From positions 60,655,880-60,719,879 of the forward strand of contig OU744731.1 in NCBI GenBank assembly GCA_916613615.1: a DNA stretch of 64,000 bases, in the 5' to 3' direction. The notes under the pieces are model-generated. The model was given only the letters and a program-made list of their open reading frames with translations, was not told where the DNA came from and ran no database searches. How positions within the stretch are numbered: position 1 is the first letter of the stretch; every line of letters begins with the position of its first letter. A program made the position numbers and the translations under genes. This document shows, piece by piece, positions 1-64,000 of the stretch. This DNA is from Steromphala cineraria (lineage: Eukaryota > Mollusca > Gastropoda > Trochida > Trochidae).

Positions 1-88
1 TGTGCATAAAAAATATCTTTAAATCACTAACTCAGTTTTCAGCATATACATTGAGAAATACCTCAAAAGACTGTCATTTTAATTCTAG

Positions 89-353
89 GTGGACAAGATA
101 ATTGACCAGTTACAAGGCTGCATCTCCAACTACGACCTGGTCAGTCTAAAGGATTACTGGGTCTATCTCAATCACCGGCTCTTTGCTAGGCTCGAACAGC
201 GATACATGACGAGCGTAAGAAAGCTGGAAGTGGGTCTCCTCAAACTCTATATCATCAATGCCGCACAGACTAATAAAGCAGACAAAGTCAGCGAGTTCTT
301 CGAAAGGATGACACCAGAGCTTCAAAATCAACCAGAATTCAGGGATTGGTTTG
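89..353 (+). CDS. WDR91: WDR91 exon (first in window)
   Basis: Acceptor TTCTAG precedes 89 and donor GTAGGT follows 353 (phase 0 in, phase 1 out). It encodes VDKIIDQLQ through [13 protein letters not shown], the conserved N-terminal helical region. The GTG at 89 is a Val codon inside the protein, not a start. The upstream exon with the initiator ATG is outside the window. Confidence 0.95.
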
Positions 354-3300
354 GTAGGTTTATTCTTCTACATAGTCAAAAGATATAACATTTAACAGTA
401 CAACAAATGTTATGGATAACAACTTCTTTATTGATTTCTCATGACGTTTCTGGGCCAATTCTTGCCCCTTCATGTATAGGCTGCGTTTGGACTCACCGTT
501 GGAAAAAAATCAAAATAACCAGTTCGATTCTTGAGAGAGTTACTGTGGTTGGACGAAGCGTTGAAAAACAATCAAATAGAGAGAGAGTTAATATTTTAAG
601 ACTTTTATTCCTCAAAACTAGGCCAATTTTAGTCGGACTGATCCCAACTTTCTAGAAATGACTATTGACATAACTGGACTGATCTCAACCATGATGAAAG
701 TCTATTGCATCCTACCTTCGAGACAACAATAGATTTGCTGATTGCAAGCAGTGTTAAGTTTTTCCAATCGGAAACAATCTGATGGCAACGATTATACTAG
801 TCACGTCATGGCGTGGATACTTGCTGTTTGGATAGACAGACAGATAATTTTATTTACATCTCACTCGCAAAACAGTATACAGGATGCGTAAAAATAAATA
901 CATTAAAAATACACGACCAATCGCTTAGCGATTTATGAGAGATGGTTACAATACATAAAAGTACATTAGTATATAATAAAGTTATAAGTAAAGGATATTA
1001 ACCTGTCCCTAGGGTTTTATTGAAATGCAAACATGAGGGGTGAGTGGAAACCCGTGGGCCGTAGGTCCTAGGGTTTCCCCGACCCCGAATGTTTACATTT
1101 CAATAAAACCCGAGGAACAGGTTGATATCTGTCATATAAAGCGAAGGACAGGACGAAAAACTCGGTTAAAATATTGAAATATATAATAACACTGACAGTA
1201 TCTCACAAACGCAGCCAATCCTTGCAAGTTGTCTGTTTTACAGCAGCTCTTCGCGAAAGACTTTAAATATACACTTTGCATACGATTTTAGAATCAAATT
1301 TAATATATATATTAACATTATGTATATAAAAATTACAGTGTCAGTGATGACACAACAAAATGAACATTTGCTGACAACAAGCCTCGGTAGCTCAGGCGGT
1401 AAGAGCGCTGTTTAACAACATAGAGGTTACGGGTTCGAATCCTGCTTGAAACGTTAAATCAGAATTTGTTAAAAGTTCAAATTTTACAAATCCATTTGTT
1501 TGTTTCGTAATGTTTCCAAGTTATGAGTCTTGTATAAAATATAAAATATATATAAAAGTAGAGTAAAAATAAAAATTATTCTAGAATGTCCCTGGGATAT
1601 TCTAGAATATCCCGATGAGAAGCGATGTAACATTGAAAGCAGGTTTACCCGAGAAAAGAATTACATCCAAAATGACAAAACAAAATGTAAAAACATGCAT
1701 GTAAGAGATATAAGTGGTGTAAAAAGTTATTTGTTTGGAGCTGATATATTGATGTAGAACCTACCTCAACACTTCTCAACTAACCCCAACTTGCTAAAAG
1801 TTCCATAATTTTAAAATTATGTTGACCCTGTTGATTCTGAAACTATTTTTGTTTTGCAGCTTTCCCCTTTGTTGTGAACCCCCAAGACAACCCGACATTT
1901 GCGATGTACTTCACGAAGCAATGGCAGGACACTCTCATCCTGTCCCTCCACAACTTCCTCAGCGTCATCCTCCAGGCCATGCATATCCTTTACAATCTGG
2001 AAGAAGCAGACGGACAGTGAAACAGTATAATCTTTGGTTAAAGTTCACATAACCACAAACATATTTCACTATTTTCTTTGGAATATATGAAAGTCTGATT
2101 ACAATATTGTATAGTGCGTCAAAGGTAGGTACTCAAATATGTTCAGTTTGGTAATGAAAGCTGTTTTTGAAAGCCACTTTTGATGGGCCGCTTAGACCTA
2201 TCTGGCCACAAACCAGTGAATGCATGACTGATCACACCCCCTTTTTGTGACGTCATAAACAGAATCAGCCTAGTTATCTATACATCTATCGTAGCAATAC
2301 CACAGAAAAAACCCTGATAATTAAAGATTTTCAGAAAATGTTTTCCTCTCAGTTAGATAAATCATTTGTCGATGTAACATTACTAAGCAGTTGGTGTAAA
2401 AAGATATCTACATCAATGGTAATTAAACAATTATTTAGGCAGCATTTCAGTTGAAATAATGATGCGTTACTCTTTATTACATACCCATGTAATCTTACGA
2501 TAGTAATACGTAATGAAATACATCGAATTCCGTATTGCACTCCTCATTCCGTATTGCACTCCGTATTGCACTTCTCACGGAACTACTTTCTTAGTGAGGT
2601 AGGTGTCATGTCAGCTATTTATAGAAATTTACGCACAAATTTTGATTCAGACATTCCTGATTGTTTATATCAGGATAAATTTACATTGCTCACATTTATA
2701 GATAGAAATATTAACAAATTTATTTAAATTACACTTCGCGTATCGCAACGAAAATATCAATCTCAAAAACTAAATCGACAAAACCGTCAAGAAAACAACA
2801 AGTGTAATCACGAAGTTTGCAAATTACCTGAGGGAAAACAATGAAGGGCGAAGAGTTTAGGTATCCCGGTTCCGGATCTTGTGATTCACATCGCACAAAA
2901 CCGGTGTCATTTTCAGTGACAACGTTTCAATGGGGTCAAATTAGCCTATGACTTCTGGTCTACTCAGCGACAGCAACATCGTTTAATATCACGGTAACTA
3001 CAACTTTACCTCACAAAGTCAATGCAATGAATGTCCCTCGGTCCTGTCCTTCCAAAACGTAGATTGATTCATTGATAGCAGTGTATAAAATAGATTGGAA
3101 ACCTAGCCTGTCCTGAAAATAATTGGTCAATTCATTAAGGGAAAATAAAGGAAATTTTTGAAAAGTTACCAGTCCTGACCAAAAAGTAACCAGTCCTGAA
3201 AAAAAATAGCCAGTCAAGGACTGACGGACGGGCTATATTTTACACACTGTTGATAGTGATTCAGATTCTGAGTTAGTCCTGTCATTTCAGCTCGTTGAAC

Positions 3301-6300
3301 TTTTCTGTAACGTCATCTCTCCATGTTCACGTTTGAATACGTTGTGACCGAACTTTGCCGAATGTCAACGAATTATGTTTCAAGTTATGAATGTTTATAT
3401 TGTATTCGAATGAAATGTTGATATACGTGCAAGTGGTATGCAAGTGAAATTTATAGCATCTTGCGTCAGTTTTTTCCCCAAATATTCATAACAGTTTTGT
3501 ATGCACTCTATTTCCATGTGACGTCATAGGTGGAGGAATGTGATGACATAATATTTCGTGAAAGGGTTGGCGGAGTAATTAATTAGGTCAAGACAACATG
3601 TAAACATTCTTCCGTGAACGGATTTGTTTGAAGTAAAATAAACGAAAAAAGGGTATGTAATAAATATAGAACGTCATTCTAGTGCATTTTTAGCTCACCT
3701 TTACAAAGTAAATGTGAGCTTATGTCATGGCGCTTCGTCCGTCGTCCGTCTGTCTGTCCGTCCGTCCGTCCGTCCGTCCGTCTGTCCGTCCGTAAACTTT
3801 CAGGAAAAAGACTACTCCTCCTAAACGAATCCAGATATCATTCTGAAATTGTAGTATGTTATACCCATGGTGATTCCTCACAGAAAGGTAGACGTTTCAG
3901 TTTTGAGAATCCAAGATGGCCGCCATGGCAGCCATATTAAATTTTCAATTAGATTTCAGGAAAAAGACTACTTCTCCTAAACGAATGCAGATATCATTCT
4001 GAAATTTTAGTATGTTATACCCATGGTGATTCCTCACAGAAAGGTAGACGTTTCAGTTTTGAGAATACAAGATGGCCGCCATGGCAGCCATATTGAATTT
4101 TCAATTAGATTTCAGGAAAAAGACTACTCCTCCTAAACGAATCCAGATATCATTCTGAAATTGTAGTATGTTATACCCATGGTGATTCCTCACAGAAAGG
4201 TAGACGTTTCAGTTTTGAGAATATAAGATGGCCGCCATGGCAGCCATATTGAATTTTCAATTAGATTTTACGAAAAAGACTACTCCTCCTAAACGAATGC
4301 AGATATCATTCTGAAATTGTAGTATGTTATACCAATGGTGATTCCTCACAGAAAGGTAGACGTTTCAGTTTTGAGAATCCAAGATGGCCGCCATGGCAGC
4401 CATATTGAATTTTCAATTAGATTTCATGAAAAGACTACTCTTTCTAAACCAATCTAGATATCATTCTGAAATTGTAGTATGTTATACCTATGGTGATTCC
4501 TCACAGAAAGGTTGACGTTTCAGTTTTGAGAATCCAAGATGGCCGTCATGGCAGCCATATTGAATTTTCAATTAGATTTCATGAAAATGACTACTTCTCC
4601 TAAACCAATCTAGATATCATTTTCATATTGTAGTATGTTATACCTATAGTGATTAATCCAACAAAGGTAGCCGTTTCAGTTTTGAGAATCCAAGATGGCC
4701 GCGATAGCAGCCATATTGACTTTTCAGCTGCAGATGACACATCATTATTACTAAATTTTAAGCTTTTATCAAGTGATCACTCGCACTATATAAATTCACT
4801 AATTTGAACTTACTAATAATATTATCTTGAATATGAAATATTTAAGATTGTCATGCAAGTTGTTCTATATTTTTAAGTGTTTCTAAAACATTAAGATGAA
4901 AGACAAACATAATTAATTAATTTGTTTAAAATATTTATGGCTGCATAAACTAGCTGCAAAAACCCAATGACATTAAACATCATGTTGAATTTTAAACAAT
5001 GGTATCTCCCTTATATTCCTTTAAATACCACACAAAAGGGGTCAACCAGAGTTCAGATATTCCTATGCTTTTCTAATACACATCCCAATACAGGCTGCTA
5101 GCATCACAGTCTCAGCTGCTAGTCTGTTGCATAATCAACCTGACCTGATATGGTAGAGCATTATGCTATATGGCCATGTGTATGCAATAAGAGTTATGGA
5201 AATTAGACTTGTATTCTCATGACAGTGATATGTTCTTTTTAAGAATAACAACTTACACAAAACTTGTCAACAATAAGCTTTGTGTTTAGCAATCTACATG
5301 ATAAGTTGATGTGGAAAGAGTTATTTTGCATCAGGTTCCAGTTCCTGTGTTTTACTCATATTTGTACCATTTCTATATCTAACAGAAGTTCTTCTTGACA
5401 CAAAATCAATTTAGGACATAAGCTAACTATATTTTGTGAAATTATATATATTTTTCACAACAATTCATGTTCTCTCATGTCAAGTCTTTTAATACCACAC
5501 ATAAGGGCTTAGCCAGAGTTCAGGTTTACATGCTCAGCACACTAGGATGCTTCTCCAAATATACGTACACAAAGCCAAATACACAAATGGCTACACTCTC
5601 CTTAAGGATCTGGGGCTAGCAGCCCTGCCTGCTTGTATATTGCATAGTAATCATGACCTAATTGATAAATACAACATAATGGACTTTATGGAAAGTATAT
5701 AAATTGTCTTTATGAAAAGTATACTTGTATTCTATTAAAAGTAATACTTTTTACAAATAACAATTTAAACAAGTCAAGAATCAGCTTTTGTGTACAACAA
5801 TCTGCACGATGAGTTAATATTAACAAGTCAAGAATCTGCTTTAATGTACTGTAATCTACATGATAAATTAATAATAGAGGTATTTTGTATAAGGTTCCAG
5901 TTCCAATACCATGTGTTTGATAAATACCTGTAAAACTAAATGATAATTGTATCATGCTGAAGGGGTTCTGGGAACAACATGTCATCATAGAAGTCATTAT
6001 TTTTCAATTAGATTTCAGGCCAAGTACTACTCCTATTAAATCAATTTAGATATCATTCTGAAAAGTGAGTATTTTTTTATATAGTGATTCCTGACAAAGA
6101 CGCATTTATTTTATGATCAAGAATCCAAGATGGTCAATATGTCAATTATATTGAATTTTCAATTAGATTTCATGAAATTCATTGAAAAGAATACATTTCC
6201 TGATCAATCAAATCAATGTCATTATATTTGTATTGATACGCTTGTTGTAATATTTATCAACACTATAATAGTATAAATACAGTTACAAAAAAATGTATGA

Positions 6301-9300
6301 ATCATCTTTATCTGCGAACAGCCTGAAGCATGACTGTTTTAATAAATCCTTTTTAATAAAACATAAAATGATAAAAGTTGTTCACTCCATCAGTGGGTTA
6401 CATAATTCCTGACACTTCATATATGGCAAATAACATAGCCAGTGAGGGATAAATATACATTTTTTAATCATCTATATCTGATTACGGTCTGAACAATGAT
6501 TATCTAGATAATTATAATGATCATTCAATTCAAACAAATCCTTTTCAAAAGCATTTAAAATGATTAAATTTGTTCACTCCCAACACTAACTGTTAGGTTT
6601 TTTACTCCTTTGTTCCCATGCAATTAATTTATTCCAAATTGAAAATTTTGGTTAATGAATAACAAATTATCTTTTATTTTTTTTGATATGCTAATAAAAG
6701 ATATCATTTAATATTCATCTTCAAAACTAATTGAACAGCTGTCTGAACAATTCTTTTTTTACAAAGTCTTTCTCACCAATTCTCTCTGTTAGTTAAGATA
6801 CTTCAATAAACATATTACTGAGTTGACCTCCAGATTATTTCCATTACAAACCTCTCTTCTACCCCCACCCCTTCTATCCCCCCTTTCCCACCTCCCTTTT
6901 TTTTCTCCTGTCCTTCCATTGCAAACCTCTCTTCTATCCTCCCCAACCACCCTCCCCCCCCCCCCCCCCCCCTTTCCCCTCCTATCCTTCCAGCCCCTCT
7001 CCTGCAACTCTCCTCTAAAGAGTATCTGTATTGCATATTGAAATGAGGGGAGAACACTCACTATATGGAATAACAGTAACTTACATAAGAGGATAAGTTA
7101 CATAAGCTACATGCAGGTGCAAGAGGTCATCATAGGTCATCATATCTAGTAATTAGCATAAACCCCCAAGTTGCTAGCCTATTCTGACCAATCAGATTGC
7201 ACTAACATATGTCAAGATTTAAGATATTCAGAAATCTTCAGTTAGAATTACATGAGACATATCACTAGCTGAATTTGTGATTTGTGTCAGAGGGATATAT
7301 TCCAAATGTTTATGTGCATCATCTTTTTAGTTCTTTGGAAGTTGAGAGTGTGACTAAATGAATACTCCTAAACCAATCAAGATATCATAATGAAATTAAT
7401 ACAGATGCCCACATAAAAGTAGCATTTTGAAGATTAAAAAGTCCAAGATAGTCACCAATTCAGCCATAGATATACAACAAAGTTATACAAAAACCTACTG
7501 CTTGTTAACAAATCATGATTATATCATTCTTGTATTAATGTTTGTTCAAGCTCTAGTGGTTTCCAACAGAAGAATAGCATTTTAAAAGATAAAAAAATCA
7601 TGATGGCAGCCATAATCAATTATCATATAAAAGATGGTTACACAAACCATTTTACCGCATCATTCATTTTAAGGTGAGCTTCTGTACCCTCGGTACTTTT
7701 ATTTCGTTTGTATTGAACTCGTAGATGTCACAAAGAGCAAAGAAACAACTCGTTCTGCGAACTCGTTGTTTCTTTGCTCTTTGTGACATCTACTCGTTCA
7801 ATACAAACGAAAAAATGCACTAGAATGACGTTCTATATATGAATAGTCTGGTATGTCACATCCACGCAAGTTTTATGGCCCCTCACCCAGGTGGATTTTT
7901 CACAGTCGATAATAACGCTGTCTTAATGAAAGGCTAATTAAGGGTGTTTATTGGACAAATTAACAAAAATCAAGTCCAGTTTTTATTTTGTTGAAAAATA
8001 TTTGAACAAAAATCGAGAAGTGGTAAAGTCGAGGTTAGTGGATGTTTAAGGAGAAACATGCAGTCTATATTTGCATTATTTACTTTTACATGGTTCTTAC
8101 AGGTCATGGAAACCTGAAAACATTTTGGAAAATTTAAATTGTATCTCCAGGCCTTGAAAGGTCTGGAAAATGGAAATGTATTTATGAAGTGATGGAAAAG
8201 TAATTGATTTTGAATTTCTTGTGAAATACCTGTTACCGTATTCGTCCTAATAAGCGCCCCCTCCCTAATAAGCGCCTACTATTACAAATTTCCATATAAC
8301 AGAGCGGACCTAGTAGGTAGATGTAACATAATTTTGGAAGTAAATATACAGCTAGTTTTAACCAGTTTGAATAGCACAGTATTAAGTCTAGTTTAACCCT
8401 TGACAAGCCAACCTGTTCCGACCCTGCTGGGGTTTGAGCATGAGTTCCGCAGGATGAAGATGCTGCAGGAGGAGAATGACATGCTGCGGAAGAAGGTCAT
8501 GGTTATGGGTCAGCAGGCGGAGCTCGAACAGCAGAGAGAGAAGGAGGCCTCGTCGGAACTCAAGGCATCAACGTCTGATCTCATTTATGATTTTTCTGGA
8601 CTCTCAGAGTAAGTCAGATTTGGTTTACCATGAATAAGTTCTGAGTTGGAAGAACGTTTGATTTGATTTAAACATATTTCATTCAGTGAAAAAAAAGGGA
8701 TTATTAGGAACGAGTTATCCAACTTAGGTAACCTTCTCCCAAGGGAGAATGTTTACTCATCAACTTTTAGAGAACAGCTAGGACACTCAGAGAGTCAAGG
8801 AAGCAACATTTCCTGCTTTTCATGGATACCCAGGGGAAGAACGTTTGCTCATCACCTGCCTCGAATTGAAAAAGAGCAATATTTATTTGTTTTAAAAAGG
8901 CTCTCAAATACTATGGTTATTCTTATTAATGGGTATCAACTTTAACTCCTTCATGGGTTGAATCTGGTTCAAAGAGGGGTCAGAGACCCGCCAAACGTAA
9001 ACACAACAAGATTTTGGCGGGTCTCCAACCCCCTCTAAGTTTCTACTTTTTCGCAGTAACAGTTAGACCCGGCGGAATCATTTAGTTGATCTGTAAACCT
9101 ATCTCTAATCCTTCAAGACTTCCGTGGAGAAATTATTGTAAATTTGTTTCAGTGACACAACTATCCAGGAGAAGCAACAGAAAACCCGTCGATTTCCTCT
9201 CAATCTCTCCTCACCTCTCATTGGTCGACGAAGAACTGATCCTCCGCCTCCTAAACACGATCCAAAACATGATCCAAAACACGATACAAAACTGGTCAGA

Positions 9301-12300
9301 CCCCCATCGCGGACAAGCCAGACCCAGCCAATCAACGTCGTCAAACAATCAACCCGAAGGTCCACACAGGGGGCAGGTCAACCTCAGGTCGGAGGTCAAT
9401 CAGTCCCGACCTCTGTTGTCACGGTAACCCAGGAAGCGTCTGCCAATCAGAAAGCAAGAGCAACCACTGTTGAGTATGAGAAGCAAAGGAAAGAGCTGTT
9501 GAGTATGGATCCAAGAAAAACTGCTGAAAAGGTATTGGATTTTATTTGAATGTTTGGAACACGAATCATGAGTGAGTGAGTGAGTTAGTGCTTAGGCAAT
9601 ATTGGGCAATATTTCAGCCATTAGCGGCAGTTGGTAAGATCTAAGCTCTAAAATCAAAAGCAATATTTGTGTCTTATTGTCATTGTCTTGTCAATATTGA
9701 ACGAAACAATATCTTAGAATCGTTTTTAAGGACATACCCTACGCATCAAAACATGCTTCTGCGCAGAACTGTGCGCATCGGACATCGATACAATAAGAAA
9801 TTTGCGACAATGCTGAATGCTTAAAAAATGTATCAAAAACATACTGAGAACATTTTTGTGGTAAACATGGACAACTGTTACATTTCTCACTTTTTGCATC
9901 TAATTTTATCTATATTTCACGTTCACACACAAATTGTGCTCAAATAAAAAATTTGATATTTTTTGGCCTTTTTCACAAAAATGTCATTTTTTAAATCGAT
10001 TTTACTAAAAAACGAGCACGGTGACCCCCTTTTTTTTTCTTTTTTTTTAAATCAGCACACTCAGTTAACAAACATGCTTAGTTTCAGAAAAATCTAAATA
10101 TTTTTATTTCTGAGTAGGGTTTGTCCTTAAATCAGTTATTATCAGATCATCCTTACTGTTTACTTACCCTAGAGACCAGAACCAAAGACAATTATCGAAG
10201 ATGTTCCCCAGACGTCTGCACCAGCCACAGCCACACAGAGTAGTCTCCCCTCCCGCTCAACTCACCCAACGCCACCTATCAGCCCAGCGAGGTCAATCAG
10301 CAGTGACTCGGAGAAGAATAGAGCCCTCGATTTGTCTGACACGTCATCACTTCACTCGCAGGATGGCGCTTCCGATATTCCAGGTATGACATTCCCCCCT
10401 ATTCTATCCACTCAGACTCGCAGGATGGCGCCTCCGATATTCCAGGTATGACATTCCCCCCCTATTCTATCTACTCAGACTCGCAGGATGGCGCCTCCGA
10501 TATTCCAGGTATGACATTCCCCCCTATTCTATCTACTCAGACTCGCAGGATGGCGCTTCCGATATTCCAGGTATGACATTCCCCCCTATTCTATCCACTC
10601 AGACTCGCAGGATGGCGCCTCCGATATTCCAGGTATGACATTCCCCCCCTATTTTATCTACTCAGACTCGCAGGATGGCGCCTCCGATATTCCAGGTATG
10701 ACATTCCCCCCCTATTCTATCTACTCAGACTCGCAGGATGGCGCCTCCGATATTCCAGGTATGACATTCCCCCCCTATTCTATCCACTCAGACTCGCAGA
10801 TTGGCGCTTCCGATATTCCAGGTATGACATTCCCCCCCTATTCTATCCACTCAGACTCGCAGGATGGCGCCTCCGATATTCCAGGTATGACATTCCCCCC
10901 CTATTCTATCCACTCAGATTCGCAGGATGGCGCCTCCGATATTCCAGGTATGACATTCCCCCCCTATTCTATCTACTCAGACTCGCAGGATGGCGCCTCC
11001 GATATTCCAGGTATGACATTCCCCCCCTATTCTATCTACTCAGACTCGCAGGATGGCGCCTCCGATATTCCAGGTATGACATTCCCCCCCTATTCTATCC
11101 ACTCAGACTCGCAGGATGGCGCCTCCGATATTCCAGGTATGACATCCCCCCCTATTCTATCCACTCAGACTCGCAGGATGGCGCCTCCGATATTCCAGGT
11201 ATGACATTCCCCCCCTATTCTATCTACTCAGACTCGCAGGATGGCGCCTCCGATATTCCAGGTATGACATTCCCCCCCTATTCTATCTACTCAGACTTGC
11301 AGGATGGCGCCTCCGATATTCCAGGTATGACATTCCCCCCCTATTCTATCCACTCAGACTCGCAGGATGGCGCCTCCGATATTCCAGGTATGACATTCCC
11401 CCCTATTCTATGTACTCAGACTCGCAGGATGGCGCCTCCGATATTCCAGGTATGACATTCCCCCCCTATTCTATCTACTCAGACTCGCAGGATGGCGCTT
11501 CCGATATTCCAGGTATGACATTCCCCCCCTATTCTATCTACTCAGACTCGCAGGATGGCGCTTCCGATATTCCAGGTATGACATTCCCCCCTATTCTATC
11601 CACTCAGACTCGCAGGATGGCGCCTCCGATATTCCAGGTATGACACCCCCCCCTATTCTATCCACTCAGACTCGCAGGATGGCGCCTCCGATATTCCAGG
11701 TATGACACCCCCCCCCCCTATTCTATCCACTCAGACTCGCAGGATGGCGCCTCCGATATTCCAGGTATGACATTCCCCCCTATTCTATCCACTCAGACTC
11801 GCAGGATGGCGCTTCCGATATTCCAGGTATGACATTCCCCCCCTATTCTATCTACTCAGACTCGCAGGATGGTGCTTCCGATATCCCAGGTATGACATTC
11901 CCCCCCTATTCTATCCACTCAGATTCGCAGGATGGCGCCTCCGATATTCCAGGTATGACATTCCCCCCCTATTCTATCTACTCAGACTCGCAGGATGGCG
12001 CTTCCGATATTCCAGGTATGACATTCCCCCCCTATTCTATCCACTCAGATTCGCAGGATGGCGCCTCCGATATTCCAGGTATGACATTCCCCCCCTATTC
12101 TATCTACTCAGACTCGCAGGATGGCGCTTCCGATATTCCAGGTATGACATTCCCCCCTATTCTATCCACTCAGACTCGCAGGATGGCGCCTCCGATATTC
12201 CAGGTATGACATTCCCCCCCTATTCTATCTACTCAGACTCGCAGGATGGCGCCTCCGATATTCCAGGTATGACATTCCCCCCTATTCTATCCACTCAGAC

Positions 12301-15300
12301 TCGCAGGATGGCGCCTCCGATATTCCAGGTATGACATTCCCCCCTATTCTATCCACTCAGACTCGCAGGATGGCGCCTCCGATATTCCAGGTATGACATT
12401 CCCCCCCTATTCTATCTACTCAGACTCGCAGGATGGCGCTTCCGATATTCCAGGTATGACATCCCCCCCCTATTCTATCTACTCAGACTCGCAGGATGGC
12501 GCTTCCGATATCCCAGGTATGACATTCCCCCCCTATTCTATCTACTCAGACTCGCAGGATGGCGCCTCCGATATTCCAGGTATGACATTCCCCCCCTATT
12601 CTATCTACTCAGACTCGCAGGATGGCGCTTCCGATATTCCAGGTATGACATCCCCCCCCTATTCTATCTACTCAGACTCGCAGGATGGCGCTTCCGATAT
12701 CCCAGGTATGACATTCCCCCCCTTTTCTATCTACTCAGACTCGCAGGATGGCGCCTCCGATATTCCAGGTATGACACCCCCCCCCTATTCTTTCTACTCA
12801 GACTCGCAGGATGGCGCTTCCGATATCCCAGGTATGACATTCCCCCCCTATTCTATCTACTCAGACTCGCAGGATGGCGCCTCCGATATTCCAGGTATGA
12901 CATTCCCCCCCTATTCTATGTACTCAGACTCGCAGGATGGCGCCTCCGATATTCCAGGTATGACATTCCCCCCTTATTCTATCCACTCAGACTCGCAGGA
13001 TGGCGCCTCCGATATTCCAGGTATGACATTCCCCCCCTATTCTATCTACTCAGACTCGCAGGATGGCGCCTCCGATATTCCAGGTATGACATTCCCCCCC
13101 CTATTCTATCTATTCAGACTCGCAGGATGGCGCTTCCGATATTCCAGGTATGACATTCCCCCCCTATTCTATCCACTCAGACTCGCAGGATGGCGCCTCC
13201 GATATTCCAGGTATGACATTCTCCCCCCTATTCTATCCACTCAGACTCGCAGGATGGCGCCTCCGATATTCCAGGTATGACATTCCCCCCCTATTCTATC
13301 TACTCAGACTCGCAGGATGGCGCCTCCGATATTCCAGGTATGACATTCCCCCCCTATTCTATCCACTCAGACTCGCAGGATGGCGCCTCCGATATTCCAG
13401 GTATGACATTCCCCCCCTATTCTATCCACTCAGACTCGCAGGATGGCGCCTCCGATATTCCAGGTATGACACCCCCCCCTATTCTATCTACTCAGACTCG
13501 CAGGATGGCGCTTCCGATATTCCAGGTATGACATTCCCCCCCTATTCTATCTACTCAGACTCGCAGGATGGCGCCTCCGATATTCCAGGTATGACATTCC
13601 CCCCCTATTCTATCCACTCAGACTCGCAGGATGGCGCCTCCGATATTCCAGGTATGACATTCCCCCCTATTCTATCCACTCAGACTCGCAGGATGGCGCC
13701 TCCGATATTCCAGGTATGACATTCCCCCCCTATTCTATCTACTCAGACTCGCAGGATGGCGCTTCCGATATTCCAGGTATGACATTCCCCCCCTATTCTA
13801 TCTACTCAGACTCGCAGGATGGAGCCTCCGATATTCCAGGTATGACATTCCCCCCTATTCTATCTACTCAGACTCGCAGGATGGCGCTTTCGATATTCCA
13901 GGTATGACATTCCCCCCCTATTCTATCTACTCAGACTCGCAGGATGGCGCCTCCGATATTCCAGGTATGACATTCCCCCCCTATTCTATCTACTCAGACT
14001 CGCAGGATGGCGCCTCCGATATTCCAGGTATGACATTCCCCCCCTATTCTATGTACTCAGACTCGCAGGATGGCGCCTCCGATATTCCAGGTATGACATT
14101 CCCCCCTTATTCTATCCACTCAGACTCGCAGGATGGCGCCTCCGATATTCCAGGTATGACATTCCCCCCCTATTCTATCTACTCAGACTCGCAGGATGGC
14201 GCTTTCGATATTCCAGGTATGACATTCCCCCCCTATTCTATCTACTCAGACTCGCAGGATGGCGCTTCCGATATTCCAGGTATGACGTTCCCCCCCTATT
14301 CTATCCACTCAGACTCGCAGGATGGCGCCTCCGATATTCCAGGTATGACATTCCCCCCCTATTCTATCCACTCAGACTCGCAGGATGGCGCTTTCGATAT
14401 TCCAGGTATGACATTCCCCCCTATTCTATCCACTCAGACTCGCAGGATGGCGCCTCCGATATTCCAGGTATGACATTCCCCCCCTATTCTATCTACTCAG
14501 ACTCGCAGGATGGCGCCTCCGATATTCCAGGTATGACATTCCCCCCCTATTCTATCTACTCAGACTCGCAGGATGGCGCTTCCGATATTCCAGGTATGAC
14601 ATTCCCCCCCTATTCTATCCACTCAGACTCGCAGGATGGCGCCTCCGATATTCCAGGTATGACATTCCCCCCCTATTCTATCTACTCAGACTCGCAGGAT
14701 GGCGCCTCCGATATTCCAGGTATGACATTCCCCCCCTATTCTATCTACTCAGACTCGCAGGATGGCGCCTCCGATATTCCAGGTATGACATTCCCCCCCT
14801 ATTCTATCTACTCAGACTCGCAGGATGGCGCCTCCGATATTCCAGGTATGACATTCCCCCCCTATTCTATCCACTCAGACTCGCAGGATGGCGCCTCCGA
14901 TATTCCAGGTATGACATTCCCCCCCTATTCTATCCACTCAGACTCGCAGGATGGCGCCTCCGATATTCCAGGTATGACACCCCCCCCTATTCTATCTACT
15001 CAGACTCGCAGGATGGCGCTTCCGATATTCCAGGTATGACATTCCCCCCCTATTCTATCTACTCAGACTCGCAGGATGGCGCCTCCGATATTCCAGGTAT
15101 GACATTCCCCCCCTATTCTATCCACTCAGACTCGCAGGATGGCGCCTCCGATATTCCAGGTATGACATTCCCCCCTATTCTATCCACTCAGACTCGCAGG
15201 ATGGCGCCTCCGATATTCCAGGTATGACATTCCCCCCCTATTCTATCTACTCAGACTCGCAGGATGGCGCCTCCGATATTCCAGGTATGACATTCCCCCC

Positions 15301-18300
15301 TATTCTATCCACTCAGACTCAATCCAAGTAAATTCTTACCAGGTAAAATTGGTAGTAATTTGACAAGTTTTTGGGCTAAAATAGTTAATCCTGGTTGAAT
15401 TATTGTGTAATCAATAGAGGTGTAACGATATGGTATATATATGTATAGTATCGTTTGGGATATATTGGTCCACGATATGTTGCATTATCATATATCTAAC
15501 AATAATATGGTGTGTTTTGCATGTGTGATAGAGGCATGGACACAGCACTGATATTGTCGCCCGGTCCACAAATCCATACCAATATCGGCCCAGGGGGACT
15601 TTTGGTTATCTCCCTTTGCAGAGTAACATCGGGCTGATATGGGGGTCTCGGGCTGTTATTAGGTACGATATTAAAAGTGACATGTTATAACCTCTAATGA
15701 TCGAATGAGTAAGTGAATTATTGTTTTATGCCGCTTGGGCAATATTGCGGCCATTAGCGGCGTTATGGTTTGAAGGATGCATATTGTGATACATAACATG
15801 TTAATGTATATTCAATGTAGATGATGAAAACTGAGAGTTTTAAAAGGTATTTTTTATGCACACAGGAACTTTAAAGTTTGATGATATTAAAAGTACATCA
15901 AACCAGGTACAAAGTTAAATTCTTGCACAAAAATAATTGAACCAAATATTTTGTGGAAAGATCATTGTGTCAGTATTGATGTGTAAGCGGATACGTATCG
16001 TATCTCGACCCCCATATTAGGATACGTAACGTACCCCGACTCTCCCGTATCTGTTTCTTTAACCTTTGAGAGGACCCATGTTATTTCAATCTGTTCACAT
16101 ATTGCTTACAGAAAACATATTCTCTCCGAAAGGTTTAAACAATATTGATAAGGACAGGACCGGTTTTGCAATATTCAATGCTAGAGGATATTTAAGAGAA
16201 CCGCAGTTTCAAGGTAAAAAATGACCTAAAACATTTTTGAGAAGAGAATGCTGTTTGAAAATTAGAGAATTCTTTTTTCTTCAGTCTAAGTAACCCTAGC
16301 CGTTTCACTTCTATACTGAGTCTAGTATGAATGACCTTTTCCAAACACGCTGAAAATTTATCTGGATCAATAAATTAATTTGTTTATGAATTTAGTCGAA
16401 ATTCTGTCTGTTTTATGTTGATAATTGACAAATTATTATTTCAATTGTTACAGAGGGAGACTGCCCTTTCCTGCTGCTGAGCCAGGTAAGATGATGTGTA
16501 ATATAGATGACAATTGTTATTAAACATCTGCCAGAAACCTTAAAGGGGCAGTAGCACATTTTTAGGGGGAATATAAGGTGATGTCAGGAAAATGAAAACA
16601 AATGGTTCCAATTGAAAGACAATGTATTAAAATTAAATGGAGCAGTAATGATTCAAATATATAATGTAATGTTTAGACATGCGATTAATTCTTCTTACAC
16701 AAAATGAATAAAAGGTGTTAAAAAAAAATGGCCGCCAATGGATTTTATGTGAATCTTCATACTTTGTCCTCTGACTATGGCTGATTGGCTTGTGTAATGA
16801 GATTTATGACACTATCAAAATAGTACATTTAGCATTAACATACAATTATCAGTGACCTTTTTAAAATATAAAATTATCAAAAAACGTGCTACTGCCCCTT
16901 AACATACAGTATCCAAAATCACTTGTTCATTACATGCTTACTAATCATATGATTGACTAATCACAGTGTGTCTGTGCAGGGTCAGTACTGCAGTATTCGC
17001 TGTTACTTTCCAAAGATTCTGCGCAATTGTCAAAGATGTCGTATGATTTTGGAAAATATCAGGTGATGTCAGGATAATGAAAATAAATGGTTCCAATTGA
17101 AAGACAATATATTTAATCTTAATGAAGCAGAAGTAGATCAAATACATAATATAAAGTTCAGCCATGCGATTACTTTTTCTTGCACAAAATAAATGAAAGG
17201 TGTTCACACAATAATGGCGGCCAATGGACTTTATGTAAATCTTCATACTTTGTCCTCTGACTATTGTGATTTTTGACACTGTCAAAATAATACATTTAAC
17301 ATTAACAAACAATTGTCAGTGAAAAATGGATAATATAAATTTTAAAAACGTGCTAGTGCCCCTTTAAGCTGTCATTCTACATGTATCTACATTTATAGTG
17401 ATATTATTCAAAACCAATATTTTATTTCTACACCTTTGATCTTAGCTGAAAATTGCACGAGTCACCAACATCGTTGACAACTTTTGTCATTTTGTGATCC
17501 AAATTTAAGCTATAGTGCGCTGTACTCATGTCAATCATGTTTAAAAGTAATTTTAGTGATTTTATTCCCCTTTTGTCAAATTGTTTATCATCAAACATTT
17601 TCACTTAATAAAACCAGAAATCAAGTAGAAAATAAAGTCTTAATAGATAACAGATTTGTGGTCTGGTCTGCTATTGTTGAACCTTGCTTTAGAGGTACTC
17701 AAAATGAAGGTAGGCAGTTATCTCCCTTTCTCTATACATCAGGAGGAATACGCAGAGCATCACTCAGCAGTCTCATACGGACGATTTAGCGTGTCCGGTC
17801 AACATGTGGCCAGTCTCGATGTGGACGGAGTGGTCAAGTAAGTGAGAACATGTCATAGCAATGAGAAATTTAATCAATTTGACCTCAATCTCTTATAAAG
17901 TTATTTGTTGCATACCACAACATAGTTCATAGTTCATAGTTCATAGTTCAACATTTTTCACCTTTCATAGTTTGTGTAAGGATCTATACCGAAACATCAC
18001 TATTCTGTAAATAAAGAAGTATAGAAATCTTGTATTTTACTTTCATAGTTTGCCTTTTACATAAATAAATCCAAATACTGATGAACTACAGAGTCCATTA
18101 TATATGAATGGTGCTTAACATTAACTTAGAATAGCTCACATACACTAGGTCCAACACAGAAGCTGAGCTGTTATTAATTATTAATGTAATTTGTCATAAG
18201 AATTTCTTTTATTTGGACATATTTGTGTTTTACTCAATTGGTTATTTATTCAGGATATATAAGAAAAAAATTTATATTAAAATATGAATATTTAAAGAGA

Positions 18301-21300
18301 CGCAGAGTATGTTGATAGGATCACATATGTCAAATTTTGATATCGATGTTATTACATCGGGAACCACTAACTGTTACTGAAAATAACAAGTTAAAGGTCA
18401 ATCAGTAGATTAGAGCCAAAATACGGCCATTCAAAGTCGGGATTTTGATCGAAAACCGGACAATGTGGCTCGAGTTGCGCGCGCAAATTCGCCATACGTA
18501 CTTTTGAAACCATGTCATAAACTGACAGGAAGATATATTTGATTCGATAACGTTTATAAGGGATTAATTGGATGCATACTTTCGAATATTAAACGTATTT
18601 GAGATGTTTTCTTGATTTTTCCATAAAATCAAGCATTTTAGAGATATTATGCATAAATGGATATATTTCCAAGTCCAGTAATGAGATATGAACTTCAATC
18701 AGCATATAAGTTATTTGTAGCTCATCAAAACCAAATACAATTTTAAGAAGGATACTCTGTGTAACTTGAAGACCCAATTGACAAGCAAACCGTTTTTTTT
18801 TAAAGAGCCACTCTGTTAGTTGTCAGGGGTCACGGCCAGGGGTCATGTTTGCCATACTCCACCAAAGTAGTGTAATCTGAGGAAGTATAGATTGTTGAAG
18901 GAGAGTACAACCGGAAAGTTTTAATTCATGATTGTTTTCGAAAACCGAACATTGACGTAATTCTAAAAACTTATCTGCCAGAATGAAATTTACGAGTTGA
19001 TCATAGGTTATATAACAAGTATTCATGTAAGTTGGACATGTGAATTCGGATTTTGCAAATTTAAGAATTTCAATAAAAGATGTTTTAACATATAATTTGC
19101 ATTTGAGGATGAATATATGAGATATTTTGAATAAATTTCATGAATAATGCCATTTTCGTTCATAGCTAAGGAAAACAGTTTGTGATGTAAATCACGGGGT
19201 GACTCTTTAATGTTTTGAATTCATCCCTTATGAAAGGAATTTCTTGTGAATAAAGTGCTAGTGTTACTTCTAGGCTTATTTAGCAGAGCGCAGCGCCCTG
19301 CCCTTCCCAGAGTCTGCCCTGCCCCTTTTCTGTTCCGCCCCGCCCTTTTTCTAAGATGTCATGCCATTTTTGCCAGCTAAAACATTTCAATTTACCTTTT
19401 CCAGACACAGTAAGATCGATCCATTGTTTCAACAGGACACACAGTCTGCTGACCACATGTTTAGCTCGTTACAGGAACACTAGGGGATTACTGACAGAGT
19501 GTTGGGTGGTGGATACAGCTTAATGATCGCATTAGGAGTTAATTACAGATGTTGAAATCCTTTGCCCTTTTATATTAGGTCAAACATCACATTTATTAAT
19601 AAATACAAAACAAAAATAAAATTACAAGTATATTTCAGTGTTTATATTTGCAAATACTTATGTTTTATGCTGCACCATTTTCATTTGAAAATTCAATTTG
19701 TATGTATGTGCCCTTTTACGAGAAGTTGTGCCCTTTTATAAAGGCATTTACCCTGCCCTTTTTTCAGCTTGGGGAAAACACTAAGTGCTAGTGACAATGT
19801 TGTGTGTGTTGTGTTTGTAGAGTATGGACGTGGAGCCCGCAGCCCGTCACTACCGCCACTGTCATGTCCAAGTCTGCCTTCCTTTCTCTCGAGTGGGCCA
19901 GCAAGTCAGATAGATGGGTAATGATGATGATTATGATGAAGCTGAGATAATTATTATTTTGGTAAAAGTATCACTCAGCTCATCCTGTCTCAGGGAACGA
20001 ACGTTACGCTAACTCCACTAATCCGTACCCTGGGCTCAGAAGCTAGATTCGCTCGCGCAGCCTGATCTGAGAAATAGCCAATCAAATCATTTTCTCATTT
20101 TCATATGATAGTGGAGTTAGCGTAACTTTCGTTCCCTGAGACAGGATGACACAGCTTCTACTACAAGTTCCCTGTTGCAATGTGAAGTCCTTTGGTGCTT
20201 GATCCTTCAGAAATACTACAAGACTAAAGTTTAGACTCAGTGAAAAGTGTCATGTCCTTTTTTCTATCGCTGATATCTTAAGAACAAGTGACTCTATTCT
20301 TCATGTTTCGGACTTAACGCCGTAACAGCGATTTAAAGAAAGTTTGAACATTTTATTTGACCTCAAATAATGAAAAACTGTCTTTTTTTTTCAACCAAGT
20401 CTCAGTTAACTTTCATGGTGGACGTGTTAATCAAGATCCATTACTGACAAATGCATGACACTTTGGTAATAAATTGAGGTTTGAGAAAGCATAAATCAAT
20501 TTTACCATACCCACCAATACCACAATTTCATAGCATCATTTGATGGTGAGTCTAAACTATTGTTGTGTAATATATAATGCTGCTTCTCTGCCTCATGAAC
20601 TGAAATGTGTTTCTACCCTAAATGCATTCAAATCCCAGCTCAAGACTTATCTTTACAAACGATACAACTACGTCAACAACCTTATCTTATCTGTATTTAT
20701 GTATATATCATCTTCATTCTGCAAATGGTTATGTATGCTCATTTAGATGTGTGCGCTTTACCGGTACTCTTATTATTATTATTATAACAGATCGATAAGT
20801 ATCGTTTCACTTGAGTTTGAAGATAATGATATCTGATAGGTTATGAACATACCTTCTGAATTACTTTGCTGTTGGAGTTAAATTTAAGAACTAATTTTCC
20901 TGCATCGTTTACCAGTTTTCGGAACCAGCATTTTGAAAAAAAAAAGGGGGAAGAGGGGAGAGGATCCTTTTAAAGGTAATTTCCCTTTGAGACATGGAAG
21001 CCCCCATACAAACAGTGAATTTTCATCAAATCTCGACAAACAATTAATAATAATATAATAATATATTGCATTTGATAATGCGCCACATCCACCCAATTGA
21101 GTGCTCTGTACGCAGTTACAATTACGTTTGCAGATCATTTGCTGGTTTTCAGACTGTTCCATATCATAATAAGGTTAGGTATCGTTCCTCATTTGCATTT
21201 TCAATACGTATTGCAATATATTGGTATACTTCTTTAATTCAAGAATTGCATGCCATCTTGTCTTAATATGAGCGTTAAGAACGATCATCATTGCTCAGCT

Positions 21301-24300
21301 TTGAGCCGTTTTGGAAAGGGATATTTTTTCAATCACTGTTTATGATCTGTATACATATTTAAGCTATTTTCTCAACACAACTTACAACTTTGTATAGAAC
21401 TTTTCGTCAATGATCTTTTATTTGGTTGTGTTTTTTGCAATCGATATATAATAGATGGAAATAGCTCGAATTATTGGCGTAAATCTCCCCTCTGGGACGA
21501 AACGCAGCCCCTCTCTTCATTCTCCGAATGAGCCAGCAGAAGTCTAAATAAAAATAAAAAGAAATAACCTAAGTCATATTCACCATTAGTGGTATGCAGC
21601 TCCTCTCTTCACTCCTGGAGTTGTCTCCCTTTGACTGCCTATGTGGCAGCCTCATATTCTCTTCTGCTAGCTCTAGAGATGGAAGCCATTCAGAAGTCTG
21701 GATAATTTTCTTCAATACTTCTTCATGTGCTGTGTTTTCTTGGACTATATGGTATGTGATATCGACATTGGGTCTTAACAGACAACCGCATTCGTTTTTT
21801 GTGTCTTTGAACTGTGTTTTTTGTGACTTGTGAAATTTTTTTCTGTGACTGTCAACGTGTTTTCCGCGAAGTACTGTCTTGTGTGTTTCGTAATGGCTAC
21901 CCAACGTAAATGTGTGTCTTGTCAACGTTTCATGTCGGATCGCGATCCTCATTCCCTTTGTGTTCTGTGTGATAAGAATCCCATTTGTTTTCCTGATGCG
22001 CGTTGCCTTATGTGTAGGGACTTAGACAAAGATACGTGGGCTAAACTCTGCGAGTTACGTGCTAAGAAAGCTAAATCTTCCTCCATTGCTCCTCATACTC
22101 CTCCCCCTGCTATGGACGGTCATGAATCGGATTCTCCTATCCCCCCTTCGGGAACTGTAGCAAATCCCACGGCTAATCCTAACGATTTAACGGCGTTTCT
22201 TAATTCCTTCAAACAAGAAATGTTCACCTCATTCCAAAACAATTTTCAAGCTATGGAACGGAAAAACGATGAAAAGATCGCCTCCTTGAAAAAGTCTCTC
22301 TCTAAATCCCTTTCGAGTAGCCTGGCTAAGGGCGGGTCTTCACGTAAGATTCCTCCTAGTTCTGAATCGTCCCGTGGTGACAAGCTTAAGCCGTCTAAAC
22401 GGGCCGCCGACCCTAAGGACACGGTAGTTAAGGCGGGTGATACTTCCAAACGGCAGTGTTTACCGGGCTCGGGCCTGCCTAAGGATGGTCAGGTTGACCA
22501 GGTGAAAAAGACTTTAGTCCGTTCTGACGACTATTCTGTCCCAGATTCGGGCGGGTCACACGTAGTGGACGCCGTTAACCTGTCCGTACCCTGCTCTGGG
22601 ACGGCTCGGGGCGGGTCTCGCGTGCAGGGTGATAAGCCCGTCAACGGCTCTAATGCCACAGCTACTGGCCCAGTGTTTGAAATAAGAATCCAAAAACTGC
22701 TTGTCAATAAGGACCCGCAGATAGAAAAAACTGTGGGCCCAACTCCGAAACTGTCGGCATTCATTAGCAGTACTGATTTGACTTATTCTAAAATAAAACT
22801 CTTCTTGGTATCATTGTGTTATAAATACACAACACTGTTATCAGTTTAGAGTGATATTTAAGAGGGTTTGGCAAGGAAATATGTCTTACAGCAAATATTG
22901 TTATAAAGGAACATCATCATATTAAAAAACTGTGAGCCTGTAAGGACCTGAAGATATTGACAAGTGTGGGCCCTTGTGAATAACTGTCGGTGTCGGGCCT
23001 ACGGGCCTACGCTTATTTCAAACACTGTACTGGCCCAGTCCAGGATGCTATTGACACGGTTAGCACGCGTGATCCGTGCCTTGGCTCACGGACGCAGCAA
23101 CTCTCCACGGACGGCACGGGCCTCTCGGGGTCAGTAGGTCACGGCTCGGGTGACACTGTAAACAAACAGGAGCCGCTTGATTTCGTCAACGTATCTAATC
23201 CGCCGTTCCTCCCGATCTTGACGGACTTAGAAGCTGAAGATAAACAGCCCGTTGACGTTAAACTCCACTCTCATGAAGGATTAGCAATCATTCCTGCAGT
23301 TGATTCTTCGGACATTCCGGACTTAGTCCCGAACTGGACTTTTGTCCTCACTTGATGAGATTTTGGATCAGCCGTTACCTGAGGAGCTCGGCTCGACGGG
23401 TATACTTCCTCCTAAGCGGGCACCCAAGCGATCTTTACCCCACTCGACAGTGGTCAAGAACGGACTCGACATCGTGAATGCCAATCTCGCCAAGGCCAAG
23501 GATGCTTCCTCCTTATCTAAGCTTCCCCTTAAGAACTCTTACGTTATTCATGATCGGGTTTTACCAGCTGCCGCTCCGGATATTGACAGAGATTTCGCCC
23601 GTCTTAATGCTAAACCTCTTCCTCGATTCCAAGGAGATAAACTGTCTGTTCCTCGCAAGGACTTGAAGGACTTGGACGCCGCGGCTAGGAATTCCGTTGA
23701 CATTCTGTCCTACATTAACTGGTTTGCGGCTGGTGTCAGACAACTTCTTCCGTTGACTTTCCATAGTTATGAAGGGATCAAGCCCCAGACACTCACTGTC
23801 ATGAGCGCAGAGGAGGTTGCCCTCGCCCACTCCTTTTTGGAAGTTATCTACCAGGCCGCGGGGGACGCCACCCAAGCTCAAGTTGCCTCCCTGGCTCGTA
23901 TAACTGCCCTTGAAAGATCTCAACTGTTAGGATCCGTTAGGAATTTGCCTGTCGACACGAAGGAGGATCTTTTCCAACAGCCGTTGAACTCCGACTCTAT
24001 TTTCAACGGTCAGTGCGCACAGGCAATCGCTTCTCAGGAGGCTCAGACTAACAGACATCTCAATCAGCAACTCGCCTCAGCTCTGCTAGCTCAGACCAGA
24101 AACCAACGTGGTTCCTTCCGAGGTCGTCGTGGACAGCCCAACTCTACACCCCGACCCCCCCTCCATCGTTCTGCTTTCGACCGAGCTAGTAAGCCCTTTG
24201 AACGCTCTCGACCCCCTCCTACTCAACCTCAGACCCCCAAGGAGAGTCAAGGTCCTCCTCCCAGGTACAGTTTTCGTGGCAGAGGAAACAGAGGAGCCAA

Positions 24301-27300
24301 GAATACCTTCCGTCGCTGACTCTTTCCCGGTCGGTCTTCCAAACCTACACCCTTTCGATCTTGCTATGCCCATGGACTCCTCTCTAGATTTCGATTTTGT
24401 GACGCCAGTCGATTCCTCCCCAGTGGGGGGTCGTCTGCAACGATTCGCACGGAACTGGCAACTCATCACCCCGGATCTTTGGATCAGCTCTGTGATTTAC
24501 GACGGGTACCAGCTCCAATTCCAGACGCGCCCGCCCCTAGCGATTCATCCGATGGGAAGGAGATTTTTCTTACAAGGACCGCGTCTGGACGCTGCTCTAC
24601 TGGCAATAGAGCAGCTCCTGCTGAAGGAGGCAATTGTGGAACTCTCTCCTCTCGATTCGTCCCGAGGTTTTTACTCACCAGTGTTTCTGGTGCCGAAGCG
24701 CGATACGACAGAGATGCGCATGATAATAGACTTAAAGATTCTCAACAAGGATTTCCTTCAGCTCCCTCCCACTTTCACCATGGAGTCGCTGAAGAACGTG
24801 AGGAAGCTCGTCCAACCCAACAGCAAATTCATCAGCATGGACCTGAAGGACGCATATTTGCATATACCCATCCACAAGCACTCACAAAAGTTCCTAAGGT
24901 TCGCCGTAAACGGAAGAAGATTCCAGTTCCAAGTTCTTCCGTTCGGAGTGTCAATCGCGCCTTGGTTATTCACTATGGTCATGAAACCCATCCTACACTT
25001 TCTACACATGAGAGGGATTGCGATCCATGGGTACTTGGACGATTTTCTGGGAAGGCACATTTCTACAGTGATGCTAATCAAACAGACCAAGTTCGCCATA
25101 CATGTCTTTACTCATCTAGGATGGATAGTTCACCCGGAGAAGTCCGAACTAACCCCTACACCCAAGATCAAGTTCCTAGGTGCGATACTAGATGCGGAGA
25201 AGTGTTTTATTTTCCCCATACAGGATCGTTGGCTGACAACCCGCAAACTGATTCTCTCTCTTCTCGCCGTACGAGTCACAACTCTCAGGAAGTGGATGTC
25301 CCTCCTAGGTTTTCTTACGTCGATACAGGCCTTTACGTACAGAGGTCGCCTCAACCTAAGGCATACTCAGGCGTGGATCAACGCGAACAGACACCAGGAA
25401 TTGGATTCTCGCTTAGTGTGCCCTCCTCAAGTGTGTCGCGAACTGGACTGGTGGACGTGGGAGTCCAATGTGATGACGGGAACGCGATTCACAGATCCTC
25501 CTCCGACTTTCACGATCTTCACGGACGCGTCAAGGGAAGGTTGGGGAGCCCATATGGATTCGCTGGAAGCACAAGGGATATGGACAAAACAGGAAACGAT
25601 GTTGCACATAAACTCTCTGGAGCTTCTCGCAGTCATCAAAGCTCTCAAGGTGTGGTGGAGGCTTCTTTATCACGCAAGTTTGATGATAGCGACAGACAAT
25701 GCGACAGTGGTGGCTTACATCAACAAGCAGGGCGGGACCAGGTCCCAGGAGCTTATGGATTTAACGCGACAGCTATTCTCTCTAGCGGATCAGTGCAGAG
25801 CCAACCTCAGGGCCAGGCACATCCCAGGCAGGTTAAACGTGTTAGCGGACTCACTATCCAGAAGCAAACAGGTGATTCCGACGGAATGGACTCTTCACGA
25901 GGATGCATTCCAGTTGATAGTCAACAAGTGGGAGACCCCGTTTTTCGATCTTTTTGCTACAAGTCGAAACTACCAGTTACCAAACTACGTCAGCCCTATT
26001 CCAGACCCAAACGCTTGGGCAGTGGACGCTCTCTCGATATCGTGGCAAGGGATGACAGCGTACGCCTTTCCTCCAGTAAAGATCATCCCAGATGTGTTAG
26101 CCAAGATCTCGACTCAGGACTGTCTCATCTTTCTGGTAGCGCCAGCGTGGCCCACGAGAACTTGGTTTCCGAACCTACTGGATCTATTAACAGACTATCC
26201 TCTGAAACTGCCGTTGTGGGACAACCTGTTGTACCAACCCATTTCGCTCAAGACTCACGGAAATCTATCGGCACTGAATCTTCACGTGTGGAGGCTATCA
26301 AGGAATCGCTTTCATCTAAAGGTTTCGGACGAGATTCTTCGAGTGCTATCCTACAATCTGTCAGACCCTCCACATCTAAATTATACGACGCCAAATGGAA
26401 GATTTTCTCCGGCTGGAGACAGCAAGTGGGACTGTTAGACTCAGCCATATCCATTCCCATGATTGCGGACTTCCTATTGTTTTTAAGAGATGTTAAGAAA
26501 CTTAAGCACGGTACCATCGAAGGATATAGATCGGCCATAGCTTCTGTTTGTGACTTACAAGGATTATCGGTGGGAACGGATCAATCTCTACACAGAATGT
26601 TAAGATCTTTTCAGATTAAGGATATGTCCACACCTTCGATTTTTCCCAAGTGGGACTTAAGGATCGTACTCCAATCACTACTTAAAGCACCCTACGAACC
26701 TTTGAACTCTACCACACTAAAGTTTCTCTCTTTTAAGACTGCCTTTTTGCTAGCCTTTGCTTCTGCTGCCAGAGTATCGGAGTTGCACGCGATCGACAAT
26801 TCCTCTATCAGATTTTCAGACGGGTACAAGGAAGTCTCTTGCCGTGCGCTCCCGGAGTTTTTAGCTAAGAACCAGTCAGCTTCTCTAGGACCGTTAGGTA
26901 CTCGTGTGTACAAGATACCAGCTCTACCTTCATCTTCCTCTCGCTCAGACAAGGATAGACTACTTTGCCCAGTTAGGGCTCTTAGATGGTACCTCCAGAG
27001 AACTGCTTCGTTTCGGAGGAACAGAAGGAGATTGTTTCTTTCATGCAAGACAGCGGTGGATTCCGAGATCTCAAAGAATACCATTTCGTCTTGGTTAAGG
27101 AAGACCATCGTACTCGCTTATCAGTCAGTTGATCAGGATTCTGTCAATGTCAAGTTCTCGCCTCACGAGATTAGAGCTCTCGCTTCTTCACTATCGGCGT
27201 GGAAATCTGTATCTATCAAAGAACTTGTCTCAGCATGTCAGTGGAAAGGATCGAACACTTTCATTTCATCGTACCTTCGAGATATTGCTCAGTCTCTAGA

Positions 27301-30300
27301 CGGAATTTGTGATCTGGGTCCGCTAGTAGCGGCTCAGCATGTTACCTCCGCCTAAACCACTTACAAGTACAAGAAAAGAGAGGGGGGGGGGTCGGGGTCG
27401 TCAGGAGGTTTTTGACGACTGACCTCTTCTAGAGTCACCATGTAACTTAAGAGGTGAGAACATACTGTGAATTGAGTTATGGTGAAGGTTTTACGGGAAG
27501 GTACTACACGTAGTTATTTACACTTAAGTTGTGGACTGGTATATCCACCAAACTCTATCACCTAGGTAGTATGTCTAAGTATGACGTAAAGCTAGGGATT
27601 AACCGGAAGTGACGTCATCAGTAATTGATGACGGAACATGAACCGGAAGTGACGTCATAACGGGTTCGAAAGAACCAGAATACTGTATGGTTTACATACT
27701 CATAGGTGTGTTGGATTACGTCATATTCAGAGATTTACCTATTTCATTAACCAAGTGGTGTGCACTCACTCCTAACGATATTGTTAAGGTGAAAGGATAA
27801 TAAAGTACGGGAGAACTGCATGAGGTGTTGTTGGAGTTGTTTTTGGTACTGCAATACATAGATCTAAAGAGATAAATAATGATCATTGTAACCTAAAGGA
27901 TTATTGGCATTAAAGTAAAGGGGTTAACATCCCCTGGATCCCTCCTCCTTTATGTAAAATTCGGGACTGCGTTTCGTCCCAGAGGGGAGATTTACGCCAA
28001 TAATTAGCGAACAATTACATGTATTGTTAGTAATTATTAGTAAACTCACCTCTGGGACGAACGATAAACGCCCGCCCAGAGAGTACTAATTCCTCCCCTC
28101 ACTGTTCCAGGTGATGGTTACCTACAGTGCGAGAATATGAGGCTGCCACATAGGCAGTCAAAGGGAGACAACTCCAGGAGTGAAGAGAGGAGCTGCATAC
28201 CACTAATGGTGAATATGACTTAGGTTATTTCTTTTTATTTTTATTTAGACTTCTGCTGGCTCATTCGGAGAATGAAGAGAGGGGCTGCGTTTCGTCCCAG
28301 AGGTGAGTTTACTAATAATTACTAACAATACATGTAATTGTTCGCTTTTTAAAACAATCAATATATTGAATATTTTCAGGAGTGTGTAACGATTCGTATC
28401 ACGTTTTTCCTGTATTGCAATATACCGATATATCGATAATACCACGCATCCTTATATCTTACACTTGTTTTCTTGTTTTAATTCTTAAAACTGCTAATGA
28501 TATTATTTTGTTATTTCCAGCTTCTCCTGGGGAATAGAACGGGCAATATCCGCCTGTTTGATGTGAAGGAAATAAAGACATTCCGAGAAGTGCAAGCTGA
28601 CCAGAGCTACCCAAGGTACAAAAAAATAGATCCATTGGCTCTGTAGCTCATCAGGCTGTATATTTGATTTTGCTTTAGGGTGTGGCCAATGTGGTTCCCA
28701 TATTAGTAGGGGTTACATGGTCACAGAATCTCCAATTAATAATCCTCAATAGTCAAGTTTCAGCTTTCTAGGCCTTATGGTTCTTGAGAAGAAGATGAAA
28801 ATAGGTTTTTAGGGCGTGGCCCCTGTGGCCCTTATTAGGGGCCACAGGGCCATAAAAGCTACAATAATTTATAATCCTCACTAGCCAAGGAGTCTGTACA
28901 CAAAGTTTCAGCTTTCTATGCCTTATGGTTCTGGAGAAGAAGTCGAAATTCCACAAAGTTTACGGACTGACGGATGCCGGACACCATGCAATGCCATAAG
29001 CCCATCAGGCCTTACTGATCGTAGACCAATATATGGTACTTACAACTATTTGGAACTAAGAGAGCTTCAAAAATGTAAACCCTGGCTTGTAAACCTGCTT
29101 CATCTGATTTACAACGCTCTTTAAAAAAGACGATCTTAAAGAAGATCACATTTGGTCTTGATTTTGCCAATAATTTTTTGATATTAGTAATTTCTGGTAA
29201 ACACTTCATTGATGCAATCCATTGAAGAAGAGAGGGAGATTGCTTTTCTTTTACTTCATCAGTCTATTACAAATTAAAGGGTGTGTCCTATCGGGTCATT
29301 TTTTTGGAAACGAAATCCAAGAGGACCATTGATGCATTCTATTCATTGACAAATTGTTAAATCTTGAACAACTAAAATATTGCTCTTACTAACTGAAAAT
29401 ATGTGTGAAATAATCATGTAATTATCATGTGAATTTATAAACAGGGAAGTACTCTTAAATTTTGAAAAAAGATAATCCCCTGATAGGACTGTCCCTTAAA
29501 GGGAACACATTTCTAAGACTTGATATCCTAGTTTCTTTCATAAGGTGACATGTTGTCGGTGACATGTTGTCGGTGACACGTTGTCAGTGACATGTTGCAG
29601 ACATGCCTACCCTTACGATTTTGGCTTAATGCTTACTATTTTTTGTGTCAAATTACGATATTACGATTGGGGTAATAAAAATACGATTAAAATCAAAATT
29701 TATGTATTTCCATGTTTTTTTCATGTATTTTCTGTAGTTCGAAGTAACATCTGAAATATTGATGTTGCAACATACCTGAGTTTGTCGTTAATTGAGTGTT
29801 TTGATTGAAAATAAATCTCGTAATAATAACTGTAAACAAAGATCGCTAAACCAGGAAGTAAGTGAACCGGTTGTAGGCAGTGCGCATGACTATTTAATTC
29901 AATTATCCAGCCAAAGTCAGACTGGAGCACTGAGTTTTTCTCGGAACGATCGTATCAAAACAAACTTTTATTGTCTTCAGAAGTATTACAAATACCTTAC
30001 TATAATTTTGCTCAAATTACTATTTTCTAGAGGCAGTGCTACTATTTGTTTTAAAAAGGGGTAAGCATGTCTGCATGTTGTCAGTGACATGTTGTCGGTG
30101 ACATGTTATTGGTGACATGTTGTCAGTGACATGTTGTCGGTGACATGTTGTCAGTGACATGTTGTCAGTGACATGTGTTGGTGACATGTTGTCAGTGACA
30201 TGTTGTCGGTGACATGTTATCGGTGACATGTTATTGGTGTCATGTTGTCAGTGACATGTTGTCGGTGACATGTTGTCAGTGACATGTTGTCGGTGATATG

Positions 30301-33300
30301 TTGTCCTATACATTTTCAATTAATATTTTAGTTATTAGTTTTGCTAACTTTGTTTCAGAATCATTAACATAACCGCCAATCCTGTTGGGATGAGTTTCGT
30401 CTGCTCTGCTACGGTCCAGCGAATAAGAAGTGGAGTGACGGATGTCTCAACGTTAGTCAAACCTGGCAAGCTCATGTTGTGGGACCTGCGATCTATGAAG
30501 ATTGATGTAAGTATCAAGTGCTCTCGTGCTTTCTGAAGGGTCAAGCTGAGAGTTTTGGGAGTACCACTTGCGTTCATGTTGAATTATGCAAGTGTTGGAG
30601 GAACAATATTGCAGCTTTTAGATAATCAATGTAATTTATCTAAAACTAAAGTGACACAGAGTATCTTTCTTCAAATTTTATTTGGTTTTGATAAGCTACA
30701 AAATATCTTATATGCTGATTGAAGTTCATATCTCATCACTGGACTTGCAAATATATCCATTTATGCAGTTGATTTATGCATAATATCTCTAAAATGCTTG
30801 ATTTTATGGAAAAATCAAGAAAACATCTCAAATACGTTAAATATTCGAAATTATGCATCCAATTAATCTACCTATTAGTTGCAATACCTAATAAACACTA
30901 TTGAATGGAATATATATTCCTGTCAGCTTATGACAAGATTTCAAAATTCATTTGGTGAATTTGCGCGCGCAACTCGAGCCACATTGTCCGGTTTTCGATC
31001 AAAATCCCGACTTTGAATGGCCGTACTTTCACTCTAATGTACTGATTGACCTTTAACTTGCTATTTTCAGTAACAGTTAGTGGTTCTGTTATGTGTTATG
31101 TAATAACATCGATTTCAAAATTTGACAAATATGTGATTCTATCAACATACTCTGTGTCTCTTTAACCACAATTCTTGACAACTAATCTGAAACAATGAGG
31201 AAAATACAGATGACAACTTTTTTCATCATTTTTTACACTTTCATATTCTTAATAGATTGATTTGAGGATTCCTTATTTGCACACAAAAGTTCATCAGGAC
31301 AACCTCTCATACAGATCAATGTTATTAAGACAGTATTAACAAATATGGAAATGTCGATCTAGATTTATTAAGATTTAAATTTGAATAACCTAATGTGTTG
31401 TTCCTCACAGAAACAATTGCCTCTAGAACCGACGCCAGTTGCCATCAACTGCTGCCAGTACAACCACAACGGTCAACTTCTCCTCACAGGGGGTGCTGAC
31501 GGCAGGATCAGAATATTTGGTAAAATCTATCAGAGCAATGATATTTATAGACTTATCTTGACATTGCAAGACTCGCAAGTAAAATGGCTGCCGATGATCA
31601 GCCTACCAAAATCCTGACCCAATAACCTGAAATACAGTCTGTTTAAAAACGACCGGAATAAAATATCAAAAATATTGTCTCTATCAGGGTTCAAACCATT
31701 CGGGATATCCTCTCCGTCTCAGTCTGAATGCATCCATCTCTATTGCATGTTGCTATAACCAGTTTAGCGCAGACAAACCCAGTCGTAAGCTATCCAATCA
31801 CATCCGCATTACGTATAACGAATGGTACACTGGAGTTACCTGCCCCTAGCATGATATTGTAAGCGTTTGCTGTGCTCCTTGTAATTAGTTAGATGAGCTT
31901 GCGTCAGAACATGCGGGGTGCCTTCAGACTGTGAATGAGAGGAAAGCCTGGCTTTGTGTGGTTCGAACCCCACTAGAGATTATATTTTAATTTTTTTTTC
32001 CTCAAATCACAGTCGATTTTAATCAGACTGACCTGAAATAATTAACCTATTAACTGCTAGTTTAAACCTTGCAGTATTTCCCCCAAGTTTTGGTGCCTGA
32101 TCTCAAGGGTACTGCAGCAAAGATCAGGAGTAGAATGCATGAAAGTACTGGGCTCCCATATTGATGTTTATTTGCAAGGTTTGCCATTGTGGGAGAATTA
32201 TTACGATTACCTTCCCATGCCACTTCAGTCTAAGTAAACCTAGCCTCAATATTATCCTTTTCACTACTGTACTACGCCACCCTCTACTAGGCCTTTTTAG
32301 ACTCGGCATAGGAGTGAAACGGATAATATTGACGCTAGGTTTACTTAGACTGATGGCACTTTAGGCTGACCATATTTTGTTCTTCCGCCGACCCTGATGT
32401 AAAATAAAAAAAATGTTTTTATTTGTCATTTGTTCACCACTTTATTCAAAAGCAGTCCACTCTGATAAGAAAATCTGTTTCATGACACAACCTTTAAAAA
32501 ATCTGAATAATCTCAACCAGGAATTGCCTTTCCCCATTTGGCTTATCACTTTTCATTGTCCTTATCATTGCATGACCATACAGCTACAAATACACCAATT
32601 TTTTTGTCGACCGTCCGCTCACATGCAGAAGGAAATAGGAGATGGGGAAAAATGGATGGCAAGACAAGGAAAAAAAGTGACTTGTCGGTCTCCACCAATT
32701 AACTCAGAAACAAAAATGTTATTCACTAGAGATGTCACGATACACCGATGCATCGTCGTGGTACAGTTCATGATACGATACACGATACATTTACACTGAA
32801 TCGTGATACAATTTTTGATGAATATTGTTCAACTTTTTGGTGAATATCGAATCAATAAATCAAGAGATAGCCTTTCTGTTCATGTTGGAAAATAGAGGAT
32901 TAAATGACTTTTTCATAAAGAAGTTGACTTGTTTTTGTGTTTAAATGTTGGTGACTGATAATTCTCATAAGAAATATTAAATTTAGATCTATGAATTTGT
33001 ACCTCACCGTAATAATGCCGCATTTATTGTATCGTGATATGTATCGTATCGTGACCTTAGTATCGTGACATGTATCGTATCGTGAGATGCCTGTATCGTG
33101 ACATCCCTATTATCCACCCCAACATCTATCGTCTCACATTGACAGACATCCAGCAACACAAGTGTATCACCCAGTGGCCGGCCCACGACGGGGAAGTGCT
33201 GAGTGTGCAGTTTAGCTCTGACGAGACCTCCTGCTACAGTATGGGTGGAGATGGCAAGGTAGGGAGAGAGAGAGACCATTTCCTGCTCTATCATAAGGGA

Positions 33301-36300
33301 TCATCTTTCCATCCATCTATATGCTTGATCCTTGGTGCACACACTTTAGGAATATACTTGCAGTTCTAATGCATTGATGCATCATTTTGTGCTCAAGGTT
33401 CAGTCAATGAACTAAAAGATCACGATTTTTGGAGCAAATTCATCTTAAGTATTAGTCATTATATATTTTCCCCTTGAAATAATTTATACACAAGGTTCGG
33501 CAAAACAAATAACTACAAAAAAATGTCTCATAATAAGTATATATAAATTTATTACAATATTTCAATATTATGTATACAATAATCTAAGGTTCTTCTGCTT
33601 CAGTTCATACAATGGAACATCCACAAGACGGGGACTGTTGTACGAGAGCTAGCTATCCACCAGGGGGCAGCATTGCCTTTCCTGGCCACAAGTCCTACGG
33701 GAAATAAGGAGGTCCCGCGAGGAAAACTCTTCTCATTTGAGTCGGAGGGACAGTACATCCTCACCTGTGACAAGAACAGGGGCATACTCTATCAGGTAGG
33801 GGCATACTGTACCAGGTGGGGGCATACTGTACCAGGTCGGGGCATACTGTACCAGGTGGGGGCATACTGTACCAGGTGGGGGCATACTGTACCAGGTGGG
33901 GGCATACTGTACCAGGTAGGGGCATACTGTACCAGGTGGGGGCATACTGTACCAGGTCGGGGCATACTGTACCAGGTGGGGGCATACTGTACCAGGTAGG
34001 GGCATACTCTATCAGGTAGGGGCATACTCTATCAGGTAGGGGCATACTCTATCAGGTAGGGGCATACTGTACTGGGTGGGGCATACTCTATCAGGTAGGG
34101 GCATACTGTATCAGGAAGGGGCATACTCTATCAGGTAGGGGCATACTCTATCAGGTGGGGGCATACTATACCGATTGGGGCATACTGTACCAGGTGGGGG
34201 CATACTCTATCAGGTGGGGGCATACTATACCGATTGGGGCATACTGTACCAGGTGGGGGCATACTCTATCAGGTAGGGGCATACTCTATCAGGTAGGGGC
34301 ATACTCTATCAGGTAGGGGCATACTCTATCAGGTAGGGGCATACTGTACTGGGTGGGGCATACTCTATCAGATAGGGGCATACTGTATCAGGAAGGGGCA
34401 TACTCTATCAGGTAGGGGCATACTGTATCAGGAAGGGGCATACTCTATCAGGTAGGGGCATACTCTATCAGGTGGGGGCATACTATACCGATTGGGGCAT
34501 ACTGTACCAGGTGGGGGCATACTCTATCAGGTGGGGGCATACTATACCGATTGGGGCATACTGTACCAGGTGGGGGCATACTCTATCAGGTAGGGGCATA
34601 CTCTATCAGGTAGGGGCATACTCTATCAGGTAGGGGCATACTCTATCAGGTAGGGGCATACTGTACTGGGTGGGGCATACTCTATCAGGTAGGGGCATAC
34701 TGTATCAGGAAGGGGCATACTCTATCAGGTAGGGGCATACTCTATCAGGTGGGGGCATACTATACCGATTGGGGCATACTGTACCAGGTGGGGGCATACT
34801 CTATCAGGTGGGGGCATACTATACCGATTGGGGCATACTGTTCCAGGTGGGGGCATACTGTACCAGGTGGGGGCATACTCTATCAGGTAGGGGCATACTC
34901 TATCAGGTAGGGGCATACTCTATCAGGTAGGGGCATACTGTACTGGGTGGGGCATACTCTATCAGGTAGGTGCATACTGTATCAGGAAGGGGCATACTCT
35001 ATCAGGTAGGGGCATACTCTATCAGGTGGGGGCATACTATACCGATTGGGGCATACTGTACCAGGTGGGGGCATACTCTATCAGGTGGGGGCATACTATA
35101 CCGATTGGGGCATACTGTACCAGGTGGGGGCATACTCTATCAGGTAGGGGCATACTCTATCAGGTAGGGGCATACTCTATCAGGTAGGGGCATACTCTAT
35201 CAGGTAGGGGCATACTCTATCAGGCAGGGGCATACTGTACTGGGTGGGGGCATACTCTATCAGGTAGGGGCATACTGTATCAGGAAGGGGCATACTCTAT
35301 CAGGTGGGGGCATACTGTATCAGGTGGGGGCATTCTGTATTAGGTAGGGGCATACTGTACTGGTAAGGGCATACTGTACTGGTAAGGGCATACTGTACTG
35401 GTAAGGGCATACTGTACTTATAGAGGCATACTGTACCAGGTGGGAGCATACTGTACCAGGTGGGGGCATACTCTATCAGGTAGGGACATACGCTATCAGG
35501 TAGGGGCATACTCTATCAGGTAGGGGCATACAGGTACCAGGTTGGGGCATACTCTATCAGGTAGGGGCATACTGTACCAGGTGGGGGCATACTGTACCAG
35601 GTGGGGCATACTGTACCAGTGGGGGGGGGGGCATACTGTACCAGTGGGGGGGGGGGGGGGGGGGGGGGGGGGCATACTGTATCATGTGGGGGCATACTGT
35701 ATCAGGTAGGATCATACTGTACCAGTTCGGGGCATACTGTACTGGGGAGTTGGGGCATACTGTACTGGCAGGGCATACTGTACTGGCAGGGGCATACTGT
35801 ACTGGCAGGGGCATACTGAACCAGACAAGGGCATACTGTACCAGGTGGGGGCATACTGTACCGTGTAGGGGCATACTGTACCAGGTAGGGGCATACTGTA
35901 TCAGGTAGGGACATACTGTACCGTGTAGGGGCATACTGTATCAGGTAGGGACATACTGTACCGTGTAGGGGCATACTGTATCAGGTAGGGACATACTGTA
36001 CCGTGTAGGGGCATACTGTATCAGGTAGGGACATACTGTACCGTGTAGGGGCATACTGTATCAGGTAGGGACATACTGTACCGTGTAGGGGCATACTGTA
36101 TCAGGTAGGGACATACTGTACCGTGTAGGGGCATACTGTATCAGGTAGGGACATACTGTACCGTGTAGGGGCATACTGTACCAGGTAGGGGCATACTGTA
36201 CCGTGTAGGGGCATACTGTATCAGGTAGGGACGCAGTTTAAAAGGTAGGGGCATACGGACTTGGAAGAGGCATACTGTAAAAGGTAGGGGCATACTGTAC

Positions 36301-36669
36301 GGGTACTTTGATTTAGTCAAGGGTTATTTTCAAAGAATCTGCATGTTTGGTCAAGTTTTTCAAGACTCTGGAAAACAAGGTATTTTTTTAAAGAAATGTG
36401 TATTTTATGTTGAAAAGGATGAGAACAAGTGTCTCCAACGTTATGATACTCTCTCCTTTTATTTGTTTCAAATATCTAAAATCCTGCCTTTCAAATTTCA
36501 GACGCGAGAGGCTGACCCAGGGGTGGCTAAGATCATGGAATTGAAGGGTCACAAGAGTGCAGTGACCACAGTGGACTGGTCACCCTCTGTGGACACCAGG
36601 GTGTGTCTCATGGGCGCCATGGACGGCAAGATCAAAATATCTACCCTGCTTTCTCAGAAACCAGAGTGA
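89..36669 (+). CDS. WDR91: WDR91 (WD repeat-containing protein 91), 14 exons, 5' end outside window
   Basis: In known animals WDR91 is a Rab7-associated endosomal protein that, with WDR81, lowers PtdIns3P by restraining the class III PI3-kinase complex during early-to-late endosome conversion. Joining 89-353, 1860-2016, 8408-8608, 9153-9531, 10173-10383, 16454-16485, 17743-17837, 19821-19917, 28521-28615, 30359-30506, 31411-31519, 33146-33258, 33604-33795 and 36502-36669 gives 2262 nt with no stop until TGA, and every junction is phase-compatible. Order: N-terminal helical region ([17 protein letters not shown]), coiled coil ([11 protein letters not shown]), Ser/Pro/Thr-rich linker, then a C-terminal WD40 propeller from EEYAEHHS to [11 protein letters not shown]. 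About 40 N-terminal residues are missing upstream. The predicted total of about 790 residues is close to the ~750 of the vertebrate protein; the linker is the most divergent part. Introns are large because of transposons and two minisatellites. Confidence 0.97.
354..993. other. WDR91 intron sequence with a dispersed repeat fragment
   Basis: No coding signal. Around 520-655 a segment with AGTTCGATTC, GAGAGTTAATATTTTAA and TTTTATTCCT recurs at 39200-39300 and 61660-61800, so it is a dispersed repeat tail. Confidence 0.55.
994..1129. mobile_element. Hairpin MITE with ~41-bp inverted arms
   Basis: Arms 994-1034 and 1089-1129 are near-perfect inverted repeats (GATATYAACCTGT...CAATAAAACC...AAACAT) around a ~54-bp GC-richer loop. 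This is the signature of a small foldback/MITE. No transposase family can be assigned. Confidence 0.75.
1381..1452 (+). pseudogene. tRNA-like sequence (tRNA pseudogene or SINE head)
   Basis: It has a good A box (TAGCTCAGGCGGTAAGAGC) and a good B box (GGTTCGAATCC) at tRNA spacing. The acceptor arms (GCCTCGG versus CTTGAAAC) do not pair and the anticodon stem is poor, so a functional tRNA is unlikely. It could be the promoter head of a tRNA-derived SINE; no clear SINE body was recognised. The stretch from here to the exon at 1860 shows nothing else. Confidence 0.5.
1860..2016 (+). CDS. WDR91: WDR91 exon: NPTFAMYF...[10 protein letters not shown]
   Basis: Acceptor TTTTGCAG precedes 1860 and phase 1 matches the previous exon. 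It contains [12 protein letters not shown] and [11 protein letters not shown], highly conserved in the family. The 3' end is the least certain boundary. The donor used here, GTGAAA after 2016 (phase 2), is weak and adds about 12 residues absent from the vertebrate protein. A GC donor after 1980 (GCATAT) is also phase 2 and would remove them. Without either, the frame stops at TGA 2016-2018. Confidence 0.88.
2017..3663. other. Intron sequence without recognised genes
   Basis: A short tandem of CCGTATTGCACTCC-like units sits at 2527-2572. Otherwise only AT-rich intronic sequence; the small ORFs here have no recognisable content. Confidence 0.5.
3736..3796. repeat. (CCGT/CTGT)n microsatellite
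   Basis: About 60 bp of TCCG/TCTG tetranucleotides immediately upstream of the 150-bp satellite. The same arrangement (CCGT tract followed by a long-unit tandem repeat) recurs at 55468-55508, suggesting related element architecture. Confidence 0.85.
3797..4730. repeat. Tandem satellite, ~150-bp unit, ~6 copies
   Basis: Each unit runs from TTTCAGGAAAAAGACTACTC through CATTCTGAAATTGTAGTATG, GATTCCTCACAGAAAGGTAG and AAGATGGCCGCCATGGCAGC to TTTTCAATTAGAT. Copies diverge progressively to the right. No frame is conserved, so it is not a protein repeat. Confidence 0.9.
4731..6838. other. AT-rich interior of the composite repeat
   Basis: Contains two diverged copies of a block ending in TTGTCAACAATAAGCTTTGTG-like and GAATCAGCTTTTGTGTACAACAATC-like sequence (about 5260-5300 and 5775-5870), and a degenerate satellite unit at 6001-6180. 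No gene was seen. Confidence 0.5.
6839..6985. repeat. Homopyrimidine tract (~140 bp, including a C18-type run)
   Basis: Almost pure C/T from CCTCTCTTCTACCCCCACCC through a long C run near 6954-6972. The complementary polypurine frames create artificial Gly/Arg-rich ORFs. Such tracts can form triplex structures. Confidence 0.85.
7703..7810. repeat. Long perfect-type hairpin (~48-bp arms)
   Basis: CGTTTGTATTGAACTCGTAG...AACAACTCGTT and its inverted copy ending CAATACAAACG are separated by only about 6 bp (CTGCGA). It abuts the right 28-bp terminal repeat of the composite element. Confidence 0.85.
7839..8407. other. Intron sequence
   Basis: A CCGTATTCGTCCTAATAAGC / CCTAATAAGCGCC motif at 8238-8278 looks like the edge of a dispersed repeat. 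Nothing else is supported. Confidence 0.45.
8408..8608 (+). CDS. WDR91: WDR91 exon: coiled-coil segment
   Basis: Acceptor ACAAG at 8406-8407, good donor GTAAGT after 8608, phase 2 in and phase 2 out. It encodes [12 protein letters not shown] and a coiled coil ([25 protein letters not shown]). The PVP motif followed by QEEN-LR-K aligns with the coiled coil after the N-terminal domain of vertebrate WDR91. Confidence 0.93.
8609..9152. other. Intron sequence, nothing recognised
   Basis: Intron between two confident exons. A short inverted pair around GGCGGGTCTCCAACCCC and its partner (8975-9030) is the only structure seen. Confidence 0.5.
9153..9531 (+). CDS. WDR91: WDR91 exon: basic/Pro linker
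   Basis: Acceptor TTTGTTTCAG and donor GTATTG, phase 2 in, phase 0 out, open for 126 codons. It encodes a low-complexity linker with a short KHDP repeat, Gln/Thr/Val-rich stretches and an end of [10 protein letters not shown]. The end matches the KERKELFS segment of the vertebrate linker. This is the region where the WDR91 family diverges most. Confidence 0.92.
9567..9635. repeat. Mollusc-type short repeat (GAGTGAGTGAG...GCAATATT...GCGGC)
   Basis: GAGTGAGTGAGT followed by GGCAATATTGGGCAATATTT and CCATTAGCGGC. A second copy is at 15700-15765. This motif is common in mollusc genomes and is the main taxonomic hint. Confidence 0.6.
9730..10126. mobile_element. 397-bp TTAA-flanked MITE, deletion derivative of the 10-kb element
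   Basis: Flanked by TTAA (9726-9729 and 10127-10130). The ends are GGACATACCCTAC and its inverse GTAGGGTTTGTCC. The left ~125 bp matches 39537-39663 and the right ~230 bp matches about 49290-49553, so it is the two ends of the 10-kb element joined with the interior lost. TTAA targets are typical of piggyBac-type transposases. Confidence 0.85.
10173..10383 (+). CDS. WDR91: WDR91 exon: Ser/Pro linker, seed of the 63-bp minisatellite
   Basis: Acceptor ACCCTAG precedes 10173 and donor GTATGA follows 10383, phase 0 in, phase 1 out. It encodes a Ser/Thr/Pro-rich linker ending [10 protein letters not shown]. Its last 30 nt (10354-10383) plus the donor are the template of the tandem array that begins at the next base. 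The exon splices in phase to 16454 whether or not array units are included. Confidence 0.92.
10384..15316 (+). repeat. 63-bp minisatellite seeded from a WDR91 exon/donor, ~79 units
   Basis: The unit is 33 nt GTATGACATTC-C(6 to 9)-TATTCTATCYACTCAG plus 30 nt ACTCGCAGGATGGCG...GATATTCCAG. The 30-nt half copies the last 30 nt of the preceding exon. The 33-nt half starts with that exon's donor and ends in a pyrimidine-rich acceptor-like CAG. Units are 63 bp when the C run is 7 and 62 bp when it is 6. Divergence is mostly C-run length, T/C in CTAC/CCAC and GCC/GCT. The many long frames (repeat [25 protein letters not shown]) come from this periodicity. Intron retention would hit a stop in the second unit, because the first unit has C6. 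Confidence 0.97.
15317..16453. other. Intron after the minisatellite
   Basis: The array ends in a truncated micro-exon-like ACTCAATCCAA followed by GTAAAT. A GTAACGATATGG-type short repeat edge lies near 15420, the mollusc-type repeat at 15700-15765, and a half-site CAGTCTAAGTAACCCTAGCC (16283-16302) related to the hairpin at 32226-32354. Confidence 0.55.
16454..16485 (+). CDS. WDR91: WDR91 micro-exon (32 nt)
   Basis: Acceptor TTGTTACAG and donor GTAAGA, phase 1 in, phase 0 out. It encodes [11 protein letters not shown], matching the PFIVLGQ that precedes EEYGEHHS in vertebrate WDR91. It is too short for ORF finders but is fixed by phase on both sides. Confidence 0.93.
16540..16902 (+). mobile_element. 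MITE family A (AGGGGCAGTAGCACG), TTAA-flanked
   Basis: TTAA at 16540-16543 and 16899-16902. The terminal inverted repeats are AGGGGCAGTAGCAC and GTGCTACTGCCCCT. The body carries GGTGATGTCAGGAAAATGAA and AATGGCCGCCAATGGA. Other copies: 17060-17367 (partial), 38222-38585, 52431-52795, 57540-57902 and 59510-59827. Confidence 0.9.
17060..17367 (+). mobile_element. MITE family A, left end missing
   Basis: Same body as the 16540 copy from GGTGATGTCAGGATAATGAA, ending AACGTGCTAGTGCCCCTTTAA at 17367. It is in tandem orientation with that copy, about 160 bp downstream. The region from here to the exon at 17743 holds nothing else. Confidence 0.85.
17743..17837 (+). CDS. WDR91: WDR91 exon: start of WD40 propeller
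   Basis: Acceptor CTATACATCAG and donor GTAAGT, phase 0 in, phase 2 out. It encodes [10 protein letters not shown] and [11 protein letters not shown], the first blade of the propeller and one of the most conserved stretches of the family. Confidence 0.96.
18292..18770 (+). mobile_element. MITE family B (TTAAAGAGACACAGAGTAT)
   Basis: Starts TTAAAGAGACACAGAG and ends in a mutated inverse (ATACTCTGTGTAACTTGA). Internal landmarks are AAAGTCGGGATTTTGATCGA, CGCGCGCAAATTCGCC and AGCATTTTAGAGATATTATG. Copies: 30646-31165, 50916-51380, 52919-53289 plus 57130-57256 (split). Confidence 0.85.
18800..19210. mobile_element. TTAA-ended MITE (AGAGCCACTCTG...GGGGTGACTCT)
   Basis: Ends TTAAAGAGCCACTCTG and CACGGGGTGACTCTTTAA with short imperfect inverted ends. 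A related sequence lies at 36770-36960. It sits directly downstream of the family B copy. Confidence 0.6.
19211..19820. other. Intron sequence, nothing recognised
   Basis: A C-rich stretch with repeated GCCCTTTT/CCCTGCCC words (19290-19350 and 19690-19770). No gene or element was defined. Confidence 0.45.
19821..19917 (+). CDS. WDR91: WDR91 exon: WD40 blade (VWTWSP...[12 protein letters not shown])
   Basis: Acceptor GTGTTTGTAG and donor GTAATG, phase 2 in, phase 0 out. It completes K-VWTWSP and contains [10 protein letters not shown], matching SLEWATKRDR of vertebrates. The 8.6-kb intron that follows holds the DIRS element. Confidence 0.96.
19980..20149. mobile_element. 170-bp hairpin MITE with ~38-bp inverted arms
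   Basis: TCATCCTGTCTCAGGGAACG...TAACTCCAC at the left is inverted as GTGGAGTTAGCG...CCTGAGACAGGATGA at the right. It is just 60 bp downstream of a WDR91 exon donor. Confidence 0.85.
20530..20785 (+). pseudogene. LINE reverse transcriptase C-terminal remnant
   Basis: A frame contains [10 protein letters not shown] and [13 protein letters not shown], the usual WN-LP-ELR...FK-LK-YLF end of non-LTR retrotransposon ORF2. A TTATTATTATTATTA tail follows at 20768-20783, as expected of a 5'-truncated LINE copy. Low divergence cannot be judged. The stretch from here to 21468 shows nothing else. Confidence 0.6.
21490..21661. repeat. DIRS left inverted terminal repeat
   Basis: 172 bp, inverted copy of 28131-28302. 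It includes CTCTGGGACGAAACGCAGCC at the outer side and GGCAGCCTCATATTCTC at the inner side. Confidence 0.93.
21893..24319 (+). pseudogene. DIRS gag-like ORF, interrupted
   Basis: Starts at ATG 21893 ([13 protein letters not shown]) with cysteine pairs CVSC, CVLC and CLMC near residues 8-45, a zinc-finger-like N terminus, then a Ser/Lys-rich region. The frame is broken at 22671-23027 by a nested MITE. The sequence after the MITE (23036 on) is in the frame expected if the MITE and one 8-bp duplication were absent. A second break near 23340, in a run of four T, shifts the frame by one base, and the frame then runs to TGA 24319. The C-terminal part is Arg/Gln/Pro-rich ([15 protein letters not shown]), as in nucleic-acid-binding gag tails. 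The structural protein should therefore not be made from this copy. Confidence 0.85.
22671..23027. mobile_element. 357-bp hAT-like MITE inside DIRS gag
   Basis: The 16-bp terminal inverted repeats are perfect (CAGTGTTTGAAATAAG and CTTATTTCAAACACTG). An 8-bp target duplication TACTGGCC lies at 22663-22670 and 23028-23035. Eight-bp duplications with CAGNG-type ends are diagnostic of hAT transposases. No coding capacity. Confidence 0.95.
24366..26438 (+). CDS. DIRS RT-RNase H-methyltransferase-like polyprotein (690 aa)
   Basis: The ATG at 24366 lies 47 bp after the gag stop; the frame is open upstream to 24108, overlapping gag. Reverse transcriptase occupies about residues 55-250, with [14 protein letters not shown] and the catalytic YLDD at 223-226. 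RNase H spans about 380-500 with Asp387 (TDAS), Glu419 (SLELLA), Asp444 (TDNATV) and Asp495 (LADSLSR), so the catalytic set is complete. After it, [28 protein letters not shown] and [10 protein letters not shown] match the Dam-like methyltransferase domain of DIRS elements, with FPP where phage Dam enzymes have NPP. It would act in the cytoplasm/nucleus to copy the element RNA. The frame appears intact. Confidence 0.95.
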   Translation: MPMDSSLDFDFVTPVDSSPVGGRLQRFARNWQLITPDLWISSVIYDGYQLQFQTRPPLAIHPMGRRFFLQGPRLDAALLAIEQLLLKEAIVELSPLDSSRGFYSPVFLVPKRDTTEMRMIIDLKILNKDFLQLPPTFTMESLKNVRKLVQPNSKFISMDLKDAYLHIPIHKHSQKFLRFAVNGRRFQFQVLPFGVSIAPWLFTMVMKPILHFLHMRGIAIHGYLDDFLGRHISTVMLIKQTKFAIHVFTHLGWIVHPEKSELTPTPKIKFLGAILDAEKCFIFPIQDRWLTTRKLILSLLAVRVTTLRKWMSLLGFLTSIQAFTYRGRLNLRHTQAWINANRHQELDSRLVCPPQVCRELDWWTWESNVMTGTRFTDPPPTFTIFTDASREGWGAHMDSLEAQGIWTKQETMLHINSLELLAVIKALKVWWRLLYHASLMIATDNATVVAYINKQGGTRSQELMDLTRQLFSLADQCRANLRARHIPGRLNVLADSLSRSKQVIPTEWTLHEDAFQLIVNKWETPFFDLFATSRNYQLPNYVSPIPDPNAWAVDALSISWQGMTAYAFPPVKIIPDVLAKISTQDCLIFLVAPAWPTRTWFPNLLDLLTDYPLKLPLWDNLLYQPISLKTHGNLSALNLHVWRLSRNRFHLKVSDEILRVLSYNLSDPPHLNYTTPNGRFSPAGDSKWDC
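26231..27355 (+). CDS. DIRS tyrosine recombinase
   Basis: Overlaps the end of the RT frame by about 200 bp in another frame, as in other DIRS elements. The frame is open far upstream (24479) but that part is a shadow of the RT ORF. The nearest upstream in-frame ATG is 25886, so the true start is unclear. A SAM-like core-binding domain ([13 protein letters not shown]...GYRSAIASV) is followed by the catalytic domain with Arg in ARVSEL (26771), HEIR (His 27164, Arg 27173) and nucleophile Tyr 27272 in SSYLRD. It integrates the circular DNA intermediate. TAA at 27353-27355. Confidence 0.93.
   Translation, partial: VPTHFAQDSRKSIGTESSRVEAIKESLSSKGFGRDSSSAILQSVRPSTSKLYDAKWKIFSGWRQQVGLLDSAISIPMIADFLLFLRDVKKLKHGTIEGYRSAIASVCDLQGLSVGTDQSLHRMLRSFQIKDMSTPSIFPKWDLRIVLQSLLKAPYEPLNSTTLKFLSFKTAFLLAFASAARVSELHAIDNSSIRFSDGYKEVSCRALPEFLAKNQSASLGPLGTRVYKIPALPSSSSRSDKDRLLCPVRALRWYLQRTASFRRNRRRLFLSCKTAVDSEISKNTISSWLRKTIVLAYQSVDQDSVNVKFSPHEIRALASSLSAWKSVSIKELVSACQWKGSNTFISSYLRDIAQSLDGICDLGPLVAAQHVTSA
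27356..27962. other. DIRS 3' non-coding region
   Basis: Contains a short direct repeat AACCGGAAGTGACGTCAT (27601-27618 and about 27640-27657), each with a TGACGTCA CRE-like palindrome, and a G9 run near 27382. It is possibly regulatory for the element; no ORF. Confidence 0.5.
27963..28064. repeat. DIRS internal complementary region
   Basis: 27963-28005 is complementary to the left end (21469-21510). 28006-28064 is complementary to the right end (about 28287-28346). The junction ...CCAATAATT|AGCGAACAA fixes the element termini. In DIRS replication this region templates circle closure. Confidence 0.9.
28131..28302. repeat. DIRS right inverted terminal repeat
   Basis: Inverted copy of 21490-21661. 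The two repeats appear nearly identical by eye, which suggests a young insertion. Confidence 0.93.
28521..28615 (+). CDS. WDR91: WDR91 exon: WD40 blade ([16 protein letters not shown])
   Basis: Acceptor TTATTTCCAG and donor GTACAA, phase 0 in, phase 2 out. The LLLGN-GNIRLFD core is a typical WD blade and aligns with LLLGSGVGTVRLYD of vertebrates. It lies only about 175 bp downstream of the DIRS right end. Confidence 0.96.
28616..29273. other. Intron with dispersed repeat fragments
   Basis: TTGGCTCTGTAGCTCATCAG (28635-28654) recurs inverted near 49975. The segment with TTCAGCTTTCTAGGCCTTATGGTTCT appears twice (28759-28785 and 28908-28932), so it is a short direct duplication. No gene. Confidence 0.5.
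29274..29499. mobile_element. 226-bp TTAA-ended MITE
   Basis: TTAAAGGGTGTGTCCTATCG at the left and its imperfect inverse CTGATAGGACTGTCCCTTAA at the right. It is non-coding. Confidence 0.75.
29550..30305. repeat. 15-bp minisatellite TGACATGTTGTCRG, split by an insertion
   Basis: About four units at 29550-29597 and about 15 at 30074-30305. The core TGACA-TGT-TGTCA is itself a perfect inverted repeat, so every unit can form a small hairpin. The array ends about 55 bp before a WDR91 acceptor. Confidence 0.92.
29598..30073. mobile_element. 476-bp DNA element inside the 15-bp array
   Basis: Inverted ends CAGACATGCCTACCC and GGGTAAGCATGTCTG. CATGTTG lies on both sides (29591-29597 and 30074-30080), but the host array itself contains this word, so duplication length is uncertain (7 or 8 bp, hAT-like). 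No credible transposase frame. Confidence 0.75.
30359..30506 (+). CDS. WDR91: WDR91 exon: WD40 blade ([11 protein letters not shown]...[11 protein letters not shown])
   Basis: Acceptor TTGTTTCAG and donor GTAAGT, phase 2 in, phase 0 out. It contains FVCSA and [13 protein letters not shown], equivalent to GRLLLWDTKTMK. The 15-bp TGACATGTTGTCA array ends about 55 bp upstream of its acceptor. Confidence 0.95.
30646..31165 (-). mobile_element. MITE family B, full length, inverted
   Basis: From TAAAGTGACACAGAGTATC to ATACTCTGTGTCTCTTTAA (TTAA at 31162-31165). Opposite orientation to the 18292 copy. Both retain CGCGCGC next to AATTTG/CAAATT. Confidence 0.88.
31411..31519 (+). CDS. WDR91: WDR91 exon: WD40 blade ([28 protein letters not shown])
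   Basis: Acceptor TTCCTCACAG and donor GTAAAA, phase 0 in, phase 1 out. It encodes [20 protein letters not shown], almost collinear with the vertebrate [20 protein letters not shown]. Confidence 0.96.
31660..32080. repeat. Dispersed repeat shared with 38930-39300
   Basis: Shared blocks include ACCAGTTTAG, GGAGTTACCTGCCCCT and AACATGCG/GACATGCG at similar spacing, then a TTTTATTCCTCA-like tail. The termini were not resolved. Confidence 0.55.
32226..32354. mobile_element. 129-bp hairpin MITE with ~32-bp arms
   Basis: CAGTCTAAGTAAACCTAGCC...ATTATCC inverted as GGATAATATTGACGCTAGG...ACTTAGACTG. A half copy is at 16283. Confidence 0.85.
32727..33109. mobile_element. hAT-like MITE (TAGRGATGTCACGATACA)
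   Basis: Inverted ends TAGAGATGTCACGATACA and TGTATCGTGACATCCCTA. Flanks TTATTCAC (32719-32726) and TTATCCAC (33110-33117) are an 8-bp duplication with one change. The right end lies 36 bp from a WDR91 acceptor. Confidence 0.85.
33146..33258 (+). CDS. WDR91: WDR91 exon: WD40 blade ([17 protein letters not shown])
   Basis: Acceptor CACATTGACAG and donor GTAGGG, phase 1 in, phase 0 out. It encodes [15 protein letters not shown] and SMGGDGK, matching AHYGEVYSVEFSYDE and SIGEDGK. The acceptor lies about 36 bp downstream of a hAT-like MITE (32727-33109). Confidence 0.96.
33259..33603. other. Short WDR91 intron, nothing recognised
   Basis: AT-rich intron between two confident exons; no repeats or other signal seen. 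Confidence 0.5.
33604..33795 (+). CDS. WDR91: WDR91 exon: WD40 blade, seed of the 20-bp minisatellite
   Basis: Acceptor CTTCTGCTTCAG and donor GTAGGG, phase 0 in, phase 0 out. It encodes [32 protein letters not shown] and ends RGILYQ. The last ~17 nt plus the donor are copied about 125 times immediately downstream. Confidence 0.95.
33779..36300 (+). repeat. 20-bp minisatellite seeded from a WDR91 exon/donor, ~125 units
   Basis: Unit GGGGCATACTSTAYCAGGTR. The first copy (33779-33798) spans the last 17 nt of the exon and the start of its donor, so nearly every unit carries CAG|GTAGG or CAG|GTGGG. Higher-order repeats are visible: a ~280-bp block with ACTATACCGATTGGGGC recurs at about 34080, 34360 and 34650, and a 40-bp dimer ACATACTGTACCGTGTAGGG / GCATACTGTATCAGGTAGGG dominates 35900-36220. 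A run of about 27 G lies at 35646-35672. Three units equal 60 bp, so all frames look open ([24 protein letters not shown]); these are artefacts. Confidence 0.97.
36502..36669 (+). CDS. WDR91: WDR91 terminal exon
   Basis: Acceptor CAAATTTCAG, phase 0 in, TGA stop at 36667-36669. It encodes [16 protein letters not shown] and [12 protein letters not shown], the last WD blade and C terminus, matching GHRAPVVTVDWS and SMDGKIKLTTLL. The frame is also open 5' of the acceptor to 36343, but that part is intronic by comparison. Confidence 0.96.
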   Translation, partial: TREADPGVAKIMELKGHKSAVTTVDWSPSVDTRVCLMGAMDGKIKISTLLSQKPE

Positions 36670-36905
36670 ATCAATTGTTCTGAAAGATGAGATATTCGCA
36701 GTTTTGTTAGATATGTGCAATATGATGCTCAACAAACATTAATTGAAATTGAAAGGTCACAACTTAGAGAGCCACTCCTTGATTTTCATCATATATTTTT
36801 TCGGTTTGATATGAATGTAAATGGCATAATTCATTATATAAATTTCGAAAATCTCACACATAATCTCAAAATGGCAATTATACAATAAATACTTAATCTA
36901 AAAAA
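36670..36905 (+). promoter_or_regulatory. WDR91: WDR91 3' UTR with candidate poly(A) signal
   Basis: The first AATAAA downstream of the stop is at 36884-36889, giving a 3' UTR of about 230 nt. From about 36770 the sequence resembles a dispersed repeat also seen at 18800-19210, so the UTR may be partly transposon-derived. Confidence 0.5.
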
Positions 36906-37150
36906 TGTCATTTATGTTCATGGAAGGCAAATCCACATGTCCAATTTACATAGATACTAGTTAAGTTACTTATTGAACAGTATCAACTCGAAACTGTCAT
37001 TCTTTATGCTTTTCGATATTTTTTCAAAATACACTTTTGATGAATACCAGAATAAGGGTGGCGCTAACCTACGCTATAGAAATGACTTTTGGCCAGAGTG
37101 GCAAAACTATTGATCAAATGAATGATTCATAACGTGACGGTACAAAAAGG

Positions 37151-37298
37151 TTAAATAAAGTAAAGGGGGGGGAGTACCGTCAAAACACAGTAATGACACT
37201 CGTTGAAAGTTCCACATTTTAATGTAACGTTTCGGAGGTCTTTGGACCCCCTTCATCTCGTCTGTTTTGACGGTACTTCCCCCATTTCCTTTATTTAA
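37151..37298. mobile_element. 148-bp inverted-repeat element with hammerhead-like stem
   Basis: TTAAATAAAGTAAAGG...AGTACCGTCAAAACA at the left is inverted at the right (TGTTTTGACGGTACT...CTTTATTTAA). On the minus strand GATGAAG, a 7-bp stem with CAAA loop, then CGAAACG resembles hammerhead ribozyme core spacing, but the invariant CUGANGA is not intact. Confidence 0.7.
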
Positions 37299-37575
37299 CA
37301 CTATTGATAAATTTTGTCATATGAGACCCCAACAACTCATGGTGTGGCTCTTATGTATCCGCAAAATGGAACAAAAACTCAAGCAAGTTGGAATCAAAAT
37401 GAGGGAGTAGTTGGTTCAGACAGATCTTATTTCAAACGCTTGCTTACTACTACACAAATACTCATGGTAAAGCTTTAAAGTTGATTGTATTGTATGTTGT
37501 ATATGTTTATATGTGTGAACATATCAGTCTTTGTTTTCTAAAGGCATCCTTAAAATGAATCATCATTTTCTTGAA

Positions 37576-37994
37576 CATCCTACTACATCAGTGGATACGT
37601 CTCTGCGTTTTGCTACAACCTATCCCCTGATATCCTTCTACAGTATTCTGCCACCTATTCTCTCACTATATATAGCAAGCATATCAAATGATGCCCTTTC
37701 AGCAATAGCAGCAAACTGGTTCTTGGGCGTTGTTCCACGTGCTCACTGCGTGATTCAAATTAACCAATGGGAGTGCTATAAGATTATATAACTGATGTCT
37801 TGCTGCAAGCACCCGCTATAACATTTCAACGAGAGGCATCGCTAGACAACAGTGTATGGAGTTCGAAATAACTTGACTGAAAACAGACAGGCTATAAATA
37901 GCGCTGAGTAACCACCAGTCTGAATATGTACAAAGGATATCAGGGTCTAAGTTGGAGCATAACGCGAAGACATATTCCCTGATGTAGCAGGATG
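37576..37994. mobile_element. MITE with CATCCTACTACATCAG inverted ends
   Basis: CATCCTACTACATCAG at the left, CTGATGTAGCAGGATG at the right. A related inverted copy is at 61855-62234; both contain GGCTATAAATAGCGCTGAG or its inverse and AACTCCATA. The encoded 86-aa frame has no family. Confidence 0.75.
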
Positions 37995-38221
37995 TTTCTT
38001 GATTATCGCTTTTTGCAGGTTATTCTATTCATTAAATAAATTGTATTCATGTATTGACTGATGAAGGGGTAACACTGTTGTTATGATCTTCACATTGAAC
38101 TCAATATCAAGAAACACACTTTTCTTCTTACTGTCTTAACAACAAATCTTAGCAAATGTTGAAAGATGGATGAAGAATCGATTGACAGAATAACCACCAA
38201 AATTCCTTGCATTCCTGGAGC

Positions 38222-38585
38222 TTAAAGGGGCAGTAGCACGTTGTTAGGGGGAATATAAGGTGATGTCAGGAAAATGAAAATAAATGGTTCCAATTGAAAG
38301 ACAATGTATTTAAACTAAATGAAGCAGTAATAGTTCGACTATATAACGAAAGTTTAGCCATACGACTCCTTTTTCTTACACAAAATGAATTAAAGGTGTT
38401 CACACAAAAATGGCCGCCAATGGATGTTATTTGAATCCTCATACTTTGTCCTCTGACTATGCTTGATTGGTTTGTGTAATGAGATTTTTGACACTGTCAA
38501 AATAATACATTTAGCATTTACTTACAATTATAAGTGAAATATTTAAAATATAAAATTATCAAAAAACGTGCTACTGCCCCTTTAA
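38222..38585 (+). mobile_element. MITE family A, full length
   Basis: TTAA at both ends; AGGGGCAGTAGCACG and CGTGCTACTGCCCCT termini; same body as the 16540 copy. Confidence 0.92.
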
Positions 38586-38929
38586 TGGTCGTAAATATTA
38601 ATATAAACTTTTAGATTTTATTATTGATGATGAATTCTATTATTTGTCATTTCAAGTAAAGTGTTTAAATCCATGTTCCAATTTTTGAATATGTGTGCTT
38701 AGCACATTTACTGTGGCTACGAGGCTTTATGATATGACTGTATGGATTATGACTTAACATGGAGATTGTCTCAATGATATTTATTTATCGTAATAAATAT
38801 ATTATCAAACACCTCATTTGTTTTTTGTTGACCAAGTAAACATGTAGGTTCTTTGCCTTTCATTAGTGTTCAAGAACATTTAAGCAACCTTGTATCTAAT
38901 CTGATTAAAATCTCCTAATTCCAATGATA

Positions 38930-39300
38930 AGATGTTCAAAATTTTGACTCTATGGAGATATGAAATCCCCTACACTAAGTCTGACCACACACCCATACCT
39001 CGCATGTGTTTTACCAGTTTAGTGCAACCGAAACCCATTTGTAAGCGGATCAATCACAACGTCTTGCTTTTAAGACTGCTCGCGCACATTATGTTCAAAG
39101 CATGGTTAACAGGAGTTACCTGCCCCTCGCAGATAAATACCGAATGCTTTTGCCGGCGGTTTGTGATTGGTTAGCTGAGTAAACGCAAGGATCCGGACAT
39201 GCGAGGGCTGCTGTCGAACCTAGGAGAAAAGAGTAAAATTCTCAAATTAATATTTTAAAACTTTTATTCCTCTGAACTAGGCCTATTTTAAACAGGCGGA
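38930..39300. repeat. Dispersed repeat shared with 31660-32080
   Basis: Shares ACCAGTTTAG, CAGGAGTTACCTGCCCCT and the TTTTATTCCTC tail with the intronic copy. The tail is also present near 600 and 61750. Confidence 0.55.
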
Positions 39301-39404
39301 AAAACGCTACTTCTGGCTGAAATTTTGCGATAACGGCACTTGACAACTCACTAAAGTTACCTGCACTTTCCTCCCATCAGAAACTTAAACATTTAAATAT
39401 TAAT

Positions 39405-39536
39405 AATAATAATAATTCATTTATAAAGCGCCTAATATCCACCATATAGATGCTCAGTGACACTATGACAGGATGATATAGAATAAAAAGTTTCTAGTGA
39501 GAGTCTAGTATGTAGCAGTGAACAGATGAGGTTTAA
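39405..39536 (-). pseudogene. LINE 3' end, distal half (split by the 10-kb element)
   Basis: Read on the minus strand from the TTAA, the sequence continues the LINE frame of 49554-49735 for a few codons to a stop. A 3' UTR with GCGCTTTATAAATG and an ATT microsatellite at 39405-39419 follows. Together the two halves form one 5'-truncated LINE copy. Confidence 0.8.
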
Positions 39537-39693
39537 GGACATACCCTACGCATCAAAACGTTTTTACTGCGCAGAACCGTGCGCATCGCACATCGATACG
39601 ATGAGAAATTTGCGACAATGCTGAAATTTACAAACTCGTATAAAAAGCATACTGATAACTATTATTTATGTAAGTTGTAAGATAATTTAGATT

Positions 39694-40074
39694 TTGATAG
39701 GTCCACTTTGTTTATTTAAGTCTGAAATAAAAAGATTACTTCACATTAACGACAAGAAACCGATGTACGGTAGCGTTGAAAAACAAGCCATGCTGTCATC
39801 AGCTGATCGGTGTCAATCAGTCAAGCAGCCGGTAAAATGCGAAATCTGTCGCTTAAAGTTGCCAAAGTCGAAGCAAAAAAGAAGAAAATCTGTAAAGGAT
39901 GAAAGACTTCAGCGAAGTTTTCTTCGTTTTATTGAAAAATCAAAGCAAAGTTTTCTTCGTTTCATTGAAAAATCAACAATATACAACGATATTTTGCCAA
40001 CCATCGTGAATGCAAAGGCAGCGCGACGACGACAGTCAGCTGACCATGTTGTTTTTCGTACTGCGGTGCGGTAA
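39694..40074 (+). CDS. Hypothetical 126-aa ORF near the left end of the 10-kb element
   Basis: ATTG-type start at 39694 with internal ATGs; the protein is Lys/Arg-rich with CEICRLKLPKSKQKRRKS and a duplicated SFLRFIEKS segment. A CxxC pair is present (CEIC). The duplication of a 33-bp segment explains the repeat. No family is recognised. It may be a decayed DNA-binding frame of the element or chance. Confidence 0.25.
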   Translation: MIGPLCLFKSEIKRLLHINDKKPMYGSVEKQAMLSSADRCQSVKQPVKCEICRLKLPKSKQKRRKSVKDERLQRSFLRFIEKSKQSFLRFIEKSTIYNDILPTIVNAKAARRRQSADHVVFRTAVR

Positions 40075-40860
40075 TCATAACAACTTGAAATAGGGAAATC
40101 CGCCCCTGTGACTGCATGTGCAGCCCGGAATTACCTCGATCAACAGTCAACACTTCTTATGTGGCAGCGATAATGGCAGTACAGCACTTTTCAGGTAGGC
40201 AACTTTCAAATTATAGGCCTATACTTGCTAAATAACTTTTGAGGTGAAAAAAGACTAACATTCAGCCATGAATATAAAAATAATTCAAACTTATTACTCA
40301 TTTACGTTTATTTTGATAATTTAAACAAATGTGAGAAAGCTAGAGCCTCAGCCTCAGCTAGGGTACAGCCGTGTCGGGTAAAGATACGCGGAGGGTAAAG
40401 CTACGCATTTACACAAAAGTTAACCTAATAATTGCACATTAGTGTAAGCTGGTAATTTTTTGTTTTCATGACATCTTTTTGAAATTTAGAAAATATTAAA
40501 AGGTTTAAGATTGATTTAAAGGAGTAAGATGCTGAACAGCGGCACAAAACAGTGACATGTTTGTACAAACTGACAAAATTCCTAACAAATTAATTGTCAA
40601 CAAATATTTTCTCTTCTCCCATATCAAATTGCGATGGAAACACATTCATTGATCCTACAATCAATATGTCATTCTCTGAACGTCTGAAAACAATTTCAAA
40701 ACCTATAAACATTATAAAATTGATAATGTTAGGTGTATTCAAAACATCCCCTATAAAAAAAATTCTCTTGTGTAAGACCATCCACAGTTTCATGGCAAGC
40801 AAAATTTTACCATTGCCACAACTGCATCCACAAATACATTTTCACCTTCACCAGGGATGA

Positions 40861-41360
40861 TTAAGTCGTAAAATAATGGATGTATCTTCAAAGAGTAACT
40901 TTGTGGCAAAGAAGTGGATGCACCATGATTAAGTCGTAAAAGTTTACAGCCACCAGTGATTTTGGCAAAGAAGTGGATGCACCCTTTAAGGGCAATTAAG
41001 TCGTAAAAGTTTACAGCCACCAGTGATTGTGGCAAAGAAGTGGATGCACCATGTAAGGGTAATTATCTCGTAAAAGTTTACAGCCACCAGTGATTGTGGC
41101 AAAGAAGTGGATGCACCATGTAGGTGTAATTAAGCCGTAAAAGTTTACAGCCACCATTGATTGTGGCAAAGAAGTGGATGCACCCTGTAAGGGTAATTAA
41201 GTCGTAAAAGTTTACAGCCACCAGTGATTGTGGCAAAGAAGTGGATGCACCATGTAAGGGTAATTATCTCGTAAAAGTTTACAGCCACCAGTGATTGTGG
41301 CAAAGAAGTGGATGCACCCTGTAAGGGTAATTAAGTCGTAAAAGTTTACAGCCACCAGTG
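40861..41360. repeat. Tandem repeat, ~67-bp unit, ~7 copies
   Basis: Unit AATTAAGTCGTAAAAGTTTA / CAGCCACCAGTGATTGTGGC / AAAGAAGTGGATGCACC. Copies are nearly identical, including an alternating AATTAAGTC / AATTATCTC variant that suggests a two-unit higher order. Confidence 0.95.
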
Positions 41361-41507
41361 CCTCTAGAAACTTTTGTAGCAGAATTTGTTAATATGGTTC
41401 CAAATCTGCAAAATTACATCCTGAATTATGCCTAAAATTAAATAGATTTTTTAAATAAAGACAAATATCAAACAACCAATTAAATGTTTTAATAAAAAGT
41501 GAAAGTT

Positions 41508-41787
41508 TGCGCCGTCCAGTGTGCTTTGTTGGAGAGCTTTGTGGGTGCAGTGGGTGTGGCAGCCTTTTTTTTAGGTCCTGTGGGGCCTTTGGGGTCAGCC
41601 TTTTGTGCTGTGGGGGTCAGCCTTTGGTGAGGTTTGGGTGGCAGCTTCTTGTACTATCCTGTAGTACGTTGGTGGCAGCCTGTGGTGCTTTAGAGGACAG
41701 CCTGTTGGGGCAGGGGGCATCAGCTTGAAATCAGCAAGACAGATCATGGAGACATCAGTTCTGAAAGTGGATGTCATGGGCAGGCTT
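41508..41787 (-). other. Exon-like Pro/Ala/Thr-rich segment (candidate, minus strand)
   Basis: On the minus strand an acceptor-like TTTACTTTCAG precedes 41787, followed by a frame with PPAPTGCPLKHH, then Ala/Pro/Thr/Lys-rich words in shifted frames. On the plus strand the same DNA is a GTGGGG-rich low-complexity tract. It could be an exon remnant or simple-sequence drift. Confidence 0.2.
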
Positions 41788-43607
41788 AGTGACTGAAAGT
41801 AAAAATGTAAAAAAGTGTAATATCAGCTACCAAATGTTATTAGAAATTGAAGTTGTGAAAATTGTGAAGATTGAATTATGTGATACAACTGATGTCAACT
41901 TTAATAGCATTTGAACAATAAGAATTTTGGCTATGACATTAAAAGATAATATTTTATCAACGAATGTACAGTCATGCTGATTGCTACTGAAAAAAGCAAA
42001 AATTCCTTATATTTCAAATATAAACATTGGATGTCATTTCATTTGCATATTCCATCTGATTTATAAGAAGTTTGATATATCTTTGTTGATATAATTGCAG
42101 AAATATTCTTAAAGATAGGTTAACATGTTAATCAAAATCCTCATTGTTTGACTTTACTTTTCTTAACTACATTATTCCACTTCGGAGTTAAAAATGCACC
42201 TCAATTTATTAAGATACAGCCAACAGTAACAATTACACTGGATACATGAACTATATAGGGACGTAGACATTATGTACTGTTATAGAACATTATTTTTATT
42301 GACTTGAATCTATAACTGATTTTCAAAAGGAGGGTCTGGACCCCATGAACCCCCACTGGGATCCGCCTCTACAAATGGCAAGAGTTGAAAATCTTTAAGA
42401 ATTGTAAACAAACTAAGATTAATCACAAGAGTTTGTTTAATGCTGTGTCAAATGTCTACAAATTAGATTTAATGCTCATAAGAATTTGAAAGAAAGTCCT
42501 CTAAATTCATTTAAATCAGACAGACAACCTGTCTGAGAGTTTACAAATGAAAATAATGGTCTGTCAAGTTCATTAATTGTGAATTGGGTTGCATCTTCTA
42601 ATGTATTGACTAATCTACATTCAAGGAATATACAGCATGTTGATTTAAGAATTAGATCACCATCCTGGCTGTGTTGTTTCCTGTTACATAATCAAATGCA
42701 ATGTGTCTCTAATCTGTAAGTAAATAAGAAGAAATGAATTGGTCAGAAGTCATTTACCAATCTGTTTGTGTATTTAGCAATTCAGTGCATTTACTGTGAT
42801 GACACTGCCTAGTCTTCCCTTGTGAGTTCCCTTATGTTGCCAGGTCTGTGTATTGTAAGCTTCAGTGATCACCTTAAATAAACAATTTGTATATTACAGT
42901 TCTTCAATGAAATGAAACAGGTATATAGAAAGAACAACTGAAACTAATAATTTATTTATATATAGGCAAAATAACAAGAATAAGCAAAAATAAAAATATA
43001 AATTATAAAAAGATAACCCCTGGATTGCTTATATGCGTTTTTTATAAAACAGATAGAATTTTAACTTATAAGTTGACATTTGAATAAGTTAATAACTTGA
43101 TAATAATAATGGTATGTAGGTTTTTATTATTATTTAATTTGTTTTACTACTTTTATCAATTCAAGAAGTTTATGAAAATGATGAACAGATTTGGACAAAC
43201 ACATTGAATTGGCATTTATAATCAAAACTTCATGGAAGACCATGTCTTCAACTGTCTGGCTGTGAATTACTATCGAGTCATTATCAAAATTATAAACCAG
43301 GAGTGTGAGTTTCAGTTTGAACATTTATGAATCATACAGAAATGGACTCTTAACAATATATTTGATCTAACTTTGAGAATTATTTACAATGTTTATAGAA
43401 TTCAAATTCAAATAAGATTCTTAGGTCATTAGCATTTGAAATCAAGTACTCCCACAAATTTACAACATACAATTGACTTGTCTGGATGTTTACAAATTAT
43501 AATGCAATTGCATTTGGAAGTTCCATTTACAATTGTCTAATCTACAGTCAAGGATTATATAATGCATGTTTATTCAAGAATTAGCCAGCTGTGCAGTTAC
43601 CTCTTAC

Positions 43608-43692
43608 ATAATCACTGCCTGTGTCCAGTCTCTGATGTCCTCCATGGCAGTCTTGGTCCAGTGCACACTTGTGTAAACAATGCCATCTTTAG
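43608..43692 (-). CDS. Candidate internal exon inside the 10-kb element (85 bp)
   Basis: On the minus strand ACTTTCAG precedes it and GTAAGAG follows it. It encodes KDGIVYTSVHW then TKTAMEDIRDWTQAVI, with amino-acid composition unlike the AT-rich surroundings. A 14-nt candidate upstream exon (TCACTGGTACCAAA, followed by GTAAGT, about 43950) would join in frame. A diverged duplicate of the area lies at 42480-42725. No family is recognised. Confidence 0.35.
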
Positions 43693-45479
43693 CTGAAAGT
43701 TACCAATTTAAGAATAGAAACTATATTACAGATCAAATCAGTATCAAAAAAACAAATCCTAATGGTACATTATAATGAACATTTACAATACATTACAAGA
43801 AATTCAGCAAGAAAGGATCAGGGTTTAAAATCACTTGTCATTTTGACTGCATGTGAAGCCAATATTTCAGAAACATTTTAAGCTCTCATTTATGATTTGA
43901 AAAGATAACAGGCAACATGAACTAGAAACAGTAATCAGAAGTACTTACTTTGGTACCAGTGACTGCAGAAATGCTTTTTTAGCTCTTAATGAGCTGTGAT
44001 TTAACCATCATATCCAGTTGGTTATGTAAATGGTTGATGCAGGCGGCCATCTTGTCTTCTTGTGACTTGTGCACAGATTAGTAAATATTGCAGCGATTCT
44101 GATTGGCTGATAATGGCTAGCCAATCAATGAGAAGCACAATGCATTGAATGCATGGTGTAAGGAATCTTTGATTATTTACTTTCATAAGAGTACTTGAGT
44201 AATGGTTATGGCAAAGGGTTTTGATAAAATGTATTTTCATAGCTTTGACATTAATAAAGTGTTATTGAATTAGTTCATTCTGACAATGATAACATTAAAA
44301 AAATGTTTCTTTTTAAGTGACCTTTTTTTCATCAATCAGTTATGTCCTTTGTTATTGGCATTTAAGAAGTTTTTCTTTAAATTGATAACTTATGAAATTA
44401 CATGATAAGTGTCAAATAGTCATATCCATCAATAGTAAATTTTACAGCCAGGTTTACAATATTTGAAATTAGTCTGTTGAGTAAAACGAATTAAAATGGA
44501 AGTTAACAAGATAGACAAACATTGGTTTACAATTTATGTATCAAAACATGTGAAGACCCATACTAATGAAACAAACTTGTCAACACGATGGTCAGCGTCA
44601 ATCAATGATTTTACAATTAACAGGAAATCACAACATGAGTTTAAAACTAAAATAACATCTGATTGTGTAACTGCTTTCCAATACATAGCAAAATGACAAA
44701 CTTAATTACCCTTGAAGTAATTACTTATTAGGGTGACAATCAACAAGGCTGTTTATAGGGATGGACAGTGGATTTGTCATATGAATATACATTTTCAAAT
44801 GACCAGGTGTTGTTAACTAAGCAATTAACACATTTTTAGAAATAACAGATAATCACCAAGATATTTCCTCTTAAATTCACAACCTGAGTTTAAGATTTTA
44901 AATAACATTTAAATTGGTAATTGATGTCCCCAACTAAAAAAACAAACTTAACGACCCATGAAGTGTTTAGGTATAATGGTAGCAATCAACAAAACTGTTC
45001 ATAGTCCATTAATTTGAAGCTCAACACATCTTCATTTCTGTACCAAATTTATTTTTACCTTAACTAAGCTTACATCTTTTTTATGCTTTGTTGTATATAT
45101 TTGTTTACCTTACTACAAAATCATTTAATTCAGTCATGGGAATTGTTCATCAACAAGCTTTGCTCATTGTTGGTTTAAGTGAAAACAGACCCTGGTTTGT
45201 CAACCCTTTATTGTATCTCAGTAATTTTTATTTGTATCTGCGGATATAATGTTTTTATAAAAAATTGGAATTAATTTTTTTTTTAATACCCAGACACTGT
45301 TGGAATGAAATATGATAAAGTTTACAACGGCCTCTTAATTTTTTTTCTAAAAATCCCCCATACCTACTTATATAATTCACTTCATATTCATGCACTGATA
45401 TTTTGGATTACTTTTCCAACCATCAACACTAGGCTCTTTATGAAATGTACCCTGACAAAAACCAAAATAGACCCCCAAA

Positions 45480-45740
45480 CACAAGGCTTGCTAATCCAAT
45501 ATTTTTACTTGTTGAACTTTCCCAGAGAGGGACTCCCATCCCTAATTACATAACCCACATGTAGGTTTTATTACTTTATGGTCATTGGTGTACCTTCCAC
45601 AGTATCTCCATTTGGCTTGCTAATCCAATGTCACTTGTGTATCTATCCCAGAGGGAGACCCCCATCCCTGATTACATAACCCACATGCTGCTGTGGAGGT
45701 TTTATTACTTTATGGTCAATGGTGTACCTTCCACAGTATC
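45480..45740. repeat. Direct repeat of ~130 bp, two copies
   Basis: GGCTTGCTAATCCAAT...CCCAGAG(G)GAG...CCATCCCTRATTACATAACC...GTGTACCTTCCACAGTATCT occurs at 45485-45608 and 45613-45742. Confidence 0.85.
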
Positions 45741-46550
45741 TCCACTCACCCCGTTATCCCTTGGCCACTTGTGGACATGCCCTTATAGGGCTATCGAAGC
45801 TGTTACAACCTCACCATAACTTTTTTATTACTCTAGAGCTTGTGGCCAACCATTCATGGCATCCTCCCAGATGCTTTTTTACCTTCACCAAAATGCTTCT
45901 GCTAGTGAAGATGGTAAAATTTTGCCCCAATTATCTCAAGAGATGATATGGAGGCAGTTTGGAAATGCAGTGAAAGTTCTGTGTCAAAGCTGTAGAAGTA
46001 ACTTTGAGGAATATTTTTTTTATAGGGGATGCCTGCGTATCTTTAGCCTACACTTCCGGATCTTTCCAAAATAGGGGGTAGTCGTTAAAAATATTTGACT
46101 GTGTTTCACAAAAGAATTCCCAAAGATTTCTTCCACATTAGAATTGTCAACTAAACCCCAAACTATCACATGGACATATGGGCTTTTTCATATCTTGTAT
46201 TTTCTTTGCATGACGGATCATTCATCTCTTAGGTGCGTATCTTTACCCGTCAGCACTGTATATATTGAGATTTCAGCTAAGATCTAGACTTGATTTTCAA
46301 GAATTTAAAAGCATTTAAAAAAAAACTATAGTCTCAGTGTTAAACTACTAGTGAAGCCTGCAGCAAGTTGTGTATACTATCTTCAACAATCATTTCTAAA
46401 GAAAATATTTTAATCTGACTCACTCAAAATAAATTTACTCAATTGTTTTAATTTTTCAACAAAAAAACAAATCTGAAAACATGGAGATGAAATTGATGGT
46501 TAATATTAAATATTCTTCAGTAGAACTTATGTTTTTTTTGTTTTTTTTTC

Positions 46551-46711
46551 AGATTTGCAGTCAGAGGAAATGATGTTTAGGTGAATTATATCCTGATTCC
46601 TGAACATATATTTTGGAGATGTTGAGAGTTATTGTACAACTCAACAAGTGAATTTTGGGATTCAGAAGGGAATTACCTCTGTGGAAAGACAAAGACTTCA
46701 TGTCTAAGCAG
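46551..46711 (+). other. Exon-like non-coding segment (candidate)
   Basis: A strong T-rich tract and CAG precede 46551 and GTGAGA follows 46711 (ATGTCTAAGCAG|GTGAGA). No long frame. Together with ATGGCAGTACAGCACTTTTCAG|GTAGG near 40173 and a TTGCAG acceptor near 47766, it could be part of a spliced non-coding or short-coding transcript. Confidence 0.2.
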
Positions 46712-49553
46712 GTGAGATGCCAATTTAGTCTGTCAGCTAGACCCTACTTGAAAATAAGATAAAGGATTGAGCATAAAAGCTTATGCAAGTCTATAAGAAG
46801 ACTTGAGAGCTCAATTTTAGGTTGAAAATAAAGAACACTCAGTCTCCTTTTTTTTCTCCAAAGTTAAGATTGATGCCAATGTCAGATTAATGCCAATTCA
46901 ACTGTCTTATTTTCAGATTTGGGATAGCAATATTTCTCATATTACAGTTTATAGAAATAAATTATAAAATTGATGTGCATGGTGTGTTGTGATTATCTTC
47001 TATTTATCATTTTGATTTTTTTCTGATTTCATATTTTTTCAGTATGTTTTAATTTCATGATTTAAAGTCAATATTAACTTCAGAGATTGAAATGCAATCA
47101 AATTATGTTGGAAGGGTGACATGAAAATGATAGAATAATTTTATGCAGTTAATTATTAAACACATTATCCCCACTGGAGAACTGAGATAATTATTAAACA
47201 CATTATCCCCCACTGGATAACTGAGATAATAAAAGTTGATTTATTTTCAATATTACCAAAATTATCATGATATTTTATTGCATGTATAATTAATATCAAT
47301 GAACATTATCATCATTACAATATGTCTATCAATTACCCATTTAAAAAAACAACCTAGTACACCAAATTAACCCACAGTGTGAAAGAAACAAAATGTAATT
47401 AGATCTGATCAAATGTTTATATCTAAGTTTTCAGGATTACAGATTTAGTTATAAATAGGTTAAGACATTTTTAGTTTCTCCCAAGGAATATAAGTTCTGA
47501 ATTTACAAATCACATGAAAAGATGTTTCTCTTGGATTAAAAGTGGCATTGCTTTATGATTCAGAACATGTTTTCTGTTTCTATTTCCCTTTACCTTTATT
47601 TTGGAAAAGCAAATGTTTCAAAATCATATTTGTAACTGCAGTATCTCTTCTTATTACATACTGTCATAAGTGTATCAAACTAATATATTGTGTTAAAAAT
47701 ATTTTAAAAAAGAATAAAAAAAAGGTGTGATTGATATGTTTTTATCCTATGTTTTTATTATTGCAGATTATGATGCAGCAGCAGTGGTGTGATTGTTCCT
47801 GCCCATTGTGCACTTTCCTGGAACTTGAAACACATAATCTAACAGACTTTCCATCTGCAACATGGTCCATGATCTTTTTAATTGTGCCACAGTGCCAGCA
47901 GTTAATTTGAATTGAATCCCTATCATGGCTACTTGGCTAAGACCTATAAGTAGTCTATTTTTTGAAATTTAAAGGAAAAATGTGAATAAAGTTAATGACA
48001 AGGATACATGTGAAAACATTAAAGGTATGTGAAACATGCTGATATTCAGGAATAGATATGTATTATGGCATATGGCACTGAGTTCAATTATACAAGGCTA
48101 CATAAATATTAAAAGTTTTTGCTGAAATAAAATATATAATTGAAATAGACTTCTTTGATTTATTTTGTTGGGAAATTGAGACCGACCGGTAAGCTAAGAA
48201 AAATATAGAAACAAATATCCATTGATTGAAGTTTACAACATGTCAAAGTATGCAACCTGTAGATTAAATTATCACATATATATATAGTCCATTTTTATGA
48301 ATATTTGCCTCATAAAAACTCTTTGGACGATAGTCTATTCGGAGGTAGAATTTTATGTGTGACCTGATTGAACCACGATGTGGTTGACCACCTACGTTTG
48401 ATGTCAACTAGACTTGCTGCGGGATCCAATCTTATCAAGACAAAGATATGTTTTTATTCCAAATTTCCAAACAAAAGTTTTCAGAAGATAATAACATTTT
48501 ATTAGCGAATGAAACTGACATCCACCGTATTTTTTGCAAAGTTGATCTAAACATGAGAGTAACGAAAATGTAGTCAAGGACGAAATACAGTCTAAGCGGA
48601 AGTTTACATGTGTCGTCGATCGTCCGTATGCAGATTTGTTTGCAGTGCTCATGAAATAATGCTTCTTTGGTAGATTTGGATAGTGAAAATTACTTGAATA
48701 TAACGGGTAATTCATAGATTTGTGAAGAACACGGAAAGGCATGCATGCTCATTGCAGTGGGTGATGTTTAATGCAAATTGCAATCCATGATGCGAATGTT
48801 CACACTTGATTCGTTGCTCATTGACTTCAAATGTCGCATGATACCCCGGATACTTTGTTGTTCTTTTTAGTCTTTTTTATAAATTTGTGGAAAATTAAAG
48901 AGATTAAGAGGTTAACTTGTGTGTCTTTTAGATTAAAATATATAATTTTGAACGATATTGCACAAGCCGTCAACAAACTGTTGCTTGTAAAGGAAAGCCG
49001 ACGACATTCTAGACTCGCTCCGGCTGCAGTAGGCAATTTTTCACTCCCTATATTCATTTTCAACAGGAAAAAGTTCGCGATTTTTCGACGGTGACCCCCA
49101 TTTTTTTCTTCAAATTTCAGTTTCTTATATTGTCAAGTTCATATATTGAGAATTTAAAAAAATTCTAAATTTTGAAAAGTTATTTATTAAGAAAATCTAT
49201 TAACTTTTTGGGGTGAAAAATATGATTTCGTGTGACAAAAAACCGAAAAAATTTATTAAAATGATTTTTTATCAAATTTTTTTATTTTTAACATGTACAA
49301 CTGTTTTATTTCTCACTTTAAGCATTAATATTTTTTGATATTTCATGCTTACACAAAAATTGTGGACAAATACAAAATTTGATATTTTTTGGCTTTTTTC
49401 ACAAAAATGTCATTTTTTAAATCGATTTTACTCAAAAACGAGCACGGTGACCCCCTTTTTTTATTTGATTTTTGAAATCAGCACATTCAGTTGAACAAAC
49501 ATGCTTATTTTCAGAAAAATCTAAATATTTTTATTTCTGGGTAGGGTATGTCC

Positions 49554-49735
49554 TTAAGAGCACTTTTGAAAGTTTCAGTTGATTGGATGCTCCTGAGATA
49601 TTTTGGGAGAGAATTCCACAATTTAGGACTTGCAAAGGAGAAGGCTCGATCAGTGAGTTGGTTGGGGGATCTGTTTAACGGTGTGGATTTGTCCATTGTC
49701 TTTTGGCTAAAACAGACATACTTCTGAATCACCTA
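49554..49735 (-). pseudogene. LINE ORF2 C-terminal end, proximal half
   Basis: The minus-strand frame contains DRAFSFASPKLWNSLPKYLR and FKSALK, the classical end of non-LTR retrotransposon reverse transcriptases. It is interrupted after FKSALK by TTAA and the 10-kb element; the next codons are found at 39536 downwards. Confidence 0.88.
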
Positions 49736-50218
49736 TGTCAATGAGATAAAATGATTTTCTTGTCCATAGCAAAAATCCATCAATGTGCAATTATTTTGTC
49801 TATTTAAATGATTTGATTTTCATGAATAACTTTACCCTTTTCACTGCTATCACTTAATTTTATTATTTCGGGTCCTTTCATAGATAAAGATCATATTATA
49901 GAAAATATCTTTGTACCTTTCAAAGTCAAAGGGGGAAGCACATTGGCCACACTCTACAGAATATGAAGCCTGATGAGCTACAGAGCCAATTGCTCTATTT
50001 TTCCCCGATGTAAAAACCGTCTTCTAAAGAAAAGGAGGCAAATAATAATATTGTCCATTGCAAGACAATATGTTGAATAGAAAATCAGTTATGAAACGAG
50101 CTCAGCATGTTCGCTTCAGCTACCAAATACCATTTTCCAACCTCAAAATGTTACAAGGTGTTCACCTACAGGTTAATCTGAATGCTTAATATATTCTTCT
50201 GCAACTACGGGTATAGGA
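49736..50218. other. Intergenic, nothing recognised
   Basis: Contains an inverted fragment (AGCCTGATGAGCTACAGAGCC, 49970-49990) shared with 28635-28654. No coding signal. Confidence 0.45.
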
Positions 50219-50541
50219 CATTCTCTCCCCACAGAGGCAGATCAAGTCGGGAAATGTTGATACAGCATCTGTTCTATTACGGCGATTTTGTGGGGTAGAA
50301 TGGGAGACGCCTGATTGGAGGCAGTCAAAGTTAGTTGTGCAATCAGCGACGCTGTTCTTAAATCATCATTTTGACTGCTAAATGATGGCAAAGGCGCGCG
50401 CCGGCATTGGGATATGAACCACCCTTTCCATGCGAGAAGCGTTGTCATTTGAAAAAGAAATTCAAATGGATTGTGGTGCAATTTTTAACAAAGGCTGCAT
50501 CAAAATTTCTTGACTTGATCTGCCTCTGTGGGGAGAGAATG
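50219..50541. mobile_element. 323-bp MITE with 30-bp inverted ends
   Basis: 50219-50248 (CATTCTCTCCCCACAGAGGC...AAGTC) is the exact inverse of 50512-50541. The interior includes GGCGCGCGCC (50395-50404), and the TCTCCCCACAG would look like an acceptor if transcribed. The family is unknown. Confidence 0.88.
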
Positions 50542-50915
50542 GGTAAAGGGTTGAGTTGTGAGATGTTTAAAACCTTGAAGACAATACATTTGGCTTAGGT
50601 TAACATTTATTGAGGAAATTTTGGAAAATAATTTGAAAAACGTGATGCCGTCTTTTTAAGAACCACTCCGTATGTTGTTGGATTCAAATGTGCTTTCGTT
50701 TATCAATGGTGTAAGTTGATTGGGAAGAACTGAATGTTGTTAAAAAGTATCATTTCAAAGCTATGCGGTTTTGTACAGAGGCAATAAAAATATATTCAGT
50801 CGTGATTATGATCGAAAACCGGCAGTTACGCTTGTCTATTAGTCAAACACAATGATAGGAACTTGTCTAAAGCAGCAAGTACAAAAAGGAGTACATGTCG
50901 ATCGGGTTTCGTATC

Positions 50916-51380
50916 TTAAAGTGACACAGAGTATATTTCTTAAAATTTTATTTGGTTTTGATAAGCTACAAAATATCTAATAAGTTGATTGAAGTTCATA
51001 TCACATCACTGGACTTGCAAATATATCTATTTATGCATAATATCTCTAAAATGCTTGATTTTATTAAAAAAATCAAGAAAACATCTCAAATACGTTTAAT
51101 ATTCTAAAATGTGCATCCAATTAATTTACCTATTAGCTACAATACCCAATAAACACTATCGAATCGAATATATGTTCCTGTCACGTTATGACAAAGTTTC
51201 AAAATTACGTTTGACGAATTTGTCCACATTGTCCGGTTTTCGATCAAAATCCCGACTTTGAATGGCCGTACTTTCGCTATTATGTACTGATTGACCTTTA
51301 ACTTGTTATTTTCAGTAACAGTTAGTGGTTCCCGATGTAATAACATTGATTTCAAAATTTGACATATGTGATCTCTTTAA
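50916..51380 (-). mobile_element. MITE family B, partly deleted
   Basis: TTAA at 50916-50919; body as in the 30646 copy, but it lacks the CGCGCGC motif and part of the right terminus before TTAA 51377-51380. About 370 bp of unremarkable sequence precedes it. Confidence 0.82.
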
Positions 51381-51519
51381 AGTTAACCAAAGGCTTGACG
51401 GAAGAGGAAGGTCAGTTCTTGACAGAGACTTTTCAGAAAATAATTTTCTGTACATTTCTTTTACAAATTTGTTTTCCCTTAGAAAACAAAGTTGCAAGGG
51501 GACAACTTATGTACAGGGC

Positions 51520-52160
51520 AGATTAATTTGAACAATGACCATCGTGTCATAACAGTTCATCAGATAGGAATTCGACTTCAAGCAGACACTGGTATAACAG
51601 TAAGTAGACGGACAGTCATAAATCGACTACACAGAGGTTACTACACGCACGGCGTCCCCGTGTAATACCATGCTCGGAAGATCGTCACATTAGAGAACGA
51701 CGTCGTTAGAGTCAGGATCACCGTCAATGGGATAAAAATGTAATGTTTTCAGATGAGCCAAGTTTCTACCGGATTTCCTGGACAGACGCAAGAGGGCGTA
51801 ACGTCGGCGAGACAAGCGTTTTCATGACGTCAACGTCACTAAACAAGATCGATTTAAGGTGGCTGGTAAAGGTTTGGGGTGGCATCACTGCTACTGTTGT
51901 TGGACGTGTCACAGGCCAGTACTACCAAGACAACATCTTGGTAGACCATGTTGCGCCGTTTGCGCGTCGCATGGCCATGGTTTCATCTTCCATGATGATA
52001 ACGCTAGATGTCACAGGGACAGGATTGTTACATTTTCCCAACAGCAAAGGGTCTGGGACATGCTTGGGCAAAGGGTTCGTCAACGTAAAAACCTCCAACC
52101 ACTGTTCAAGAACTTAGCGCTGCGTTTAAAGAAGAGCGGACTACTCGGCCAAAATGACTA
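51520..52160 (+). pseudogene. Tc1/mariner transposase remnant
   Basis: In shifting frames it reads a helix-turn-helix part (GIRLQADTGITVSRRTVINR), then VMFSDEPSFYRISWTDARGR and HGHGFIFHDDNARCHRDRIV. These are the FSDE and DNA-H blocks of the DDE/D catalytic domain. Several frameshifts and stops; no inverted termini located. Not functional. Confidence 0.85.
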
Positions 52161-52430
52161 ATTATGAATATGCCACGTCGTATCTGTGCCTGTCTAGCCA
52201 ACAGAGGGAGGTTAGTCTTTATGGCTGTGAAGTTTTACCCCAGAGGTGGTTTTGCACTTGTTACGGAAAGTCTCTGTTTAATCAACAATTCTAAAGGAAT
52301 TGAATAAGTTTTGCACTTTCCCTGAATTTCAATTGATCTTTTCTTTCATCCTAATCATTTGCACTTTATGAATCTTTAAAATCCATTATCCCCTACTTTT
52401 TAATAGTGTATTTCCCTTGCTGTAAGGAAT
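52161..52430. other. Spacer, nothing recognised
   Basis: Between the transposase remnant and MITE A. No signal seen. Confidence 0.4.
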
Positions 52431-52795
52431 TTAAAGGGGCAGTAGCACGTTTTAAAAGGGAATATAAGGTAATGTCAGAAAAATTAAAATATATGGTTAC
52501 AATTGAAAGACAAAGTAACTTAACTAAATAAAGCAGTAATACATCAAATATTCAATTTAAAGTTCAGCCATGTGATTCCTTTTTATTGCAAAAAATTAAT
52601 TAAAGGTGTTCACACAAAAATGTCCGCCAATGGACTTTATGTAAATCCTTGTAATTTGTTCTCTGACTAAGGATGATTGGTTTGTGTAATGAGACTTTTG
52701 ACCATATCCAAATAATATATTTAGCATAAACTTACAATAATCAGTGAAAACTTGAAAATCTCAATTTTAAAAAAAACGTGGTACTGTCCCTTTAA
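52431..52795 (+). mobile_element. MITE family A, diverged copy
   Basis: TTAA at both ends; AGGGGCAGTAGCACG at the left, CGTGGTACTGTCCCT (two changes) at the right. The most diverged full-length copy of this family in the window. Confidence 0.9.
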
Positions 52796-52918
52796 AGATC
52801 AATAACTTTTTATATGTAACGATACATCGCATTGCCTGTCATTTGACATTAATTCAAGATGAAGGGACTCGATCAGTCTTCACAGTGATTACGGTTAAAG
52901 GTCGAGTGCTTATTTGAA

Positions 52919-53289
52919 TTAAAGAGACACAGATATGTTGATAGGATCACATATGTCAAATTTTGAAATCGATGTTATTACATCGGGAACCACTAACTGT
53001 TACTGAAAATAACAAGTTAAAGGTCAATCAGTACATCAGAGCGAAAATACGGCCATTCAAAGTCGGGATTTTGATCGAAAACCGGACAATGTGGCTCGAA
53101 TGGCGCGCGCAAATTCGCCAAACGTAATTTTGAAACCTTGTCATAAGCGACAGGAAGATATATTCGATTCGATAGTGTTTATTAGGTATTGTAACTAATA
53201 GGTATATTAATTGGATGCATAATTTCGAATTTTTAACGTATTTGATATGTTTTCTTGAGTTTTCATAAAATCAAGCGTTTTTGAGATAT
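52919..53289 (+). mobile_element. MITE family B, left part (split copy)
   Basis: Runs from TTAAAGAGACACAGATATG to TTTTTGAGATAT, where other copies continue TATGCATAAATGG. The continuation is found at 57130. An element is therefore inserted here. Confidence 0.88.
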
Positions 53290-56200
53290 CCTATCCGCGT
53301 CCAATGCGGATTGAAACGTATCATATTTGGGGCTATCTCAGCGCCGGGGTAATTTCCCTGGAGCAGAGCCAAAGCGTACTCAGCCGTATCACTTTTACGA
53401 GCCTCTGATAGCCGCTCTCCGGGAGAGTGATTTGGGCTAGAAGCGCCGGGAATTTTAATGCATACTGTGAACTTGACACGTCTATTATCTCCAGCTGGAG
53501 TGACTACCCAAGGAAGCAATGGTATCCATGGATAATGAATAATATTTTAGTTGGAAGATTACGCTCTAAATTCTTAGACCTCACATACTAGACGATTTAT
53601 GGGTGATTGATTTTGACACATTGTGCAAATTTGTATTTGATGCTAATTTTGTGAAAATAATACAACTATTGTCCGTGTATTTGTATCTCAGTAAAATAAT
53701 TTCCATGCTTCAAACGTATATGTCAGTGAAGCCTGATGTACTGCGTATCGAGGGAAGTTGAAAAGGACTCAGTGAAATGGTCCGTAAATTAGTTAATGAG
53801 GACATAATAGATGTGGGGTCTAAAACCATAAAATACGCTTTATCCGGGAACAGCTGATTAGGGGAGTCATGCTACACCGTTATACACAGATTGGCACTCC
53901 CTGACCTCAGCTGGTCTGTGCGTCTTATCACGGTTTGGCTGTTGGAGAGAGATTTATCTCTGTTAACCTAACCGTGTTTGCAATACGTCTTGGCCCGGAT
54001 TGGCACTGTTGAAACTTCATTGAGACAGAATAGCCAAAGCGTGAAATGAGCGTATCCAGATAGCATCAGACAACATTTAACACGTTTTCACTTCCCCTCC
54101 CGCCTTAGCCAAACCAGACTGACACGCCTCCGTACGCTCAAACACGCTTCGGCCATTTCATCATCTTGACAGACAAAACGCTTCTTCTATATACATTATT
54201 TATTGAAATAATTACTATTAACAAAGAATGATACACATGCATTTCATGATAGAAACTCAAGCTATTATAAAGATAATGTAAATGTTTAAGTGTAGCAAAT
54301 ATTTTTAAAAATATATAGTATGATAATTGTTTTAAAAATATCAACAAATTTCATTTGCTCAGCCATTGTAAAATATATTTACATGCCTGGACTTACCTTT
54401 AAAGGATCATCAAATTCTCATGCGTTTTCTTTTTGATATTATGAATTAAGCGGATACAAACGTTTGTTATAAACTATTATATTAACGTTTAAGACGACTT
54501 CATTCCTTATATTCAGAAAATTAACATGTCAACTGTTAACAAACATTTGAAAGTAGCAAACCATGTAAAGCAGCCGAGCTGCAAGAAAGTTTAATTCTTT
54601 TGTTGATCAGCAAATGATAAACCCGTCCATTATTGGGTCTTAATTGCACTTTCGGTGATCTATGTTACAGACTCTCAAAAAGATGCGCCATTGCTAATCA
54701 TTAGCAATTTACTGGGTATGCAATGATAACATAATCGCTTAATATCTGACATGCTACAAATCTATGAATAATCCTACATATGCATGTAGATTAATTACGA
54801 TTGCAAATTCTAACATGATATAACCCTACACAAATTATAAATCTAAACAGCAATTTAAACATTATTTGTTTGGCATATTATAAATACCCTATAAGATATT
54901 CACACATATTAATCACATAAGGCCAAATGTATGATATATACATAGTTTTCAACAGAGGCTTAAAGTACGTACAGATACCAAAATGACACGTCCAAATACA
55001 TGAACAGCAGTAACAATCAAACGCTATCAAATCCAATATGTGTTTCCGTTTTCTGTAGATGATTGTCCCAAAACGTGTCCATTTGATGTCCGTCCATGTC
55101 CGTTTTTCGATCTTTATCGTGACATTATATCTCAAACTGTCACAATACTGACAATACTGACAAAAACACAATCTACAACTTTGAAATATGTGACTCCAGA
55201 CTTGAAAAGCTCACTCAACCTTTAAAATATTGAATTTGTTTTCTTATCTATAACTCTTTCTTAGTTTTCTCGGTGAACGCCTGGTAGATGTTGCTGACTT
55301 CTCTTTTGTCGTATTATCTATTATAGTTAATCATTTTTTAATTATATAGTCTTCTACATTGGTTATTCAAATATTAGCATGACAAATATATCATTATAAT
55401 GATAGCGTTATTTAAACACTATTGTTATCCCTCGCAACAACAAAGTTGCGGGGGGTATTTAAATGGGTACCGTCCGTCCGTCCGCAGTCCGTCCGTCCGT
55501 CCGTCCGTTACACTGTGTGTCCGGCTCCTAACTTTCTAACTAATCAACCATTTCAATTAAAATTCATCATGGAAATGAAGAAACATGTAATAATGTGTCA
55601 TGAGAAACAACTTTCTGAAAATCTACATAAAATATTAGGATTTTGGAGGAAAAATGGTAAATTTGTAAGAAATTTATGACAAGTCCCGTCCGGCTCACAA
55701 CTTCTACACTAATCATCACATATTCATCAAATTTGATATGGAGATACATAATCACTTGAAGGTGTGTCATGAAGAACCATTTTGAAAATATTTTTTATAA
55801 AATTTTGCCTTTTTGGGCAAAAAATGAGGACTCTGTTGGAAAACTGTTACATGCCCCGTCCGGCTCACAACTTCTACACTAATCATCACATATTCATCAA
55901 ATTTGATATGGAGATACATAATCACTTGAAGGTGTGTCATGAAGAACAATTTTGAAAATATTTTTTATAACATTTTGGCATTTTGGGCAAAAAATGAGGA
56001 CTCTGTTTGAAACCTGTTACAAGTCCTGTTCGGCTCAAAACTTCTGAACTAATGATCACATATTCTATCATATATGCTATGAAGATACATAATCACCTGA
56101 AGGTGTGTCATGAAGAACATTTTTGAAAATATGTTTGTTTGCATACGATCAAATTGATCTTTCAGATCCACATACATACATTTATTTGTTTAATTTTAAT

Positions 56201-57129
56201 TTTGTCAGTTAACTCGAAATTATGCCCAACAGTTAACATAAAGTTGGTATCATTTAGTTTTTGATTAGAACAGTTTCCTTCATATCCTGGAAAAATTGTG
56301 TTATATTGCGTGACAAAACTTAATCAGCAATATGATAAGGAAAACCTATACATGTGCAATTTGCGGGGGATATAGCTCGATCATGTCAGCTGCATGTTAT
56401 TATGAACATGAAAATACATATAAAACTATATGATATAATAATGTATTATGTAAATTATTAACTATTTAGTTTTCTATGATAGTTATTTTATCATGACAAT
56501 GATATCCTAAATGATTTTTAAGAAATATATTTATTTGATAGCTCATATTTAACAATATTACTATAATGGTACATCTTTTTACTATTATATTCTTACCAAA
56601 ATGTTGTCTATCCCTGGCAGAAGCGCTTCAGAAAGAGCCAAATGAAAACCAAACGTAAACAACCACAGAAAGGGGACAGCCAGGCCGTAAATATACTGTC
56701 TGGCATTAATGACCAGAGGTGCCAAACCGGAACGTTTCTGGTAATTGTGATAAATTTGTTCATTATAGTAAACAGGCCAATCTGAAAAATGTGACTTTTA
56801 CCCATTCCCTAGAGAAGCCGTTCCCGCATAGCCGTTGTCTTAATACTTTAGATAAGGATAGCTAGAGGAATGCCAAAGCGGACTGACATGCACATATCTG
56901 TGTGAAGGAAGGGCCGAAGCGTAACGGGTTCCATGACTCCCATTGACATGGATACGCATGGTACGCACCATAACGGATTGGCGACTGGAGAAGGCCCTTT
57001 TTCACCACGCTAAAGACCGGATTGGCCATGCTACGGGAAAATGATACCGGCGCCAGAGAAGGCTAAAATTCACTACGTTTGAGACGGGATTGGCAGTTTA
57101 ACAGCAAAACAGTACCGGCAGTCGAAAGG
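53290..57129. mobile_element. 3.84-kb DNA element inserted in MITE B
   Basis: The MITE B sequence stops at 53289 and resumes at 57130 with ATAT repeated on both sides (GATAT in fact matches), a likely 4-bp target duplication. Ends CCTATCC... and ...CGAAAGG are imperfect inverted repeats. Both ends are rich in subterminal motifs GCCAAAGCG and CGGATTGGC in both orientations (for example 53370, 53998, 54042, 56870, 56976, 57012, 57085), which look like transposase-binding repeats. No transposase frame. The superfamily is unassigned. Confidence 0.82.
55420..56150. repeat. CCGT tract plus ~170-bp tandem repeat (~4 copies)
   Basis: CCTCGCAACAACAAAGTTGCG (small palindrome), CCGTCCGTCCG at 55468-55508, then units with CCGTCCGGCTCACAACTTCT / ACACTAATCATCACATATTC / GGTGTGTCATGAAGAAC. 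Organisation parallels 3736-4730. Lies within the 3.84-kb element. Confidence 0.9.
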
Positions 57130-57256
57130 ATATTATGCATAAATGGATATATTTGCAAGTCCAGTGATGAGATATGAACTTCAATCAGCATATTAGATAT
57201 TTTGTAGTTTATCAAACCAAATAAAATTTTAAGAAAGATACTCTGTGTCACTTTAA
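57130..57256 (+). mobile_element. MITE family B, right part (split copy)
   Basis: ATATTATGCATAAATGGATA through ATACTCTGTGTCACTTTAA, completing the copy begun at 52919. Confidence 0.88.
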
Positions 57257-57539
57257 AGTCGCTGAATGTACACCTCGATGTCATCCCAATCAAGATGATG
57301 CTGTCACGCTGTGTTATATTGCTAACAAAGATAGAGTTGGATGAACTAATGAACTGTGAATTAATGCGACTACGTCGATGTTGCTTTCAACCATAACTCG
57401 TAGTCTTGTATTATAACTAGGTTACTCTGTATGTGTTAGTAAATGTGAAAAAAACCTCAATAGATGGTAATATAAGTTTTATTCTTATCCCCACGGCCTG
57501 AAATTATAATGTTTCCGGACTTCCGTTGAATCTATGATA

Positions 57540-57902
57540 TTAAAGGGGCAGTAGCACGTTTTTTGACAAATTAATATTTTAAAATTTTCACTGTTAATTG
57601 TACGTTAATGCTAAATGTATTAATTTAAAAGTGTCAAAAATCTCATAACACAAACCAATTATCCACAGTCAGATGACAAAGTATGAAGATTCAACTAAAA
57701 TCAATGGGCGGCCATTTTGTGTGAACATCTTTAATTCATTTTATGTAAGAAATAGGTATCACATGGCTAAACTTCACATTATATATTTGAATTATTATTC
57801 CTCTATTTAGTTTGAATGCATTGTCTTTCAATTGGAACCATTAATTTCCATTTCCTGACATCACCTTATATTCCCCCAAAAAACGTGCTACTGCCCCTTT
57901 AA
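57540..57902 (-). mobile_element. MITE family A, inverted copy
   Basis: TTAA ends; the body is the reverse of the 16540 copy (GCGGCCATTTTGTGTGAACA, CTGACATCACCTTATATTCC). It lies about 80 bp beyond the poly(A) signal of the minus-strand gene. Confidence 0.92.
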
Positions 57903-57978
57903 AGGTGCTAATGATCATTTTCATTTTCCAAACTACCACTTGAGTGAATAAACAATAAAGAATGACATGCTTGTATAT

Positions 57979-57984
57979 TTTATT
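57979..57984 (-). terminator. Candidate poly(A) signal of the minus-strand gene
   Basis: AATAAA on the minus strand, 36-41 nt beyond the stop codon at 58020. It is the first such hexamer downstream. Confidence 0.55.
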
Positions 57985-58019
57985 GCCTGTGAAACTCATC
58001 ACATAAATGACAGAAGTTT

Positions 58020-58311
58020 TCAATTTGGTACGATCACAGCGTCAAGGGATATGGTGCGACACTGTTGATTGGTCATTGGAATTATCTCCCCTTCTTCAAG
58101 GTCGACGTCAGGGGAGGTAACTACCGACATAGAGTAAGCTGTTTCGCCGTCCACCGTGTTGCAGTCACCAAACTGGAGATGTTCGCCTGTCGAATCCCAT
58201 CCTCCGATGAAGTCTCCGGGTTGTACCGAAATCTGCTCCGACTCGGGGATTTCCACAATCAATTTCCGGTTGCTCATGCACTCGATGGTATTGGCGCCCA
58301 CAATAACAGCA
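58020..58311 (-). CDS. Terminal exon, C-terminal region part 2
   Basis: Acceptor TTTTGCTAG, phase 2 in, 97 codons to the TGA. It encodes AVIVGANTIECMSNRKLIVE, ISVQPGDFIGGWDS and a Cys-containing tail ending DAVIVPN. No transmembrane segment. The open frame upstream of the acceptor is intronic. Confidence 0.88.
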
Positions 58312-61300
58312 CTAGCAAAATTGGAAAATATGTTATACAGCATGCACTTGTAATGTGTTAAAAGAAAATATATTCAATGAAACTTTTAAATATTTCATAC
58401 AAGGTCGAATGGTATCAGTGTATATTCTTTTCTTTATTATTATTTCTAATACATCTCTTTATATGCGGCTTCTGTATTCTACGTATTAAAGGCTAAAAAT
58501 CTGTTAATACCAGCAAGCAACAGTGTTTTAAATGAAGTAGGCCTATTTTAGATTAACAGTTTTGGTTTTCTCATTGAGCGTTTTCGTGAGCTGTTATAGA
58601 AGTCATTTTACATGTGTATGGGTGCTTATATGTCTCTGCTATTATGCAGAAGTGCTTGTGTGATATGTTCAGCCATTTAAAACAAATTTACTTCGGGATA
58701 ATAAAGCTATATTTAATGTTATCTTATCTTACCGTGAACATACGAAAGGAAATCACTTTGCAACACATAAGATGAACATCTATGTTCAAAGTTTTTTGGT
58801 GAGTATTAGAAGAAAGTTTGTTCACAGAATTGTCGTTACCTCTCTTGGTTGTTGTGTCTGAAAACCATCATCTTGGCCACGCCCCTTGTTGCACAGAATA
58901 CAATCCACTGAGAGACACGCCCCCTTCTGTTGATGTTAGTTAAGGGTGATTGGCCAAATATCAGCGTGTTTGGAGGAAAGCTGGTCAATGGACCCGGCTC
59001 AAGACCATTTACTCTGGACACTGTGTTGGAGATGTCTAGAACAGAATTCAGCGTATGTAATTAACTTAAAAAATTAATTAAATTAAAATTAATAAAATAT
59101 TAAATTAAAATTAATAAAATATTAAATTAAATTAAACTAATCTAATCTAAACTAAACTAAACTAAACTAAACTAAACTAAACTAAACTAAACTAAATTAA
59201 ATTAAATTAAATTAAATTAAATTAAATTAAATTAAATTAAATTAAATTAAATTATAATTTAATTAAATTAAATAAATTAAAATTAATTAAATATTAAAAT
59301 TGTAACGTCAATATTACAACATCATTTAGATAAATTAAATTAAATTAAATAAATTAAAATTAATTAAATATTAGAATTGTAACGTCAATATTACAACATC
59401 ATTTAGAACAATGCACATTTTCGATAAAATCGTCCTTAACAAGATTTGAACTCCCATTATCAAAGACGATTGTGAATACTTAAAAAGAGAGATTTCTATT
59501 TTATTCATATTAAAGGGACAGAAGCACGTTTTTTTGAAAATTTATACTTTCAATTTTGCACTAATAATCTTATTACACAAAACAATCATCTTTAGTCAGA
59601 GAACAAATTATAAAGATTCACATAAAGTCCATCGGCTGCCATTTTTGTGTGAACACATTTAATTCATTTTCTGTAAGAAAAAGGAATCGCATGGCTGAAC
59701 CTTACATTATAGTTTTTTTTACTGCTTCATTAAGTTTAAATACATTGTCTTTCAATTGGAATCATTAATTTTCATTTTCCTGACATCACCTTATATTCCC
59801 CCTAAAAACGTGCTACTGCCCCTTTAAGAAATGTTTTACTCAATAGAAAACGATTTTGGTACCTGTGCAAACTGGCATTGCTCCTGTCAGACTGCCATCG
59901 ATTGCGCATGCTCGTGCAAGATTTCCGGATTTCAGAACGAGGCTAGGTAGACATTCGTATTCCACAACTCCCCCTGGTCGCAAAGGCTGCGATGATCCCA
60001 AAATATGTACCTTATTCTCTGCAGGTGGTGTTGATTCGTCACAGAGAATTCCTGGTTATTGTGAAGAAACATAATAAGTTTATCAGTAAGGTAAAACATT
60101 TGTGTAGCATGGGAAGACTTGATACTACATGAATCGGGTCAAATTAAAAGGCGATGATTATTACCTGAGGACTTTAACGAAACGAGTATGAATTTTTGTA
60201 TTACCCAAGCGAGAACGAGAGTAATAGACAAATTTGCACGAGTTTGATAAAGGTCATGTGACACACTTCCAAGAGTTATAATTTCTTTATTACCGATTCT
60301 ATTCCATTTTACCATCTTAGAAATATCAAAGAAACTTGCCGACGGTCGGCTACAGTGACGTCATGAACAATGATGTTATGACGTCACAGGCGAAAAAATA
60401 CGGAAACTCGCGCTACAACGTTGTTACTAGGCAAAAGTGAGTGCTCATATTGAAAATATGTCACCACTTATTTTACGTCTTTATGTTAAGGTCAATTGAG
60501 AAGACGTTATCTTCGAGAGTTGTCTTTTACTATGCTAAGGTCAATTGAGAAGACGTCATCTTTGAGAGTTGTCTTTTACTATGTTAAGGTCAATTGAGAA
60601 GACGTTATCTTTGAGAGTTGTCTTTTACTATGTTAAGGTCAATTGAGAAGACGTTATCTTTGAGAGTTGTATTTCACTATGCTAAGGTCAATTGAGAAGA
60701 CGTTATCTTTGAGAGTTGTCTTTTACTATACTAAGTTCAATGGAGAAGACGTTATCTTTGAGAGTTTTCATTCACTATGCTAAGGTCAAAGGACAAATTA
60801 TTGCATCAAGGAATAGGCATTTGCTTAGAATGTTGATGTCATATTCCTTTTATCTGCTCAGTACAATGTTAAAGTTATACATGCATATACAGGTAGTTGT
60901 AGAATGCAACTACCAATTTTGAAAACACTGAAGAGATTAATTGTATGTTCTACATAAAAAATAGAAGAACAAATAGTGCAATTTCACTTTGTAGAACAAT
61001 TATACATTGCGTTCATGAATATATCCGGATTAAATTGTTTCTTTTAAAGTTGACAAACTATATCGTTCTACCAGGAATTTTAAACTGAGATGGACTAGGC
61101 ATTCTTTCCAAATAGGTCCTAATTTTGTTTTGAAATGTTACTTTTAATTAGTGGAACAAGCGCCATTGGTTTTGTTAACACTTGCACATTTAGATGGCGT
61201 TACCTTAAACCACTGACTACATAGAGGGTACAGTTGACAAAACAGCGGTGATCCCGTTATTTCAGATCGGTAAAGGTTACCCAAGTTACCCTTCACTGCA

Positions 61301-62427
61301 AGAACATGGTTGGATTATTATCATGATGATGAAAATCGGAACACTAGACCTATTATTTTATTCAATCTCATTAAAATGATATCTTAATTGCTTCACTACG
61401 TTAGCGTAGTGTAGCAAATAGATCGTAATTTAATAAGATTGTATTTTATTAATCTTTATATGAATATTTATATAGCGCATATCAATCCACTCGTGGTTGT
61501 TCAAGGCGCGAATCTGTCTTTGGGCTTGTTGTGTACTGACAAATTAGGTGAGGATTTCCTGTTTTTATTCAACATCAAATGTTTCTACTTTATTTTGTTG
61601 ATTTTGTAAAGTTGGTGCTGCAGTCTGTTTAAGATCGGCCTAGTTCCGAGGAATTGAATATCAAAATAATTAACTCTACGGAGATATAAAATTTTTAGTG
61701 TAGAGGAAACCTATCGAAATAAGAAGTTCGATTCTCGAAAGAGTTAATATTTTAAAATGTTTATTCCTAGAACATGACCGATTTTAATCAGACTGGTTCG
61801 TGCGTCACTCTTCTTGTGAACTTTCCATGTATGAACTGACCTACTTAAGTATGGCTACATCAGCGTACATGTCTCCGCTAATGCTACAACCCATCCCCTG
61901 ATATCCTCCTATAGTCTTCTGACGTATCGCTGACGGGTGGTTGCTCAGCGCTATTTATAGCCTGTCTCTTTTCAGCCAAACTATTTCGAACTCCATACCT
62001 TGTTGTCTAGTGATGTCGCACGTGGAAATCTAAGAGCGCGATTTGGAGCTTAGCGGGAGACTGCAATGAGAATCAGATTTATTATCTAATAGCCCTCCTA
62101 TTGGTTAATTTGAATCACGAGGTGAGCAGGCGGAACGAAGCCAAGAAACAAGTTTGCCGCTATCGCTGAAGGGGCATCATTTGATTGGCTTGCTATATAT
62201 AGCGATACGACAGAAGACTAGATGTAGCAGGATGACATTTTGGGAGACGAAGTAGTTTATATAATTGAATTATTCCCAACCTGATGGGTTACATTTGCCA
62301 CAGGTAGCATCGCAGGAATCTGCCATCTGAGTGCTCGAACACATTTTTGGGTTTGAACGTAAGAAGGCATCACACTCCGGTTTCTTGTTTATGCACTCTT
62401 GGTTGTCGTCTTCGCGCTTCCTGCGAA
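58020..62427 (-). CDS. ShKT-sushi domain protein, last four exons (5' partial)
   Basis: Exons 62281-62427, 59863-60051, 58840-59035 and 58020-58311 (complement) join in phase (1, 1, 2) and end at a stop at 58020. Order: basic linker, ShKT domain, one sushi/CCP domain, then a ~160-residue C-terminal region with SQWIVFCATRGVAKMMVFR and ISVQPGDFIGGWDS, which I do not recognise. ShKT and sushi domains are disulphide-rich extracellular modules, so a secreted or surface protein is expected. This is inferred from domains only: the signal peptide and upstream exons are not visible. A poly(A) signal (AATAAA on the minus strand) lies at 57979-57984. The gene converges on WDR91. Confidence 0.85.
58312..58839. 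other. Intron of the minus-strand gene
   Basis: AT-rich; nothing recognised. Confidence 0.45.
58840..59035 (-). CDS. Exon, C-terminal region part 1
   Basis: Acceptor CTGTTCTAG and donor GTAACG, phase 1 in, phase 2 out. It encodes GLEPGPLTSFPPNTLIFGQS and VSQWIVFCATRGVAKMMVFR. No family recognised; the alternating hydrophobic pattern suggests beta strands. Confidence 0.85.
59070..59400. repeat. Pentanucleotide microsatellite (AAACT)n/(AAATT)n
   Basis: ACTAA units at about 59140-59195 pass directly into ATTAA units at 59195-59260, then a ~70-bp block (AATTAAATATTARAATTGTA) is duplicated at 59279-59330 and 59350-59405. Intronic in the minus-strand gene. Confidence 0.93.
59510..59827 (-). mobile_element. 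MITE family A, inverted, shorter copy
   Basis: TTAA ends; AGGGACAGAAGCACG at the left (two changes) and CGTGCTACTGCCCCT at the right. About 45 bp shorter than other copies. Its edge lies 35 bp from the sushi exon donor. Confidence 0.9.
59863..60051 (-). CDS. Exon encoding sushi/CCP domain
   Basis: Acceptor AATAACCAG and donor GTACCA, phase 1 in, phase 1 out. Four cysteines in CCP order (LCDE, YECLP, RACAID, PVCT), with the typical G-L-GAMPVC end. The first G completes the glycine after the ShKT exon. Confidence 0.9.
60482..60790. repeat. Tandem repeat, ~50-bp unit, ~6 copies
   Basis: Unit ATGTTAAGGTCAATTGAGAA / GACGTTATCTTTGAGAGTTG / TCTTTTACT with few changes; the last copy degrades after 60780. 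Confidence 0.93.
61855..62234. mobile_element. Inverted relative of the MITE at 37576-37994
   Basis: Ends GATGTAGCAGGATG at the right. It shares CAACCYATCCCCTGATATCC, GCTATTTATAGCCTGTC and CACG(A/T)GGTGAGCA-like words with the 37.6-kb copy, partly in inverse order because the element is internally palindromic. Confidence 0.65.
62281..62427 (-). CDS. Exon encoding ShKT domain
   Basis: Acceptor CATTTCAG and donor GTTGGG, phase 1 in, phase 1 out. It encodes CINKKPECDAFLRSNPKMC then SSTQMADSCDATCGKC: six cysteines in ShKT spacing. RRKRED precedes it, a possible dibasic cleavage site. Confidence 0.88.
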
Positions 62428-63346
62428 CTGAAATGATACAACATTTTGCCTTTTATCAAGGCTGGATAAAAGTTGTTTCATATCACAATTCTTAACCACA
62501 AATGATTATCAAACCACCATTTCAGTTGTTCTTTACTTATGCATTTACTTTGAATATTTTGTATGCATTTTGGAAAATACAAAATAGTTTTATTTGAATA
62601 GGTAAACCTGTCTCACTAAAAACAAAATAGAACTAAATATTTGCGTTAAATATTTCCAAGCGCATCTTAGGTGAAATTGAGACTTCATGCAGTGAGCAAA
62701 AACATCATAACATGTTTAACTGTAACTACCTCTATATGAGTCGATGAACCAAGATATTTAACTAGGTTTTAATTTACTAAACGCTATTTAGATTTGGTTT
62801 GTGAAACGAGATATTAAAACCGTTTTTCTGCACTAAATGCTACTTGGGTTTGTGAACCAAGATATTTAAAACGGGTGATACTTTTACTCAACGCTATTTT
62901 GGTAAATGAAACAGGATATTAAAACAAGTTTTCCTCTTAGACTACTAAATGCTACTTGGGTTTGTCAATCAAGATATTTAAAACGGGTGATACTTTTACT
63001 AAACGCTTTATATTTGGGTAAATGAAACAAGATATTAATACAGTTTTTCCTTTGCTAAATGCTACTTGGGTTTGCGAACCAAGATATTTAAAAAGCTGTA
63101 ACTAAGTGCAATATGGGTAAATTAATGAACGAATATAAACTAGTGTCTTAAAGACAGATGTCTCCCCCTTCCTCAAATGCTCCAAACAACTAAACAATAC
63201 TATCATGAAGCACCATTAATGTTCTCTGTATAATTCAATTTGAATAAATAACCTATCAACTCCACAATTGTAGCAAACAAAAAATTCAAAATTCTAAATG
63301 ATTTGATGCTGAAACCCTTGAAAAAGACTAAGTCCAAATTGTTGCC
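62428..63346. repeat. Upstream region with ~120-bp tandem repeat (62740-63110)
   Basis: Three diverged copies of CTAAATGCTACTTGGGTTTG / AACCAAGATATTTAAAACGG / GTGATACTTTTACTAAACGC / AATGAAACAAGATATTAA. Each is itself a dimer of ~58-bp halves. No exon was recognised here. Confidence 0.8.
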
Positions 63347-63575
63347 ATGGAAAAAAAAAAAATTAAATTAAAAAAAATCTATAACCTCCAAAAGGCACAT
63401 CTACATGATATGGAGAGACAGTATACCAAGTTTGGTGATAATCGGTCACATAGTTTTAGAGATATGCTCCGGAAACGAAATGGGAACACCGACGCCAACG
63501 CCGACGCCGACGGGAACTCAGCAAAAAACAATATGTCTCCCGACCCTTCGAGGGGAGACATAACAAGTGGCTAAA
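63347..63575. repeat. Dispersed repeat fragment (GACGCC-rich)
   Basis: CATGATATGGAGAGACAGTA, ACCAAGTTTGGTGATAATCG, GACGCCAACGCCGACGCCG and TCTCCCGACCCTTCGAGGGG form a compact block resembling the 3' part of interspersed repeats. The 75-aa frame is probably incidental. The remaining 425 bp of the window shows a possible minus-strand donor (ACACATAA|GTAAGT at about 63673) but no supported exon. Confidence 0.5.
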
Positions 63576-64000
63576 AGAAACGCTACCATACACATTGCAA
63601 GATAACTCATTCCACTGGAGACGGATACTACTAAAACACATTTTTTATTATTTCTCAAGAAGTCAACTTACTTATGTGTGAAATTCTGAAACATCATCTT
63701 TTCATGTTTGCGGGAGTCACGCTTTTTAAAAATTCAACAATTTGGAATCACCTTAACTAGGCGAGATAGCAGAGAGATTGAACACTTTTGCTTGTTTTAA
63801 AACGTTCTAGAGCAATGACGCGTCAAGAATGAATGTCACATAAAGTGTATTAGAGTGTCAACATTGTTTTCTGACCAAATTTCCATACTTTATCCATTCT
63901 ACACTGAAATGTCGAACATTCTATGCAAAAAACAATTTGAAATTGCGATTTATGCATCCCATGTGCGTTTGAAGAGACACAACATCAAAAGTAACTTTTC

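Follow-up and report, generated by a model that had tools for sequence, protein, structure and literature searches.

How should a tandem array be read when each of its units copies the end of a coding exon together with the splice donor behind it? Such an array could supply the spliceosome with dozens of alternative exons, or it could simply be a minisatellite that is discarded with the intron in which it lies. The question is raised by a 63-bp repeat found inside the WDR91 gene of Steromphala cineraria, in a 64-kb window (the whole stretch of DNA that was analysed). The preliminary description of this window, made from the letters alone, presented the repeat as about 79 tandem micro-exon/micro-intron cassettes. 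We address the question through the gene model, the anatomy of the array, its splice signals and the occurrence of similar structures at other exons of the same assembly.

The WDR91 gene model

Used as queries in a homology search, exons of the window identify the gene as WDR91 throughout, which bears out the name given to it in the preliminary description. The search returned 563 matches. Among the best 120 of them, which were listed, the closest homologue is from Haliotis cracherodii, with 76% identity over the whole query, and the Branchiostoma floridae homologue reaches 40%. Haliotis is a vetigastropod. An amphioxus origin of the DNA, brought up by the literature on boundary-spanning repeats, was rejected on the basis of these identities. 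Fourteen exons were placed between positions 89 and 36669; exon 1 lies outside the window and was not found up to 10 kb upstream of it. Two edges are uncertain, namely the donor of exon b and the acceptor of exon c.

The array lies between exons e and f. Exon e (10173..10383, forward strand, 211 nt) is defined by its reading frame, its splice sites and its colinearity with Haliotis WDR91, and ends in phase 1 at the donor CAG|GTATGA. The next exon, exon f (16454..16485, forward strand), has homology support and a length of 32 nt; joined to the final base of exon e, it encodes 11 amino acid residues. Both flanking exons, including the one starting at 16454, had been placed at these positions from the letters alone. 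It had also been expected that the frame would survive the skipping of every unit, and it does. The direct junction of 10383 with 16454 encodes a segment (18 residues) to which the Haliotis counterpart (17 residues) aligns without any gap. The protein that skips the array is thus colinear with Haliotis WDR91, so that no residue from the array is required.

Two further exons are of importance below. Exon m (33604..33795, forward strand) belongs to the WD40 region; it ends with ILYQ in phase 0 at the donor CAG|GTAGGG, matches solved structures of the WDR91 WD40 domain and is also colinear with Haliotis WDR91. Exon n (36502..36669, forward strand), placed by Haliotis colinearity, is the last exon and contains the stop codon.

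Anatomy of array 1

The array (hereafter array 1) exhibits 79.1 copies of a 63-bp unit with 96% matches according to TRF, and occupies 4937 of the 6070 nt of the e-f intron. TRF, the unit decomposition and the edges place it at 10354..15320 (forward strand), as 79 units of about 63 bp followed by a trailing ACTC. The start agrees with the preliminary description, which had set the end at 15316; the array runs four bases further. Those four bases (ACTC, 15317..15320, forward strand) match the start of the array within the exon (10354-10357), and may represent the microhomology of the first duplication.

Array 1 starts inside exon e and repeats the final 30 nt of the exon, its donor and a spacer, the exon end itself being copy 1. 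In the unit-by-unit decomposition, all 79 of the 30-mers end with CCAG and are followed by GTATGA, and all 79 spacers, which are C-rich and pyrimidine-rich, end with TCAG. Tandem exon-end copies with their donors, in 79 units, are therefore confirmed, as is the proposed order of exon-end copy, donor, pyrimidine-rich acceptor and 30 nt in phase 1-1. The figures for cassettes and spacers need correction. Because the foremost of the 30-mers belongs to exon e itself as its end, only 78 cassettes, not 79, are complete with acceptor, 30 nt and donor. The segment of 33 nt holds for 58 of the 78 between-copy spacers, the others being 32 nt (17 spacers), 34 nt (2) or 35 nt (1) long, with the length changes located within or beside the C-run. 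All 78 cassettes beyond the real exon end are 30 nt long, in phase 1-1 and stop-free. One and the same decapeptide is encoded in phase 1-1 by 74 of the 79 units, and the remaining five encode three variants of it (n = 3, 1 and 1). Reading frames close inside the array because of the 32-nt spacers, and a reading of array 1 as one long exon was rejected on this ground.

There are 28 distinct unit types among the 79 units, and their order is non-random. A run of eight units recurs 24 units away (the maximum in 500 shuffles was 5), which suggests past unequal exchange. When the 1.27-Gb assembly is searched with a 42-nt probe taken from the unit, 44 exact matches are obtained, every one of them within array 1; the reversed-probe control gives none. 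An origin from a catalogued virus or element found no support in one exact-pattern scan of viral contigs, which gave no match; other sources of this kind may exist.

Splice signals and constraint in array 1

We scored the splice sites with a weight matrix built from 12 real donors and 14 real acceptors of WDR91. The donor of array 1 reaches 8.0 bits, a good score, the real WDR91 donors ranging from 2.8 to 10.6 in a leave-one-out evaluation. The array acceptors average 1.59 (range 0.52 to 4.12), the real acceptors extending from -3.35 to 10.66, and the array mean is reached by 26% of the 1852 other AGs in the gene. No YTNAY branch-point motif is present in the array 1 unit; this is weak evidence, because the motif is also absent from the last 60 nt of 2 of the 14 real WDR91 introns. 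The only TNAY of the unit is a TGAC overlapping the unit's own donor, so that use as a donor and as the branch point for the next acceptor would be hard to combine in one unit. At 33 nt, an intron would fall short of the minimum usual in animals; introns of 96 nt are possible. WDR91 does splice a micro-exon, since the real exon f, which adjoins the intron of array 1, is only 32 nt long.

GT and AG are retained in all 79 units. None of the 11 splice-core columns is variable, against 17 of the 45 other scored columns (p = 0.011, hypergeometric); with GT and AG alone, the same test gives p = 0.22. Of nine substitution types in the 30-mer, five are synonymous, where about 27% are expected (p = 0.06, or p = 0.036 when a pair of neighbouring changes within a single unit is treated as one). 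These signals of constraint are weak and inconclusive, and would point towards use.

A second array and exon-edge copies at other exons

WDR91 carries a second boundary-anchored array, which is absent from the preliminary description. Array 2 (33778..36299, forward strand), delimited by TRF, sequence and counts, is made of 20-bp units across the donor of exon m. TRF gives 126.7 copies. The array begins in the final 18 nt of exon m, crosses the donor CAG|GTAGGG and occupies 2504 of the 2706 nt of the m-n intron. When array 2 is cut from CATAC to CATAC, the sequence CAGGT[AG]G is present in 75 of the 123 pieces and absent from 48. The unit is without an acceptor-like part, and one unit of 20 nt, if included, would break the frame of the WD40 domain. 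Each of the two arrays of the gene extends over an exon/intron boundary, taking in sequence from both sides.

A comparison of exons with their own flanks covered 91 sides of 46 exons, 14 from WDR91 and 32 from kinase domains. The kinase exons were chosen by the analyst, as short matches, from 137 listed in the same assembly; their flanks were 600 nt long for 20 exons and 350 nt for 12, and their edges are those of domain matches, not of annotated exons. Seven of the 91 sense comparisons score higher than any of 182 controls made with antisense or reversed sequence (maximum 25), and 11 of the 91 pass the 95th percentile of these controls (22). A score of 27 was reached by 41 of 3744 mismatched exon/flank pairs, giving a probability of 7e-5 for seven or more of 91; this null, with a maximum of 55, is conservative because it includes homologous kinase exons.

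Six of the seven above-control cases are exon edges facing their flank: WDR91 e, WDR91 m and the kinase exons L033, L037, L042 and L044. In the remaining case, WDR91 n (score 28), the match lies in the exon interior and probably arose by chance. Exon edges are therefore duplicated in the neighbouring intron at 6 of 91 sides, belonging to 4 of the 32 kinase exons and 2 of the 14 WDR91 exons. At L033, the acceptor is repeated 156 nt upstream together with the initial 27 bases of the exon (period 156). At L042, the exon end is repeated 131 nt downstream, and the donor GT has become AT in the copy. L037 exhibits a degenerate 39-bp array across its acceptor, and the 109-bp array at L044 bears, at its outer end, a copy of the start of the exon. 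The splice-site position is included in the copies of L033, L037 and L042; the L044 copy consists of the exon edge only, with no recognisable splice site. Tandem arrays with a period of 10 or more make up 13.4% of the DNA in 20 random 10-kb samples (200 kb) of one contig of the assembly (C38). In a genome so rich in arrays, 6 in 91 exon edges lying in arrays need no special mechanism.

Comparison with known systems

Minisatellites across exon/intron boundaries have been described in amphioxus under the name of "mirages" (Adh3, BflGb6, BflGb9, PGBD5 and others). In these accounts, they begin in a real exon, at 5' or 3' splice sites, often with AG/GT signals, and are unstable in length (PMC3087553, PMC3902484). 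RT-PCR data for the globins and data for Adh3, as given in one of the two reports, suggested no interference with regular splicing (PMC3087553). Arrays 1 and 2 resemble the amphioxus mirages described there in being tandem, boundary-spanning and started in a real exon. They differ in their host, a mollusc, and in their copy numbers, 79 and about 125 against the 3 to 6 given for BflGb6. A further difference is the acceptor-like end of every array 1 unit, which makes each unit a complete in-frame cassette. In our searches of open-licence papers, we found no report of a mirage outside amphioxus under that name, and no case in a mollusc.

Arrays of short in-frame exons are found in the micro-exon genes of schistosomes, which are expressed and have ordinary introns. 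Array 1 has spacers of 32-35 nt instead, and its 30-nt units are putative exons. Dual-specific splice sites occur within the tandem repeats of human UBC and VCX3A, with an AGGT in each unit (PMC10809524). Each unit of array 1 likewise contains AGGT. By the same account, the UBC and VCX3A units can be left out or retained in frame. In UBC, the repeat units themselves code for the protein, and each intron spans a whole number of units. This is not so for array 1, where donor and acceptor-like end lie at different places, so that introns would measure 33 + 63n; its pyrimidine tract precedes an AG other than that of AGGT. Tandem duplication of an AGGT-containing sequence at a boundary has been described as a route of intron gain which supplies new splice sites (PMC2812944), whereas array 1 only lengthens an intron already present. 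Tandem repeats at exon/intron boundaries are also mentioned for human segmental duplications (PMC4974935). A TSSK1-like gene of abalone contains a 27-bp intronic minisatellite, which the account of it does not describe as boundary-spanning (PMC6905558).

Origin and interpretation of the arrays

Arrays 1 and 2 and the kinase cases fit the structural definition of a mirage. The real exons and their boundaries are intact, both e-f and m-n being colinear with Haliotis WDR91, and several genes of the genome are concerned (WDR91 and the kinase loci). With good confidence, we regard array 1 as a boundary-spanning minisatellite of this class, likely neutral, that would be spliced out whole with its intron. 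The first tandem duplication would have occurred between two ACTC tetramers, one exonic and one intronic, and the array would then have expanded through slippage and unequal exchange. Splicing presumably uses the first donor (10383), as it closes the 211-nt exon behind a real acceptor, and internal exons of 30 nt would be disfavoured by unremarkable acceptors and by introns of 32-35 nt. Such an array would be tolerated because the exon-proximal copy preserves the exon end and the donor at any copy number. Given the share of tandem arrays in the sampled DNA, neutral expansion suffices as an explanation.

In the preliminary description, the units were taken as micro-exons that could be spliced into the transcript. 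Array 1 would then be a stochastic generator of linker length: in-frame 30-nt micro-exons, joined mostly at every second unit or further apart with introns of 96 nt or longer, would place varying numbers of decapeptides ahead of the WD40 domain. The 78 stop-free cassettes of uniform length and phase, the GT and AG kept in every unit, the faint signs of constraint and the real 32-nt exon next door are all in keeping with such a device. Its acceptors, however, are unremarkable among the AGs of the gene, its unit is devoid of YTNAY, and replacement variants, three with phenylalanine and two others, are still present among the units. None of the 120 listed homologues (of 563) exhibits the motif SQDG-x(1-3)-D-I/V-P, a weak result because the list lacks the protein of the window species itself. 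Splice sites are lost from the other mirage copies of the genome, and this, with the shortness of 33 nt and the unremarkable acceptors, makes decapeptide isoforms unlikely. The splicing of units as micro-exons finds no support so far, the skipped product being colinear with Haliotis WDR91; it is the weak signals of constraint that leave it a small share of the probability. The same low credence is given to a splicing lottery, in which the 78 in-frame cassettes, of one decapeptide each, would be under selection to retain their splice sites and the length of the WDR91 linker ahead of the WD40 domain would vary by cell or by allele; such arrays would arise readily in a genome that keeps making exon-edge minisatellites. 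The micro-exon/micro-intron framing also misses a wider pattern: array 2 and the exon-edge duplications at other exons point to the mirage class and not to a dedicated splicing device.

Somewhat less probable again is a role as a decoy or brake, the decoy having also been proposed in the preliminary description, whereby many U1 and U2 binding sites would slow or lower correct WDR91 splicing to a degree dependent on array length without adding any coding sequence. The presence of 79 good donors and 79 acceptors within 5 kb would suit this role, but the donors of array 2 are decayed, the one assembly at hand gives no sign of conserved length or position, and the amphioxus mirages, in the published globin and Adh3 cases, leave regular splicing undisturbed (PMC3087553). 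An inflation of the copy number by the assembler seems very improbable. Tandem arrays are error-prone, and the array is seen in one assembly, without reads; the 28 unit types in non-random order, with one long-range repeat of eight units, nevertheless argue against such an artefact, as does the recurrence of exon-edge duplications at unlinked loci.

Array 1 is thus best described as a large mirage in a mollusc, likely without function. Occurring at 6 of the 91 sampled exon sides, the mollusc cases suggest that mirages arise generally as a side effect wherever a genome is rich in minisatellites. Mirages would make duplicate splice sites readily available, the raw material that has been proposed for intron gain and exonization. 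Among the mirages, array 1 is an extreme test case, in which the spliceosome has to choose the right donor among 79 identical ones.

Tandem repeats and other features in WDR91 and elsewhere in the genome

The second WDR91 array anchored at an exon boundary (array 2, positions 33778 to 36299) occupies 92% of its host intron and includes a run of 27 G residues (35646 to 35672). The sequence at 16454 to 16485, the neighbour of the 63-bp array (array 1), is a genuine WDR91 exon of just 32 nt, which is also kept in Haliotis. Two intronic minisatellites of WDR91, a 14-bp unit repeated 16.6 times (30074 to 30305, ending 54 nt upstream of an exon) and a 156-bp unit repeated six times (3798 to 4726), overlap no exon.

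Domain matches reveal a retroelement (24090 to 27355) inside the WDR91 intron 19918 to 28520. Its reverse transcriptase and RNase H matches share one frame; a tyrosine-recombinase match lies in another frame and is below the Pfam cut-off (E-value = 0.0045). We take this domain layout to resemble that of DIRS elements.

Among 20 random 10-kb windows of one contig (L012 to L031), tandem arrays whose period is at least 10 make up 13.4% of the 200 kb, with individual arrays of up to 6.7 kb (L023:1164-7873). Elsewhere in the assembly, a degenerate 39-bp array (L037:103-613) extends across the acceptor of a kinase exon, presumably TSSK-like from its appearance. An intronic 27-bp minisatellite has been published for abalone TSSK1-like (PMC6905558). 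At another kinase exon, a two-copy duplication of period 156 (L033:381-620) comprises the acceptor and the first 27 bases of the exon, and is a young "mirage", i.e. a minisatellite spanning an exon/intron boundary, as termed in amphioxus.
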